Assembly: GCF_021129235.1 (NCBI RefSeq)
Contig: NZ_JAJOMA010000006.1
Coordinates: 135,580 to 199,579, forward strand
Reading direction: 5' to 3'
Origin: Kineosporia mesophila
GTDB taxonomy: Bacteria; Actinomycetota; Actinomycetes; Actinomycetales; Kineosporiaceae
DNA length: 64,000 nt
The notes beneath the pieces are model-generated. The model ran no database searches. It was not told the DNA's origin and worked only from the letters and a program-made list of their open reading frames with translations. This document shows, one piece after another, positions 1 to 64,000 of this stretch; within the stretch, counting starts at the first letter, position 1, and the number at the start of each line of letters is the position of its first letter. Made by a program: the position numbers and the translations under genes.

Positions 1-2
1 TG

Positions 3-821
3 AAACGCGACTTCCCACAACGCATCGGGCAGATCACCGGGGCCTACTCGGCCACGCAGTCCATTTTCGCGGCCCTGGCCGCAGGAGTCGCCGTCCCCCT
101 GGCCGGCCTGTCCGCCCTCGGCTGGCGCCTCCCACTCGGCCTGTGGGCCGGTCTGGCCCTCATCGCCCTGGCCGTTCTCGCACCGCAACTGCGCCGGAAC
201 ACCGTCGTGCTACCCCTCGAGCACGACGTCGCCCCCATCGGTCGATCACCGTGGAAAAGCGCTCTCGCCTGGCAGGTCACGGCCTTCATGGGGCTCCAGT
301 CGGTGGCCTACTACGTCCTCGTCACCTGGCTGCCCACCATCGAGCGCGAGGCCGGCATCTCCCCAACTGCCGCCGGTGTGCACCAGTTCCTCCTCAGTGC
401 GTTCGGCATCGCCGGGAGCCTGGCCTGCTCGACCCTTATCCCCAGATTCCGCGACCAGCGTGCACTCGCCGTCCTCGCCCCGGTCTTCTTCTTCGTCGCC
501 GTGGCCGGCATCCTCACCGCCCCCCAGCTCGGCGTGATCTGGGCCAGCCTGGCCGGCACCGCGGGAGGCGGCTCGATCGTGCTCGCCCTGTCGTTCATGG
601 GCCTGCGCACCGAACACCACACCCAGGCAGCCGCTTTGTCCGGCATGGCGCAGTCGGTGGGCTACCTGCTCGCCGCCGCCGGGCCGATCGCCGCGGGAGC
701 ACTGCGCGATGCGACCGGCACCTGGGCCCCTTCACTGGTGATGATCCTGGTCATGATGGTGATGCTCATGGTGGCGGGCTACTTCGCCGGGCGGGACCGC
801 GTCATCGGTGTGAAACCCTGA
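3..821 (+). CDS. MFS transporter, CynX/NimT-like (5' truncated by window edge)
   Basis: The reading frame is open from base 3 to a TGA at 819-821, giving about 272 residues, so the 5' part lies outside the window. The protein is a run of hydrophobic helices separated by short charged loops. It fits the C-terminal two thirds of a major facilitator superfamily carrier. The hydrophobic spacing, a central loop rich in charged residues (about residues 65-80) and the WLPTIEREAGISPTAAG-type loop recall the CynX/NimT group (cyanate or nitroimidazole exporters). An internal ATG at 207 would begin in the middle of the fold and is not a credible start. The substrate cannot be told from sequence. It sits outside the conserved oriC block and ends before the tRNA-Ile terminator. 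Confidence 0.75.
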   Translation, partial: KRDFPQRIGQITGAYSATQSIFAALAAGVAVPLAGLSALGWRLPLGLWAGLALIALAVLAPQLRRNTVVLPLEHDVAPIGRSPWKSALAWQVTAFMGLQSVAYYVLVTWLPTIEREAGISPTAAGVHQFLLSAFGIAGSLACSTLIPRFRDQRALAVLAPVFFFVAVAGILTAPQLGVIWASLAGTAGGGSIVLALSFMGLRTEHHTQAAALSGMAQSVGYLLAAAGPIAAGALRDATGTWAPSLVMILVMMVMLMVAGYFAGRDRVIGVKP

Positions 822-1075
822 CGGCTCACAGAACCAATTCGACGGCGGTAAGGCTCACAGCCAGCCACCCAGGCCCCAGGGCAGGGATCGTCACCACCCC
901 GATGCAGCGAGCCCCGCTGCGGCGATCAACGTGATGCGATGAGAAGGCACGAAACCACCTCTGATCCAGGCGGTGGCGAGGATCGGCATCGGGGAAGGTT
1001 CGTGCGGCTCCTGCGCACAGATCTTCCCCGATCGTATGGATCACGGACGACGAGATGGTGTCTCTTCGCCAAACC

Positions 1076-1111
1076 AGAAAGTCCCACCGCAAGCAGGCGG
1101 TGGGACTTTCT
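1076..1111. terminator. Strong hairpin downstream of tRNA-Ile
   Basis: A 15-bp perfect stem (AGAAAGTCCCACCGC at 1076-1090 against its complement at 1097-1111) encloses a 6-nt loop. It lies 4 nt past the tRNA-Ile 3' end. It would act as an intrinsic terminator for the minus-strand tRNA and may also stop plus-strand reads from the MFS gene. Confidence 0.7.
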
Positions 1112-1115
1112 ACTG

Positions 1116-1189
1116 TGGGCCTAAGTGGACTTGAACCACTGACCTCTTCCTTATCAGGGAAGCGCTCTAACCGACTGAGCTATAGGCCC
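1116..1189 (-). tRNA. ileT: tRNA-Ile (anticodon GAT)
   Basis: Read on the minus strand the 74-nt sequence begins GGGCCTATAGCTCAG and folds as a standard cloverleaf: acceptor GGGCCTA/TAGGCCC with discriminator A, a D arm, and an anticodon stem TTCCC/GGGAA around loop CTGATAA (anticodon GAT, isoleucine). The T arm contains GTTCAAG. The 3' CCA is not encoded (CAG follows), so it must be added by the tRNA nucleotidyltransferase, a candidate for which is at 58176. A tRNA-Ile just downstream of gyrA/DUF3566 is a conserved actinobacterial arrangement. Confidence 0.95.
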
Positions 1190-1277
1190 GAACCGCGAGT
1201 TCGTCACCGTGGCGACGACCGCTCGTAGAGATTACCGTACGGGGCCCGGCCTTCCCAAACCGGGCCCCCTCGGTATC

Positions 1278-2501
1278 TCAGTCGTCGGACAGTGTGACTC
1301 GCACACCGCCGACAAGTCCGGAGCTGAGGTTGTACAGCAGCACGGCCACGGTGGACAGCGCGGTCAGGATGAACGCGTTGACCGCACCGAGCACGATGCT
1401 GATGGACAGGATCTTGCCGAACCCGACGTAGTCGTAGATGTCGAACGCCTTGTCGGTCGAGTCCAGACCGAGGGTGTTCAGCATCTCGTTCAGGGAGTCG
1501 AAGACGCCCATCGCGCTGAGCACCATCCACAGCACGGAGACGGCGATGACCAGGGCGATCGCGGCAGCGACCGACAGCAGGAACGACACCTTCAGCGCCG
1601 ACCAGACATCGATGCTCGCAACCGTCAGACGGGCGACGCGCGGGGCATCGGCGTCGGCGGACGACGAGCGGTCCAGGTCAGCAGCGTTGTAGCCGTCTTC
1701 CGAGCCGCCGGAACGGGGCTGCGTCATCGGGCGCGGTGAGCTGGCGGGACGCGGGTTGCTGGCCACCGGGCGGGCGGCCGACGGGGCAGCCGAACCGGAC
1801 GACGGCCTCAGGCCGGCCGGGGCGGCGGCCGACTTGGCCGCGGGTGCGTTCGAGCCGTTACCGGAACCCTGCGAACCACCCTGGCCGGGACGGCTGGGGA
1901 CGTTCGAGCGGGCGTTGGTGCCACCGTTGGCGACGGCGCGCGCGGCGGCCGACTCAGCGGGGCTGCTCGGGCCGCTCGGGCTTCCCGGCTTGCTCGGGCT
2001 GCCGGACTTGCTCGCAGGCGGCGGCACCGGGCGGGTGGCGTCACCCGAGGAAGACGGGCGGCTGCCCGGCTGACCCGAGGGGGGCGGGGACCCGGCGGGA
2101 CGCTTGGCCGCGGGCGAACCGCTGCCGATCGCGGGTGCACCCTGACGGGCCTGCGGGTTGCTGCTCACCGGACGGGCGGGGGAACCGCCCGGCTGGTTGT
2201 TCTGCGGCCGGGACGGCGCCTGACCGGACGAAGCCGGCTGGGGCGACTGCCCTGGACGGGAAGGGGTGCCGCTCGCCGGACGGGGAGCGGCGTTGGACGA
2301 ACCGGACGAGGCGCCACCGTTACCGGCCGGACGCGCGGGACCGCTGCCAGCAGCGGGTCGTCCCTTCGCCGGTCCTCCGGAAGACGAGGGCTTACCCCCG
2401 CCGGAGACACTGGGCGATGCGTCGGTCGTCATCGGTGATGCTCCCCCACCCGGTTTCGGTGCTGACGTGCCCGCCGGTCGGTTTTCCTTCTCCGGACTCA
2501 C
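1278..2501 (-). CDS. DUF3566 family membrane protein with long low-complexity N-terminus
   Basis: The 407-residue product starts at a GTG preceded by a strong GGAGGTGAG ribosome site. Residues 1 to about 285 are low-complexity Pro/Ser/Ala/Gly/Arg-rich and probably disordered. The C-terminal roughly 115 residues hold two hydrophobic segments (about 300-328 and 365-395), the core of the DUF3566 family (Rv0007-like). In actinobacteria this protein is encoded immediately after gyrA, as here. Its function is not established; it is an inner-membrane protein and probably has a cytoplasmic N-terminal tail. The tail is longer than in most relatives I know of. It lies 207 bp after gyrA, beyond a terminator, so it may have its own promoter. 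Confidence 0.85.
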   Translation of the reverse strand: MSPEKENRPAGTSAPKPGGGASPMTTDASPSVSGGGKPSSSGGPAKGRPAAGSGPARPAGNGGASSGSSNAAPRPASGTPSRPGQSPQPASSGQAPSRPQNNQPGGSPARPVSSNPQARQGAPAIGSGSPAAKRPAGSPPPSGQPGSRPSSSGDATRPVPPPASKSGSPSKPGSPSGPSSPAESAAARAVANGGTNARSNVPSRPGQGGSQGSGNGSNAPAAKSAAAPAGLRPSSGSAAPSAARPVASNPRPASSPRPMTQPRSGGSEDGYNAADLDRSSSADADAPRVARLTVASIDVWSALKVSFLLSVAAAIALVIAVSVLWMVLSAMGVFDSLNEMLNTLGLDSTDKAFDIYDYVGFGKILSISIVLGAVNAFILTALSTVAVLLYNLSSGLVGGVRVTLSDD

Positions 2502-2655
2502 GTCTCACCTCCACGCTCAGCAGTCGGCGGTACCCGCCGTCATAATTTGGTCAGATGAATTGATCGGCAGTGCCGAACATGGGTATGAAGCACACCCGTT
2601 TCGGCCGATCCTAGCGCTCGATACTGCGTGTCCCGACCCTACGGCATGTCACTCC

Positions 2656-2693
2656 GGCCGTCTCGTGAGTCATCTGTTACCCACGAGACGGCC
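2656..2693. terminator. gyrA terminator hairpin
   Basis: The 12-bp perfect stem GGCCGTCTCGTG / CACGAGACGGCC with a 14-nt loop lies 15 nt beyond the gyrA stop codon on the minus strand. Confidence 0.7.
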
Positions 2694-2708
2694 AGAAGAG
2701 GCAACCGA

Positions 2709-5333
2709 TCAGTCTTCGGAACCGTCCGCGTCACTCTCAGCAGTGCCGGTTTCATCCGATTCCGCCTGGTCAGTGGCCGATTCGGCCACTACCGCAGGAG
2801 TTTCACCCAAGGGCGCGTCGTCCACGCCCTCTTCGTCGTCCTCGAGTTCGGCGGTCTCGGTGTTCTTGGCCACCGCGATGATGCGGTCGTTCTTGTCGGG
2901 CTTGGCGAACACGACGCCCATGGTGTCGCGACCCTTGGCCGGCACCCCGGCGACCGCGGAACGCACGACCTTGCCGCGCTCCATGACGATCAGGGCCTCG
3001 TCGGTCTCGCTGACGATCATGGCGCCGACCAGGTCACCGCGCTCCTCGGTCAGCTTGGCCACCTTGATACCCAGGCCACCACGGCCCTGGACCCGGTACT
3101 GGTCAACCGGAGTGCGCTTCGCGTAACCATTTTCGGTAACGATGAAGACGTACTCGTCGGCGCCGTCCTTCACCACGTCCATCGACAGCAACTGGTCGCC
3201 GTCGCGGAACTTCATTCCGGTGACGCCCGAGGTGGCGCGCCCCATCGGCCGCAGCGCGGTGTCGTCGGCCGTGAACCGCACCGACATGCCCTTGCGCGAC
3301 ACCAGCAGCAGGTCGTCGCTCGCCCCGACCAGACGGGTGGAGACCAGCTCGTCCCCCTCCCGCAGATTCACAGCAATGACGCCGCCGGCCCGGTTCGAGT
3401 CGTACTCGGCCAGGCGCGTCTTCTTCACCAGACCGTCACGGGTGGCGACGATCAGGAAGTCCGCGTCCTCGTAGGTCCGCAGATACAGGACCTGGGCGAT
3501 CTGCTCACCCGGCTGGAACGCCAGCAGGTTGGCCACGTGCTGCCCCTTGGCGTCCCGCTGCCCCTCGGGCAGCTCGTACGCCTTCGCCCGGTAGACGCGT
3601 CCCAAGTTGGTGAAGAACAACAGCCAGTTGTGCGTCGACGTGACGAAGAAGTGCTCGACCACGTCGTCGCCGCGCAGCGTCGTGCCCTTGCTGCCTTTGC
3701 CACCACGACGCTGGGCCCGGTACTCGTCCGACCGCGTGCGCTTGGCGTAGCCGCCCCGGGTGATCGTGACGACGACCTCTTCCTCGGGGATGAGGTCTTC
3801 CACGTTCATGTCGCCCTCGAAGGGCAGGATCTGCGTGCGCCGCACGTCGCCGTACTTGTCGACGATCTCCTGGAGCTCTTCGGAGATGATCTGACGCTGA
3901 CGCTCCGGCGAGGCCAGGATCGCCTCGAGGTCGGCGATCTGGATCTCCAGCTTGGCCAGTTCCTCGACGATCTTCTGACGTTCCAGAGCGGCCAGCCGGC
4001 GCAGCTGCATGACCAGGATCGCGTCGGCCTGGACCTCGTCGATGTCCAGCAGCGCGATCAGGCCGCCCCGCGCGTCCTCGACCGTGGCGCTCGCGCGGAT
4101 CAGCGCGATCACCTCGTCGAGCGCGTCGAGCGCCTTGACCAGACCGCGGTAGATGTGGGCCTGCCGCTCGGCCTCGGCCAGCAGGTAACGCGTGCGCCGG
4201 ACGATGACCTCGACCTGGTGGTCCATCCAGTGCTTCATGAACTTGTCCAGGCTGAGCGTGCGGGGCACGCCGTCGACCAGGGCGAGCATGTTCGCGCTGA
4301 AGTTGTCCTGCAGCTGCGTGTGCTTGTAGAGGTTGTTCAGCACGACCTTGGCCACCGCGTCGCGCTTGAGCACGATCACGATGCGCAGCCCGGTCTTGCC
4401 GGAGGTGTCGTCGCGCATGTCGGCGATGCCCTGGATCCGGCCGGAGTCGACCAGCTCCGCGATCTTCACCTTCAGGTTGTCCGGGTTGACCATGTAGGGC
4501 AGCTCGGTGATCACCAGGCAGGTGCGGTTCTGGATCTCCTCGACCGTCACGATCGCGCGCATCGTGATCGAACCACGGCCGGTGCGGTAGGCGTCTTCGA
4601 TGCCCCGCGTGCCCATGATCAGGCCGTGGGTCGGGAAGTCCGGGCCCTTGACCTTCAGGAGCAGCTGGTTGAGCAGCTCCTCGTCGGTCGCCTCGGGGTG
4701 GGCGAGCAGCCACTGGGCGCCCTCGGCCACCTCCCGCAGGTTGTGCGGGGGGATGTTGGTGGCCATACCGACCGCGATCCCGGCCGAGCCGTTGACCAGC
4801 AGGTTCGGGAAACGCGAGGGCAGGATGTCGGGTTCCTGCGTCTTGCCGTCGTAGTTCGGGGAGAAGTCGACGGTGTCCTTGTCGATGTCCCGGACCATCT
4901 CCATGGCCAGCGCGGCCATCCGGCACTCGGTGTACCGCATGGCGGCCGCCGGGTCGTTACCCGGGGAACCGAAGTTGCCCTGGCCGTCGACCAGCGGGTA
5001 GCGCAGCGACCACGGCTGGGCGAGACGCACCAGGGTGTCGTAGATCGCCGAGTCACCGTGCGGGTGGTACTGACCCATCACGTCACCGACGACGCGGGCG
5101 CACTTGTTGTAGCTCCGCTCGGGCCGGAACCCACCGTCGTACATCGCGTAGATCACGCGCCGGTGAACGGGTTTCAGGCCGTCCCGGACGTCGGGCAGGG
5201 CGCGCCCGACGATGACGCTCATCGCGTAGTCGAGGTACGACCGCTGCATCTCCAGCTGCAGGTCGATCGCCTCGACGCGGCCGGGGGAGGGTAGTTCGGG
5301 CAACGGGGGGCTTGCGGGCGGCTGCTCGGTCAC
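2709..5333 (-). CDS. gyrA: DNA gyrase subunit A
   Basis: GyrA (874 aa) forms the A2B2 gyrase that introduces negative supercoils by breaking and rejoining both strands. The GTG start at 5333 follows an AAAGGA-type ribosome site. Visible features: N-terminal winged-helix/tower region with the quinolone-pocket motif [10 protein letters not shown] at about 90-99, catalytic tyrosine Y134 in AMRYTE, and the C-terminal beta-pinwheel domain with the GyrA box QRRGGKG near 540. The quinolone-pocket serine (S95, E. coli S83 equivalent) and aspartate (D99) are both present, as in naturally sensitive species. The tail from about 830 is acidic. It lies 97 bp downstream of gyrB, separated by a strong hairpin, so levels may be set partly independently. 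Confidence 0.98.
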
Positions 5334-5384
5334 ATCGATCCTTTGTTTTCATCAGCGCCCTTGTGCAGCGCCAGTTCTCGATTG

Positions 5385-5420
5385 AGGACGACGTGGGCAC
5401 CCAGGTGCCCACGTCGTCCT
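5385..5420. terminator. Perfect hairpin in the gyrB-gyrA spacer
   Basis: Two 17-nt arms (5385-5401 and 5404-5420) are exact complements around a 2-nt centre. It lies between the gyrB stop (5431) and the gyrA start (5333). It could be a terminator, an attenuator or an RNA-processing signal that separates gyrA from gyrB expression. Confidence 0.65.
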
Positions 5421-5430
5421 TTGTTCGAAC

Positions 5431-7815
<2,385 letters not shown>

Positions 7816-8634
7816 TCACCCGTAGGTGTCGCCCGGGCCTTTCGAGCCGGGGGCGACGCGGGGGCCGTGTTTCCACGAGGGGGCCGAGGGGCCGCGCACC
7901 ACGATCCGGGTCACAGTGCCCTCTCCCACCTCCCGGGCCAGCAGCCCGAGCAGGTTCGCCGAGAGCAGCCTGACCTGAGTCGCCCAGGCCGAGGAGTCGG
8001 CACCCACGGTGAGCACCCCGTCCACAAAGCTGATCGGCTGACAGTGCCCGGCGACGTCCGCACCGACGATCTGGTTCCACCGGCCGAGCACACCCCCGAT
8101 GGCCACGGTCTCGGTCCAGCCGCGCTCGGCGATCAGCCGGCCCATCACCGAGTCGATGCCCTGTGGATCGCGGGCGTCCGGATGTGCTCCGGACCGGGTA
8201 TTGGCGCCGTCGCGGCGCTGGCGCGCGAGCGCTGCGGCTCCGATGCGACCAGGGATCCCGGGTTTGTCCCCACGGGCGGCGGCGGCAGCGCGTGCTCTTC
8301 CGAGCGCTGCGCGCACCGCGTCGGCGCCACTGTCCACATCCCCCTGTGGATTTTCGATCGCGCTTTGACCTGCGGCGACACCGGATTGTCCGGCCTTCGA
8401 AGGGGTGCCCCCGCGACCCCTGTCCACAACCGAACGCGAATCGGAATCCACATGGTTATCCACAGTGGTGGCGGGGTTCCGGGCCAGGTCATCCCCAGCT
8501 TCACCGGCGTTTCCCACAAGGTGTGGGGAAGTTGTGGATAAAGGCTGTTCTTTGTTCGTGGCCGAGTTGTTGCCGGGGCCGGTTGCGCGCCCACCCTGTG
8601 CTCTGCTCGGCCCGCCACCGGATCTACCGGACAC
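7816..8634 (-). CDS. DUF721/DciA-like protein
   Basis: The 272-residue product has a GTG start at 8634 that overlaps the end of recF by 11 nt, indicating translational coupling. Residues 1 to about 150 are Gly/Ala/Arg-rich and variable. The conserved DUF721 (DciA-like, KH-type fold) domain covers about 150-265, with a GRWNQIVG segment and the following hydrophobic strands. In most bacteria lacking DnaC/DnaI, DciA loads the replicative helicase DnaB, and the recF-DUF721-gyrB order is conserved in actinobacteria (Rv0004 position). A helicase-loading role is inferred from family membership. Confidence 0.85.
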
Positions 8635-9793
8635 GTGTCACCGACCCCTTCGTCACGTCCACGCGTCCCCCGGTGAGGGCTTTCGGGACGTCTTCGGCCA
8701 CTGCCGCCGTGACCAGCACCTGCTCGGCGCCCGACACCAGCTCGGCCAGGCGTTCCCGTCGGCTGGCGTCGAGTTCGGCGAACACGTCGTCGAGGATCAG
8801 GACGGGTTCGGCGGACTCGTCGCCGTCACCGCGCAGCAGTTCGTACGAGCTGAGGCGCAGGGCGAGCGCGAACGACCAGGACTCCCCGTGACTGGCGTAT
8901 CCCTTGGCCGGCAGGCCGCCGAGGGTGAGCAGCAGCTCGTCGCGGTGCGGTCCGACCAGGCTGGTGCCGCGATCCAGTTCGGCGGTGCGCTGTTCCTCCA
9001 TCGCCTTGAGCATGCGCTCACGCAGGATCTCGCGGTTGGGAACGTCGTACTGGGTGGGGACGTCGGCCACGGGGCCGCCGATGTCCTCACCCAGAGTGCT
9101 GCGATAGGTGAGAGTTGCCGTGCCCTGCCCGAGGCTGACCTGTTCGTAGGCCGCCGCGACCAGCGGGGTCAGGGCCCGCACCAGGTAGAGCCGGCCGAAC
9201 AGCAGGTCGGCGCCGACGGTGGAGAGATGGGTGTTCCAGACGTCGAGGGTGCTGAGGTCGGGCTTGCGGCCCGCGCGCCTGGCCTTGCCCGCCGCCTTCA
9301 GCAGGGCATTGCGCTGGCGCAGCACCTTTTCGTAGTCGGACCGGGTGCCGGCGAACCGCGGTGCGCGCAGCACCAGCAGGTCGTCCATGAACCGGCGCCG
9401 GCCGTCCGGATCGCCCTTGACGATGGCCAGGTCTTCGGGGGCGAAGAGCACGGTGCGCAGCATGCCGAGCGCGTCGCGGGCCCGGGTGACCGGTGACCGG
9501 TTGATGCGGGCGCGATTGCTGCCGCCGGGCACGATCTCGAGTTCGACCATGGCCTTGCGCTCGTCGCGCTGAATGGCGACGCGGACCACGGCCCTCTGGG
9601 TACCGGCTCTCACCAGGGGCGCGTCCGAGCTGACGCGGTGGCTGGAGTGCGATGCCACGTAACCGATCGCCTCGACCAAGTTGGTCTTGCCCTGGCCGTT
9701 CGGTCCGACCAGCGCGGTCACCCCCGGCTCCAGCGGGAGCTCAGCGCTCTCGTAGGAGCGGAAGTCGGCCAACGAGACATGGGTGACGTGCAT
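8624..9793 (-). CDS. recF: DNA replication/repair ATPase RecF
   Basis: RecF (389 aa) is an SMC-like ABC ATPase that, with RecO and RecR, helps load RecA at single-strand gaps. Walker A GPNGQGKT is at residues 30-37. The Walker B segment [11 protein letters not shown] is near 330, preceded by the ABC signature region ([15 protein letters not shown]). Length and domain order are normal. The ATG start at 9793 gives the standard MxVxxxxLxDFRSY opening. It is followed by the overlapping DUF721 gene and preceded by a 266-bp spacer that holds the gnd terminator. Confidence 0.97.
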
Positions 9794-9963
9794 CGGGGCG
9801 GATCGGTCTCCGGTCTCGGGTCAGCAGGTCGGTTCGATGCGGGTCGATCTGCGGGGCTCGTTCGGTCCCGCACGGTCAATCGTCCATGGTCGTCCTGATC
9901 GGCGGTCCGAGTCCAACCGATCTTTGCGGTGTGGTCCCGGTCTGGTCCCGGGCTTACACGGCC

Positions 9964-10000
9964 GAACCGCCGGTCGCCCGGGATGGGCGGCCGGCGGTTC
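9964..10000. terminator. gnd terminator hairpin
   Basis: GAACCGCCGG-TCGCCC at 9964-9979 pairs with GGGCGG-CCGGCGGTTC at 9985-10000 (one bulge), 60 nt beyond the gnd stop on the minus strand. Confidence 0.6.
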
Positions 10001-10059
10001 GTCGGTCCGGGTCAGGCTTTGTGCTGGAGTACCAAGCCCTGACCTGGCGTTCTACTTCT

Positions 10060-10989
10060 TCAGTTCTGGGTGGAACCGGTACCCGAGGTCGGGCCCGCGT
10101 CCGCGGCGGCCTTCGCGGTGGTGGCGTGACCACCGAACTGGTTACGCAGCGCGGCAACGGCCTTCATCGCCGGGGAGTCGTCCTGGCGGCTCGTGAACCG
10201 CGAGTACAGGGCGGCGGTCATGACCGGCGCCGGAACGGCGTTGGCGATGCACTCTTCGATCGTCCAGCGACCCTCACCGGAGTCGTTGACGTAGCCGGTG
10301 ATCTGCGAGAAGCCCGGGTCTTCCTCGAGGCCCTTGACCAGGAGGTCGAGGAGCCAGGAACGAACGACGGTGCCGCGGGTCCAGGCCTTGAAGCTCCCGG
10401 TGACGTCCTTGACGATGTCCTTGGCGGCGAGCAGCTCGTAGCCCTCGGCGTAGGCCTGCATCAGGCCGTATTCGATACCGTTGTGGACCATCTTCGCGTA
10501 GTGACCGGCGCCGATCTCACCGGCGTGCACGAAGCCCTCTTCGCGCGGGCCCTCGGGGCGCAGCGCGTCGAAGATCGGCATGGCGCGCTCGACGTTCTTG
10601 GCATCACCGCCGACCATCAGGCCGTAGCCGTTCTTCAGGCCCCAGACACCACCGGAGACGCCACAGTCGACGTACTCGATGCCCTTCTCGGCCAGTTCCT
10701 TGGCGTGGATGATGTCGTCGCTGAAGCGCGAGTTACCACCCTCGATGACCAGGTCGCCGGGCTCGAGCAGGTTGCCCAGCTCCTCCACGGCGCCACGGGT
10801 GATCTCACCGGAGGGCACCATGACCCAGACGATGCGCGGTGCAGGCAGAGCGGCGACCAGCTCTTCGACCGAGGCGACGTCGCTGGCGTCCGGGTTCCGG
10901 TCGAAACCGGTCACCTTGATGCCGGCCTCGCTCAGGCGCTTGTACATGTTGCCGCCCATGCGGCCGAGGCCGATCATTCCGATGTGCAC
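10060..10989 (-). CDS. gnd: 6-phosphogluconate dehydrogenase (decarboxylating), short GndA type
   Basis: The 309-residue enzyme converts 6-phosphogluconate to ribulose 5-phosphate and CO2, producing reduced cofactor (oxidative pentose phosphate pathway). The Rossmann motif GLGRMG is at residues 7-12. The substrate-binding signature (VSGGVWGLKNGYGLMVGG) is near 115-135, and the catalytic-Lys helix (HYAKMVHNGIEYG) is near 165-180. The length fits the short, often NAD-preferring class rather than the approximately 470-residue long class. It starts at a GTG (10989) 19 nt after dnaN, so it is probably co-transcribed; a gnd between dnaN and recF is also found in Streptomyces. Confidence 0.95.
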   Translation of the reverse strand: MHIGMIGLGRMGGNMYKRLSEAGIKVTGFDRNPDASDVASVEELVAALPAPRIVWVMVPSGEITRGAVEELGNLLEPGDLVIEGGNSRFSDDIIHAKELAEKGIEYVDCGVSGGVWGLKNGYGLMVGGDAKNVERAMPIFDALRPEGPREEGFVHAGEIGAGHYAKMVHNGIEYGLMQAYAEGYELLAAKDIVKDVTGSFKAWTRGTVVRSWLLDLLVKGLEEDPGFSQITGYVNDSGEGRWTIEECIANAVPAPVMTAALYSRFTSRQDDSPAMKAVAALRNQFGGHATTAKAAADAGPTSGTGSTQN

Positions 10990-11008
10990 GGGGTGTTTCC
11001 CTTCGGGC

Positions 11009-12139
11009 TCAGCCCGCGATTCGCACCGGCATCAACAGGTACCGATAGCTGCTGTCGTCCGACCCTTCCGGATCGGTTTGCGGCGACAGCACCGCGGGCT
11101 TGGTGGGCTGAGTGAATGACAGGCGGACCAGGGGCGAGTTCAGTGCCCCGAGGCCGTCGAGCAGGAACTGCGGGTTGAAGGCAATAGAGAGTTCGTCACC
11201 AACTAGCGTCGACTCAACTGCCTCCGATGCCTGAGCATCTTCTCCTTGCCCGGCTTCCAGCGTGAGCAGGCCCTCCGTGAAGGTGAGTCGGACCGGAGTG
11301 TTCCGTTCCGCAACCAACGCGACACGTTTCACTGCATCTGTCAGAGCCTGCGTACCCACCAGCGCATATGTCGCCACCGTGTCGGGGAACAGGGCGCGGA
11401 CCTTGGGGTAGTCGCCTTCCACCAGCAATGAGGTGGTGCGGCGACCGCCGGCCTCGAAACCGATCATCTCGGTTGCTCCGCCGGTGGTGAGAGCGAGGGT
11501 GACATCGGCACTGGTGCCGAGGGCCTTCGCGACGTCGGAAAGGGTGCGTGCCCGGACCAGGGCGACGCTGCTCTGACCGGGGTCGCCAGGATGCCAGGGC
11601 AAAGTACGCATCGCGAGCCGATACCGGTCCGTCGCCAGCAGCGTGATCTGGTCGCCCTCGATCTCGCACCGGATACCGGTGAGGATCGGGAGCGTCTCGT
11701 CCCGGCTGGCTGCGATGCTGACCTGCCCCACCGCCTGGGTGAAGATGTCGCCCGCGACCGTACCTGATGCGTCCGGCATGACCGGAAGGGTGGGGTACTC
11801 CTCCACCGGCATGGTCAGAAGCGTGAAGCGACCCGACCCACAGGTGACCGAGACCTTGGAACCGTCCGTGGTCACGTCGACCGGCTTGGACGGGAGCGAC
11901 CGGGAGATGTCGGCCAGCAGCTTGCCGGAGACCAGCGCCGTACCGGCGTCGATCACCTCGGCCGGCACCTCGACGCGCGCCGAGACCTCGTAGTCGAAGC
12001 TCGAAAGCCGCAGCACTCCAACCTCGTCCGCCTCGAGCAGGAGACCTGCGAGGACCGGGACCGGAGGTCGGCTGGGCAGCGCCCGGGCCGCCCAGGCAAC
12101 TGCGTCCGCCAGCGCGTCGCGCTCAACCCGGAATTTCAC
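11009..12139 (-). CDS. dnaN: DNA polymerase III sliding clamp (beta subunit)
   Basis: The beta clamp (376 aa) is a ring-shaped dimer that tethers DNA polymerase III. The start is the GTG at 12139: it gives the standard opening (V)KFRVERDALADAV and has GGAGGGG 6-7 nt upstream. The frame remains open further upstream to 12616, but that extension is unlike any clamp. Three repeated clamp domains (about 1-120, 130-250, 255-376) are visible, ending with the conserved YLLMPVR segment. It is the first gene after oriC on this strand and forms an apparent operon with gnd. Confidence 0.97.
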   Translation of the reverse strand: MKFRVERDALADAVAWAARALPSRPPVPVLAGLLLEADEVGVLRLSSFDYEVSARVEVPAEVIDAGTALVSGKLLADISRSLPSKPVDVTTDGSKVSVTCGSGRFTLLTMPVEEYPTLPVMPDASGTVAGDIFTQAVGQVSIAASRDETLPILTGIRCEIEGDQITLLATDRYRLAMRTLPWHPGDPGQSSVALVRARTLSDVAKALGTSADVTLALTTGGATEMIGFEAGGRRTTSLLVEGDYPKVRALFPDTVATYALVGTQALTDAVKRVALVAERNTPVRLTFTEGLLTLEAGQGEDAQASEAVESTLVGDELSIAFNPQFLLDGLGALNSPLVRLSFTQPTKPAVLSPQTDPEGSDDSSYRYLLMPVRIAG

Positions 12140-12440
12140 GGGTAACCCCTCCACAACTGGCCGATGACTGTCGGACGACGCACACGCGAGCCCGGGCTGG
12201 GCGATGTGTGGTTCTTGCCCGCCGACACTACGCGAGTTGGCGAGGCGGGGGGAATTCGATCGGCGGGTCGCGGGCGGCGGTGGGGCGGTTGTGGTCGGCA
12301 GCGGACGGCTGGGCCGAGGCCTGATGGGCCCCTGGGGGACATGGCGGACGTTCGGGTGCCCTCGGGGGGCGTTCCGGACGGCTCGGGGCTTCCTGGGGGC
12401 AGCTGAGGGCTTGAGGTGGGGAACGGTGTGTGTGTCGCGG

Positions 12441-12474
12441 GCGGTGGGAGTTCCACGGCGGTGGGAGTTCCACG
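12441..12474. repeat. 17-bp direct repeat, two exact copies
   Basis: GCGGTGGGAGTTCCACG occurs at 12441-12457 and again at 12458-12474, about 300 bp upstream of dnaN. Confidence 0.85.
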
Positions 12475-12727
12475 ATTGATCGCGTGGACGCCGGCTCGCG
12501 GTCGGCGGACCAGCTCCGCTTCGGCGCCGCTGCCCCTCGCCGAAGCGTTGATCCGCCGGACTGCTCCGGGACTGGCCTGGCTGCACTTCGGGTTCAGATC
12601 GCCACTTCGAGTTCATCGCTACTTCGAGTTCAGAGCGCTCGCCCGATGTCGGGCCGAAGGTCGCCGATCCTCAGATCGGCCGGCCCGCGGATTGATTGCC
12701 CGCTGATCCGCAGCCCCACAATCCGTT

Positions 12728-12771
12728 CCAGATCTCGTGGGTTCCGGCTCCAGATCTCGTGGGTCCCGGCT
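12728..12771. repeat. 22-bp direct repeat, two copies
   Basis: Two tandem 22-bp units beginning CCAGATCTCGTGGG differ at one base. Confidence 0.85.
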
Positions 12772-12833
12772 CCGGGCAATCCGCTCCGCCGAAAATCTGG
12801 CCCGACGATCCGCTCCCGGGCGATCACTTGGGT

Positions 12834-12905
12834 GACCCACCTAGGGGCGACCCACCTCGCGACGACCCACCTCGCGACGACCAATCTCGCGACGACCAAT
12901 CTCCG
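12834..12905. repeat. 15-bp tandem repeat (3 full copies plus partial units)
   Basis: The unit GACGACC(C/A)A(C/T)CTCGC occurs at 12861-12875, 12876-12890 and 12891-12905. The last two bases of the final copy differ. Partial copies lie upstream at 12849-12860 and 12834-12840. It is iteron-like in appearance and lies next to oriC, but resembles no DnaA box. Confidence 0.8.
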
Positions 12906-13052
12906 GACCACTCTGCCCGCCATGAAGGCTTCGTCCATCGACCCGAGCGCCGGCCTCTCGCGAAGGCCCGTAGCGATGCAAGACCGCACGGAGGCCGGCG
13001 GTCGGGCAGCGGCGACCGCTGGCCGATGAGCACTTGCGGCCCCGACGAGTTA

Positions 13053-13088
13053 TTCGAACACTTGTTCGTAGAACATATGTTCGAACAC
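13053..13088. repeat. Repeated TTCGAACAC and palindrome GAACATATGTTC in oriC
   Basis: TTCGAACAC occurs at 13053-13061 and 13080-13088. The second copy overlaps a perfect 12-bp palindrome GAACATATGTTC at 13071-13082. This lies in the AT-richer part of oriC and could be a regulator operator or part of the unwinding region. Confidence 0.6.
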
Positions 13089-13323
13089 CTGAGCTTCCCC
13101 ACAACCCACAGGCCGGGCAAGCCCCGCTCGATCGTCCAAGCCAAATGTTGGTGGATCATCCATTTCCTCGAGCAAACAGTTTGGTGTTTGTAGTAACGCT
13201 TGTGGATTCTGTGCATAACCCTTGTTTTTGCAGGTCGCAGGCTTGGAAGCCTGTTAATGGACAGTGGATGAATTTGCCGGTTCGGTGGAGAGTCGGTGGA
13301 CAAACCGAGAGACACCCACAGGG

Positions 13324-13666
13324 TTGTCCACGGTTATCCACCGATCACCCACAACTGTCCACAGGTTCTCCCCAGAAAACGGCCCTTCATCCACGGAAAT
13401 ATTCACGGCGCATGCTTTGGGGTTATCCACTCGAGTGCAAACAGGTTGTCCACGGGGTGTCAGCACATCCCTCTGAAGCCCGAACGGCGCTCGAAAATAT
13501 CGACGTTTTGGCCGGTCGGAGGCGTGGGATCAAAAGCGCAGCCCTGTTGATACTGCCTGTGGACAAACCGGAAACCGAACGCCCCATCCACAAAGTTGTC
13601 CCCAGGTGTGGGGACAAGCTCCATGACTGTCCACCGCTGTGGACAACGCTGCGCCCCTGTGGACAA
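13324..13666. promoter_or_regulatory. DnaA-box cluster (core of oriC)
   Basis: Boxes seen by eye: TTGTCCACG 13324-13332, TTATCCACC 13334-13342, CTGTCCACA 13355-13363, TTATCCACT 13423-13431, TTGTCCACG 13445-13453, and perfect inverse TTGTCCACA copies at 13558-13566, 13638-13646 and 13658-13666. Further near matches such as TTGTCCCCA lie between them. These are expected DnaA-binding sites; TTGTCCACA is the favoured Streptomyces form. Confidence 0.85.
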
Positions 13667-14240
13667 CGGGCAACTCGAGGCCGCCAAAGGGCTTTCGCTG
13701 ACACCACCACGTGGCATGACCTCTCTCCCAGAGGTTTTCCACAGTTTTCATCCCCACTCTGTGCACAGTGTGGACAGCCAACCCCCGTAAGCAACGGTGC
13801 CAAGAGCCCGCTGCACCCAGCTTTTGCCCCCTGACCTGGCAAAACAAGAACAGGGAAGAACTTGCCTCTACGGCCGGGTCCCTGGGGGAAAAAGCGGGTG
13901 CCTGTGGAGAACAGGTGGACACTGCAAAAACACCCCTGCAAAAGAGTGGGAGAGAGCGGTTCGAGGCCCCAAAAACAGCTTGGGGGTGCCCGAGGAGAGT
14001 GCGGAGAGCTTGTTTTAAGAGAGACCGCGATTTTGTTGCTTTCCAAGCCCCGGGCTCGGGAACCAAGCATTTTGTTGACCCCTTGCTCCTTGTGAGACCA
14101 GCCAACAAGGCCTGTGGAAAGGCAAAATGCATCGCCCTGACTCGGTCGGAGACAGCGGCAGGCAGTCCTTTTGCAGGCGGATCTGGAGCCGAAGAGTCAT
14201 CGGACGAGCTGGGCTGGACGGGGAACGGAACATCGAGCCT

Positions 14241-14420
14241 CGGGGCGTCGACACCTGCCCTGCCGTCTGGTCGACGGCGCTCAGGGCAGCGTCCAGCACC
14301 GGGGTCGGACCGGCGAGGGCGGCATTGAAAACACCCATCGTCAGCATGTTCACGCCCGTGCCCGCCGGCACCGCTCGTTCGGTGATCGCGGCCAGCCAGC
14401 GCGGCGCCCAGGAAGGCTGC
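14241..14420 (-). pseudogene. Possible gene remnant inside oriC region
   Basis: On the minus strand about 60 codons read as a protein-like stretch (fragment APRWLAAITERAVPAGTG, then an Ala/Leu/Val-rich helix) with GC-rich third positions like real genes here. The rest of the frame on both sides is not protein-like and there is no plausible start or stop context. I do not recognise the family. It abuts a REP-like element at 14429. It could be a decayed insertion or a chance run. Confidence 0.3.
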
Positions 14421-14428
14421 CCCTCTTG

Positions 14429-14497
14429 GTGATTATGCAATCCCGGCCTTCGGCCGGGAAGTGGCCCCACTTACCCGGGGAAGGTTTGCATGATCAC
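14429..14497. repeat. REP-like inverted-repeat element, copy A
   Basis: Ends GTGATTATGCAA (14429-14440) and TTGCATGATCAC (14486-14497) are inverted repeats with one mismatch. They enclose a second hairpin (TCCCGGCC/GGCCGGGA). The 24 bases at 14475-14498 recur exactly at 35851-35874 in copy B. Confidence 0.65.
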
Positions 14498-14735
14498 GAA
14501 AGGTTGGGGCGGGGGTCCTCGATGGTCGGCTACAGCCAGGGCCAGAGCCACATCGCCCGGGCGGCATCGGCGCCCGTAGGCCCTCCTGCACCTGCATCTG
14601 TCCTGCTCACGACCCTATGCGCAGTGACCGGCGGGGCCGCCCAGTAGATGGCTGTTGCCAACGGTTACAGCCCCGATTCCAGGCGAGGGCGTCCACTGCG
14701 CGCAGGACCGACCCAAAAACGAGACGAGAGCTTTC

Positions 14736-14775
14736 ACCAGTGGAGTGGCCGCCAACCTCCGGCCACTCCACTGGT
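14736..14775. terminator. Hairpin downstream of dnaA
   Basis: A perfect 15-bp stem (ACCAGTGGAGTGGCC and its complement) encloses a 10-nt loop. It lies 190 nt past the dnaA stop on the minus strand. It would block dnaA transcription from running into the oriC core. Confidence 0.6.
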
Positions 14776-14900
14776 CACCTCGGAAAAAACTGCCCTATAA
14801 GCAATTTCAGAGAGTCTGGCGAGAAGCCGCGATCCCGAGCGCTACGCCTCTGACCCACGCAGAAGCGCAGGGCTGGGATGATCCGGTTGGGAGCTGTTTA

Positions 14901-14950
14901 TCGTCCACAATTCTGAAAACAAACAGCCAGTGGACAACACCTGTGGATTA
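14901..14950. promoter_or_regulatory. DnaA-box-like sites next to dnaA 3' end
   Basis: TCGTCCACA 14901-14909, AGTGGACAA 14929-14937 and TGTGGATTA 14942-14950 are each one or two bases from TTGTCCACA/TTATCCACA on one strand or the other. They flank the oriC side of dnaA. Confidence 0.6.
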
Positions 14951-14965
14951 TTGAGAAACCGCAGG

Positions 14966-17413
14966 TCAGGACATGCGTGAGGTCTGCTTGATGCGGTTCG
15001 TGAGCTCGGTGACCTGGTTGTAGGTCGACCGTCGCTCAGCCATCTGGGTGCGGATCTTGCGGTCTGCGTGAATGACCGTGGTGTGGTCACGGCCGCCGAA
15101 GAGCTGCCCGATCTTGGGCAGCGACAGATCAGTCAGCTCGCGGCACAGGTACATGGCGATCTGCCGCGCGTTGCTCAGCCCACGGGAGCGCGAAGGCCCA
15201 CACAGGTCGTCGAGCGTGACGCTGAAGTACGCCGCAGTCTGAGCCATGATCGTGGCCGACGTGATCTCCGGCGTGTCGTCCGCCGGGATCAGGTCTTTCA
15301 GCACGATCTCGGCCAGCGACAGATCCACCTGCTGACGGTTCAGGCTCGCGAACGCCGTCACCCGGATCAGAGCACCCTCGAGCTCACGGATGTTGGTCGA
15401 GATACGTGAGGCGATGTACTCCATCACGTCGTCCCGGACCTCGAGGCGCTCGCCGATGGCCTTCTTCCGGAGGATCGCGATCCGCGTCTCCAGGTCGGGC
15501 GGCTGCACGTCGGTGATGAGGCCCCACTCGAAGCGCGACCGCATGCGCTCCTCGAACCCGGACAGCTGCTTCGGCGGAAGGTCGGAGGTGATCACGACCT
15601 GCTTGTTCGCGTTGTGCAGCGTGTTGAAGGTGTGGAAAAACTCTTCCTGCGTCTGCACCTTGTTCTGCAGGAACTGGATGTCGTCGATCAGCAGCACGTC
15701 AACATCGCGGTAGCGACGCTGGAACGTGCTCGCCTTGTCGTCACGGATGCTGTTGATGAACTCGTTGGTGAACTCCTCCGAGTTCACGTACCGCACGCGC
15801 ACCCCGGAGTACAGGTTCATCGCGTAGTGGCCGATGGCGTGCATCAGGTGGGTCTTGCCCAGACCGGACTCCCCGTAGACGAACAACGGGTTGTAAGCCT
15901 TCGCCGGCGCCTCGGCCACGGCGACCGCCGCCGCGTGGGCGAACCGGTTACTGGCACCGATGACGAACGTCTCGAAGGTGTACTTCGCGTTCAGCCGGGC
16001 CGGCTCGACCGTCGGCTTCTGTGCCCGGTGACGTGCGGGGCGGTCTTCCGGATGCGGTTCGGAAGACGTGGCCGCGGGCAGGCCGGTGGCCTGCCCAGGG
16101 TTGTGCACACCGAGCGGACTGGGACCGCCCTGGCTTCCCGGCGCGGCACCTTCCAAGGGCTTCGCACGGTCGAGGTTACGGATGTCGATGATCGAGTCCG
16201 AGTTCTGGCCACCCCGTGATTCACCACGGAAACCGCTGTCGCCCTGCGGGTTACGGCTCGGCGTGGCATAGGGCTGCTCATGCCGGAAGCGCCGGTTCGG
16301 CCCGAACGTATCCGGGCCGTCGGGATCGCCCTGATGGTGGTAGCCGAAGGTGTCGCTGGACTGCTCGTCGCGCTGGTCAGCGGCGTCGTAGTCCGCCGCG
16401 GACTCGTCCACCGGATCGGCCTCGACCCCGAACCGGGAACGGGCCGGCCGCTCGAAGGGCTGCTCGGCCTGGCCCTCGGGACGGTCGCGCTCGGGACGGT
16501 CGCGCTCGGGACGGTCGCGCTCGAGACGGGACCCGTCGTAACGGGTGCTGCCGAAACGGTCGTCGTCCGCCTTCTCGTCCTGACCGGTGTCCAGGTCGAA
16601 GCCCAGCTGGTCGGGCTCGTGCCGAGGAGCTTCCGTCGGCTCGGCGTCGAAACGTCCCTGCTCGGGGTCGTAGCGGGTCTCGCCGTCAAACCGGTTGTTC
16701 TGGCGCATCTCCCGCCGGCTCTCGAACCGGGGGCGCTCGCCGTCATAGCGGTCGTTCTCGTACCGGTCCACCTCGTGCCGCGTGCCGGAGTAACCGCCGA
16801 ACTGGCCGGGGTACTCGGGGCGGTAATCGGGCTGGGGCAGCGGGTAGTCCTGTTGCTGGTACTCGCCGCCGCCGCTCTGGTAGCGGTCGAAGTTGCTGCG
16901 CTCGCCCCGGTCGGTGCCGTCCGGCCGCAGGTCACGGGTGTCCGGCGCGGAGCGCGCGGATGCGCCTGGGTGCCACGGACCGGAGTTGTCCAGGTGCGAG
17001 TCCACGCGGAAGTCTGCACGCGGCTTTCCGAAGCCGGATTCACCCGAACGCGACTTCGGGTTACGCACTTCGTAGGTGGCGTTCTCCTCGGAGTCGAACA
17101 TCCGGATGCCACCGGCCGGCGTACGTACGTGCACCGGCTCACCGCCCGCGAGGGAGGAGTCGACCGTCACGGCCAGGCGGATGGGGATGCCCAGGTGCTC
17201 CGAGAGAAGACCGGTGATCGTGTCCCGGACGCGCTGTTCCAGGATCTCCTTGGTCAGGTCGTTGGGGACCGCCAGGATGGCCGTTCCGTCGAGCAGGCCG
17301 ACCGGCCGCGCGAGACGCACGAAGGCGCGCTGCTGCGGGGTCACACCCACTGAATCGAGCGAATCGAGGGCCCGGCGCCAGACTGAGGGGAAGTCCTCGT
17401 TCGGCGTTGCCAC
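14966..17413 (-). CDS. dnaA: Chromosomal replication initiator DnaA, with extended linker
   Basis: DnaA binds DnaA boxes, opens oriC and recruits the helicase. The chosen start is the GTG at 17413 ([12 protein letters not shown]), preceded by GGAGG; the frame extends to 17512 without matching family starts. The product has 815 residues against about 450-650 in most relatives. Domain I is about 1-90. Domain II, about 95-470, is a disordered Arg/Asp/Gly/Tyr-rich linker with repeated RDRPE-type units. The AAA+ domain carries Walker A GESGLGKT near 510 and Walker B LLIDDIQF near 570. Domain IV has the DnaA signature ([14 protein letters not shown], then [14 protein letters not shown] near 770-785). 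It is divergent from rpmH. Confidence 0.97.
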
Positions 17414-18221
17414 GCCGCTCACCTCCGTTACCTGTCCGTATCCGGTCGTTCGTCCACAGCGTTGTCCACACCCTGTGTATGAACGAGAGGCCGGACCAGG
17501 TCCAGTGTGCACTCGAGCCCGGTCGAACCCACCAGGCCCCCGTCGTCATCAACGGCGGACCCGGTTTGCAAATTCGACCTACGTGTCAATGACCAGCCAG
17601 TTCGGCGTGTCAGCGCAGCGGCAGAAGCACAAGAGAGGACCATAGCTCGTCAGGCCGCTGTGTGGGGGTGACCATGGTCCCGCCAGGCGTCGAACGGCGT
17701 TCCGGCAAATCCACATTCGCCCGCTCCGACCTGCCAGGTTGTGGATAACTGCAGCGATGCAGATCACGCCGGATTCACGTTTGCATCCGCTCTTCCGGTC
17801 GCCGGCGGCCCCGGGCCTCGGTCCGGGTGGTCCTCCACCCGTCGAACGGTAGGTGGTGCAGTCCGGGTTCCTGGGTCCCGATCCAATTCAGGACGAGGTA
17901 CCTGGCGCACGTCGTCTCGGCACCTGTGTCACAGGGCCGGTGTCCGTGATGACCTGCTGTGGCACCCATGACACAGCGTTGCTCAGGGCTTTGATCGGTG
18001 CTTTGATCAAGGGCAGACGTCGTATCGGGCCCGCCCCGCGGAGTGAGTTTGACCGGGGGCGTGTGCGCCCGTACCGTGAGAGGGCTTGACGGCGACCTCT
18101 CTTCGCATGTCCACGCAACCCTGCGTGGGCGTCCGATGGAGGTCGGTGTCAGCGGTCGCTGTGGCATTCCCGTCACCGGCCGCACCGATCGCCTCAGCAC
18201 TGACTATCTGGGAGTCCCCAA
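17414..18221. promoter_or_regulatory. dnaA-rpmH divergent control region
   Basis: This 808-bp spacer must hold the dnaA and rpmH promoters. Perfect DnaA boxes occur at 17462-17470 (TTGTCCACA) and 17741-17749 (TGTGGATAA, inverse TTATCCACA), consistent with DnaA autoregulation. A TTGACG hexamer near 18085 is a candidate -35 for rpmH, without a clear -10. No gene is seen. Confidence 0.6.
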
Positions 18222-18359
18222 GTGAGCAAGCGGACGTTTCAGCCGAACAACCGGCGCCGTTCCAAGACGCACGGTTTCCGCCTGCGTATGAGCACCCGCG
18301 CCGGCCGCGCCATCCTGGCCGCCCGCCGCCGGAAGGGTCGCGCGGAACTCTCCGCCTGA
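18222..18359 (+). CDS. rpmH: 50S ribosomal protein L34
   Basis: The 45-residue, very basic protein starts at a GTG (18222) and reads (V)[18 protein letters not shown], the hallmark L34 sequence, ending in [11 protein letters not shown]34 is a late-assembling large-subunit protein near the exit tunnel. It is the first gene of the rpmH-rnpA-yidD-yidC-khpB-rsmG block and is divergent from dnaA, as in nearly all bacteria. Confidence 0.98.
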
Positions 18360-18380
18360 TCCGGCCGTCCCGGTCTCAGG

Positions 18381-18791
18381 GTGCTTCCCAGCGCTCACCG
18401 AATGCGTCACGGCAGTGAATTTTCCGCTGCAGTGCGCAAAGGTCGTCGCGCCGGTCGGCAGACCCTGGTCATCCATCTGAACCGCACTGGTTCGGATCCG
18501 GCCTCGCCGGCACGAGTTGGTTTCGTCGTGTCAAAGGCGGTCGGCCCGGCAGTGGTGAGGAATCGCGTGAAGCGGCAACTGCGTCACATCACGAGAGATC
18601 GCCTGGCGGCGTTGCCGTCGGGCTCTCTCGTCGTGGTGCGCGCAAATCCAGCTGCCGCCGGCTCGTCGACCCTCGCCGCCGATTTCGACCATGCCCTGAC
18701 TTCGGCCCTCCGTGCGTCCTCCGGCGGTGGGCCCGAGCGAAGGCGTAGTCCAGATCGGGCGTCACCGGCGGCCGGGAGCCCCCGTGGCTGA
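18381..18791 (+). CDS. rnpA: Ribonuclease P protein component
   Basis: The 136-residue basic protein binds the catalytic RNase P RNA and helps mature tRNA 5' ends. The GTG at 18381 gives the conserved opening [13 protein letters not shown]. The RNR signature ([13 protein letters not shown]) lies near 54-66. Its tail overlaps the yidD start by 8 nt. It follows rpmH by 21 nt, a near-universal pairing. Confidence 0.96.
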
Positions 18792-19272
18792 GCAGCCGAC
18801 GAGCTCTGCCACACCCCGGTTCCCCTTCCGTGCGCTCCTGCGTCGCGGTGCGGAACTTGTGGTCGGAGCAGTTCGCTGGCTTCTCGGTGTACCAAGGCTT
18901 TTGATCATTGGGTTCCTGACCCTGTACCGCCTGCTGGTCTCTCCGCTCTACGGGCAGACCTGCCGGTTCTACCCCTCGTGCTCGCAGTACGCGCTGACCG
19001 CGGTCCAGCAGCACGGAGCCCTTCGGGGTTCCTGGCTGGCCGGGTGGCGTCTTCTGCGCTGCAATCCCTGGAACGCCGGTGGTGTCGACCACGTTCCACC
19101 GGTCAGGAGCAAGTCCGGGTGCGAGCCCGGCGCGCACGAGATCATGCCGATTCAGGCAGACTCGCCCGCGCCACTCGCCGCCGAGCCCGAGTCCAACGAC
19201 TCAAAGGCAGACAGCCGGGTGGCTCCCACTGACCAGAACTGCGCGCCGTCCGCATCACGACGTGCCGCTTGA
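18784..19272 (+). CDS. yidD: Membrane protein insertion efficiency factor YidD
   Basis: The start is the GTG at 18784, overlapping the rnpA stop by 8 nt, which gives 162 residues. The frame runs further upstream only through rnpA. The YidD domain (about 35-110) shows the conserved Cys-rich signature [11 protein letters not shown], then HGALRG and [14 protein letters not shown]. It is thought to assist YidC/Sec insertion at the inner membrane. Beyond about 115 there is a polar, Ser/Asp/Glu-rich tail of some 45 residues not present in short YidD proteins. It is 15 nt upstream of yidC. Confidence 0.93.
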
Positions 19273-19287
19273 TCCGGCGAGGAGCCG

Positions 19288-20406
19288 ATGACGCAGATCC
19301 TGAGACCCCTCGAGTACGTCGTCGCTTGGCTGATGGTGGGGTGGCACTCCGTCTGGACCGCGATCGGCCTGCCCGAGTCATCCGGCATTACCTGGGCCCT
19401 GTCGATCGTCGGCCTGGTGGTCGTCATCCGGATCATTCTGATCCCCCTCTTCGTGAAGCAGATCAAGGCTTCCCGAGGGCTTCAGCTGATCCAGCCCGAA
19501 CTCCGCAAGATCCAGGCCAAGTACAAGGGCAAGACGGATCCTGATTCACGTCAGAAGATGACGCAGGAAACGATGGCCCTGTACAAGGACACGGGCACCA
19601 ACCCGTTCGCGTCCTGCCTGCCCATCCTGCTCCAGGCGCCGATCTTCTTCGCCCTGTTCCGGGTGCTGAACGGCGACTTCGCCATCGGGCCGCTGAGCAT
19701 GGACCTGCGGGGGCAGCTCAACAACTCGACGCTGTTCGGGTCGAAGCTGTCGGACACTTTCCTCGGGTCCTCCGACATCAGCACCAAGATCGTCACGGTC
19801 ATCCTGATCATCCTGATGTCGGTGGCGACCTTCACCACCCAGCGTCAGCTGATGATGAAGAACATGCCGGCGTCCGCGCTGGACAACCCCTTCGCGCAGC
19901 AGCAGAAGATCCTTCTCTACGTTCTGCCGCTGGTCTTCGCGGTGTCCGGTGTCAACTTCCCGATCGGTGTCCTTCTCTACTGGCTCACCACCAACGTGTG
20001 GTCGATGGGTCAGCAGTTCTACGTGATCCGGCGCATGCCGGCTCCGGGTTCTCCCGCCGAGAAGGCCCTGAACGAGCGTCGGGCCAAGCGCGGCAAGCCG
20101 CTGCTGGGCCTGGGCTCGGCCAAGGAAGAGCCGGTCGAGGAAGAGCCCGTGGTGGACACCGTCCAGCGCGTACAGCCGAAGAAGCAGACCAAGGCCCAGC
20201 GTTCCAAGCAGACCGGCGCTGTCGCCAAGGCCGATGGCATCGTCTCCTCCGGAATCACCCCGGCACCTGGATCTTCGTCCTCCGGCCACGCACCGGTCCC
20301 GGGTTCGCCCGAGGCCGACGCACAGAAGGAGAACCGGAAGAAGAACCGCGGCCAGAAGGCACCGAAGACGCAGGGCCGTGCGCAAGGAAACGCGACCGAA
20401 ACGTAA
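19288..20406 (+). CDS. yidC: Membrane protein insertase YidC
   Basis: YidC (372 aa) inserts and folds inner-membrane proteins with or without SecYEG. The ATG at 19288 has GGCGAGGAG upstream. The first segment (about 15-60) spans the membrane. The conserved 60KD_IMP core (about 40-245) contains the cytosolic coiled hairpin (QIKASRGLQLIQPELRKIQ), followed by membrane segments around 105-125, 165-185, 205-240. It is of the Gram-positive type, lacking the large periplasmic domain. The tail (about 260-372) is Lys/Pro-rich and basic, typical of ribosome-binding YidC tails. Confidence 0.97.
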   Translation: MTQILRPLEYVVAWLMVGWHSVWTAIGLPESSGITWALSIVGLVVVIRIILIPLFVKQIKASRGLQLIQPELRKIQAKYKGKTDPDSRQKMTQETMALYKDTGTNPFASCLPILLQAPIFFALFRVLNGDFAIGPLSMDLRGQLNNSTLFGSKLSDTFLGSSDISTKIVTVILIILMSVATFTTQRQLMMKNMPASALDNPFAQQQKILLYVLPLVFAVSGVNFPIGVLLYWLTTNVWSMGQQFYVIRRMPAPGSPAEKALNERRAKRGKPLLGLGSAKEEPVEEEPVVDTVQRVQPKKQTKAQRSKQTGAVAKADGIVSSGITPAPGSSSSGHAPVPGSPEADAQKENRKKNRGQKAPKTQGRAQGNATET

Positions 20407-20478
20407 AATGGGGGCAGCTCTCGGCCCCTCCAGGGTCGGGTAAGTCTCGAGTATTCGAGCGCCGGGAACATTCGGCGC

Positions 20479-20524
20479 CGCGACCGGAATCCTTCCCGCA
20501 CTGTGGGGGCGGGTTCCGGTCGCG
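20479..20524. terminator. Hairpin in the yidC-khpB spacer
   Basis: CGCGACCGGAA (20479-20489) pairs with TTCCGGTCGCG (20514-20524). It may partly end yidC transcripts or be a processing site. Confidence 0.5.
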
Positions 20525-20628
20525 AATCGTTCGTCAGACATCATGGAATTCATGTGGCCGGTCGTCGGGGGATGACCGGTGCCAGGCTTGCCGTTCGGCG
20601 AGCCGGCTGCGATGTGAGGAGACGGTTC

Positions 20629-21270
20629 ATGGAGAGCGGCGAACAGGCCGAAGCAGTGACGGTCAAGGAGCGTCCCGTGGATGACGCGGAGCCCACGACG
20701 GCTGCCGACGACATCACCACGGAAGAGTCCTCCGAGGCCGCAGAGGACACTGCCGCGGGTGGTTCGAAACGGTCCTCCCGCTCGCGAGCGTCCATCAAAG
20801 ACCTTGAGGAAGAGGGCGACGTCGCCGCCGACTACCTCGAGGAGTTCCTCGACATCGTCGATGTCGACGGGGACATCGACATCGATGTGGAGAACGGACG
20901 CGCGTCCGTCGCGATCGTTGCCGACGGGGCGAACGATCGGGCCCTGCGCCGTTTCGTCGGCTCGAGTGGTGAGGTGCTGGAGGCTCTTCAGGAGCTGACC
21001 CGTCTCGCCGTCCAGGCCAACACCGGTGAGCGCAGCCGGCTGATGCTTGATGTCGCTGGGTACCGCGCGCAGCGCCGCGCCCAGCTCACCGAGAAGGCTG
21101 GCAAGGTCTGCCAGCAGGTCAAGACCAGTGGCAAGTCCGTCGCCATGGAGCCGATGAGCGCCTTCGAGCGCAAGATCGTCCACGACGTGGTGGCTGAGGC
21201 CGGGCTGAGCAGTGAGTCCGAGGGCGTCGACCCGAACCGGCACGTGGTCGTGCTGCCGGCGGAGTCCTGA
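20629..21270 (+). CDS. khpB: RNA-binding protein KhpB (Jag/SpoIIIJ-associated family)
   Basis: The start is the ATG at 20629 (MESGEQAEAV), with GAGGAG just upstream; the frame also extends to 20503 but that part is not conserved. The product is 213 aa. An acidic N-terminal tail (1 to about 60) is followed by a KH domain (about 60-130, with the degenerate loop ENGRASVAIVADG) and an R3H domain (about 140-210, containing RxxxH-like HVVVLP at the end). KhpB binds small and messenger RNAs and affects cell envelope growth in Gram-positives. Position after yidC is conserved (Rv3920c equivalent). Confidence 0.93.
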   Translation: MESGEQAEAVTVKERPVDDAEPTTAADDITTEESSEAAEDTAAGGSKRSSRSRASIKDLEEEGDVAADYLEEFLDIVDVDGDIDIDVENGRASVAIVADGANDRALRRFVGSSGEVLEALQELTRLAVQANTGERSRLMLDVAGYRAQRRAQLTEKAGKVCQQVKTSGKSVAMEPMSAFERKIVHDVVAEAGLSSESEGVDPNRHVVVLPAES

Positions 21271-21276
21271 GACTTC

Positions 21277-22035
21277 GTGCCTGTCGAACCTACTGAGGAA
21301 GAGGCAGCAGCGGCCCGGACAGTGTTCGGGCCGCGACTCGACCTCGCACATGCATATGCCCAGGCTCTCGCCACTGTTGGCGTCGAGCGTGGGCTCATCG
21401 GCCCCCGTGAGGCCGAACGGATCTGGGAACGTCACCTTCTCAACTGCGCCGTGCTCCAGGAGCTCGCGCCCGACGACGCCGAGCTCGGCGACGTGGGCAG
21501 CGGCGCAGGTCTTCCTGGCATCCCGGTGGCTATCGCCCGTCCCGATCTCAGCGTCTACCTGATCGAGCCGATGCTCCGCCGCACCACGTGGCTGCGGGAG
21601 ATCATCACTGAGCTGGGCCTGACCAACGTCGAGATCATCCGGGCCAAGGCTCACATTGTGGCCGAGTCGGGGCAGCACTTCGACGTCGTCACATCACGCG
21701 CCGTCGCCGCCCTGCCCACTCTCGCCGAGTGGTCCATGCCCCTCGTTCGCAAGGATGGCCAGCTGTTGGCCATCAAGGGCGACACCGCAGAGGACGAGCT
21801 AGCCGCCGCCGGCGAGACCCTCACCGCTCTGGGGGCTGCGTCGGCTGAGGTAGTGCGCTGTGGTGAGTCCGTTTTGGGGACGCCCACCACGGCAGTGCGG
21901 ATCGTTGCCGGCCGCACCGGCAAGGTTTCCAAGAAAAAGAAGAGCAGCCCGAGCCCGTCGGCCGGAGCTTCGAGTAAGAAGAAGTCACCGCCTCCCCGAG
22001 GCGGTAACCGATCTGACGCAGGACGCCGAAGGTAG
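21277..22035 (+). CDS. rsmG: 16S rRNA (guanine527-N7)-methyltransferase RsmG (GidB)
   Basis: RsmG (252 aa) methylates N7 of G527 of 16S rRNA using SAM; loss gives low-level streptomycin resistance. The start is a GTG at 21277, 6 nt after khpB. The SAM-binding loop GDVGSGAGLPGIP is at about 71-83, followed by the conserved VTSRAVAALP and KDGQLLAIKG motifs. The last roughly 35 residues form a Lys/Ser-rich tail. In most relatives parA follows directly; here a 15 kb gene-free stretch intervenes. Confidence 0.96.
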   Translation: MPVEPTEEEAAAARTVFGPRLDLAHAYAQALATVGVERGLIGPREAERIWERHLLNCAVLQELAPDDAELGDVGSGAGLPGIPVAIARPDLSVYLIEPMLRRTTWLREIITELGLTNVEIIRAKAHIVAESGQHFDVVTSRAVAALPTLAEWSMPLVRKDGQLLAIKGDTAEDELAAAGETLTALGAASAEVVRCGESVLGTPTTAVRIVAGRTGKVSKKKKSSPSPSAGASSKKKSPPPRGGNRSDAGRRR

Positions 22036-22060
22036 TCGGCGGATAACTGATCGACTGGTG

Positions 22061-22098
22061 GGGTTCGGATGGACCGAGAGGTTCACCCGAACCCTTTC
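22061..22098. terminator. rsmG terminator
   Basis: GGGTTCGG (22061-22068) pairs with CCGAACCC (22087-22094), followed by TTTC. It lies 25 nt after the rsmG stop. Confidence 0.55.
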
Positions 22099-22303
22099 CT
22101 GTTCGGTCTCAGCGCCGGTGCTGCACCGCGGTGCTCTGCGAGTGGGACTCTGGCTCTCATCTGGTTGAGTTCTGTCCGGGGTCGGCGCTGACCGCCTGAT
22201 TCGGCGCTAGCTCTCCTGACGCCATCAGCGCTGCGTCGCGATTCCGTCACTTCATGTCGCGGCCTGTAGCTACGTTCTGTCATCGCGATCACGGTTCTCC
22301 CTT

Positions 22304-22349
22304 GCCATCCACAGCTATCCACCTCCCCTGTGTATAGACCTGTGGATAA
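22304..22349. promoter_or_regulatory. DnaA-box-like group after rsmG
   Basis: GCCATCCACA (22304-22313), CTATCCACC (22316-22324) and the perfect box TGTGGATAA (22341-22349, inverse TTATCCACA) lie within 46 bp. Confidence 0.5.
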
Positions 22350-23461
22350 CTGCTGCGTGAGGTGAATTTTCCGGGCGTCCCGTCTTGGCCCCGAGCATCG
22401 CCGTGAAGGGCTTCGTCCCTCTCGTACGTGGTTTTGACCTGCAGCTTCACTTGGCTGGACCGGTCAGGCCCAACTGCCTGCGATCCGCCTGCGGTGCCCT
22501 CGCCATCTCTGGACAGCACTGTGGAAAAACTCGCGTCCACAGTGCTGCGAGCCGGTTCGAACAGATGTCTTGACCAAGCGTCCGGGGTTGTCGGCGTGAT
22601 CACGGTGCGAGAGCAAACGTCGAGCTGGCCGGGGAAGGCAAAAGCTTGGCGTTGTGGTTCTGGGCAGCGGCCGAAGGCACGTGGGGGATCAGCCGAGCTG
22701 GTTGAGCTGCGGTTCGGGTCGTACTCCTGGCTGCCGAAATGCTGTTAGACCGTTTTGCTGGGTGATCAATTTGCAGCTCTGCAGGGACATGGAGCCGGCT
22801 ATCTGGCTCAGCCATAGACGTGCCAGCTGTCCGTGGCATCCCGGTGGCTGAAGATCTCCATGGCAGTGCCACCTGCCATCTCCAGGTCAGTCTGGGCTTA
22901 TGGCAGCGCGGCCTTCCCGAAATGCTGCGGACGCCGGGGAGCACGCCACTTAGGTGGCCACCTCCCATGACTTGCGTCTGGCGTTGCGGGCTGATGGGTC
23001 GGCTAGATGGCTCGTGGCAACGGCGTGACCTAGGCACACAGGCTGTCCGGTCGTCATTGCTTGTCATTCGCTGGTGGCGGCAGCAGCCGACGCCGCGTGC
23101 CGGGATCATCAGACACTTTGCTCGATCTGGCCGAAGCGGGGTGGTCAGGTGCCCTGTACGCGGCGGCTGTTGGAGCCAGATCGGGTGGCACTTGGCGACG
23201 TGAGAGTCAGCGTGATTTCACCGACCCCATCATCGTGCAGAGAGCTGAGCAATTGGAGCGCCCACTGGAAGTCCATTCCTGCTGAGAGGTATCCGGTGGC
23301 CGCACTGAGCGTGGCCCGTCGTAACGGCGATGTCCTACTAGGGCCAATCCTGGCCTCCCTTAGACGGTCACCGGGCACTCCCTCGCATACGGCGGCGATT
23401 TCCAAGCATGCCCGAGTGCGGTGGTCACGAATGATCGCGGCCGCCCTCCGCTCTCTTGCTC

Positions 23462-23502
23462 GTGATCATACGAACCTTCCCGTGGACGGTTCGCATGATC
23501 GC
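23462..23502. repeat. REP-like inverted repeat, copy C (short)
   Basis: GTGATCATACGAACC (23462-23476) and GGTTCGCATGATCGC (23488-23502) are inverted repeats with two mismatches. The outer bases match the ends of copies A and B. Confidence 0.55.
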
Positions 23503-24403
23503 GAACAAGAAGATGGCCAATGCTTAGTCGTTTGGCACTGCAGTAGTAGGAGCAAGGGCTGTGAAGGGGAAGTAGTCTCACGGCCTGGCGAGGCTGGGCG
23601 GCGGATGCCTGCTGGCCGACCGAGGCTGCATTAGTGCGGTGTGAGCTATCGGTCCGCAGGACATGTAGAGACCAAATTCGGGGCGATAGCTGCTTTCTGA
23701 ACTTGGCCGCTCGTTCATCTGTGATTAGGCGGGCAGACACGAACGACCGTGGCTATCCATCGCGTGCTTAGGTCGCTCTGCCGCCTCGCCGGTGGAACTC
23801 TTACTCAACGGGCTTTTCATACTTCTGGCTAGTTCCTAATGGTTCGATGCTTTTAAGAGCCAAGTTGTCGTCGGACCAGGTGCGGCTTCGCCCGGCGCCG
23901 GCCGGGTGGCTTCCGGTGGTCGGATCTCGATCAGTCGTTCAGACCTTGAGCGGGAACCAAGCATTCCATGGGCCCGGTAGAAGAGCATCCGACCTGGAGA
24001 TTGGAGCGTGGCGCAGCTGCCGAGGGGTGCGTAGGTCAGAAGTACACGTCCCTGGATGGTCCTCGCGGCAGCCCGGACGCCTCTCGTTCAGCCGTCGACT
24101 GATGGGCGCTTCTCTATGAGCGTGTGCCGTAGATCCGATTACCTGTGGCGCTGACCGTTGCCATGCCTCGCCCCGGATCTCGCCGAGCGCTCATTGTGTG
24201 GTGGCCGGCAGAGGCGTGAAGCCGTCTCCTGGAAGCCACACAAAGGGCTCTCAGCGGCTTGGCCGACCGAGATGGATCTACAGGTGGTGTCAAAGATTTG
24301 GTCCGCCACAAATGAACCTAGAGCTTTGGGCGGACGAAGCCGCCCCGCTGATCGAGAGGTCCGTCAGCATGCTCCTTTGAGGGCCAAGGCTGCGCCAACC
24401 ACC

Positions 24404-24419
24404 TGTTTCACGTGAATCA
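24404..24419. promoter_or_regulatory. parS: parS-like site 1
   Basis: TGTTTCACGTGAATCA matches the bacterial parS consensus TGTTTCACGTGAAACA at 15 of 16 positions. It is expected to be bound by the ParB encoded at 39491. Confidence 0.85.
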
Positions 24420-25477
24420 GCGACGCCCAGACCGCCGATCCACAGGGGCCCATCAGCTCAGACCAATAGAACAGCGGAAGGGCGCTCAAGGCGCAGGTGG
24501 CAGATCTGGAGCTCACCGACTCGGCCGTGCGCCGCGGGCACAGTGATGTACTCACCGAGAAGCATGTCCGCTGCATCTCCCAGAGCAACCTCCACCGACG
24601 GGTGGACGATCGACGTCCGCGAGATCCCTCTGCCGAGCCCGTAGTAGACAGGTGCTGGTGCGACCGACCCAAATCCATCCCGAAGAGAGCTGCCGGCCAA
24701 AGGCTGCGATGACAGTCCGAATGTCGCTGTCGCCACCGAGGTAGCGACGTTCACCCGACGAGGTCGGCGATCGTTGAGGTGAAGTCACCTCGCCCTACAT
24801 TGATCGTGAGATCCAAGTCGGCCTGGATCAGGACTAGGTATGGGCGCAAAACAAGCGTCACTTGCACTCAACCCCGAATAGGGAGGGGAGTCTGGTCCGA
24901 ACAGCTGTGCCGCCGTGTCGAGGTCACACCCGCGATAAGGGACCAGGGCAAGCTCGCGATTGCAGTTGGCCCGCTCTGGGATGGCCAGAGGCCAGATGAT
25001 GTTCTCGGCACGGGCCGGTTTTCCGGAGGCTCGTGCGGGGCAGTTCCCCCACGAACCAAACGCGCGGACGATGAGCGGTGGCGAACCCAGCCTCCACTGT
25101 GATGCGCAGCCAACTGACGGTCACGTCCGGGCCGCCCGGTTCCACCAAGGCGACGACTATCTCCCCATTCGCTGTCGCTCGGCAGCAGGGTCTCAGGCTT
25201 TTAGCCACCTCACTTTACCGGGAACGGTGATGGCGATCTGATTGGTCAGATCGATCGTGGTTGCGTCAGATCGGCGTGCTGACTGACCGTTGGACCTCGG
25301 ACGGTTGCGATCATGTCGACCCTGCCCACTTGACTGTGGTTCACGATCTTGTGCTCAGGCACGTCACTCGTCACCATGCCGGCCAATCCGAGTGCCAGCC
25401 TGTTGCTTCCATCTTTGGTTTCATCGGCGCGCGATTCCTTCTCCGCAAATCACTTTCGCCAGCTGAGACCGCAAGCA

Positions 25478-25493
25478 TGTTTCACGTGAATCG
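25478..25493. promoter_or_regulatory. parS: parS-like site 2
   Basis: TGTTTCACGTGAATCG, 14 of 16 to consensus, with the same A-to-T change as site 1. Confidence 0.8.
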
Positions 25494-25985
25494 AGGGCGC
25501 CTTTGGCCACCCCCCATGGCTTCCATTCGGAAGCCAGTGCTCATTGGGTGATCTCACTGTGGACTCCAGGCACATGGATGAGACCAATTACGAGAGGTGG
25601 GAAGTGCCCATCGATGTGGACTGCTCCCGCCGCACAGAAGCTACGTAGTGAACATGGCGCATCCGGCACTCTCATAGGGAACGGCACTGCGGTGCCACAG
25701 GGCCAACTAGCTCGTCTAGGCCGAGGGCACATTGCCATCGCTGCGATGGTGAACAAAGAATCATTCGGCTCAGCTAGCTAATGCTTACCGAGTCCTAGTG
25801 ATGGCCAGCTACGTGGAAGTCACCAGCTCATGGTTGAACCTGTTAAGGCGGCACGACAGCCCGGTGTCCGCGCTTTCGTGCCCAGAAGCTCCTGAAGATC
25901 TAGCTAACTTTGACCCCCCAGTCCCTTGGACGCAGATAGGTACGCGCATCACCTACCTCGCACGGGGTAAGGGTGCTCCCATCTC

Positions 25986-26078
25986 CGTGCCGTGCCGTGC
26001 CGTGCCGTGCCGTGCCGTGCCGTGCCGTGCCGTGCCGTGCCGTGCCGTGCCGTGCCGTGCCGTGCCGTGCCGTGCCGT
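25986..26078. repeat. CGTGC pentanucleotide array, about 18 copies
   Basis: Eighteen exact tandem copies of CGTGC followed by a partial unit. It lies between parS-like sites 2 and 3. Frames through it spell simple 5-residue repeats and are not genes. Such arrays vary in copy number by slippage. Confidence 0.95.
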
Positions 26079-26339
26079 AGCGACATTGACAGATTCCGGC
26101 GAAGCATCCAGCTGCTTGTGCAAGGGCGGGAATGAGAGGAGTTTATTGGCGCGCGAGGGGGTATGGACGACTCGACAAGGGCTCAGATGGGGTGCTGCTA
26201 CCTCAGCTAATCTGCCTTCTTCGTTGCCGGCCTTGACTTCCCTACTTCCATCTGCGGCCGTCATGCACTGGTTTCGTTGGGCTCACGCCGCGTTCAGAAG
26301 GAGGATGAGCGCACCTCCGACGTTGATTGGGCCCGTCAA

Positions 26340-26355
26340 AGTTTCACGTGAAACG
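26340..26355. promoter_or_regulatory. parS: parS-like site 3
   Basis: AGTTTCACGTGAAACG, 14 of 16; the inner 14 bases match consensus exactly. Confidence 0.85.
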
Positions 26356-26955
26356 CCTTCGACCAAGAGCTTCAGCGGCTGGGCCTAGCCGGCCACTCGC
26401 ATCCCCTTGGCCCCGCCCGACCAGATCAATACGGGCCGGGCATCAAGACATGCTTTTGCACCTCGAAGCGCCATCATCACTAGGTCTCCATGAGGTGATG
26501 AATGACGCCTCGCCGTGGTTGACCGGATGCCAGCGGAGGCTGTGAATACAGCCTCACGAGTCGCTCTCTAAAGGTCAGTCATCGCTTGGTCAGGCTCCCA
26601 ATGCGGCTACCTCAACCCCGAGGTATTTGCCTCCGAGCAGGCAAGAACCATCGGCGGCCAAGGTGTATACCTACCTACAACTATTCTTCGCCGGTCTAAT
26701 CCTATGGCGGAAGCCGGAGTCCGCTCCGTCAAGCCTCTCGCTGCCAAGTACAGGAGCTGCAAGCTTCATGGTCGTCTTGGCTACCCACCGCACCCCTAGC
26801 ATTCTGACGTCGCGTTGATCAGCGCGACCCAGGCGCCGCTTAAGGATGCAGAGCAGTGCTCTTGGCAGAGCCTGACCGCGCTGACTCGACGAAGCCATCG
26901 CCCAGTCGCCGTGGTCAGGCTGGCTGGCCTTTGTGGCTGTTTTTGGCCCCGGGCT

Positions 26956-26971
26956 TGATTCACGTGAAACG
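26956..26971. promoter_or_regulatory. parS: parS-like site 4
   Basis: TGATTCACGTGAAACG, 14 of 16. Confidence 0.8.
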
Positions 26972-28522
26972 GTCGGTGGGGTGACCGTCCTTTAGCATGC
27001 GGCCGACGGCCTGTCCCTAGAGGCGCTTCATCGACCAAGTGGATTCTCGTACTGTGTTGAGGCATCGAGGACGCCCTTGTTGGGGATATACCGCGGGACT
27101 CAGCAATCGTGAGCACCACTCAACAGGCGACTGTCGCTGCGGCTAGGTCCAAAAGAAGATCGATTCCCGCTGATCCAGCGCGGTGCTCGAACGTCGTGTC
27201 TTCCGCAAGCCTCCACAGCCTGAGCAGGGACTCCACAAAGACTCAAGACCATCGGAGCTGGGCCCATCGACAAAATGAGTACGCCGGTGCGCCCAGTCCT
27301 CATTGGCTCATCGGAACGCCAATGTCGATCTGCAGTGGCCCAGCCAATGACCGCGCCGGTGGTGTTGCCAGCCCGAGCTGTCCATCTTCGCCACGGCTCG
27401 GGGCAGCAGTGGTTCGGCGGTATCCAGCTGTCCCCAAAACAAATCTGCCGAGGGTGCGCCGCACCTAAGAGCCAGCTGGGACAAGGTGCCTCGTTGCTAT
27501 GCCCATATCGCGATCAGTCTTGGACAATTGGACCTGGGCCCTGTTGGGGAAGTCGCTGCCGTAGCGAGGGGCGTCCGGTGGTTGTCTTGGGGGGTACCGA
27601 GTGGTGGTCCTTGAAGCGGTAGTTCTATGTGGGCTCCACTCGGTGCCGCTAAACAGCCCCCGAGTGGCCCCGCAGCATGACTTGCAAAAAATGCCCCAGA
27701 ACAAACGATGGCTTCAGATACTGGCCATCGCTCGGATGGGCCTACTGACATCCAAATACGCTTGGACACCGGGTGGAGCTGGCTGATGTGAAACTCACTA
27801 AGAGCCTGCGAGGTCGCCAGTTTGGAGTGCCCGTTCTGCGGCGCGGCACGGCACGGCGTGGGAGTAATGCGACGGCACTACGGTCCGATCAACCGCGGAT
27901 CTGTCAGGCCACTCGATACTTCTACTCATGAACATTCGTCGTTGCAGTCTGGAAGTAGCTAGGCCGGCGAGGCTTGGATCCGCACGCCTAGCCACTGGTC
28001 TTCATGCTTGCCCGGGGCTCGCCCAGACTGGCGCTTGGATTGCGATGCTTTCCGGCTGTCTAATGCCACTGACGCCCTATGGGCGCGGACGCCAGCCAGG
28101 TTCGCTCGAGGTCGGATAGCTGCTAGACGTGGGAATCCACAGACTCATCCACGCCCTGTGGGTAAAGCAGCCAGAGCTGCGGCCCTGGATGGGGAGGCCG
28201 ACTACGGAGTGGCGGCCGCATGCCTCAGCTGACGGACCACAAGTCACTTGTCGAAATCTATTTCCTGGACGCCGTGGTACCAGCCAGCGAACGTTGTCGA
28301 GCAGTCTCCGATCCCCTTGTGCGGCGCGATGGATGTGAAACAACCACAGCAGTCAGACACCCAGCTCATGCTGGCCTCGGTCGGCGCCGTTTCACCCAGT
28401 TGAGCAGCTTCGTTGCTGGCTCTCGAGAGCTCAGCTGTTGGCCGGTTGTCCCCAGGTTTCTCCACAGCCATGGTGAGGCCAAACCGCAGGTCAAGCGACT
28501 GTGACCACAAAACTTCACAGCG

Positions 28523-28888
28523 CTATCCACAGGCGGAAAAGCGTGCACAGTCTGCTGCGATGAGTCCTCGCTTGGCCGTCGGCGACGTAAGAGCTCGTCC
28601 TTCGACCCAGTGCCGATTCTCGTACGCCAAGGCGCAACGGGGGTCTATCCACAGGGCGATGACCCTGTAGCCCAGGAGCCAGACATGCTCCTTCCAAAGG
28701 GATACGACTCACGCCGGCGTTCGTCCACAGTGTGGATGGGTCTGTGGAAAAGCATCCATAGCCACTGGTCGCAGTGAAGTAAGAATCTGAGTTTCAGCCG
28801 GCTCCATGTTGAAGTCAGACGCGGATCGTCCAGCCGTAAAGCTCATGCCGCGAACGGGAGATTGCGGCCCGGCCGCGCGTTATCCACA
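28523..28888. promoter_or_regulatory. DnaA-box-like cluster in the gene-free region
   Basis: CTATCCACA (28523-28531), CTATCCACA (28645-28653), TCGTCCACA (28721-28729), TGTGGATGG (28731-28739), TGTGGAAAA (28743-28751) and a perfect TTATCCACA (28880-28888) lie within 370 bp. Weaker ones occur from 28130. This is about 14 kb from oriC and could bind or titrate DnaA. Confidence 0.5.
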
Positions 28889-29448
28889 GGACGGGGGAGC
28901 CGCGTCGGCTCTTAGTTCGTAGAACCCGATGGAACTTAGAGAGACGCCTAAGGCGACAAGTCCACAGGCGGAGACTTTTGGTCGGTGCTAGTCGCCCTGC
29001 GGCCCACGGCAACCAAGCCCATCGGACAACAGGCAACGGGCATATGGATTACGTCAGAGTCAGGAACTGCTGACAGAGCTTTCACTCGTGGTCCCAAGTG
29101 TCGCCTCCTGCTTGGGTCCTGATCGCGGAATCCTATGAGGGCCCAAGGCGGAGCTCGCGCGATTCGCCCGTGACAGGCGAGGGATGCGCACAACAGACTG
29201 TCCTCGCCTAAGTGATTCATGGCCGAAACGATCATGGGCCTGGCCTGGAACTGGATGTGGCCTGAAGCCGAACCGGAGCAGTACCGGGGGAGTTGAAGCC
29301 GTGTCAGCTGAATTCTCGCCGGGCATAGCTCTTACTCAAGAGATTGCCATGTCGGTGCGTGGAGCTTCCGGCCCTCAACAGGGCGACGCTGCGTTGCTCT
29401 TTAGGTGTTGGCCACTTGGGCCTTGGTTGCGATGAGCTGCCAACCCAC

Positions 29449-29464
29449 TGTTCCACGTGAAACA
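29449..29464. promoter_or_regulatory. parS: parS-like site 5
   Basis: TGTTCCACGTGAAACA, 15 of 16 to consensus. Confidence 0.87.
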
Positions 29465-30390
29465 CAGACGATGACTGCTGGGGTGACGTCCTGTGCCAAC
29501 CCAGTAAGACACGGCACTCTTCGCGCGTCAGAAGACGGGCGCTGCACTGCAGATCCGTTTCCCCTCCACCCGTCACGGTTGGCGAGCAGCAGATCCGTCA
29601 GTAACGGAAAGTTCTCCGCGCGCATGGTCGCAAAATGTTCGCACGTCCAGCAGGGGCAGCAATGATGAGTGGAGGGGTGCCCAAGGCCATCGGTCTTGGT
29701 CAAGGCTTCAGCGAGGGTGGAGCCGGATAGGGCATTGCGGACGGGTCTCGAAGAGACGCTCTCCGCATTGATGCGATCCTCTTGCACGCGCTGCGTCTTG
29801 ACTAGGCTCCGTCGACTGAAAATCAGCCCAGGCGTTTCGGAACTAGCTGGTCCAAATCCCGGGCTACGGAAATCAGGTTAATCGTTGATGTCGGTGTTCC
29901 CAGCAAAGCGTCGAGCATATGGATTTACAGCGGAGGTTGTTGCCCGTCGAATGAGGGCTGTGAGCCAACTTCTTCGGAGCACGTCCCTCAGCAAGTCAAG
30001 CCAACTTCTCCAGATCAGCTGCACCGACATGTCGACAGCAGGGTCGCAACGCGTATAGGTATGGTTCGTTCGCTGAGTAGGGTCGGGCTGCCTGGCCAGA
30101 GGTCGACATTCCATCAGCGTCAGGATCAGGGCTCGGCAAGGGGCTGGTAGGTGTCGACCACGGTAGAAGTAGCTCTTGTCTTGGATGCTGAAAGATTGCT
30201 GGTTGAGACGTACTCGCTGCTGCATGGATCCTCCTCGTGGAGGAGCCGTTCCGTAAAGGGTGATGGAGGAGAGAACCGCCATCGTGTTGCCTAAGGGGGT
30301 GTGTCTGGTGACGACGCATCACATCTACCCGCGTGGCGTTTGGTCGGTGGTAAGGCGTTCCGGAGGGTCGCCCTTGGCTTGGAGAAGCTC

Positions 30391-30406
30391 CGTTTCACGT
30401 GGAACA
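30391..30406. promoter_or_regulatory. parS: parS-like site 6
   Basis: CGTTTCACGTGGAACA, 14 of 16. Identical to the site at 36851. Confidence 0.82.
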
Positions 30407-31621
30407 AGGGCCCACGCTGTGAGTGGTCTCGTACTCGCGTGGTCGCCGCAAGGGATGGTGAGCCGCGCTGGGGTCAGTAATCGGACGAGACGATGGGTGG
30501 GCAAGCTCGGCAGTGGCCCGGCGAAGACTCGTGAAACGCGTATCCAGATGAGCGGCGAGAGATTGCCATGGCCAGCTGGTGATGTCATGAGAAGCGATTG
30601 GCGGCCGAGAGGATTTCGAGCGGCGGCAGCGCCCTTCCCGTGGATACGGTTCGCCGGCCTTCGAGGCCTGGGTTCGACATCAATTGGCAGCTTGGGCGAA
30701 GCGCGGCATGCCCGTCATTCAGCGCCAGCCACCTTGGACTTTTGGCCACCACTGATGCGGCACGATGAATCTGTCATGGACACAGACCCAGGTGATTGGA
30801 CAGATCACTCTTGCCATGTGCAACCCAGGCTGGTGGACATATCGCTCGGATTGAACGGAAAGACAAGATCTACGTTAGGTATGGCAGCAAGCTGCATCTG
30901 GCATGGCAGGGTCGGCGGATCGTCAGCCAGGCTCATAGCAATGCCAAGTGCCAGTGAGCCGTCCGTTATTCGTCGGCCCACCGGTGTCGAGGGAGCGGTC
31001 GGACCACATCCGCTAGGGCAGGTTGCATGGCGGAACCTAGAAGTTTTGAACGGCAGCCGTTGGTCCGAAAGCGCTAGGGCTGCGGATACATCCGGCAGTG
31101 GAGCGGATGGGATGACAACCGCTATCCAATCTCCTTCGCCAGGTCAAAGTTTTCATAGGTGAAGCGCGACATCGGTAGGCCCTGAGAGCGGTAGGGGGCC
31201 GGTCAGTATGACGCTCCCGAAGACTTCTCCCTCAACGACAAGAGGCGCGGTACGCGTGGTCTTCAACTCGGTGCCTACGTCATCCTTCTTGGTCAGCTGC
31301 CATGTCCTTGGGGAAATTTCGCGGGCACACGGCCGTGTCAACCAGTGGCTCAGGACATCCTCGACGAGGACTACACCAAGCAAGACTCCGCAGAGAACAT
31401 TTTCCTAAAACATGCTCGCTGCCTGTTTCCAACGGCCCCCAGTACTCGGCCGTTCTTCCAAGCTTGGCATCGAGGGGCCGCTCGGACAGGGAGCCCCTCC
31501 GACTCATTGGCGCTGAACCCCACACGTTATGTGTGCCCGCCAATATTGAGTGCCGCAAAAACCAAGAATCGCTTCCAGATAGTCTCGGACGACCGCCCTA
31601 CCGTCCGTGGCGCATTGACTG

Positions 31622-31637
31622 TGTTTCACGGGAAACC
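31622..31637. promoter_or_regulatory. parS: parS-like site 7 (CACGGG core)
   Basis: TGTTTCACGGGAAACC, 14 of 16, with the central CACGTG changed to CACGGG. Confidence 0.65.
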
Positions 31638-32490
31638 ATCTCTGGCTTCCCTCACCGACCGAGCTGCAAGCCTGCCTCATCGATGGATTCCAGTCCTGCC
31701 GGCAGGTGCCGTTGCCGGGGAGTCAACGGATGGGTGGGTTGAGGAGGCCATTTGTGGGTTGGCACCGGGCCAACGATCAGTAACTGCGTCTGCAGACCTT
31801 GATTGTCGTGTTAGTGCTTTGCCTAGAGCCGCTCTCCTTCGTCCTTCCGAACAGGGGCGCGATTGCCACACACTCCGCAGGCCATGTCTACGCCTCGTTG
31901 GAGGCCCCTTGGCTATGGGCGGAGACATCCACAGCTCCACCCACACCTGTGGATGACCGTGCGAACAAGAAGCGGCCCTAACTCAAGGTCTGTGCCAAGG
32001 AGACTTCTACTGGCTGACCTGCTATTTGCGGATCGCCTTCCCAGGTTGTCGTCTCGATGGCGAAAGGACGTGCACACCCTCCGCTGAGATCTCCACTCAC
32101 CAAAGGAGTCGATCTTCGGCGTCAGCCACAGGCGCTGAGTCCGCAATTCAAGGAATCATGGGTCACCGGCCAGCTACCGCTCGCCCAGTCAATGGCGCTA
32201 GCTGTGCCATGCACTCCTACCGATGCGGGGTCTCAGAGTCATCTGTCAGGTGCTGTCGATGGGGTGCCTTTAGCTATATGGCATCAGGCGAACCTGCGCG
32301 ATGGGTGCTGTTGGGAGGGCTGGCGCTCACCGGGGATCAGCTCAGTGGGGCGCGTCGGAGCCAGGGGCATTGAGAGTCTGGCCGGATCATATTTGCAGTT
32401 CGATCCGGTAAGACCTCACGGAGCTTGAGACGATCACCTGCTCCAATCCCCGCAAGACGTTCGGCTACTCTGCTCTGCCAAGGCCATGAA

Positions 32491-32506
32491 TGTTTCACGG
32501 GAAACA
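32491..32506. promoter_or_regulatory. parS: parS-like site 8 (CACGGG core)
   Basis: TGTTTCACGGGAAACA, 15 of 16; only the central T is changed to G. Confidence 0.7.
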
Positions 32507-32541
32507 AGATTCCCGACATCAATCGGCGGCTCAGGGAGACT

Positions 32542-32557
32542 GGGTTCCCGTGAAACG
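32542..32557. promoter_or_regulatory. Degenerate parS-like site 9
   Basis: GGGTTCCCGTGAAACG, 12 of 16, 35 bp after site 8. The core CCCGTG is the complement of the CACGGG variant. Confidence 0.45.
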
Positions 32558-35500
32558 CCGAGTTCCTGCGCGACGCCTCTGCGGGATGAAATGGCAGCCG
32601 GCTGCTCTCGACGGTCTGCTCTGAAGGATGGGTTCAACAGGCCACCCAGAGCTAGATACCGGCGGCGGATCTCTGGAACGCGAAGACACCCGAACCATCC
32701 AGGGAGCAGCCACCGCATCGTCGCTGTCCTCACGACTTCGCCAAGTGTCCTGGCGGGTGGGCCGGTCGGCAGCCGACCGCCTCGGTCGGCAAAGATTCAA
32801 CGGACGACTGAGCTAGGTCTAGGGAAGGTCTTTGAGAACCCTAGGGTCCGCTCAGGTTGGGCACGCCTATGAACGGCGAGCAATGTTGCGCCGATCGTGC
32901 TCCAGACGATGGACTTCCCTCAGCGCCATGACGGTCGGCTCATCTCATCTCGACTGAACTTCACAGGTCTCAGCGCCGGTAAGTGAGGTGTTCATCGTCA
33001 GTGGCTGTTGGTGAAACTACGCCAAGTCTAAAGAGGTACGGCAGATCGACGCGACTGTGCCACGACCCTGGTGCTGGCAGGTGCATCCAGGTGGACTCGC
33101 TCTCGATCTGACGAATACTCAATGCCTACTGCTGTGCGTGGTGGAGCCAGCACGGCAATCCGGATAACGGTGCCGGAAGCGTTCTCTGATGCCAGCAATG
33201 TCGCGGCGCGAGCCGTCGGGGTTCCGTTGAGATAGTGGGCGACCACGCGACCCTCGCCCTCAAGCCGGTAGATCCTGGACGGCAGTCTGCTCGGCCAGAT
33301 AGCTGCGAGATCTGGAGGGCTGCCCTGCGGCGAAGCGGCGCAGGGCGAGGATGGGTCATAGAGCTGGAGCCTGGCTCTCCATGATTTCAACAGCACGGTC
33401 GTTGCGATGTCAGACGGGATCGAAGTAGGTGGAGGCCTTCGGATGCTGACGGCCGAGGAAATGGCTCATCACGTGGAACACGGTCGCGTCGATTTTCCTC
33501 AGCGCTTAGTCCGATCGAATGGCGCCGCATCCCATGATTGGCCTCGTACATGATGAGCGTCGAGTCGGGGCGGCGAATCCACCATTCAGCAAGACCGAGC
33601 GAAGAGCCTCTCTGCGGATTTTCAGCCAGGTGATGTTCTGAGAATTGCCACAACCCACAGAAGCTTCGACCATCTCCGACCGACGAGATCCCCGGAGGTA
33701 CTGGCGAGGGCCAGACGTGCCCGATTGATGTGACCCGCTGGTGGGCTCTGGAAGGACAGAGGAGATCTGTCCAACGCGGCCGGCGCACCCCCTGCCATCC
33801 CTCGTGGGCCGTTTCGGGAAGTGGCTGGCCGTGTGCCACGGTGTCAAAACTCATGCCGAGTGGGCAACGGGCCGTGAGAAATTCGTGGGTCGTTTAGCCG
33901 AAACCAATGGCCAAATTCGGCGGCGCGATGCAGCACCGAACGTTGAGTCCAGGCCGTGCCGAACCACCTCTCCTGAAGCGATCGCTCCGTCTAACCGTCT
34001 GAGGATTCGAAGCGAAGGAGTGGCAGATCTTGTGGCGAGAATCGGCAGGGCTCTTGAATCGGAGGATGGTGGCCCGGTGGCAATTGGCGGACGGGGAACT
34101 GTCAGCACGCGACTGACCTAACTGCGTTCGCCCAGCCGGCCATCATTTCAGGAGCAATATGACCGCAGGGCCATCTAGCCAAATCGAATGCGAACCTCTG
34201 GCAGTTGGCTGTGTCCGTTCTGGTCGGCCAAGTTGTGGGTGACTGAGCCAGTGTCTACGAGTCAATGGCTGCCAGATCGGGAGCCCGCCAATCCAAAAAC
34301 TGCCAGCGGCGATCTGGCTAGGTCAACGAGTAGACCGCCAGTGGTTGGTTAGGTGGCAGAACTGGCTTGCCGCTGTCCTGATTTTGGTTTCCAAGATCCA
34401 CGTTCGTGGCCGTGGTTGAGCGCATAGGCGCGAATCTGGCCGCTGACACCAGGATGCCTCAAGACATGTCGGGAGCCATGCTCAACGCTGGGATCCCGGT
34501 TGCCGTTCGGCTGAGTCCGGTTGTGGTCTCGAGGTTGAACATCCCAGCGAAGGAACCTGCCGGCCGAGGGCAGACAACCAACACCGGGGCGATGTCCCGT
34601 TCGGCGCGTCTTCGAGTCACGTCCTGGCGAAAGCGCGTCGTTGTCAGAGCGACCCAAGCACAGGAATGTTCGTGGGCCGCTCGCGCGTGAGCAGGCACCC
34701 GTCCGGGGCAGATCCTGTCGTTGAGGGCTTCTTACCACTGCTTCTCACATCGAGCTCGACGCCCCTATGAGGGTTTCGATGGCCACTACCTTCTCTATTG
34801 ATCCGCACTGATCGGACCGTGGCCGGTCTGCTTCTATCGGCTCTCTTCGGATGGCAATCTCGATCCGCGTCGAAGGATCCGGACGTCCATCGGCTCGACG
34901 CCAAGGTTCAACCGATACGTATGACCTGCGACGGTAGCGCTGCAGAAACAGGGAGGCAGATGAGGGCCTGCGCTGAGAGATCCTCAAGGGGGATTCTTCG
35001 GCTGGGCCAGACCGAACGGAGCGTCTTAGTTCAGGACTGAAGGAGTGTGAAGACGCCACGGGCTGGTGGTGTGTGTTCGTCGATTGGCTGGAAGGCACAT
35101 CAGGACTCATGGCAATGCATTGATTGGTGTCACCCAAATCCGTCGGAGTCTTCCAGACCGGGCTCCAAGCGGTTGATACCGGCGGTCAGTGGGGAAGCCG
35201 TTGTGCGATCAACATTGACGATGAGTCAATGAGGTCAACCACCCGAGGCCCGCGTACTTGGGGGTGGGAACCAAGTCCATGGGCGTGCCCCGGTGATTAG
35301 TTGCTGTGAGGTAGGGAAGACCGGGGGACTAACTGGGATGTGTCCCGACGCGATCCCGAAGAACACCGGACCGCACACCGCCGCGTCAGATGCGTTCCGC
35401 TGGGGAGGGAGCCATCGAAGTCTGCGCTCGATCAAGTCCGTGACGTTCATCCTGGCGTTGGTTTCGGGGCTAATGGTGAAGCGTTAATAGAGCAGGGCAA

Positions 35501-35802
35501 GAGGCGGTCGTGAAGTCCAGCTTGGGTACCGGAAACCACTTGGTGAGTAGTGGGGCTGCGAAGGTCTTGCTTGAGACGCCGCAGAGCTGTGAGGACCTGC
35601 CCGCTACATCTCGGCGGTTGTTGGCCGGCCAATGCGAGCCCGTCTGGGGCGGTGCAAGTCCACACGGTGCTTGGGGATGGGATCGGGTTCACGACGTCAT
35701 GTTGGGGCGCCGGGCCATGAGATCAGTTCACGAAGCGGAACGGGTCGGGTGGAAGGTCGGTCAGCGCCTGCGGTGATCGCAGAGATCGGCACCTTCTCGT
35801 TC

Positions 35803-35873
35803 GTGATCAGGCGAGCTCCCCTGTCTTCAGCCGGGAGACGCCCTCACCTTCCGGGGAAGGTTTGCATGATCAC
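35803..35873. repeat. REP-like inverted-repeat element, copy B
   Basis: Starts GTGATCAGGCGA and ends TTTGCATGATCAC. It is 71 bp long (copy A is 69 bp) and shares an exact 24-bp right end (35851-35874) with copy A at 14475-14498. Confidence 0.65.
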
Positions 35874-35924
35874 GCCCAACGGAGCGAAGTGTGTCTAGGC
35901 CACTGCAACGGAGACTGGATGATG

Positions 35925-36100
35925 GTCCGGGAGTCCGGGAGTCCGGGAGTCCGGGAGTCCGGGAGTCCGGGAGTCCGGGAGTCCGGGAGTCCGGGAGTCC
36001 GGGAGTCCGGGTGTGCGGGTGTGCGGGTGTGCGGGTGTGCGGGTGTGCGGGTGTGCGGGTGTGCGGGTGTGCGGGTGTGCGGGTGTGCGGGTGTGCGGGT
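35925..36100. repeat. Compound 8-bp tandem repeat
   Basis: Ten copies of GTCCGGGA (35925-36004), one transitional GTCCGGGT (36005-36012) and eleven copies of GTGCGGGT (36013-36100). Because the unit is 8 bp, all six frames stay open and spell 8-residue repeats; these are not proteins. Confidence 0.95.
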
Positions 36101-36850
36101 GTTTAGATATCCAGGAGTCCAATGGTTCAGAAGGGGTCAGGCTTGTTGGCCTGGCCTCGGGGATAGGCGACAGCCAGAGACCGAGGCCGACTGGTGGTGT
36201 TGCTGGGGGATAAGGAGAGGGACTGTTTTCACGGTCCAATCCTGGGCGAAGTCGGTTCGGAATATCGGGCGGCAGCCGGCCCGGGGACAACCCCTTCGCA
36301 GCGAATCGCCAATTGAGAGGTGCGGCCGAAGGGACACGGGCTGGCGAGAGCACCCGACGAGATTGGGCTACGCCCGCTCGCTGGTCGCCCAGTGCCGGCT
36401 GGTCATCGGGTGTCATCCGTCGATCTTCACCGAGGAACTGGTGAGCTCCTGACCGGATGTGAGGACAACCCGATCATGATTCGGAAAGTGACTCAACGCG
36501 CACTCGTTGCGCCTGACCGTTCGGGTGGCGAGAGCGCGCGTTACGGGTGCAAGTGCCCGTCGAACGCCGCTTTGAAAATCTGTGACACCACGCCGGTAGA
36601 CATAGGCGATCGATCACCTATGAGGTTGAGGTGGCTCTAGGGGCCTGGCTTATCAGTCGGAGAAGGCGGCTCGAGGGCGGGCCGACGTCGGCGCGCGGAC
36701 AGACCCCATTCCCTAGGCGCTGCATCAGTCACGCATTTAGAGGGACGGCCGGAATTGGTCTGATTGATGTTGGCGGACCGGTTCCGGATGGACGCGTTCC
36801 GCTACGCAGTCCGCGCCTCCCGTAGCGGCGTCATGGTGAGGTCATCTCGT

Positions 36851-36866
36851 CGTTTCACGTGGAACA
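36851..36866. promoter_or_regulatory. parS: parS-like site 10
   Basis: CGTTTCACGTGGAACA, 14 of 16, identical in sequence to site 6. Confidence 0.82.
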
Positions 36867-37070
36867 ACGAGCCCGACGCGTCGAGGCGTAGTTCCGCGGG
36901 TCAATCGCCACAGCGGCCGGAGGATTGTGCCATCACATTCACCACCTGACCGGTGACTCGCAGTACATCGGGTCTTGCATCATAGGTAGTGTGATGTCGG
37001 CATGGTTGACTGAAGCCATCTCGGGGAAAGAACGTGGTGGTGGCTCGGCGCACATCGCTCATCACTGGCC

Positions 37071-37079
37071 TGTGGACAA
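37071..37079. promoter_or_regulatory. DnaA box upstream of parA
   Basis: TGTGGACAA is a perfect inverse TTGTCCACA, 176 bp upstream of parA. TTTTCCACA and CTGTGGATG motifs follow within 135 bp. It may link parAB expression to DnaA, as inference. Confidence 0.5.
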
Positions 37080-37254
37080 TGTGGGGATCCCCAGGTGTGG
37101 ATGACTGCGGTGGATGACGCGGATGGCGTCCTCACCAGCTCTGATGGGCTCGATCAGCGGGCATCCACTAGCGAGGAAGTTTTCCACAGCCGGGAAAACC
37201 TGTGGATGAGCGCACCTAGACGGGTCGAACGCGAGATGATGGCGGAGCTGGACA

Positions 37255-39210
37255 ATGGAAGGGACGTTGGTGAGCGAATTGGGCTGGCCCTCGGCAGCAC
37301 TCAAGCGAATGGCCAATGGTCTTGGTTGGCCTAAGAGCGACCACAAGTTGGTTTCCCGTGAAACATCGCCCCGCAAACCTGAGTCCGACCCTGAGCCCGC
37401 AGCCAAGCGCGCCACTGTCTTCGCACGAGCGGCCGGCTCTGAAACACAGCCCGCAGTCGAAGTGACCTCTACGACGGAACAGTCGGTCGACGTTCCGCGA
37501 ACTGGACGGCACGCGGCGCCGACCCCGGTCGTGCAGCCCTCAGTGGTAGCCCAGCCCTCAGCATCGCCTCAGCTTCAAACACCGCCTCACCCACTGACTG
37601 CTGCTCCTTCGGGAAAGGCCGACCGGGACGATGACGGGCTGGCTTCGGTTCCGCCGGTTGACCAAGGGCCGGCGCCTGAGCCATCGATCGACCCTGACCA
37701 GCGCCCGGCTCAGCGCTCCGACACTGTGGTAGATCTGCGCGATGCAGTGGTCGGCCTGCGTGACGACGACATTCCGCCCGCTCCGGTAGATCGCTTCACC
37801 ACCGGGGGAGGAGTGTTCGCCGTGGAGAGATACGATCGTGGCGATGCACCTTTGAGGATTCCGGGCCGGCCGATCGCGACGCCTGACATTGAAGAGATCG
37901 TCGCGGCGTACGCGAGCCGGGCGGCTCTTGGCGAGAATGGCACTTTGATCGACATGGACCGGGCCGAGCGACACGGAAGCGCTCCGGCCAATGATCACCA
38001 GCACGTCGGCGCCGACAACGGTGCCAGCCGGACCGGGGCACGAGCCCTGAGTTCCCCCACATCATCTCCAGAGGTTCGGATGTCATCGAGCAACGAGCCC
38101 AGCAATGCGGACACTGAGGCCGGATACTCGGTTTCTGTCACCCGTCCCTGGCTGGGAGTGGAGCTGGGAACTGAACCGACTCCGGGATTCCGGCAGCCGG
38201 TCCAGCGTCCTGCGGAAGCCCGAGAGACTGGCGCAATGACCGCACCGCCGGCGACAGGAAGTCAGCCGCTGGTCGAATCGATCTCGCTGATCGACGACAC
38301 CCCGCTCGCGCTGGAGGTCGCTGAAGACACACGCCGCCGCATCGCGCTGGCCGGGCGTCGTTTCCCGCGTCCGAAGGAGACACGGGTGCTGACCGTGTCG
38401 AATCAGAAGGGCGGCGTCGGTAAGACGACGACGACGGTCAACCTGGCGGCGGCTCTCGCCCAGGCCGGCCTGCGGGTGCTGGTGCTCGACAACGACCCGC
38501 AGGGCAACGCGTCCACAGCGCTGGGCATCGACCATCACGCCGAGGTGCCGAGCATCTACGACGTGCTGGTCGAGGGCCTGCCGCTGAAAGATGTCGTGCA
38601 AAAGTGCCCGGACGTCGAGAACCTCTGGTGCGCACCGGCGACCATCGACCTGGCCGGTGCCGAGATCGAGCTGGTCTCGCTGGTGGCTCGTGAATCGCGG
38701 CTTCAGCGGGCGGTGGCCACCTACCTTGAGGAGCAGGAGGCCGGCCCGGGGCGTCTCGACTACATCCTCATCGACTGCCCACCGAGCCTGGGGCTGCTGA
38801 CGGTCAACGCGTTCGTCGCGGCGCAGGAGGTGCTGATCCCGATCCAGTGCGAGTACTACGCGCTGGAGGGCTTGTCCCAGCTGCTGAAGAACGTGGACCT
38901 GATCAAGGGGCACCTCAACCCCCGGCTTCACGTCTCCACGATTCTTCTGACCATGTACGACGGGCGTACCCGCCTGTCGTCGCAGGTTGCCGACGAGGTT
39001 CGGGCACACTTCACCACCGAGGTGCTGAAGACAACGGTTCCGCGGTCGGTCCGGATCTCCGAGGCCCCGAGCCACGGGCAGACGGTCATGACCTACGACC
39101 CAGCCTCGAGCGGCGCGCTCTCCTACCTGGAGGCCGCCCGTGAACTGGCAGAGCAGGTCCTTGACGACAATGAGCGCGAGCAGCGACAGGCCCACGCAAA
39201 CCGCACGTGA
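37255..39210 (+). CDS. parA: Chromosome partition ATPase ParA with long N-terminal extension
   Basis: ParA (651 aa from ATG 37255; a GTG at 37270 after GGAAGGG is an equally good start) is a deviant-Walker ATPase that moves ParB-parS complexes over the nucleoid. The catalytic domain begins near residue 375: KGGVGKTTTT at 385-394, the DNDPQGNAS loop near 413, Walker B YILIDCPP at 503-510, and the C-terminal EAPSHGQTV motif. Residues 1 to about 375 are Pro/Ala/Asp-rich and probably disordered, much longer than usual. The parS-like site at 37350 lies inside the gene and encodes VSRET, a motif also present near the N-terminus of some actinobacterial ParA proteins. parB follows after 280 bp. Confidence 0.95.
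   Translation: MEGTLVSELGWPSAALKRMANGLGWPKSDHKLVSRETSPRKPESDPEPAAKRATVFARAAGSETQPAVEVTSTTEQSVDVPRTGRHAAPTPVVQPSVVAQPSASPQLQTPPHPLTAAPSGKADRDDDGLASVPPVDQGPAPEPSIDPDQRPAQRSDTVVDLRDAVVGLRDDDIPPAPVDRFTTGGGVFAVERYDRGDAPLRIPGRPIATPDIEEIVAAYASRAALGENGTLIDMDRAERHGSAPANDHQHVGADNGASRTGARALSSPTSSPEVRMSSSNEPSNADTEAGYSVSVTRPWLGVELGTEPTPGFRQPVQRPAEARETGAMTAPPATGSQPLVESISLIDDTPLALEVAEDTRRRIALAGRRFPRPKETRVLTVSNQKGGVGKTTTTVNLAAALAQAGLRVLVLDNDPQGNASTALGIDHHAEVPSIYDVLVEGLPLKDVVQKCPDVENLWCAPATIDLAGAEIELVSLVARESRLQRAVATYLEEQEAGPGRLDYILIDCPPSLGLLTVNAFVAAQEVLIPIQCEYYALEGLSQLLKNVDLIKGHLNPRLHVSTILLTMYDGRTRLSSQVADEVRAHFTTEVLKTTVPRSVRISEAPSHGQTVMTYDPASSGALSYLEAARELAEQVLDDNEREQRQAHANRT
37350..37365. promoter_or_regulatory. 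parS: parS-like site 11 inside parA (CCCGTG core)
   Basis: GGTTTCCCGTGAAACA, 14 of 16. It lies in codons about 32-37 of parA (LVSRET). A degenerate right half-site (GCACGTGAAACG) overlaps the parA stop near 39203-39214. Confidence 0.7.
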
Positions 39211-39365
39211 AACGAACAGCACGACAAGAGACCAAGACCGACCAGTCGTGACAACGGCCTTGGTTGCGACTGGGGCGTTCGGACGAGAACGGCCAGTAGC
39301 CACCCGACTCGACGGGCGGAAGGGTTCAGCCTTGAGGCATATTCGTCGAGTCGGGATGTACGAGC

Positions 39366-39400
39366 TGCGCCACATGGGTGAATCTCACCCGATGGGCGCA
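39366..39400. other. Hairpin in the parA-parB spacer
   Basis: TGCGCC...GGGTGA (39366-39381) pairs with TCACCC...GGCGCA (39385-39400) with a short internal mismatch, loop of 3. Possible attenuator or RNA-processing site in the 280-bp spacer. Confidence 0.45.
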
Positions 39401-39490
39401 CAGGCAAGGCCGTTGACGGGGACTCGACAGCCAACCGGCGCAAGCACGTGACAGAGCGGAAAGACCCATGCGTAATGACGAGGAGCAGGC

Positions 39491-40618
39491 GTGAGCGATA
39501 AGCGTAGAGGCTTGGGGCGAGGCCTCGGAGCGCTGATCCCGCCGCCTCCGGCCGCCCGTCCTGCTGGCGACAGCCCGGTGGACAGTGCTTTCTTCAGTGA
39601 GCGTCAGGACGGCGAGAGCCCGGCTGACTCGGCGAAGGTGAAGACCCCGGCCCCGGTCAAGGAGCCGGCGGCCAAGGCCACGCCGGAGACGACGGACACC
39701 AAGGTCGACCTGGAGACGAAGAAGCCGGCCGAGCCCGAAGCGCCGAAGGGCCCCGAGCTGGTCCAGGTGCCGGGTGCCTACTTCACCGAACTTCCGGTCG
39801 GCACCATCGGGCCGAACCCCCGCCAGCCGCGGACGGTGTTCGACGAAGAGGCGATGGACGAACTGGTGCACTCGATCAAAGAGATCGGTGTTCTCCAGCC
39901 CATCGTCGTGCGAGCGGTGCCCGGCACCGACGCCGACGGCAAAGAGATCTCGTACCAGCTCATCATGGGCGAGCGCCGGTGGCGGGCGAGTCAGAAGGCC
40001 GGGCTCGAAACGGTTCCGGCCATCGTCCGCGACACCAACGACGACGACCTGCTGCGCGACGCCCTGCTCGAGAACCTGCACCGCAGTGAACTGAACCCGC
40101 TGGAAGAGGCCGCGGCCTACCAGCAGTTGCTCGACGACTTCGGTTGCACGCACGAGGTTCTGGCCACGCGGATCGGCCGGTCCCGGCCGCAGATCAGCAA
40201 CACGATCCGGCTTCTTCGTCTGCCGTCCAAGGTGCAGAAGCGAGTCGCGGCCGGCGTGCTCTCGGCCGGGCACGCTCGTGCGCTGCTGGGTCTCGAAGAC
40301 TCCGAAGCCATGGACAAACTCGCGACGCGCATCGTTGAAGAAGGGCTCTCCGTCCGATCCACGGAAGAGGTCGTCAAGCTCACCGATCCGAGCGAGACCA
40401 AGTCCAAGCCGCGCAACAAGCCGAAGGCCGGAGGCAAGAACGTCGAACTCGACGATCTGGCGAGCCGCCTGGCCGACCTGCTCGACACTCGTGTCAACAT
40501 CGCGCTCGGGCTGACCAAGGGCAAGCTGAGCGTCGATTTCGCCAGCGTCGAAGACCTCAACCGGATCCTCGACATCCTCACTCCGGAGCTGCGTAAGGCG
40601 TTCCAGAACGGGCAGTAG
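39491..40618 (+). CDS. parB: Chromosome partition protein ParB
   Basis: ParB (375 aa) is a CTP-dependent clamp that loads at parS and spreads along DNA. The GTG start at 39491 has AGGAG upstream and gives the classic opening [16 protein letters not shown], the ParA-interacting tip. After a Pro/Lys-rich linker (about 20-95), the ParB/Srx CTP-binding domain carries GERRWRA at 160-166 and [10 protein letters not shown] at 184-193. A helix-turn-helix that reads parS is at about 212-230 ([14 protein letters not shown]). The C-terminal dimerisation domain is about 315-375. All key motifs are intact, so the nearby parS-like sites have a cognate reader. Confidence 0.97.
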
Positions 40619-40620
40619 AA

Positions 40621-40684
40621 CCGAACACAGATTGAGGACGCCTACCAGCACGCGTGCTGGTAGGCGTCCTCAATCTGTGTTCGG
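40621..40684. terminator. Perfect 64-bp palindrome between parB and the ddl-like gene
   Basis: Two exact 32-nt arms (40621-40652 and 40653-40684) meet at CACG|CGTG with no spacer. It starts 3 nt after the parB stop and ends 9 nt before the ligase stop (40694). As RNA it is a very strong bidirectional terminator; as DNA it could extrude as a cruciform. Confidence 0.9.
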
Positions 40685-40693
40685 GAAGAACCG

Positions 40694-41635
40694 TCAGACG
40701 AGAGCCCGTTCGACCAACTGCCGGTAGACCGACGCCGGTGACAGCCCGGCGGCCTCGATCGACATCGGCAGCAACGACGTCTCGGTCATGCCCGGCGCCA
40801 CGTTGACCTCGAGGAACCACGGTTGCCCGGTCTTGTCCACGATGAGATCGGTACGGGAAACGTGGCGCAGCCCGAACGCCTCGTGCGCAGACAGCGCGGC
40901 AGCTTTCACCGCGGCTTCGGCCTCGTCGGAAAGCCTGGCCGGGCAGAAGAACTCGGTGGCCCCGGCGACGTAACGCGCGTCGAAGTCGTAGAACCCGGAG
41001 TCCGGCACGATCTCGACCGGCGGCAGGGCGACCGGACCGTCGCCCGTGTCCAGCACCGTCACGGCGACCTCGACCCCGGAGATCTGCTGCTCGACCAGCG
41101 CCACATCGCCGTACGCGAAGCAGTCGACCATCGCCCGCGGCAGCGACTCCTCCCGGCGTACGGCACTCGCGCCCAGCGCCGATCCACCCCGCGCCGGCTT
41201 CACCACCAGCGGCAGACCGAGCCGTTCCACGATCGAGGTCAGCACCCGGTTCGCTCCGAGCTCGCGGAAGATGCCGTGGGGCAATGCGACGAATCGTGGT
41301 GCGGTCAGCCCGGCTTCCGCGGCGACACTCTTGGCCACGGACTTGTCCCAGGAGAGCCGGCACGCGGCCGGATCCGACCCGATGTAGGGCACCCCGACGA
41401 GTTCGAGAACGTCTCGTACCGCGCCGTCCTCACCATTGACCCCGTGCAGCAGCGGCCACACCACATCGATCTGACCCGACCGCAGAGTGTCGAGCAGCCG
41501 GTCGTCGACATCAGTGACGGTGACCTCACATCCAGCCTCACGCAGGACCTCGGCGACCCGGCGGCCCGACCGAAGGGATACCTCGCGCTCGTGCGAGAGG
41601 CCACCCGCCAGGATCAGAACCCGCGGTGACAACAT
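40694..41635 (-). CDS. D-alanine--D-alanine ligase family ATP-grasp enzyme
   Basis: The start is the ATG at 41635 (MLSPRVLILAGG), 9 nt after GGAGGT, giving 313 residues; an in-frame ATG at 41659 is a weaker choice. The ATP-grasp architecture shows the N-terminal LxGGLSHEREVSLRSG loop, HGVNGEDGAVRDVLE (about 70-85), YIGSDPAACRLSWDK, VVKPARGGSALG, the metal-binding EVNVAPGMTETS near the C-terminus, and SLLP. These fit D-Ala-D-Ala ligases, which make the dipeptide for peptidoglycan. The protein is somewhat shorter than typical Ddl (about 360 aa), and NVAPG replaces the usual NTxPG, so a paralogue with a different amino acid is possible. It forms an operon with the aminotransferase upstream. Confidence 0.85.
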   Translation of the reverse strand: MLSPRVLILAGGLSHEREVSLRSGRRVAEVLREAGCEVTVTDVDDRLLDTLRSGQIDVVWPLLHGVNGEDGAVRDVLELVGVPYIGSDPAACRLSWDKSVAKSVAAEAGLTAPRFVALPHGIFRELGANRVLTSIVERLGLPLVVKPARGGSALGASAVRREESLPRAMVDCFAYGDVALVEQQISGVEVAVTVLDTGDGPVALPPVEIVPDSGFYDFDARYVAGATEFFCPARLSDEAEAAVKAAALSAHEAFGLRHVSRTDLIVDKTGQPWFLEVNVAPGMTETSLLPMSIEAAGLSPASVYRQLVERALV

Positions 41636-41675
41636 GACTTCCGTACCTCCAGCAGACATTTGTTTGTGACGTGAA

Positions 41676-42995
41676 CTAGGAGAGGTCAGGTCCCGGCGAC
41701 TCGAAAGACGAGCCGATCCGGTTCGACCGCGGTGCGGGGCCGAAAGTGGCCTGTACTTCCAGCTCTTCATCAATTACCCCGGCCAGCCGGCGGACGCCTT
41801 CGCGAATCCGTTCCGGGGTCGGATAGCAGTACGACAGCCGCATGTAGTCGCGGCCCTGGCCGTCGGTGTAGAAACCGGTTCCGGGCGCATAGGCCACGCG
41901 GGCCGTGACCGCGCGGGGCAGCATGGCTTTCGTGTCCAGACCGTCGGGCACCTGGACCCAGACGTAGAAACCGCCCTGCGGGTTGGTCCAGTTCGAGGTG
42001 GGCAGCATGTCGTGCAGGGCCTGCAGCATGGCGTCGCGGCGTTCTCGGTAGAGCTCGCGGAACAGGCCGATCTGATGCTTCCAGTCGTGCTCGGCCAGGT
42101 AGGTGGACACTGCCATCTGGCTGAACGAGCTGGGACACAGGATCGCGGATTCGCTGGCCAGCACCAGTTTCTCGCGGACGGCGTGCGGGGCGACGGCCCA
42201 GCCCACGCGGAAGCCCGGGGCGAAGGTCTTGGAGAAGGAACCCAGATAGATCACGCCGTCGTCGTCGAGGGAACGCATCGCCGGCAGGGGGTCACCGTCA
42301 AAACCGAGCAGACCGTAGGGGTCGTCTTCCATCACGAGAACGCCGAAGCGGCGGGTGATTTCCAGGATCTGAGGACGCCGGTGGGCGGCCATGGTGACGC
42401 CCGCCGGGTTGTGATAGTTGGGAACCGTGTAGAGCAGTTTCACTCGCCGGCCGGCACGTCGCAGAGCGATCAAGGTCTCTGAAAGGGCTTCCGGGATCAG
42501 GCCTTCCTCGTCCATCGGGACATGAACGACGTCAGCCTGGTACGACCGGAAGACTCCCAGCGCACCCACGTAACTGGGAGCCTCGGCGAGAACGACGTCC
42601 CCAGGATCGACAAAAATGCGGGTCACCAGGTCGAGGGCCTGCTGGGAACCGGTGGTCACGACGATGTCGTCGGGATGAGCGGTGACCTGGTTGGGCGCCA
42701 TCACGTCGAGGATGCGCCGGCGTAGCTCCGGATCGCCCTGGCCGGAGCCGTACTGCAGGGCCACCGAGCCCTTCCGGTCGACCAGCCCGGCCACCGACCG
42801 GCTGACCACATCCATGGGAAGGGCCGACAGGTTGGGCATACCCCCGGCGAGCGATACCACCTCGGGTCGGCTGGCCACGGCGAAGAGGGCCCGGATCTCG
42901 GATGCCGTCATCCCGTGGGTGCGTGCTGCGTACGAGCCCAGCCAACGATCCAACCGTGAACCCTTGTCGCTCCTGAACCCATCACCGGTCTGCAT
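41676..42995 (-). CDS. PLP-dependent aminotransferase (class I/II fold)
   Basis: The chosen ATG (42995, MQTGDGFRSD) follows a GGTGGG site and matches relatives that open near SRLDRWLGSYAARTHGMTASEIRALF; the frame runs to 43073. The product is 439 aa. The PLP Schiff-base lysine is in GSFSKTFAPGFRVGW (about 260-275), and the C-terminal substrate Arg is in YMRLSYCYP. It belongs to the group including LysN/2-aminoadipate and multi-substrate aminotransferases; no GntR-type DNA-binding domain is fused. The ddl-like gene follows by 40 nt, suggesting related amino-acid chemistry, but the substrate is not determined. Confidence 0.85.
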   Translation of the reverse strand: MQTGDGFRSDKGSRLDRWLGSYAARTHGMTASEIRALFAVASRPEVVSLAGGMPNLSALPMDVVSRSVAGLVDRKGSVALQYGSGQGDPELRRRILDVMAPNQVTAHPDDIVVTTGSQQALDLVTRIFVDPGDVVLAEAPSYVGALGVFRSYQADVVHVPMDEEGLIPEALSETLIALRRAGRRVKLLYTVPNYHNPAGVTMAAHRRPQILEITRRFGVLVMEDDPYGLLGFDGDPLPAMRSLDDDGVIYLGSFSKTFAPGFRVGWAVAPHAVREKLVLASESAILCPSSFSQMAVSTYLAEHDWKHQIGLFRELYRERRDAMLQALHDMLPTSNWTNPQGGFYVWVQVPDGLDTKAMLPRAVTARVAYAPGTGFYTDGQGRDYMRLSYCYPTPERIREGVRRLAGVIDEELEVQATFGPAPRSNRIGSSFESPGPDLS

Positions 42996-43228
42996 GGTGC
43001 TGATCCCACCTTCACCGCTCGCGAGGCCTGAATGGAGCAGACCATCAGTAAGACAGGGCCTTGTCCACGGCATTACGTTCAGTAACTGGAAAGTAGCTAC
43101 ATGACGTATTCACGTGTCCGGCGCGACAGGCTTACGATCTATTTCGTTCGCCACCCTCGTCAGTATTCTTCTGTCTGCCGAGGATCTGATCGACTCAAAA
43201 TCGCACCGACCGCCGCAGGAGCTGCTGG

Positions 43229-43891
43229 ATGAGCCGCAGGCTCGCACCGCTCACGCTGGACAACCTCTCGGATCTTCCGAGTACGTGCCGGCGTTGTGTC
43301 ACCTGGGAACTCGACCCACTGGCAGCGAAACAGGCCATGAAGGCCGGGGACACCGGGTTCGAGAAAGAAGCCTGGATCTCCGGGACGTTGCTGGAATGGG
43401 GGTCGTGCGGCCGGATCGCCTACGTCGACGAGCAGCCCGCCGGCTTCGTCACCTACGCGCCGCCCACCCTGGTGCCGCGCGCCCTGGAGTTCCCGACGTC
43501 ACCCGTCAGCGGCGATGCCGTGTTGCTAATGACTTCCCGGGTGCTGCCGCAGTTCGCCGGGGCCGGCCTGGCCCGGATGCTGCTGCAGGCCACGGCGAAA
43601 GACCTGAGCAGGCGCGGAGTGCGCGCGCTGGAGGCTTTCGGGCTGACCGCCGGTGGCGGAATGGCCGCGGATCCCGCCGATGACGACAAGGAGAAGGCGT
43701 CCTGTCTCGTGCCGGCCGACCTGCTCACCGCCGTCGGGTTCAAGACCGTGCGTCAGCACCATCGTTTTCCGCGGCTGCGGCTCGAACTCAAGACCGCCAC
43801 GTCGTGGCGTGAAGATGTCGAACTCGCCCTTGAGCAGATCCTGGGCACCGTGCGTCTCCCCGCGCTCACCGGCACCGGCGTCGCCCCGTAG
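43229..43891 (+). CDS. GNAT-family N-acetyltransferase
   Basis: The 220-residue protein begins at ATG 43229. Its middle shows the acetyl-CoA binding pattern of the GNAT fold (LLMTSRVLPQFAGAGLARMLLQA at about 95-120, with the QxxGxG/A-type loop QFAGAG). A CRRC cysteine pair near 21-24 is also notable. The position between cwlM and parB matches a conserved actinobacterial gene (Rv3916c position). Substrate is unknown; small-molecule or protein acetylation are both possible. Confidence 0.75.
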   Translation: MSRRLAPLTLDNLSDLPSTCRRCVTWELDPLAAKQAMKAGDTGFEKEAWISGTLLEWGSCGRIAYVDEQPAGFVTYAPPTLVPRALEFPTSPVSGDAVLLMTSRVLPQFAGAGLARMLLQATAKDLSRRGVRALEAFGLTAGGGMAADPADDDKEKASCLVPADLLTAVGFKTVRQHHRFPRLRLELKTATSWREDVELALEQILGTVRLPALTGTGVAP

Positions 43892-43939
43892 CTCACATCG
43901 TCCTCCAAGCAACCAATGAGGGACGCAGGTCAGCCCCAC

Positions 43940-43976
43940 GCGAAAGGCCCCCACCGAATCGGTGGGGGCCTTTCGC
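43940..43976. terminator. Bidirectional terminator between GNAT and cwlM
   Basis: GCGAAAGGCCCCCACC (43940-43955) pairs perfectly with its complement at 43961-43976 around a 5-nt loop, with T-rich arms on both strands. It separates two convergent genes. Confidence 0.85.
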
Positions 43977-43989
43977 ATCGCTCAAGAGA

Positions 43990-45198
43990 TCAGCGTTGGC
44001 GCGCGAAAGCCTGCACGTCGCTGAGCGATAGCGTGCCGGTCTCGGCGTCGTTCTCGGCCAGGTAGAGCCTCTGCACGGCGAACAGCATCGACTCGGCGAT
44101 CAGGGACCGGAAGTCCGCGTCGCCCAGGCGCTCGGCGTCGCCGGGATTGGTGAGGTACCCCAGGGCCAGGATGACCGCGGGCATCCGGGTCAGCCGCACC
44201 GGATCATACGAGCACGGGTGACTGCGGTCGTCCAGCATCCCGGTGCGGGCCACGATCTCGCGCTGCAACAGCACTGCCAGACGCTGCCCGACCTCGGAGT
44301 GCTGCCCGACCCGGCCACCACCCCAGTAGAACGTGGCCACGCCCGAGGCCACCGGATTCGCGAGCCTCTCGGTGACCAGGGAGATCACCAGATCGGCGCC
44401 CTCCGACTCGGCCAGGGCGACGCGGTCTTCGGTGCTGATGTCCTCGTCGGGCTGACGGGTCAGCCGGACTCGGGCACCGACGGCGGAGAGCCGGTCGGCC
44501 AGCCGCAGAGCGACGTCGTAAGCCACGGCCGCCTCGTTGACCCCACCGGCGCCCGGCGTGCGGTCGGAGCCGGGGTCGAGCACCACGGTCTTGCCGGTCA
44601 GGCTGACTCCGGCCATGGCCACAGAACCCCGTGAGCGCAGCGCCCAGGCGTCCCCGCCCGAGACGGACCGCCCGAGAGCGCCGATGGCCGTGAATGTGGG
44701 ACGGCCGCAGATGCCGTCGGCGGGCAGGCCGAGACCACGCTGCAATTCGCGCAGCGACGCCTCGGTGGCCGGCCCGAAGATGCCGTCGACCGGACCGGCG
44801 TGCAGACCCAGCACGACCATCCGCTCCTGGAGCGCCGACACGTCGTCGCCACGCATCCAGTGGCCGGCGGTGAGCAGCAGGGTGCGGTCGCCCAGACGCC
44901 AGCGGGCGCCGTCCAGGGCGAAGGCCGTCTGCGGCCCGACCAGACCGTCGGCGACCAGGCCCCGGTCTTGCTGGAAACCGCGCACGGCCCCGTCGAGCTG
45001 GTGGTCGAAGAGGGACTGCTCAGCAGAAGGCGCACCCGGCAGCAGGACACCCGCCCGGATCAGCAGGGCCCGCAGAACCGGCACGAGATCGTCGGTGTCA
45101 CCCAGGCGGAGCGGGCGCCCGGCCGCAGCGAGCAGGCTGGTGGGCACATCCACGGCGGCCGGCGCTCCGTTCTGATGGCGGGGGGAAGAACTCACCAT
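43990..45198 (-). CDS. cwlM: CwlM-like peptidoglycan-binding pseudo-amidase
   Basis: The 402-residue protein has two PG_binding_1 domains (about 33-100 and 112-175) and an amidase_3 fold (about 203-385). The amidase is not expected to be active: the first zinc His is Ser (DPGSD, S211), the second His position is Val (ISLVTE, V275) and the catalytic Glu is Ala (ILALGY, A345); only E222 remains. In mycobacteria CwlM is a cytoplasmic regulator that activates MurA once phosphorylated and interacts with the MurJ/FhaA system. No signal peptide is seen, in line with a cytoplasmic protein. It is the last gene of the sigM-trx-cwlM cluster, 11 nt after trxA. Confidence 0.9.
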   Translation of the reverse strand: MVSSSPRHQNGAPAAVDVPTSLLAAAGRPLRLGDTDDLVPVLRALLIRAGVLLPGAPSAEQSLFDHQLDGAVRGFQQDRGLVADGLVGPQTAFALDGARWRLGDRTLLLTAGHWMRGDDVSALQERMVVLGLHAGPVDGIFGPATEASLRELQRGLGLPADGICGRPTFTAIGALGRSVSGGDAWALRSRGSVAMAGVSLTGKTVVLDPGSDRTPGAGGVNEAAVAYDVALRLADRLSAVGARVRLTRQPDEDISTEDRVALAESEGADLVISLVTERLANPVASGVATFYWGGGRVGQHSEVGQRLAVLLQREIVARTGMLDDRSHPCSYDPVRLTRMPAVILALGYLTNPGDAERLGDADFRSLIAESMLFAVQRLYLAENDAETGTLSLSDVQAFARQR

Positions 45199-45209
45199 CG
45201 TCGGTGTGA

Positions 45210-45545
45210 TCAGTTCAGGAAGTCGGCCAGCTCACGGAGCAGGATCGGCTTCGGCTTCGCACCGATGAGCGACTTCACCAGCTCCCCGTTCTGGTAAACG
45301 TTCAGCGTCGGGATCGAGGTGATGCCAGCGGAGGCCGCGACCTTCGGGTTCTCGTCGGTGTTGATCTTCACCACGGTGATCTCCGGGTGCTGTGCGGCGA
45401 TCTCGGCCAGAACCGGCGCCACCTGCAGGCACGGGCCGCACCACGGGGCCCAGAAGTCGACCAGCACCGGCTTGTCGGACTTCAGCACCTCGGCGTCGAA
45501 CGTCTCGTCCGTGACGGCCTTGGGCGCGCTGGTCGTGTCAGCCAT
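45210..45545 (-). CDS. trxA: Thioredoxin
   Basis: The 111-residue protein carries the redox centre WCGPC at 35-39, the cis-Pro in SIPTL, and the usual thioredoxin fold. It reduces protein disulphides in the cytoplasm and is itself reduced by TrxB, encoded just upstream. The ATG at 45545 has AGGAG upstream. It is separated from trxB by 144 nt that contain a hairpin. Confidence 0.97.
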   Translation of the reverse strand: MADTTSAPKAVTDETFDAEVLKSDKPVLVDFWAPWCGPCLQVAPVLAEIAAQHPEITVVKINTDENPKVAASAGITSIPTLNVYQNGELVKSLIGAKPKPILLRELADFLN

Positions 45546-45655
45546 GGTTTCTCCTCGAAAGTGGCAAGCGGTGAAGCGATTTCAATTCAGCGAGACCAGG
45601 CCCGAAACGGGTCTGGATGATGATGCCGGACCCGGTGGGCCGCGGCGGGGAGGTC

Positions 45656-45680
45656 GGGCCCGCGAGTTCCCGGCGGGCCC
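45656..45680. terminator. Hairpin between trxB and trxA
   Basis: GGGCCCGC (45656-45663) pairs with GCGGGCCC (45673-45680). It may attenuate or process the trxB-trxA transcript. Confidence 0.5.
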
Positions 45681-45689
45681 GGAACCACC

Positions 45690-46712
45690 TCAGTGAGTGA
45701 CAGCGCTCCAGTTGGCGACCGTCTCGGTGCGCTCCTTGGCCGCGCTCGCCACCGCACCCTCGTCGAGACCGTTGGTGACGTCTTCCACCGCGGCCAGGAA
45801 GCGCTCGGCGTCGATCGCGGCCGTGGTGCCGGACGCAGCGGCGGTGATGGCCTGCTGGTACTCGTGGTCGACCACGTCGCCACAGGCGAACACGCCGGGC
45901 ACGCTGGTGCGGGAGGAGCGGCCCTCGGTCTTGATGTAGCCGGCGTCGTCGAGCTCCAGCACACCCTTGATCAGCTCGGTGCGCGGGTCGTGACCGATCG
46001 CCACGAACAGGCCGGTGATGTCCAGATCGCGCTCTTCACCGGTGACGGTGTCGCGCAGCCGGATGCCGGAGACCTTCGCGTCGCCGTGAATGTCCACGAC
46101 CTCGCTGTTCCAGGCCCAGCGAATCTTCGGGTTGGCCTGCGCGCGGTCTTGCATGATCTTCGAGGCGCGCAGCGAGTCGCGGCGGTGCACCACCGTGACC
46201 GAGCGGGCGAAGCGGGTGAGGAAGGTGGCCTCTTCCAGCGCGGAGTCGCCACCGCCGATCACGGCGATGTCCTGCTCGCGGAAGAAGAAACCGTCACAGG
46301 TCGCGCACCAGCTCACGCCGTGCCCGGAGAGAACCTTCTCCTTGGGCAGGCCGAGCTCGCGGTAGGCCGAACCGGTGGCCAGGATCACGGACCGGGCGCG
46401 GTAGGTCGTGCCGTCGTGCAGCTTGACCTCTTTGATGTCACCCGTGGCGTGCAGCTCCGTGACATCGTCCGGGATCAGCTCGGCCCCGAACTTCTCGGCC
46501 TGGCTGCGGATCTTGTCCATCAGCTCCGGGCCCTGGATGCCGTCGGGGAAGCCGGGGAAGTTCTCCACCTCGGTGGTGTTCATCAGAGCGCCACCGGAAG
46601 TCACCGAACCCTCGAAGACCAGGGGGTTCAGGTTGGCGCGCGCCGCGTACAGAGCCGCGGTGTAGCCCGCCGGGCCCGAACCGATGATGATGACGTTCCT
46701 GACGTCGCTCAC
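45690..46712 (-). CDS. trxB: Thioredoxin reductase (NADPH)
   Basis: The 340-residue flavoprotein transfers electrons from NADPH through FAD to thioredoxin. FAD-binding GSGPAG is at 11-16, the redox pair CATC at 136-139, the NADPH motif [10 protein letters not shown] near 156-165, and the second FAD motif [11 protein letters not shown] near 285-295. The GTG start at 46712 follows GGAG. A polar tail of some 20 residues extends past the usual end. A SigR/SigH-type promoter sits upstream at 46776-46751. Confidence 0.97.
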
Positions 46713-46750
46713 GTCTTCTCCAAGTCCACGGAATTGCCTGCTCGCTGTAG

Positions 46751-46776
46751 AACCGTTCGGGTGCTCGTCGTGTTCC
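46751..46776 (-). promoter_or_regulatory. SigR/SigH-type promoter of trxB
   Basis: On the minus strand GGAAC (46776-46772) and GTT (46753-46751) are separated by 18 nt, matching the actinobacterial disulphide-stress sigma consensus GGAAT/C-N18-GTT. It lies about 39 nt upstream of the trxB start. trxBA is a classic SigR target in Streptomyces. Confidence 0.65.
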
Positions 46777-46826
46777 CGACGCCACCGCCTGCGCAGGCTC
46801 AGTAGATGCCCCCGTTCAGAGGCGCC

Positions 46827-48179
46827 TCACGACTGCACCTCGACCACATCGATGGTGCCGTCGTCACCAGGTTGACAGGTTCGGGCGACGATCCACACGT
46901 CGTATCCACCACTTGCACCAGGCAGGACGATCAGCGCGGCCTCGCGACCGTTGTAGGTGGCGAGGTCGACCGCGACCGGATGCGCGTCTTGCTGGTCGAT
47001 CGCCTGAAGACACTTCTCCAGTGCCTTGGGGTCTTTCAGCAGCTCACCGTTGTCGGTCCCGGTCTCCGTCCCGGACGCACCCGGCATCTCGCCGGTCTCG
47101 GGCTCGCCCTGGCTCTGGGCGGACATCGTGGTGTCGCCGCTCTCGCCCGCAGTCGCGGAAGGAGCCGTCACCGGGGTCGTCACCAGGCCGTCGATCTGCT
47201 TCTTCAGCCCGGCCCGCTGGTACTGGGTGCCGGTTTCCTGCACCGTGGCCAGAAGGGGACCGCTCGCCGCCGTGCTCGCGCCGCTGGACTCGCTCTCCGA
47301 GCCCCGGCCCTTGAGCATCCAGGTGGCGCCACCGCCGGCCAGGGCCAGCACGATCACCACCGCGGCGACCAGGCCCGCCGGGATCCGGGGCCAGCGTGAG
47401 GGCTCTTCGGCCTTCTGCTCCTCCAGTGCCTGGCGGCGCACGCGCACGGCCTGGGTGGAGTTCTCCATCCGGGTGAGCTTGCCGGGCGCCCGGTCGCGCA
47501 CCGGGCGCATCGTGCGGGTCATCGAACCGGTGTCGGGCCCCGGCGCCGCCCGGGTGCCGCGGCGCTTGCGTACCGGCTGGGTCAGCTCCGGATCGGGGCC
47601 GTTGTCACGGACCGCCGGCTGAAGGATGGTCGCGTCACCCGCCGGGAACACCGGGGCCTCGTTGCTCGTGGGCAGGTTGAGCGGCCGCACGGTGAAGGAC
47701 GAGGTGTTCGGGGCGGGCTGTGAACGGTCCCGTCGCGCCGGTTGCGGGCCGGTGTGGTGCGGGGGCTGCTGTGGTGAGGGTTGCTGTGGCTGGGGGGTCG
47801 CCGGGCGCTGTCGCTGCGGGCCGGTGGAGTGTTGCTGCTGTTGCGGGCCGGTATTGCCGCTGTTGCCGCTGTGGGCATCACGGCGTACCGGGCCGGTGGC
47901 GCCCCGACGGGGGTGCTGCGGTTGTGCCTGTGGCAGCGGCTGCGACACCTGGCCACCCCGGGCCAGGGTGAGCGCCTGCTCCAGCCGGGCCATCACCTGC
48001 GGGGGCATCGTCTCGGGCGGCGCCTGACGGATCAGGCCCCGGATGCCCTCGGCGCTGGAGAGCACCGCGGAGCACCGGGCGCAGCCCATCACGTGCCCCT
48101 CGACCTGCCGGGCCACATCGATGGGGAGTACGTCGGCGGCGAGGTCGGCGAGGAGGTCATCTTCCGGGTGTGCGGGCAT
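46827..48179 (-). CDS. Zinc-finger anti-sigma factor (SigM partner)
   Basis: The ATG at 48179, 2 nt after the sigM stop, gives 450 residues; a GTG at 48188 is possible. The N-terminal part (1 to about 60) holds an anti-sigma zinc finger (HVMGCARC). A long Gln/Pro/Arg-rich linker with blocks such as QPQQPSPQQPP follows, then one membrane segment (about 265-290, IPAGLVAAVVIVLALAGG) and an extracytoplasmic domain. Genes directly after an ECF sigma factor and carrying this motif usually encode its antagonist (RsmA/Rv3912-like in mycobacteria). Release would follow an envelope or redox signal. Confidence 0.85.
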   Translation of the reverse strand: MPAHPEDDLLADLAADVLPIDVARQVEGHVMGCARCSAVLSSAEGIRGLIRQAPPETMPPQVMARLEQALTLARGGQVSQPLPQAQPQHPRRGATGPVRRDAHSGNSGNTGPQQQQHSTGPQRQRPATPQPQQPSPQQPPHHTGPQPARRDRSQPAPNTSSFTVRPLNLPTSNEAPVFPAGDATILQPAVRDNGPDPELTQPVRKRRGTRAAPGPDTGSMTRTMRPVRDRAPGKLTRMENSTQAVRVRRQALEEQKAEEPSRWPRIPAGLVAAVVIVLALAGGGATWMLKGRGSESESSGASTAASGPLLATVQETGTQYQRAGLKKQIDGLVTTPVTAPSATAGESGDTTMSAQSQGEPETGEMPGASGTETGTDNGELLKDPKALEKCLQAIDQQDAHPVAVDLATYNGREAALIVLPGASGGYDVWIVARTCQPGDDGTIDVVEVQS

Positions 48180-48181
48180 GC

Positions 48182-48949
48182 TCACCACCCCTCTCCTGCT
48201 CGGCTGCGTCCTCGTGGTGGTTCGTCAGCTCTGACGCGGCCGGTGCCTCTCGGGTTCCCGGGATTTCCCGGACGGCCACCCTGGTCATCGTCATAGGGGT
48301 CGTTGCGGTACGGGCTCGGGCGGGCGTCACCGATGAAACCGGGTGTCGCGGTGCTGGTCTGCCCGGGCCGGCGATCATGTTTCTGAGCAGGGGAAACAGG
48401 CTGGGACCCGGGGGTCTCGCCGCGCAGCAGCTGGGCCAGGGCGACACGGCCGCGCGAGCACCGCGACTTCACCGTGCCTTCCGCCACACCCAGCATCTGA
48501 GCCACCTCGGCGACCGGGACGTCGTCGAGGTCGACCAGCACCAGGGCAACGCGCTGCGCCTCGGGGAGCTTGTTCAGGGCGGACCGGACGTCGAGCCGGG
48601 CCACCGTGGCGCCGTGCTCGTCGATCCCCGTGATCACGTCGCGCTCGCCCAGGGGCACGCTCGGCCGGGCGGCGCGCCGGCGCATGCGGTCGAGCGCGGC
48701 GTTCACCACGATCCGGTGCAGCCACGTACTGACCGCTGCGTCACCCCGATAGTGGTCGGCATAGCGCAGTGCCGAGACCATCGCGTCCTGCACGGCGTCG
48801 GCGGCTTCCTCAGGATCCCCGGTGGTGCGCAGAGCGACCGCCCAGAGGCGGTCGGCGTGCCGGCGGACGATCGTGGAGAAGGCGTCCGGATCGCCGGTGA
48901 GGTGGGCTGCGATCAGACGGCGGTCGTCCACCTCGCCGTCGTCACTCAC
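48182..48949 (-). CDS. sigM: ECF RNA polymerase sigma factor, SigM group
   Basis: The GTG start (48949) overlaps the stop of the pseudokinase gene (GTGA), and the product is 255 aa. Sigma region 2 (about 15-90; DAFSTIVRRHADRLWAVA, then VSTWLHRIVVNAALDR) and region 4 with helix-turn-helix (about 120-175; LPEAQRVALVLVDL, GTVKSR) are clear. The last roughly 75 residues are a Pro/Arg/Gly-rich extension not found in short ECF factors. The neighbouring anti-sigma factor, trxBA and cwlM match mycobacterial sigM. Confidence 0.93.
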   Translation of the reverse strand: MSDDGEVDDRRLIAAHLTGDPDAFSTIVRRHADRLWAVALRTTGDPEEAADAVQDAMVSALRYADHYRGDAAVSTWLHRIVVNAALDRMRRRAARPSVPLGERDVITGIDEHGATVARLDVRSALNKLPEAQRVALVLVDLDDVPVAEVAQMLGVAEGTVKSRCSRGRVALAQLLRGETPGSQPVSPAQKHDRRPGQTSTATPGFIGDARPSPYRNDPYDDDQGGRPGNPGNPRGTGRVRADEPPRGRSRAGEGW

Positions 48950-51900
48950 GTCAGTCGCACCTCGGAGACATTCAGCCGGTACTCACCCTCGATCGAGGGC
49001 AGTTCGGTGAACCACACAATGACGTACTTCGCCTCATCGACATCGTCATCGGGGTCGACCGTGATCTTGCCGTCGCCCAACTTCCCGGAGCCGATCAGCT
49101 TCGAGCCGTCGTAGTCCGGCCCGTCGGCAGAGCGCAGCTGCACCCGGCCACCCGTTCCGGCGACATCGATCTCAGCGGAGCTTACCGCCGCCGCACGCCT
49201 CAACTCGATCGCCAGCCCCAGGCCTTTCTTCAGGCCCCCAAATTTGGCATTTCCGTACCAGTTGGACTCCCATTCGGTGCCCTTCTTGCCGTCCACCGCC
49301 CGGGGTGCATCGGCGGAGTTCTCGTCGCCATCGCCCTGAGGGTCGATTGCCGTGGCGGTACGGATTTTCACCGGTTCGACGATCTTCTCGACGGGTTCGG
49401 CCGTCACCGAGGCCTTTGCCTCGGCACTGGCTCCCGGGCTCGGGGGCGGCTCGACCGTGTTCGCCGGCTGCGTGGTGATGAGGGGGCCCGTCTCCCGGAC
49501 GGCGACCGAGTCGTCGTCGGAATCGAGCACCACCCCGCGCAGTTGCCAGGCGGCCACCAGGAGCAGCACCAGGAACACCCCGACGATGCCGAACAGCACC
49601 TTGCGGGACTGCCCCTTGGACGGCGCCTCCGGTGGGATCACGATCGGGAACGGCCCGCTCGACTCCAGGGGTGAGGGCGGCTCGTTCGAGTGCGGGTTGT
49701 GCGACCAGCCCTGTTCCCAGGGCAGGCGGGAGGCGGCGGCCGCCGACGCACGCCCGTCGGCGGGGCCGCGGTGACGTCCTGGACCGGCCGACGGCTGCGA
49801 ACCCATTGCGGAATGCTCGCCCCAGGTGTCGCCGGGCGCCACTTCACTGTCGGGTGTGTCACTGCCCGGCCGGCCGGCGCCGGGCCGACCGGCGGTACTC
49901 GCCGAGGCGAAGAACGACGGTGAAGCCCCTGGTCCGGGGTCCGGGGTGATCGGTCGGGCCATCAGGTTGGGGCTGCCGGAGCCCGGTACATCGGCAAGGG
50001 GACGCGAGGTCGGACGGCCCGCCCGGAGTCCGGCGGCGGTGCGGGCTGCCGCGGCGGTCGGGATCGGGCCGCTGTCGAGCAGATTCGGCCTCGGCTGGTC
50101 GGGGCTGCCCGCCGATCTGGGGGGCTGGGCGAACTGGGCGGCCCGTACGGTCGGGGGCTGCGGCGGCCTTGGGGGCTGCTGAGTTTGCTGTGGCTGCTGT
50201 GGCTGTCGAGGTTGGCGGACCGGTTCCGGGGCAGACGCGTTCTGCTGCGCCCGCCGGGCCTCGCGCAGAGGGGCCGGGGTGAGGTCGGTGTTCGCGGCCG
50301 GCTCGATGCCGAAGAGGGCATCGGTGCGGTCGCCGCCCTTCGGTCGCGGCGGCAGCGGCATCGAACCGGTCATCGCGACACTGGGCGTCGGGAAGATCGA
50401 CGCGGTACGCCGCACGGGCGGGCTCATCGGCCTGGCCGGTTCCGCGCCCTGCGGGCGGTTCTGGGGGCGCTGCGGAGCCTGCGGGCGGGGCTGGTTCTGT
50501 GGAGATCGAGGACGTTGTGGAGACCCCGGTCCCTGGGGCACCTGGGGAGCGGCGGTGACTTTTCGGGGTGCCGGACGCGCACCGTCGGTGCGGTTGCCAC
50601 CAACCGGCTGAACGGGCTGAACCGGCTGAATCGGCTGGGAGTTCCGGGCGGTCTCCGGCGCGGCTTCTTCCCCGGCCGGGGGGTTGCCGAACATCGCGTC
50701 GGTGCGGTCACCACCCTGGGCCCGCGGCGGCAACGGCATCGAGCCGGTGATCGCCACGCTCGGGGTCGGGAACAGCGACGCGGTGCGTCGTTCGGGCCGG
50801 GCTGCGGGCGCGGCGTTCTCCGGGGGTGCGGCGGACGGACGCTCCGGGGGCGACCCGCTCGGCCAGGCCTGCGGGCGCGAGCCCCGGTTGACAGGCGGTT
50901 GCCCGGAGGGGTTGCCGGCCGACCGGACCTGGGAGAACAGCTCGGGGGGAACCGCGCTCGGCGGAAGCGTCGCGTCCGGATCCACTTCCCGGTCGCGCCG
51001 TCGCGGGTCGAACAGGCTCTCGCCACCGGCCGGGGCCCAGGCCGACGCATCCCGGGCGGAGGCACCTGAACCGACCGGTCCGGAAGCGCCCTGGCCGGCG
51101 GAAGATCCGATGGGGGAGACCGGGCCACCCGGCCGGAAGCCCGAGGCGGGGGTCTGACCCCGGGGCGGACGCCCGCGCATGACCAGCGCCGGGTTCGGCG
51201 TGGCCGGGGCGACGGGCCGGCGCGGGCGGGAGGCCGACCGCAGCGGCGCTTCGTCGGCACTCGGCCACGGGGAGAGCGCACCGACGACCTCGGCCGGGGT
51301 GTGCGGACCGCTGTCCAGCGGCCCGAGCGTGAGCAGGCACAGCCGGTTCAGGTCGCCGGGGATGTCGGGGATCAGTTCGGAGGGCGCGATCGGTCCACCG
51401 TCGTTCGCCCGCGGGGCCGGGGCGAAACCGGTGTCGTCGAGTGGCCAGCGCCCGGTGAGCCCGGCGTAGAGCAGGCCGATGAGGCTCAGCGCGTCCATCC
51501 GGCTGGCCGTGGCCGCGACCTTGGGGTCGATCCCGGCGGAGGCGGCCTCGACGGCCACTCCGGAGATCTTGATGGTGTTGTCGTAGGTGATGATCACCGA
51601 GCGCGGGGTCAGCCGCAGATGGTGCAGTCCGCGGGCAGCGGCGCCGCGCAGGCCCTGGGCCACCTCACCGACGATGCGGCGCACCACCGGTGGGTCGAGC
51701 GGAGCCCGCTCGATCAGGGTGGCCAGGCTGTCGCCGTCGACGTCGGCGCTGACCATGAACGTGATGTCCTCGTGCGTGCCCACGTCGAGCACCCGCACGA
51801 GGCGCGGATCATCGATCAGGGCGGCGCGGCGCGCGGCATCGGCCACGTCGGCCGAATAGGGGTGTCCGGGTCTCATGACCCGAACCGTCACCGGCCGGTC

Positions 51901-52008
51901 GAGCGTGAGGTCCGCCGCCCGCCAGACCGACGAGTCGGTGTTGGCGTGATAGCGGTCTTCAAGTCGGTAGCGGCCGGCCAGAACGGTGCCGCGGGTGGCG
52001 TTGGACAA
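48946..52008 (-). CDS. Membrane pseudokinase with C-terminal discoidin-like domain (MurJ regulator)
   Basis: The 1020-residue protein starts at a TTG (52008) behind AAGGAG. Residues 10 to about 250 are a Ser/Thr kinase fold lacking catalysis: the VAIK lysine is gone (VTVRVM), HRDLKPxN is HLRLTPRSV, and DFG is replaced (ISGVAV). A Pro/Gln/Arg-rich region (about 270-770) has repeats such as TGSMPLPPR and TASLFPTPSV / TASIFPTPSV. One membrane helix (about 800-825) is followed by an F5/8-type sugar-binding-like domain at the C-terminus. In M. tuberculosis the same parts are fused to MurJ (Rv3910), where the pseudokinase binds FhaA. Here the modules are a separate gene downstream of murJ. Confidence 0.85.
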   Translation of the reverse strand: MSNATRGTVLAGRYRLEDRYHANTDSSVWRAADLTLDRPVTVRVMRPGHPYSADVADAARRAALIDDPRLVRVLDVGTHEDITFMVSADVDGDSLATLIERAPLDPPVVRRIVGEVAQGLRGAAARGLHHLRLTPRSVIITYDNTIKISGVAVEAASAGIDPKVAATASRMDALSLIGLLYAGLTGRWPLDDTGFAPAPRANDGGPIAPSELIPDIPGDLNRLCLLTLGPLDSGPHTPAEVVGALSPWPSADEAPLRSASRPRRPVAPATPNPALVMRGRPPRGQTPASGFRPGGPVSPIGSSAGQGASGPVGSGASARDASAWAPAGGESLFDPRRRDREVDPDATLPPSAVPPELFSQVRSAGNPSGQPPVNRGSRPQAWPSGSPPERPSAAPPENAAPAARPERRTASLFPTPSVAITGSMPLPPRAQGGDRTDAMFGNPPAGEEAAPETARNSQPIQPVQPVQPVGGNRTDGARPAPRKVTAAPQVPQGPGSPQRPRSPQNQPRPQAPQRPQNRPQGAEPARPMSPPVRRTASIFPTPSVAMTGSMPLPPRPKGGDRTDALFGIEPAANTDLTPAPLREARRAQQNASAPEPVRQPRQPQQPQQTQQPPRPPQPPTVRAAQFAQPPRSAGSPDQPRPNLLDSGPIPTAAAARTAAGLRAGRPTSRPLADVPGSGSPNLMARPITPDPGPGASPSFFASASTAGRPGAGRPGSDTPDSEVAPGDTWGEHSAMGSQPSAGPGRHRGPADGRASAAAASRLPWEQGWSHNPHSNEPPSPLESSGPFPIVIPPEAPSKGQSRKVLFGIVGVFLVLLLVAAWQLRGVVLDSDDDSVAVRETGPLITTQPANTVEPPPSPGASAEAKASVTAEPVEKIVEPVKIRTATAIDPQGDGDENSADAPRAVDGKKGTEWESNWYGNAKFGGLKKGLGLAIELRRAAAVSSAEIDVAGTGGRVQLRSADGPDYDGSKLIGSGKLGDGKITVDPDDDVDEAKYVIVWFTELPSIEGEYRLNVSEVRLT

Positions 52009-52254
52009 GCCCGTGCACTCCTTCCAGCCCGATGGCAGCGCAGTCCGTCTTGTCGGCAGTCGGCACGGATGCCGGCCACTGACGGGATCGTCGGTACGGA
52101 TCCGTATTCCATCGTAGTTCTCCCGGTCGCCCGGAACGAGATGTCATGCACATCACGCACCCAAGAGCGCCGTACGCCCCATTGAAGTGACATGCGGGAA
52201 CCTGTGAGCACACAGAGTGAGGACGACGCGCTGCCTCGCCTGCTCGCGTGGTTC

Positions 52255-55017
52255 TCAGTGGGTCGAGTGCCGGGCGACTGTCTCCGGAGACGACGGCAAC
52301 CGGCGCAACAGAGGCCCGAAAACGTCCTCAATCTCCTGGACCCCGAGCTGACGCAGGCCGGCCACGTAGACGAACAGCAGCATGAGCCCTCCGACGATGG
52401 AGGCGATGATGCACGCCACCCAGCCGTCGCCGAGGAAGATGTGGGTGGACCGCGCCATCAGCCAGGCCACACCACCACCGATGCCGCCCACCGCGAACAG
52501 TTCGATGTGGGAGCGCACCACCGCACGCCCGTCCAGGTCACCGAAGCGCATCCGCAGGATCCAGTAGGACAGCAGGGCGCTGACGAAGTTGGACGCGGCC
52601 ATCGAGAGGCCGACGCCGATGACGATGTACTGCGGGGTCTCACGCAGCAGGTAGAGCGAGATGAGGTTGCCCACCGCCCAGGTGCCGCTCGTGCCGATCT
52701 GGATGAAGAACGGCGTCTTGGCGTCCTCGAAGGCGAAGAACACGCGCTGGAACAGGTACTGCGCGCTGAACGGCACCAGGCCCAGCGCCATCGCCATCAC
52801 CACGTAGGCGATGCCGTTGGTCGTGGAACGGTGCGCGCTCGGGAACATCGAGGCGGCGATGTCGGGCCCGAGGGCGAGGATCGCCGCGGTCGAGACCACG
52901 GTGGCCAGACCGGTGAGGCGCAGACCGAGTGAGAGGTCGGCCCGGACATCCCTGAGCCGGTTCTCCGCCGCGGCGTTCGACATCCGCGTGAACAGCGCGG
53001 TGACCAGCGAGACCGCGACCAGTGAGTGCGGCAGCATGAACAGCAGCAGGGCGTTGTCGTAGATCGCCTTACCGGTGTCGATCGCCGCTTCTGGATGGTC
53101 TTTCATCAAGTTGCTGGCGGTGGTGGTGACCCTCGAGATGACCACGAAGGCCAGCTGCTGCACGACCACCGCGGCGAAGGTCCAGCCGGCCACCCGGCTC
53201 GCCGAGGCCAGGCCCACTCCGCGCAGACCGAACTTCGGCCGGTAGCGGATACCGGCGCGGCTCAGCAGGGGGATGAGTACCAGGGCCTGGGCCGCCACGC
53301 CCAGGGTCTGGCTGCCGGCCAGCAGCATGACCTTGCTGTCGGTCCATTCAGTGCCTGACTGGGTACCGCCGCCGTAGACCGCGATGAAGGCGGCCAGACC
53401 GGCGATGGAGACCACGTTGTTGAGCACCGGTGACCACATGAACGCGCCGAACTTGCCGCGGGCGTTCAGCACCTGGCCGAGCAGGGTGTAGACGCCGTAG
53501 AAGAACACCTGGGGCAGACACCACAGCGAGAACGCCGCGGTGAGGGTGATGAGGTCGGGGCTCCAGTCGTCGGACGCGTAGACCTTGACCAGTAGCGGCG
53601 AGCCCAGGAGCACCAGCACGGTGACCGCGGCCAGCAGGCCGAGCGCCGCCGTCAGCAGGCGGTTGATGTAGTCCTCGCCGCCGTCTTTCTGCTTAGCGGC
53701 CCGGGCGATCTGCGGAACCAGGACCGCATTCAGCACACCGCCGGCGAGGAGGATGTAGAGCGCGTTGGGCATGATGTTGGCGACCGAGAAGGCGTCCGCC
53801 GCACCTGCGTCACCACCCGGCGTCACCGCCGCGACCAGCACCGAGGCCCGCACGAAACCGAGCAGTCGGGAGACCATCGTCCCCGCCGCCATCAGCGCGC
53901 TGCTGCCCAGCAGCGAGGAGGCGCGCGAGGCGGACTGCGCCCGGTTGTTCTCCTCCTGCTCCGGCTCCTCGAACTCCGGTTCGGCCTGACCACGGTCGCC
54001 GTAGTCCCAGTCGTCGTAACCGTGCTCGTCGTAGTCATGGCCGCGGTCGTCGTACCCGCGGTCGTCGCGCGGCCGCGGCGCCACCGGCGGCAGCGGCCGG
54101 CGCGGGGCCCGGGCGATCGGCGCCCGGATCGGCTCGATCGGCCGGGTGACGTCCGAGGGCATGGCAGTGCCCTCGACGAGACCCAGCAGGTTCAGTGAAC
54201 CGGTCAGCTCGGCCGGGTCGAGACCGGACAGGTCGTAGGGGCTGTCGGGGGTCGGGGGCGGCGGCTGCGCCGCCCGCCGGCCTCGTCGGCTGTTGCCGGC
54301 CTCCGGGGTCTCCGGGTCGAGCGGGTGGAAGTACTGCTGCTGCTCCCCGCTCCCGGAGTCCCAGTCGTCGTAACCCTGCTCGTAGCCCTGCTGATACCCC
54401 TGGCCGGAGTCGCCGTGGCCGGCCTGCTCGTCGCGCGACTGGTCGTAGGGCTCGTCGTACTGCCCATACCCGCCACCCTGACCCGACTGACCACCCTGTC
54501 CGTACTCGTCCTGCGCGTACCGGGCTTGCTCGGGCCGGTACGGTCGCACCTGCACCGTCGGGTCTTCGGGGGCCACCGGCAGCGGCACGGCGTGCTGGTT
54601 CTGCGGGTCCTGGTTGCGGGGGCGCCGGAATTCCTGCGGCACCGGCCGCGTGGGATCGGCCGGCGCCACCGGCTGATCACCCTGATCGCCGCGGGGCGGT
54701 GCCGGGCGCGGCCGACGCCGGCGCGGCTCGGCCGGCGGCTGGTTCCACCAGGCATCGGCGGGTTGCTGCGGGGCCGGTGGCGGTTGCTGCTGCGCCTGCC
54801 GCTGGGCCTGACGCTGAGCCGACCGCGATCGGCGGGTGGGACCTTCGTGCTGGGACACGTACTCGGACTCTCTCTGGGCCGCGTACGGGTCTCCCTCGTA
54901 CTGGTCTTGCGGGTACTGCTCCTGCGGGTACTGACCGTCAGCCCGCCGAGGCCGCATCGGGTGGTCCGGGTCGTCGGGGGGCACAGGTGTGCCGTCGTCC
55001 GACGACCACCCGCTCAC
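52255..55017 (-). CDS. murJ: Lipid II flippase MurJ with disordered N-terminal tail
   Basis: The GTG start at 55017 overlaps the DUF6049 stop (GTGA); the product is 920 aa. The first roughly 360 residues are Gln/Pro/Arg/Tyr-rich with repeats like YPQEQYPQDQY and are probably cytoplasmic and disordered. The MviN/MurJ core (about 365-900) has some 14 membrane segments and the family hallmarks (MVSRLLGFVRASVLVAA; NIMPNALYILLAGGVLNAVLVPQI). MurJ moves lipid II across the membrane for peptidoglycan synthesis. The pseudokinase downstream probably regulates it. Confidence 0.93.
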   Translation of the reverse strand: MSGWSSDDGTPVPPDDPDHPMRPRRADGQYPQEQYPQDQYEGDPYAAQRESEYVSQHEGPTRRSRSAQRQAQRQAQQQPPPAPQQPADAWWNQPPAEPRRRRPRPAPPRGDQGDQPVAPADPTRPVPQEFRRPRNQDPQNQHAVPLPVAPEDPTVQVRPYRPEQARYAQDEYGQGGQSGQGGGYGQYDEPYDQSRDEQAGHGDSGQGYQQGYEQGYDDWDSGSGEQQQYFHPLDPETPEAGNSRRGRRAAQPPPPTPDSPYDLSGLDPAELTGSLNLLGLVEGTAMPSDVTRPIEPIRAPIARAPRRPLPPVAPRPRDDRGYDDRGHDYDEHGYDDWDYGDRGQAEPEFEEPEQEENNRAQSASRASSLLGSSALMAAGTMVSRLLGFVRASVLVAAVTPGGDAGAADAFSVANIMPNALYILLAGGVLNAVLVPQIARAAKQKDGGEDYINRLLTAALGLLAAVTVLVLLGSPLLVKVYASDDWSPDLITLTAAFSLWCLPQVFFYGVYTLLGQVLNARGKFGAFMWSPVLNNVVSIAGLAAFIAVYGGGTQSGTEWTDSKVMLLAGSQTLGVAAQALVLIPLLSRAGIRYRPKFGLRGVGLASASRVAGWTFAAVVVQQLAFVVISRVTTTASNLMKDHPEAAIDTGKAIYDNALLLFMLPHSLVAVSLVTALFTRMSNAAAENRLRDVRADLSLGLRLTGLATVVSTAAILALGPDIAASMFPSAHRSTTNGIAYVVMAMALGLVPFSAQYLFQRVFFAFEDAKTPFFIQIGTSGTWAVGNLISLYLLRETPQYIVIGVGLSMAASNFVSALLSYWILRMRFGDLDGRAVVRSHIELFAVGGIGGGVAWLMARSTHIFLGDGWVACIIASIVGGLMLLFVYVAGLRQLGVQEIEDVFGPLLRRLPSSPETVARHSTH

Positions 55018-57644
55018 CTGTTCTCCTTCGGCATCGTCGGACTTCGACGCTCCGCCCCTTTCGTTGCGGCCATCGTCGGTACCGAGCTGGACTTCTGTTC
55101 ATGCATACCCCGCGGGGTGCCCGGAGTCCCGGAGGCTGATCCGGTGCCGGACGCGCGGAGTTTGTCTTCCCCAGTACCTGAGCCTTGTGGAGATCGTTCT
55201 GTTGCGCCAGCCGAGCGCTGGATCGGTGCGCTGTCCGTCACATCGGCCGGGGCGGAAGGGGTGTCAGGGGCATTCGCGGCCGGGAACTCGTCGGTGGCGA
55301 CGCGCGGCGCGGCTTCCTTCGTCGCCTTGCGGGCGGCGCGGGTGGCCTCGTCATCGATGTCCGGAATCGTGCTGAGCGGTACCTTCGGCCGGGTCTTGTT
55401 GCGCCGGAAGCTGCGCAGCAGACCGACGAGCAGCAGCAGACCCAGCAGGACCGCCATGCCGATCATGCCCCAGCTCTCCCATTTCGGGCGCACCTTGACC
55501 TCGAAGGTCTGCGGGCTGCCGAGCACCCGCTGTTTCGTGCCCTCACCGGTCAGCAGCTTGGTCTGGACCAGCACGTTGCCGGTCGCGATGGCCGTGGCCT
55601 CGACCCGGAACGACTGCCGGTGCCCCGCCAGGATGGTGACGGGGTCGGGCTGCCGATCGATCTTCAGCTGGCCGGAGCCGGCACTGAAACTCACCGAGAC
55701 GCGCAGGTCGAAGTCGGTCTTGTTGTCCACGGTGACGGGGATCAGGGCGGAGCGGGCCGTGAAGACCTTGCTCTCCGTGCCGATGAGCAACTGCACCTTG
55801 CCGGTGAGATCGCCCACGTCGTCCATCACCGCCCGCCGGGCCTGCGCCTGACCATCGAGGTCGGACCGCCAGGCGTAGGACAGCAGCGAGGTGATGCGCT
55901 GCTCCAGGCGCTGCACGACATCCTGGTTGTTGATCAGCGCCGGGGCGATATTGCCCAGCTCACGGTCCATGGCCAGGGCGTTGCTCAGGTTGCCCTTGGG
56001 TAGCTCGCTGCGGAGCGCCTTCCGCCCGTACCGATGGCTCTCACGGTCCACGGCGCTGGACTGGCCCAGCTTCTTCAGGCTGCTGAGCGACACCCACGAG
56101 GCCTCGCGCAGGGCACTGGTCAGCCGCTGCACGTCGCCCGGCCGGGGATCCCAGTTGCGCGGTGCCACGGCCAGAACCTGCCGGGACTGTGAGTCCGAGG
56201 TGGTCACGGCCGATTCGGTGCTGATGGCGGCCAGGACGGCGAGCATCGTCTGCGTGGTCTCGGCGCCCGGGTCGCGGCCGGAGTCGGTGAACAGGCCGGA
56301 AAGTTCGTCGTCGTAGAGCAGCCCGGTGAGCGTGTTGTCCTTGCTGCGCACCGTGCTCTTGCCGTTCGGGGTGTAGCTGATCTCCGGGTCGGCCGGTTGC
56401 TGGCCCTCGGAGAGGATCACCGACTGGTGCCCGGTGTCGACGAGGCCGTCGATCGCCTGCCGCGAGATCTGCCCGTCGGCCGGCCAGGCGATGCGCGAGT
56501 ACAGCGACGAGCCCAGCGCTTCCTTCTCGATCGATTCGCCGAGCTTGTCCGACTGGCGCAGCAGACCGGAGCTCTTACCGCCCTTGAGGAGGGAGTTCAG
56601 ATCGGTGTCGGCGTACGGCAGGCCGAGTACCGTGCGCTTCTTACGACCCGAGGTGATGCGGCTGAGCCAGGCCGTTCCGGCCGTTTTCGCGGTCTCGTTG
56701 CTGATGCCGAGTTCGGTCGCCGCCTCGTTGTCGGGGGGCTGACTGGGAGAGGCCGAGGACGAGCTGGTCGGCTCGTCGCCGTCGGCCTCCTCGTCGTCCT
56801 TGGTGGCGGCATCACTGATCCCGCCCTCCTTCAGGGACTGCGCGGCGGCCAGCAGCGCGGGGTCAACCGCCCAGCCGATCGCCGGGTCGTCGGTGGCCGT
56901 GAGGATGCGGGAGAGCCGGGAGTCGGGCAGCAGCTCCGCTGCGGCCTCCTCGGTCGCCAGGCCCGCCGTGGTGGAGGGGACGACCGAGGTCAGCGGCGCG
57001 AGCAGGGTCAGCCCGAGCTTCGAGTCGCTCCCCTGCGGGGCCCAGACCAGGGTCGACCGGATCGCGTCGAGTTGCCGGCCGGCCGCCGAGGAGGCGACCA
57101 GCGAGAACGGGCGCGGGCCGAAGGAACTGCTCCAGCTGGAGAGCCCCAGTCCACCGGCCGGGACGGTCAGCGTGAACGGCACCGACTGCTTCGCCCGGAT
57201 GCTGCCCAGATCCTGGCTCTTGAGCAGGGTGCCCGTGGTGGCCACGTCCCCCTTCTCGACCCAGTCGACGACCGCGTCCCGCCCGTCCAGCGCGGTGTAG
57301 CTGAACCGCAGCGACACCGTGACGTTCTTCAGGGCCCGGGCGCTGAAGTTCCGCGCGACCCCGGTGACCACCAGATCGTCCTGGGCCGTCACCGAGGTCG
57401 GCGAGACGCGCGACAGGGTGAGTTGCAGGTTCCGGGAGGCGGCGGCGGTACCCAGAGTTTTTGAGGACGCCGATGGGCCCCCGGTGGTGGTGGTCACCTG
57501 CTCGGGGGTGGTGTTCGAGGGCTGGGCCTGTCTGCTCGAGGCAGCCAGGGCAGGCGCAGTGGACGGGCCCAGCACCCCCAGGGTGATGGCCATGGTCAAC
57601 ATTCCGGTGGTGAGCCCCCGGCGCACGTTCGCCAGGTACCTCAC
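55014..57644 (-). CDS. DUF6049 family membrane-anchored protein
   Basis: The 876-residue product starts at a GTG (57644) overlapping the nudix gene stop (GTGA) and ends in a GTGA overlap with murJ. A signal peptide (about 1-35, LTMAITLGVLGPSTAPALA) leads to a large extracytoplasmic region, then one membrane helix (about 742-765, MIGMAVLLGLLLLVGLL) and a charged cytoplasmic tail rich in Ala/Thr/Pro. It corresponds to Rv3909-type proteins found next to murJ. Function is not established; tight coupling to murJ suggests a role in cell-wall synthesis. Confidence 0.85.
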   Translation of the reverse strand: MRYLANVRRGLTTGMLTMAITLGVLGPSTAPALAASSRQAQPSNTTPEQVTTTTGGPSASSKTLGTAAASRNLQLTLSRVSPTSVTAQDDLVVTGVARNFSARALKNVTVSLRFSYTALDGRDAVVDWVEKGDVATTGTLLKSQDLGSIRAKQSVPFTLTVPAGGLGLSSWSSSFGPRPFSLVASSAAGRQLDAIRSTLVWAPQGSDSKLGLTLLAPLTSVVPSTTAGLATEEAAAELLPDSRLSRILTATDDPAIGWAVDPALLAAAQSLKEGGISDAATKDDEEADGDEPTSSSSASPSQPPDNEAATELGISNETAKTAGTAWLSRITSGRKKRTVLGLPYADTDLNSLLKGGKSSGLLRQSDKLGESIEKEALGSSLYSRIAWPADGQISRQAIDGLVDTGHQSVILSEGQQPADPEISYTPNGKSTVRSKDNTLTGLLYDDELSGLFTDSGRDPGAETTQTMLAVLAAISTESAVTTSDSQSRQVLAVAPRNWDPRPGDVQRLTSALREASWVSLSSLKKLGQSSAVDRESHRYGRKALRSELPKGNLSNALAMDRELGNIAPALINNQDVVQRLEQRITSLLSYAWRSDLDGQAQARRAVMDDVGDLTGKVQLLIGTESKVFTARSALIPVTVDNKTDFDLRVSVSFSAGSGQLKIDRQPDPVTILAGHRQSFRVEATAIATGNVLVQTKLLTGEGTKQRVLGSPQTFEVKVRPKWESWGMIGMAVLLGLLLLVGLLRSFRRNKTRPKVPLSTIPDIDDEATRAARKATKEAAPRVATDEFPAANAPDTPSAPADVTDSAPIQRSAGATERSPQGSGTGEDKLRASGTGSASGTPGTPRGMHEQKSSSVPTMAATKGAERRSPTMPKENR

Positions 57645-58126
57645 GCGGAATCCAGGAGTCGCACACTCGCCTCGCGCGCTATCCGGCGTTCGTTGGGGAA
57701 CGCCAGTTTCTGGTCAAGTTCAGGAAGAGGCACCCAGGCCACGTCGATCGCCTCGTGGTCCGGATCGCCCTCGGTACTGAGCTGGCCGCCGGTGGCCAGC
57801 AACAAGTAATGATGCACGTGCTTGTGTACTCGTTTGCCCTCGACCGAGAACCAATAGTCGATCGTTCCCAGACCGTGAAGTATCCGGCCGCGGATGCCGG
57901 TCTCCTCCTCGATCTCCCGGACGGCCGCCTGTTCGGGCGTCTCGTCCAGCTCCAGATGCCCCTTGGGCAGGCACCACTCGACCCGTCCGGCCCGGTTCAG
58001 CCGGGCGATCACGGCCCCTCGCGGAGCCTCGCCCGAGCGGTCGACGACCAGGCCACCGGCCGAGGTCTCCTCCACGGTCGGCAGCGACCTGCGCGGCCCG
58101 TTCGGGGGCCGTGAGGGTCGGGGCAT
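57641..58126 (-). CDS. Nudix hydrolase (MutT4 position)
   Basis: The ATG at 58126 (MPRPSRPPNG) gives 161 residues; the frame extends upstream only into the pcnA gene on the other strand. The nudix box is complete: G-x5-E-x7-REIEEETG (about 76-98, from GHLELDE). It is expected to cleave a nucleoside diphosphate derivative; substrates of the MutT4 group include diadenosine polyphosphates. It is the first gene of the murJ cluster and is divergent from pcnA. Confidence 0.9.
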   Translation of the reverse strand: MPRPSRPPNGPRRSLPTVEETSAGGLVVDRSGEAPRGAVIARLNRAGRVEWCLPKGHLELDETPEQAAVREIEEETGIRGRILHGLGTIDYWFSVEGKRVHKHVHHYLLLATGGQLSTEGDPDHEAIDVAWVPLPELDQKLAFPNERRIAREASVRLLDSA

Positions 58127-58175
58127 GCCGTCACTGTACTTACCCCGGCGCACCCATCTGGCACGCTTGGGGCTC

Positions 58176-59735
58176 GTGCCACAGACCCCCTCCGACGACC
58201 TGACCGATGCCCGCCGGGCCGCGGCAGCGCGTCTGGTCCCGCTGCAGCCCCTGCTCACCGAGCTCGGATCCGTCTTTTCCGCCGCAGGCCACCGGCTCGC
58301 GCTGGTCGGCGGTCCGGTGCGCGACGCCCTGCTCGGCAGGCAGAGTCCGGATCTCGACTTCACCACCGACGCGCGCCCGGAAGAGACCATCCGGCTGCTG
58401 CGCGGGTGGGGTGACTCGCACTGGGACATCGGCAAGGCCTTCGGCACCATCGGCGCTCGCAAGGGTGACCACGTGGTGGAGGTCACCACCTACCGCGCCG
58501 ACGTGTACCGCGAGGACTCCCGCAAACCCCAGGTGGCCTACGGCGACACGCTCGAGGCTGATCTGCTGCGTCGTGACTTCACCGTCAACGCCATGGCCCT
58601 GGAACTGCCGGAGCTGACGTTCGTCGATCCCTACGGCGGTCTGGCCGACCTGACGGCCGGGGTACTGCGCACGCCCGGTGCCCCCGAGGTCTCGTTCGGT
58701 GACGACCCGCTGCGGATGATGCGCGGGGCCCGGTTCGCCGCCCAGCTCGGGTTCCGCGTGGCCCCGGAGGCCCTGACGGCGATGACGGCGATGGCCGACC
58801 GCATCTCCATCGTGTCGGCCGAGCGGGTCCGGGTGGAGCTGGAGAAGCTGCTGCTGGCTCCCGACCCGCGTCCCGGCCTGGAGTTGCTGGTCTCCACCGG
58901 TCTGGCCGCACGGGTACTGCCCGAGCTGCCGGCCCTGAAGCTGGAGATCGACGAGCACCACCGGCACAAAGACGTCTACGAGCACTCGCTGATCGTGCTG
59001 GAGCAGGCGATCGCGCTGGAGGACGGCCCGGACGGCCCGGTTCCGGGTCCTGACCTGGTGCTGCGCCTGGCCGCGATCCTGCACGACATCGGCAAGCCGG
59101 CCACCCGCCGGTTCGAGGAGGGTGGCGGCGTCTCCTTCCACCACCACGAGATGGAGGGCGCCAAGCTCACCACCCGGCGGATGAAGGCGCTGCGGTTCGA
59201 CAAGGACACGATCCAGCAGGTCTCCCGCCTGGTGCAGCTGCACCTGCGCTTCCACGGCTACGGCGACGGCGCCTGGACCGATTCGGCCGTGCGCCGCTAC
59301 GTCACCGACGCCGGCCCGCTGCTGGACCGCCTGCACAAGCTCACCCGTTCCGACTGCACCACGCGCAACCGGCGGAAGGCGGCCCGGCTCGCCTCTGCCT
59401 ACGACGACCTGGAGCTGCGCATCGCCGAACTGCGGGAACGGGAAGAACTCGACGCCGTTCGACCTGACCTGGACGGCAACCAGATCATGGAGATCCTCGG
59501 CATCCCGGCCGGGCGCGACGTGGGCCGGGCCTGGAAGTTCCTGAAAGACCTGCGCCTGGACCGGGGACAGATCGGTTACGACGAGGCGCGGGAGGCACTG
59601 ATCGCCTGGTGGGCGGGGGAACAGGCGTCGGCCACCCCGACTTCTGGTGACCAGGTGGGTGTGACGCGTGACGGCGATGACCCGTCCGGGGCAACACCCG
59701 CCGGTCCGGGCGGGGAAACCACCGCATCGGCCTAA
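58176..59735 (+). CDS. pcnA: CCA tRNA nucleotidyltransferase with HD domain
   Basis: The chosen start is the GTG at 58176 (VPQTPSDDLTD), giving 519 residues; an ATG at 58125 is an alternative that overlaps the nudix start codon on the other strand. The nucleotidyltransferase head has GGPVRDALLG at 45-54 and the metal pair DLDF near 59-62. The poly-A polymerase-type central domain follows, then an HD domain (HDIGKPATRRF near 303, HHHEMEGA near 323). The annotated tRNA-Ile lacks an encoded CCA, so this enzyme is needed to add it. The C-terminal 40 residues are polar and variable. Confidence 0.93.
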   Translation: MPQTPSDDLTDARRAAAARLVPLQPLLTELGSVFSAAGHRLALVGGPVRDALLGRQSPDLDFTTDARPEETIRLLRGWGDSHWDIGKAFGTIGARKGDHVVEVTTYRADVYREDSRKPQVAYGDTLEADLLRRDFTVNAMALELPELTFVDPYGGLADLTAGVLRTPGAPEVSFGDDPLRMMRGARFAAQLGFRVAPEALTAMTAMADRISIVSAERVRVELEKLLLAPDPRPGLELLVSTGLAARVLPELPALKLEIDEHHRHKDVYEHSLIVLEQAIALEDGPDGPVPGPDLVLRLAAILHDIGKPATRRFEEGGGVSFHHHEMEGAKLTTRRMKALRFDKDTIQQVSRLVQLHLRFHGYGDGAWTDSAVRRYVTDAGPLLDRLHKLTRSDCTTRNRRKAARLASAYDDLELRIAELREREELDAVRPDLDGNQIMEILGIPAGRDVGRAWKFLKDLRLDRGQIGYDEAREALIAWWAGEQASATPTSGDQVGVTRDGDDPSGATPAGPGGETTASA

Positions 59736-60143
59736 TCGTTAGCTATGAAGTGCCCGGACACCCGGCGCGAGCGCCGCTCGTCGGGGAACATGGAGACGAG
59801 GCAATCCGGGGATTGTCCGGAATATGGACGCCTGAGGGGGTGGGCTTGATCGCAGAGACCGTGCGCTGATCACTCTTGGTCACCGTCGGGATTTGTGGCG
59901 AGAGCGGCTTTCCTTCGCAACAATTGGGCTGTGTCGCGGCGCGTCAAAGGGCTACGGCTACGCCTGATGGGGTAAGCCTGGTCGTTTTTCTTTGGCATCG
60001 CCGTTGGTCTCCGGGCCCGCTGGACTCTAGAGTGGCGGAGCCTCGGACACTTGAGGTGAGATCAGGCGCAACCCGTTGTACAAGGCAATCTGCAACGCGG
60101 AGCGACCGAGTCGTTACTAGTACTAGTAAGGGGAGGAGTCATC
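59736..60143. other. Spacer upstream of the FHA-domain gene
   Basis: No gene is seen in these 408 bases. An 8-bp palindrome TTGTACAA (60076-60083) and the 16-bp palindrome at 60114-60129 lie close to the downstream start and suggest transcriptional control. Confidence 0.4.
60114..60129. promoter_or_regulatory. Perfect 16-bp palindrome, candidate operator
   Basis: TTACTAGTACTAGTAA is a perfect inverted repeat ending immediately before the GGGGAGGAG ribosome site of the FHA-domain gene. Its AT-rich, symmetric form is unlike the surrounding DNA. Confidence 0.55.
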
Positions 60144-62432
60144 GTGCAAAGCGGGATCGCCTATGCCGCAGGGCAACTCCTTGCCGTGGTCGCGCCGAGA
60201 ACTGTGCTCGTCGTGGACGCGCCGACGGACTGGTCTCTGGCCGGCCCGTTGTGGGAGCTGGCCCTCGACGACGCACCCGTCGACGAGATCCTCGACGTGC
60301 TGGTCCGGCGCGGTATTCGCACCGCGCCCAGCTTCGCGATCGTCCGGGTCGAGGTGGACGCCGTTCGCGCCCTCGTCCGGGGCAGCGTGCCGGTGTGCTT
60401 CGAACGGGCCGGTGAGCCGGTCCGGCTGGACGCCACCGGTGCCACCACCTGGCTGGAGGGCCTGATCTCAGGCGCCCGCCGGGTTCTCGTCGGCGATGTG
60501 GAGACCAACTCCGAACTGCCGTTCACCGTCTCCACCGGGGTCGTGCTGGTTTCCGGCCTGGCCCTGAACTGCACGCCGACCACGTCCGACAGCGACGCTG
60601 ACGCGCCGGCTGCCATCTCCGAAGCGCCGGCCGCCGCACTTCCGGCCGCCGCCGCGCTCGAGGCGCCGGCCGACTCGCCGTCGTCCGAAGACTCCTCCTC
60701 GCTGAGCCTGGCCGGTGCCTCCGACCGGGTCGTCGACCTGACCGAGGGCGAACCGCGCACCCCCGCGTACTCCGGTGCCCCCGGGATCGATGCCCGTGAG
60801 GGCTGGCAGCCGCTGCCGACCCGTACCGGTGGTTTCCAGCGCGAGGTCAACGGCCACGTGCCGTCGGTGCTCGACTCCCCGTCCGCGGGCTCTTCCTCCA
60901 CCGGCTCCCTGCAGTCGTCCTCCGGTTCGACCCCCACGCCCGCGTCGTTCTTCGACTCGCGCAGCGGCAGCGACGACCCGGGCGAACTGCTCGACGTCGA
61001 CGACCTTGCCGGCGGCTCGTCCGACGAGAACGAGAACCAGGGCGAGAGTGCCCGTTCGTTCGACTTCGACGACCTGCTCACCGACGATGCGCCTGACAGC
61101 TCCTCGTCGGCCGACCGGTCGAGCCCCGACTCCGGTAGCCACGACGTCTCCGGCCTGAACGGTCACGGCCCGGGCGTCCCGCCCAAACCGCGTCCGGGTG
61201 GTGCTCCCGCCGGCTGGCCGCCGGTCGCCGACGAGCCCGATCCGTTCTCCCAGTTCCGGTCCGAGCCGGAAGCACCCGCCTCGTCACCGTGGGGTGCCCC
61301 GGAGCCGACGCCCAGTGCGTTCACCCCGGAACCGGCCCCCGGTGCGTTCTCCTCGGAGCCCGCGCCGAGCGCCTTCTCCTCGGAGCCGGCCCCGAGCGCG
61401 TTCTCCCCGGAGCCCACGTCGCAGCCGGAGCAGCCCCCGCTGGGTGAGCTGCCGCTGAGGGTACGTGGCCGGTCACTGCGACCCGAGCACCAGATGCCGC
61501 CGTCGGCCCCGAACTCCCCGGTCAACGGTTCCCGCATGCTCGGCAACCCGGCCGACCGTTCGCCCCTGGGCACCGGGTCGATCTTCGAGGCCCCGGTCGC
61601 TCCTGCGGCCCCGGCCGAGGAGAACGACTCCGAGGTCTCCCGGGTCGACCTGCCCCCGGCCTTCTTCCGCGGTTCCCGGAACCGTCCGGAGGATGAGCTC
61701 GAGGACGAGGCCCCGCAGGCCGAGTCCAGCTGGCAGAGCAGTCCGGAGAGCGACTCCTGGACCCCGCCGAGCCGTGGGTTCAACGGTTCCGGCTTCAACG
61801 GCCAGCCCCCGGCCTTCGGTGGCCCGCCGGCGATGCCCGACACCTTCCGTCCGGACACCGAGGCCGACGACCAGCAGGACTTCGAAGAAGAAGAGGTCGC
61901 GGTCACCGACGAGCCGACCTCCGACGAAGACCAGCAGGACTCGGCGGAAGACGTCGAGGGCCGCGAGCCCCCGCGTCTGCTGGGTGTCTGGTGCGACGCC
62001 GGGCACGTCACCTCGCCCGACCGTTCCGAGTGCCGGGTCTGTGGCCTGACGGTTCCGCCGCAGGCGCCGATCCTGGTCGCCCGTCCGCCCCTGGGCGTGC
62101 TGGTGTTCGACAACGGTGACCGCATCGAGGTCGACCGCCCGGTCGTGCTCGGTCGTGACCCCAAGCCGCGCACCGACTCGGCCGACCCCGAGGCGCCGTA
62201 CCTGCACGCCGTGGCCAGCTCCACCGGCCAGGTGTCCCGCACACACGCCGAGATCCGGCCCTCCGGCTGGGATGTCCTGCTCACCGACCTGGGCGCGATG
62301 AACGGCACGGCGCTGACCCTGCCGGGTGAGTCGCCGCAGGCCATCGACCCGGGTGTGCCCACCGTGATCAGCCCGGGCTGCCGGGTCGACCTCGGTGGCG
62401 AGACCGGCTTCGTGTTCGAGGTCGAGGGCTAG
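60144..62432 (+). CDS. FHA-domain protein with zinc-ribbon-like segment
   Basis: The 762-residue protein starts at a GTG (60144) behind GGGGAGGAG. Residues 1 to about 145 form a folded N-terminal domain that I do not recognise. About 150-610 is low-complexity Ser/Pro/Asp/Glu-rich. A C/H-rich segment (CDAGH, then CRVCG, about 617-634) looks like a zinc ribbon. An FHA domain follows (about 655-760) with VVLGRDP, SRTHAEI and GAMNGT, the phosphothreonine-binding signature. FHA proteins read Ser/Thr kinase marks. A role next to envelope genes is inferred only from position. Confidence 0.8.
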   Translation: MQSGIAYAAGQLLAVVAPRTVLVVDAPTDWSLAGPLWELALDDAPVDEILDVLVRRGIRTAPSFAIVRVEVDAVRALVRGSVPVCFERAGEPVRLDATGATTWLEGLISGARRVLVGDVETNSELPFTVSTGVVLVSGLALNCTPTTSDSDADAPAAISEAPAAALPAAAALEAPADSPSSEDSSSLSLAGASDRVVDLTEGEPRTPAYSGAPGIDAREGWQPLPTRTGGFQREVNGHVPSVLDSPSAGSSSTGSLQSSSGSTPTPASFFDSRSGSDDPGELLDVDDLAGGSSDENENQGESARSFDFDDLLTDDAPDSSSSADRSSPDSGSHDVSGLNGHGPGVPPKPRPGGAPAGWPPVADEPDPFSQFRSEPEAPASSPWGAPEPTPSAFTPEPAPGAFSSEPAPSAFSSEPAPSAFSPEPTSQPEQPPLGELPLRVRGRSLRPEHQMPPSAPNSPVNGSRMLGNPADRSPLGTGSIFEAPVAPAAPAEENDSEVSRVDLPPAFFRGSRNRPEDELEDEAPQAESSWQSSPESDSWTPPSRGFNGSGFNGQPPAFGGPPAMPDTFRPDTEADDQQDFEEEEVAVTDEPTSDEDQQDSAEDVEGREPPRLLGVWCDAGHVTSPDRSECRVCGLTVPPQAPILVARPPLGVLVFDNGDRIEVDRPVVLGRDPKPRTDSADPEAPYLHAVASSTGQVSRTHAEIRPSGWDVLLTDLGAMNGTALTLPGESPQAIDPGVPTVISPGCRVDLGGETGFVFEVEG

Positions 62433-63797
62433 TCAGTCCAGGTTCCGCTGACGAGCGGGGGTCCGGTTCACTGGGCCCCCGCTCGTGCTTTGTGCCTGGG
62501 CCCGCTGACGGTGCTCGCGGAAGGTGTAGCCCACGCCGGCGAGGGTGAACAGCAGGGCGACGTCCATGAAAACCATCTGCGAATAACCGTTCTGGGGCAG
62601 CAGCACGATGGACAGGCCGGCCGCGGAAACCAGCGCGACGTTGAAAACTACGTCGTACAAGCCGAAGACACGTCCGCGGAAAGCATCGTCGACGTCTCCC
62701 TGCAGGATCGAGTCCACACAGATCTTGATGCTCTGGCCAGTGACGCCGAACACGAAAGAGCCGAAGTAGAGCAGCCAGATCGCCGCGTCGGCCACGAAGA
62801 ACGCCTGCACCACGGCCGAGATGGCGAGGCAGGCGCCGATCCAGCGCCAGGCCCCGATCCGGGCGGCCACCATCGGGGTGACGAAGGCGGCGGTGGCCAC
62901 GCCGAGGCCGAGCGCAGCCACGACCTGGGCCAGCAGCCGAACCCCTGCATCCGGATTGTTCGGGTCGCTGAAGTAGTTGCGGCACAACAACATCACCGTG
63001 ATCGTCATGATCCCGTAGCCGATCCGGTGTACCCCGATCACGCCCAGGGCGTTGGCCACCGTGCGGCGACTGCGGATGTGTTGCCCACCGGCCCGCAGGT
63101 CACGCAGCACGTCGCCGGCCAGGCTGCCGATCGAGCGCAGGTTCAGGGGTGCGCTCTGATCCGGACCGAGCAGGGTGCGGGGCATGCGCAGGGCGAGGAG
63201 CGATGCGGTGGCGTAGCCGAGGGCGGCGATCGTGACCACGGTGGCGTCGGTGGAGTCGCCCGCACCCAGCAGCGTCCGCACGCCGTACCCGAGGGCCCCG
63301 CCGGTCATCGTGGCCACGGTGCCGCAGGTGGGGGAGACCGCGTTGGCCATCACCAGCTCGTGCCGGGGCACCACGTGCGGCAGGGACGCGCCCAGGCCGG
63401 CCAGGAAGAACCGGTTCATCGACAGACAGGCCAGGGCGCTCGCGTAGACCGGTGGGCCGACCCCGATGGTGAAGATCATCGTGGCCACCGCGAGCACCAT
63501 CACCGACCGGATCGCGTTGGCCAGCAGCAGCACCTGCCGCCGTTGCCAGACGTCGAGCAGGACACCGGCGAACGGGCCGATGAGGGTGTACGGCACGACC
63601 GTCACCACGGCTGCGATCGCCACGGCGGTGGGAGTGGTGGCGCGGCCGGCGGAGAAGAAGACCAGGCTGGCCAGGCCGACCTGGAAGGCTCCGTCGCTGG
63701 CCTGAGACACCAGCCGTACGGAGAACAGCTTGCGGAAGTTCGCGCCCCGCAGCACGACCATCAGGTCGGCGAGGAATGACGTTCGGTCTCCCGGCAC
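62433..63797 (-). CDS. MFS transporter, 12-helix
   Basis: The 454-residue protein starts at a GTG (63797). It has about 12 hydrophobic helices and the MFS loop motif FAGVLLDVWQRRQ near 75-90. The pattern fits drug- or solute-exporter families of unknown specificity. It converges on the FHA gene with no gap: its stop is the base after the FHA stop. A hairpin inside its last codons (62451-62486) may end both transcripts. Confidence 0.8.
   Translation of the reverse strand: MPGDRTSFLADLMVVLRGANFRKLFSVRLVSQASDGAFQVGLASLVFFSAGRATTPTAVAIAAVVTVVPYTLIGPFAGVLLDVWQRRQVLLLANAIRSVMVLAVATMIFTIGVGPPVYASALACLSMNRFFLAGLGASLPHVVPRHELVMANAVSPTCGTVATMTGGALGYGVRTLLGAGDSTDATVVTIAALGYATASLLALRMPRTLLGPDQSAPLNLRSIGSLAGDVLRDLRAGGQHIRSRRTVANALGVIGVHRIGYGIMTITVMLLCRNYFSDPNNPDAGVRLLAQVVAALGLGVATAAFVTPMVAARIGAWRWIGACLAISAVVQAFFVADAAIWLLYFGSFVFGVTGQSIKICVDSILQGDVDDAFRGRVFGLYDVVFNVALVSAAGLSIVLLPQNGYSQMVFMDVALLFTLAGVGYTFREHRQRAQAQSTSGGPVNRTPARQRNLD
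62451..62486. terminator. Shared terminator for convergent FHA and MFS genes
   Basis: ACGAGCGGGGG (62451-62461) pairs perfectly with CCCCCGCTCGT (62476-62486) within the MFS 3' coding end, 19 nt after the FHA stop. Confidence 0.6.
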
Positions 63798-63870
63798 GCG
63801 ACCAACAGTAGGCGCGTCATCGCTTCAGGCAATGGATGAGCTGTGGAAATCGTCCATTTCCCGGAAGCCG

Positions 63871-64000
63871 TCAGACCGTCGATGGCATCCCTTTCGACAG
63901 ACGGCCGACCGCACGCAGAACCTCGGGGATCCGGTTCGGGCCGGCGAGGTTCCGCACCGACCCGGCCGCCTCGTCCACTGCTGTGCCGACAGCGGTGACG
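63871..64000 (-). CDS. Hypothetical protein, C-terminal fragment
   Basis: From 63999 to a TGA at 63873-63871 a minus-strand frame reads 42 residues with GC-rich third positions (opening VTAVGTAVDEAAG, ending LSKGMPSTV). The start lies beyond the window. I do not recognise the family. Confidence 0.4.
   Translation of the reverse strand, partial: VTAVGTAVDEAAGSVRNLAGPNRIPEVLRAVGRLSKGMPSTV

Follow-up and report, generated by a model that had tools for sequence, protein, structure and literature searches.

Descriptions of bacterial centromeres usually concern short sites interspersed with genes. In Kineosporia mesophila, the genes rsmG and parA are separated by 15.2 kb of DNA in which no gene is recognisable, which raises the question of what such an interval does beside the partition genes of the chromosome. 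The window analysed here is the whole 64,000-nucleotide stretch containing this locus. An earlier note on it had described more than 15 kb without a credible gene, carrying about ten parS-like sites (14–15 matches out of 16), DnaA-box groups, microsatellites, and REP-like elements. That note saw in the interval either a centromere-like platform for ParB loading or decayed DNA, raised the objection of an assembly artefact, and proposed searching the block with Rfam and Pfam and comparing gap length and parS content among related genomes. The block begins directly after rsmG and ends at the start of parA (Table 1).

Table 1. Features of the rsmG–parA locus (positions in the window)
Feature	Position	Strand	Remarks
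oriC region	12990..14965	.	Ordinary; between dnaN and dnaA; own DnaA boxes
rsmG (gidB)	21277..22035	+	Left boundary; Pfam GidB 2.8e-51
Gene-free block	22036..37254	.	15.2 kb, GC ~0.61; nine parS and three DnaA-box groups; spacers unconserved between species
Left DnaA-box group	22341..22528	.	With TTTGACCTGC motif (22433–22442); aligned in six Kineosporia
REP-like hairpin	23460..23513	.	Genome-wide family
Decayed fragment from rmuC gene edge	23879..23940	+	62 bp, 87%
parS 1 TGTTTCACGTGAATCA	24404..24419	+	Core type T2A
Decayed copy, end of AMP-binding-enzyme gene	25004..25166	+	163 bp, 86.5%; source adjoins thiolase gene elsewhere in genome
parS 2 TGTTTCACGTGAATCG	25478..25493	+	Core type T2A
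(CCGTG)n microsatellite	25985..26078	+	
parS 3 AGTTTCACGTGAAACG	26340..26355	+	Perfect core
parS 4 TGATTCACGTGAAACG	26956..26971	+	Core type T2A
Central DnaA-box group	28157..28888	.	28443–28537 96% identical but inverted in nearest relative
parS 5 TGTTCCACGTGAAACA	29449..29464	+	Core type T4C
parS 6 CGTTTCACGTGGAACA	30391..30406	+	Core type T4C
parS 7 TGTTTCACGGGAAACC	31622..31637	+	Core type A6C
parS 8 TGTTTCACGGGAAACA	32491..32506	+	Core type A6C
Decayed purL-like gene fragment	33167..33280	+	AIRS domains; 114 bp, 87%
Second REP-like element	35790..35887	.	
8-bp microsatellite	35925..36102	+	Nearest relative has a similar array at about the same distance from parA
parS 9 CGTTTCACGTGGAACA	36851..36866	+	Core type T4C
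Right DnaA-box group	37071..37209	.	Directly before parA
parA	37255..39210	+	651-aa ORF, long N-terminal extension; Pfam AAA_31 5e-56, residues 377–559
parS 10 GGTTTCCCGTGAAACA	37350..37365	+	Inside 5′ end of parA; core type A6C
parB	39491..40618	+	Pfam ParB_N, HTH_ParB, ParB_C

The parS array and its retention

The locus has the hallmarks of a chromosomal ParABS centromere: parA and parB are linked and carry canonical domains, 16-bp palindromic parS sites cluster near oriC, and these sites are retained at all five unbroken Kineosporia loci. With up to three mismatches of 16 allowed, the window holds ten parS, against a mean of 0.09 and a maximum of 2 in 100 shuffles; nine lie within the block, the tenth lies within parA, and there are none elsewhere in the window. 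Three of the ten carry one mismatch and seven carry two, so the number and the quality of sites are as the earlier note had them. Genome-wide, 10 of the 12 parS with at most one mismatch in the 14-bp core are found here.

The comparison of gap length and parS content covers five Kineosporia loci, the locus in a sixth genome being broken over contigs. The rsmG–parA gaps measure 15.2, 17.7, 16.7, 16.0, and 9.6 kb, and each holds 8–11 parS (up to three mismatches of 16 allowed), with the array in the same place. Since the same gap is present in one relative (G003) on a single 8.07-Mb contig, the assembly-artefact objection is ruled out. Presence of the long block at all five unbroken loci also led to rejection of a recent mobile island; as for a decayed one, remains of mobile DNA or of genes can be recognised, but presence among close relatives is not patchy. 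Across 135 genomes of the class, the median rsmG–parB distance is 1243 bp, and it exceeds 5 kb in only two, including this genome. Other genera of the family have similar parS arrays within a few kb. In one further genome (G168), two parS lie within a gene-free gap.

At the five unbroken loci, the block together with the 5′ part of parA accounts for 49 of the 59 genome-wide parS with at most one core mismatch, a tally that leaves out genome G004, whose contig C49 is unplaced relative to the locus. Exactly one core mismatch is present in 43 of the 49, mostly of one of three kinds (T2A in 16 sites, T4C in 16, and A6C in 9, with 6 perfect cores and 2 others). The order of these types is kept across species—none of 20,000 order shuffles scores as high—while the spacing is not conserved. 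As the species share ancestry, the conserved order shows that sites have been retained and is not by itself evidence of selection.

We consider it likely that the block is a ParABS centromere that in Kineosporia has grown into an extended platform free of genes, with ParB binding predicted from the sites. Comparison lends good support to the ParB-loading, centromere-like role proposed in the earlier note, in that the position of the array and the number, order, and types of its sites are kept and the spacers are not. The choice that the note offered between platform and decayed DNA does not hold up: the spacers decay as if unconstrained, yet the region is long and nearly gene-free.

Turnover of the spacer DNA

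Relative to the nearest relative, the flanks are 91%–93% identical and short intergenic sequences 90%, whereas the alignable part of the spacer core is just 14%, with 66% identity. This divergence of the spacers against kept flanks, with the sites retained, is what is new here. For seven of the ten spacer intervals, the alignment score differs by no more than about 25 points from the highest obtained in four shuffles; for the first, ninth, and tenth it is clearly higher. What persists in the block between species is chiefly parS, the DnaA-box groups, and the TTTGACCTGC motif, and these are also the words most enriched in the five Kineosporia blocks. In the 224 kb compared, 39 other long stretches lack a called gene, and 6 of these also align poorly (coverage at most 0.14); three of the six are a 7.6-kb stretch with long frames and two in which the frames are longer or more periodic than those of the block. 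The 7.6-kb stretch of low identity, which lies 78 kb to the right, was considered as a second block and rejected; its long open frames and some coding periodicity make it look like variable coding DNA, and Rfam found no match in it.

Inversions are seen in the spacers, along with remains of transposases and degraded pieces of genes that reside elsewhere in the genome. Gene fragments occur in all three blocks searched (G000, G003, and G005), the block of G002 contains a transposase frame, and that of G005—which includes 75 N—a transposase remnant. The AMP-binding-enzyme fragment seems to have been picked up once the lineage had separated from that of the nearest relative. Both microsatellites are present as the earlier note reported; the REP-like elements it listed are also there but are not special to the block, because the family is genome-wide (200 pattern matches to the hairpin on both strands, with at most two mismatches). 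Tandem duplication was rejected as the source of the Kineosporia spacers, none being found among the 20 largest of 28 direct repeat families.

One explanation of this turnover is that the spacers are useless decaying DNA and that only the parS and DnaA sites matter, the block having grown because insertions are harmless and deletions that remove parS are harmful. The spacer DNA does behave as unconstrained, captured fragments and transposase remnants pile up there, and parS spacing drifts; this drift, together with the six other poorly aligning stretches, counts against the platform reading. However, the gap measures 15–18 kb in four of the five species, ten short sites are not obviously enough to protect such a length against deletion, and other genera of the family hold their arrays in far less DNA. 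Useless decay is a serious contender, although we judge it to fall short of probable.

A second explanation, which we regard as unlikely, is that the block is a hypermutable zone in which breaks (arising from SMC/ParB loading or fork stalling) and error-prone repair cause the spacers to diverge faster than neutral DNA. In a simple simulation, with assumed indel rates and no inversions, the observed spacer coverage corresponds to around 0.4–0.7 substitutions per site, depending on the indel rate; for seven genes compared with the nearest relative, dS is 0.12–0.30 and the fourfold-site difference 0.09–0.19. The inversions are consistent with breakage, and in one fragment, acquired since the species diverged, 18 changes over 160 positions are private to it, compared with one in its source. 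Fourfold sites are, however, constrained in a high-GC genome, and a back-of-envelope estimate puts the neutral rate at around double the fourfold one, so neutrality alone may explain some or even the whole of the spacer excess. The polarised fragment is also a single case, with a source that is partly coding. Hypermutation is kept as no more than a rival, since fourfold constraint and a single polarised fragment do not suffice to tell it apart from neutrality.

DnaA boxes

The block contains 16 DnaA boxes (at most one mismatch) where 3.4 are expected, and the groups described in the earlier note lie at both edges and in the middle. Such clustered, conserved boxes outside oriC are also the mark of datA and DARS, which are DnaA-box clusters of that kind. 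The block could thus be mainly a DnaA-titrating or DnaA-reactivating region, with the parS array a bystander. The five Kineosporia blocks hold 10–22 boxes against 1.8–4.6 expected, compared with 0–2 in five other genomes of the family, and the best-conserved interior piece of the block in an alignment of four species is a DnaA-box island; in G002, the middle group has only two boxes. This reading is nonetheless improbable, since parS is the strongest signal in the block, parS sites are retained in other genera and DnaA boxes are not, and an ordinary oriC is present between dnaN and dnaA (77% covered in the nearest relative, at 86% identity). That oriC is also the observation that bears on a further candidate reading, in which the block would act as a second replication origin. 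As in datA and DARS, the grouped boxes are accompanied by a further conserved motif, here TTTGACCTGC. Unlike theirs, the boxes of the Kineosporia block are placed within a parS array and at its two ends, and any DnaA-related activity is putative.

Absence of recognisable genes

Within the block, GC periodicity in 600-bp windows does not exceed 0.13, compared with a mean of 0.29 for a coding control, and the longest open frame is 301 aa (shuffled range 210–390). None of the 31 ORFs of at least 100 aa that lie wholly within the block reaches the curated Pfam cut-off, the one match being at chance level (E 0.06, 13.7 bits, cut-off 27), and 10 of the 31 scanned against NCBIfam and PHROGs gave no hits. 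At gathering thresholds, Rfam reported one tRNA in the window, outside the block, and no match within it; a known RNA there was rejected on this basis. The searches suggested in the earlier note thus leave its claim of 15 kb without a credible gene standing, with no conserved protein or RNA found in the block. The gene caller used was a simple one with a GC3 filter, which misses genes such as rsmG and parA; its intergenic interval of 21271–39490 includes both, and 500-bp block rows were used instead. In G004, it calls a frame of around 120 aa at that genome's end of the block.

Hidden genes or a long non-coding RNA, favoured only by the size of the block and the conservation of its first 580 bp and last 330–350 bp, are scarcely credible given the lack of coding signal and of Pfam and Rfam matches, the confinement of all 131 tblastn hits (257 open frames against the blocks of four relatives) to the block start, the DnaA island, and the microsatellite, and counts of promoter-like (1 versus 3.6 expected) and terminator-like (9 versus 9.6 expected) matches.

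A model for the proposed platform

Under the centromere-platform reading, ParB would be loaded at the roughly ten parS sites in the form of a CTP-dependent clamp and then slide over spacers that should offer few protein or RNA-polymerase obstacles. This would create one large partition complex and, presumably, an SMC-loading zone, around 10–24 kb from oriC and adjoining parAB. The DnaA-box groups may tie the block to replication control, probably through binding or titration of DnaA. Selection would act on the parS and DnaA sites rather than on spacer sequence, and perhaps also on the length and emptiness of the block, leaving the spacers free to change through substitutions, indels, inversions of local segments, inserted transposons, and short pieces captured from the genome.

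Excerpts of published work bear on this model in both directions. Those of PMC9242446 give a ParB redistribution of around 15 kb, which the block length matches, and report that sliding ParB is blocked by bound proteins; they also describe ChIP profiles without strong change near genes and ParB able to bypass roadblocks, observations that make a gene-free track less necessary. A review reports that genes close to parS are silenced when ParB is mildly overproduced in P. aeruginosa (PMC7022226, in excerpt). In C. glutamicum, one parS alone maintains ParB loading and chromosome fold, and the ten parS over 35 kb in that species count against the platform reading (PMC7083940, in excerpt). The emptiness of the block is also not absolute, given a shortest gap of 9.6 kb and the transposase frame and remnant in relatives.

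Comparison with known systems

Streptomyces shares with Kineosporia an actinobacterial ParB, the same parS consensus, and origin-proximal sites, and its parS are scattered among origin-proximal genes. PMC3899335 mentions 15 S. coelicolor parS that have been shown to bind ParB. Corynebacterium glutamicum, also an actinobacterium, has ten parS, all but one of them intergenic, within a single region near oriC; this region spans 35 kb including coding sequence and lies 73 kb from oriC, and the excerpts of PMC7083940 do not describe a gene-free platform. Myxococcus xanthus likewise has many parS in one cluster upstream of parAB near oriC, with 22 in 3 kb according to one of two papers and 24 according to the other (PMC3899335 and PMC3778016). 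That cluster is compact and sits around 4 kb upstream of parA, whereas in Kineosporia ten sites are spread over 13 kb of gene-free, fast-changing DNA.

The natural parS array in 10–18 kb of nearly empty, rapidly changing DNA poses the question of whether ParB spreading needs an unobstructed track. Eukaryotic regional centromeres, in plants and animals, are long and gene-poor and keep their position while their sequence changes fast. The Kineosporia block resembles them in these respects by analogy only: there is no homology, and its sites are sequence-specific parS rather than epigenetic. More tentatively, and as a conjecture we find possible rather than probable, some bacteria may have regional centromeres whose length and emptiness are selected for an unobstructed ParB track and whose sequence turns over faster than other shared intergenic DNA; such tracts would have been built independently within the order, as sparse sites in unique DNA in Kineosporia and elsewhere as a satellite-like repeat, each unit of which holds one parS. 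The Kineosporia block would give bacteria a counterpart of the fast-evolving eukaryotic centromeres, and it supplies a long, nearly unconstrained piece of DNA in a high-GC genome from which processes of mutation and DNA capture can be read.

A long gene-free interval between rsmG and parA

The window lies around the replication origin of an actinobacterial chromosome of 7.8 Mb (G000:C56), with the gene order gyrA, gyrB, recF, dnaN, dnaA, rnpA, yidC, jag, rsmG, the block, parA, and parB. The earlier note had described the block, the interval from rsmG to parA, as more than 15 kb without a credible gene and with about ten parS-like sites; both statements are borne out. The interval is 15.2 kb long, and neither periodicity, open frames, Pfam nor Rfam revealed recognisable genes in it. 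GC periodicity reaches at most 0.13, against a mean of 0.29 in a coding control, and open frames are no longer than those of shuffled DNA. None of the 31 open frames of at least 100 aa lying entirely within the block passed the Pfam cut-off (the one match was at chance level), ten of these 31 had no match in NCBIfam or PHROGs, and Rfam gave no match inside the block. ParA itself carries a long N-terminal extension (window 37255-38360); in genus g5 (loci L081 of G009 and L082 of G012), several parS sites lie within the frame of the ParA N-terminal extension.

Counted from the stop codon of rsmG to the earliest possible start of parA, the gap is long in all five Kineosporia genomes with an unbroken locus: 15.2 kb in K. 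mesophila (G000), 17.7 kb in its nearest relative (G005), 16.7 kb in G003 (assembled as a single contig), 16.0 kb in G001, and 9.6 kb in G002. In a sixth, G004, the locus is split over contigs. Among other genera of the family, rsmG and ParA occur together on one contig in five of seven genomes; here, the distance from rsmG to the ParA ATPase domain is 2.8-6.1 kb, and 28 of the 33 parS-like sites near the locus fall inside that interval. Across the class, rsmG and parB share a contig in 135 of 148 sampled genomes, with a median distance of 1243 bp and only two values above 5 kb, namely G000 (17459) and G189 (12627), which belongs to the same order but another family. In a separate sample of 58 relatives, rsmG and the ParA domain of one genome (G041) are about 6 kb apart, and genes were called in that interval.

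parS sites and their sequence types

At up to 3/16 mismatches, the window holds 10 parS sites, all within 24404-37365 (100 shuffled windows: mean 0.09, maximum 2); nine are in the block, and the tenth lies within the parA 5′ end. Genome-wide, if the 14-bp core may differ at one position or none, the five genomes with an unbroken locus have 59 sites, 49 of them in the block or in the 5′ portion of parA (G000 10/12; G005 10/12; G003 11/14; G002 10/11; G001 8/10). This tally leaves out G004, where the contig with parA has three such sites and the unplaced contig C49 another five. A parS-like site away from the block, GTTGCACGTGAAAC, is common to four Kineosporia genomes (see table).

Exactly one core mismatch is present in 43 of the 49 sites and none in six; folded on the palindrome, the mismatches are T2A (16), T4C (16), A6C (9), and other (2). 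The order of these types along the block is conserved across the five species (summed pairwise common subsequences of 71 versus 55.5), and none of 20000 order shuffles reached 71. Sites with two core mismatches number two, against 0.2 expected. If one half-site could carry any one of three substitutions and still be tolerated by ParB, each perfect sequence would have six single-mismatch counterparts; because this ratio is near the observed 43:6, we infer that imperfect sites need no special function. The half-sites GTTTCAC and GTTCCAC are also reported close to most P. aeruginosa ParB peaks (PMC10419367).

Coordinates of features in the window and in comparison loci
Feature	Location	Remark
rsmG	window, stop at 22035	left edge of block
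parA	window, start at 37255	right edge of block
REP-like hairpins, family around TCGTGATCATGCGAACC	window 23460-23513, 35790-35887	
TTTGACCTGC/GCAGGTCAA	window 22433-22442, 28443-28537, 8364-8373	among DnaA boxes near origin
GTTGCACGTGAAAC parS-like site	G000:C56:356463; G005:C1:462606; G003:C1:2621451; G001:C1:568965	
Satellite-like parS array, 12/17 sites	L139 (G189:C5:528000-546000) 8116-11333	spacing 242-373 bp
13 parS-like sites over 3.1 kb	L142 (G057) 2595-5681	between parA and rsmG

Divergence and turnover of the spacers

Flanking alignments between G000 and G005 show 91-93% identity, and seven flanking genes have a dS of 0.12-0.30 and a fourfold difference of 0.09-0.19. Short intergenic stretches (6.7 kb in 224 kb) retain 90% identity at 88% coverage, and the oriC interval 86% at 77% coverage as a whole (87% over 1.26 kb). 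Of 39 further long stretches in which no gene was called, 33 have a coverage of at least 0.66 and six of at most 0.14; of three of these six inspected, one looks coding, with long frames, and the other two have frames longer or more periodic than those of the block. A variable island probably accounts for a low-GC stretch of 7.6 kb (G000:C56:213481-221110; L114/L115) that has long open frames and is mostly unaligned to the compared part of G005.

Within the block, the alignment scores of seven of ten spacer intervals differ by no more than about 25 points from the top score of four shuffles, and intervals 1, 9, and 10 score clearly higher. When twelve blocks of the family were searched sensitively, all against all, 54 matches resulted, versus 5 with reversed subjects; between G000 and G005, 14% of the spacer core was aligned, with an identity of 66%. 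Seven of the 15 pieces are inverted, and a reversed control gave no pieces. Under a simple model, such coverage is reached at about 0.4-0.7 substitutions per site, a range set by the indel rate assumed. The best-aligned parts are the first 580 bp, the last 330-350 bp, a 96-bp DnaA-box island (96% identity, inverted in G005), an 8-bp microsatellite, REP-like elements, and some weak pieces in collinear order. The blocks are thus homologous and collinear, yet near saturation. The microsatellite occupies the corresponding place in both species (window 35925-36102; G005 block 16183-16335), amid mostly unaligned DNA.

When searched against their own genomes, three blocks (G000, G003, and G005) each proved to hold short decayed copies from elsewhere: in G000, an AMP-binding-enzyme gene end (a thiolase gene adjoins the source), purL, and an rmuC edge; in G003, a histidine kinase start, a hydrolase gene edge, a transposase gene piece, and one further piece; in G005, a beta-ketoacyl synthase piece and two further pieces. 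A DDE_3 transposase remnant also lies in the G005 block, and an IS4/5-type transposase frame in that of G002. One G000 fragment could be compared with its orthologous source in G005 at 160 positions; it has 14 states in common with the G000 source and one in common with G005, and hence was probably captured after the two genomes split. Over the same positions, it has 18 private changes versus one in its source, which suggests fast decay, for a single fragment with a partly constrained source. The REP-like hairpins are members of a genome-wide family with 200 pattern matches in G000 (both strands, up to two mismatches).

DnaA boxes and a companion motif

Word enrichment over the five blocks is strongest for parS, DnaA boxes, and GCAGGTCAAA/TTTGACCTGC; a few other words are more weakly enriched. 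DnaA boxes number 16, 22, 21, 15, and 10 per block (expected 3.4, 4.6, 3.5, 3.9, and 1.8); for five genomes from elsewhere in the family, the number is 0-2. In four of the five blocks, the boxes are gathered into three groups, one following rsmG, one in the middle, and one ahead of parA; in G002, which has the shortest block, the middle group is two boxes only. TTTGACCTGC is present in the left group of six species and recurs in the central group, exactly in three and one base off in G000, where an additional copy lies amid the DnaA boxes of the gyrB-recF interval. Together with GCAGGTCAA, it may be a replication-control element.

Expanded arrays in other lineages

The rsmG-parA interval of G189 contains 17 parS-like sites, as well as called genes, one with a DUF6226 domain. 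Tandem Repeats Finder identified a 287-bp repeat (3.6 copies, 78% match) at L139 9666-10719; its units carry one parS each, four in all, and less exact copies span about 8.5-11.1 kb. In G057, the parS-bearing gap is gene-free and about 3.4 kb long, its sites are mostly of the GTTTCACGTGGAAC type, and no tandem repeat carrying parS was found in it. Of the five sites in G168, a 2.4-kb gap without genes holds two, parA another two, and rsmG the fifth. Since expanded arrays thus occur in these genomes as well, they either arose more than once or are ancestral and were differently elaborated.

Implications for a proposed ParABS centromere

The block is best read as a ParABS centromere expanded into a gene-free platform. 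The centromere-like platform proposed in the earlier note is partly supported; ParB, from the known behaviour of its family, would load at parS and then slide over the spacers. Redistribution of ParB over about 15 kb, a range near the block length, is described in PMC9242446, which reports that bound proteins block sliding and also that ParB is able to bypass them, with ChIP profiles little altered near genes. In P. aeruginosa, most genes near the parS1-4 cluster are silenced by mild ParB overproduction, according to a review (PMC7022226). These reports give a reason, short of proof, for a gene-free track. The main rival, with which much of the data are compatible, holds that the spacers are useless and merely accumulate between needed sites.

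Known systems offer partial likenesses. C. glutamicum has ten parS over 35 kb, nine of them intergenic (PMC7083940), and M. xanthus has 22 (PMC3899335) or 24 (PMC3778016); the M. xanthus cluster is 3 kb in size and lies some 4 kb upstream of parA (PMC3899335). The ten K. mesophila sites extend over 13 kb. Among the papers listed on parS in Kineosporia, at rsmG and in intergenic DNA, in actinobacterial centromeres, in tandem-repeat or regional centromeres, and in gene-free DNA, from a library with few subscription journals, no title or abstract opening describes such a block. The number of parS sites is not the new element; what is new is that three things go together: the sites are kept, so is a long interval with hardly any genes, and the spacer sequence has been almost wholly lost between close relatives.
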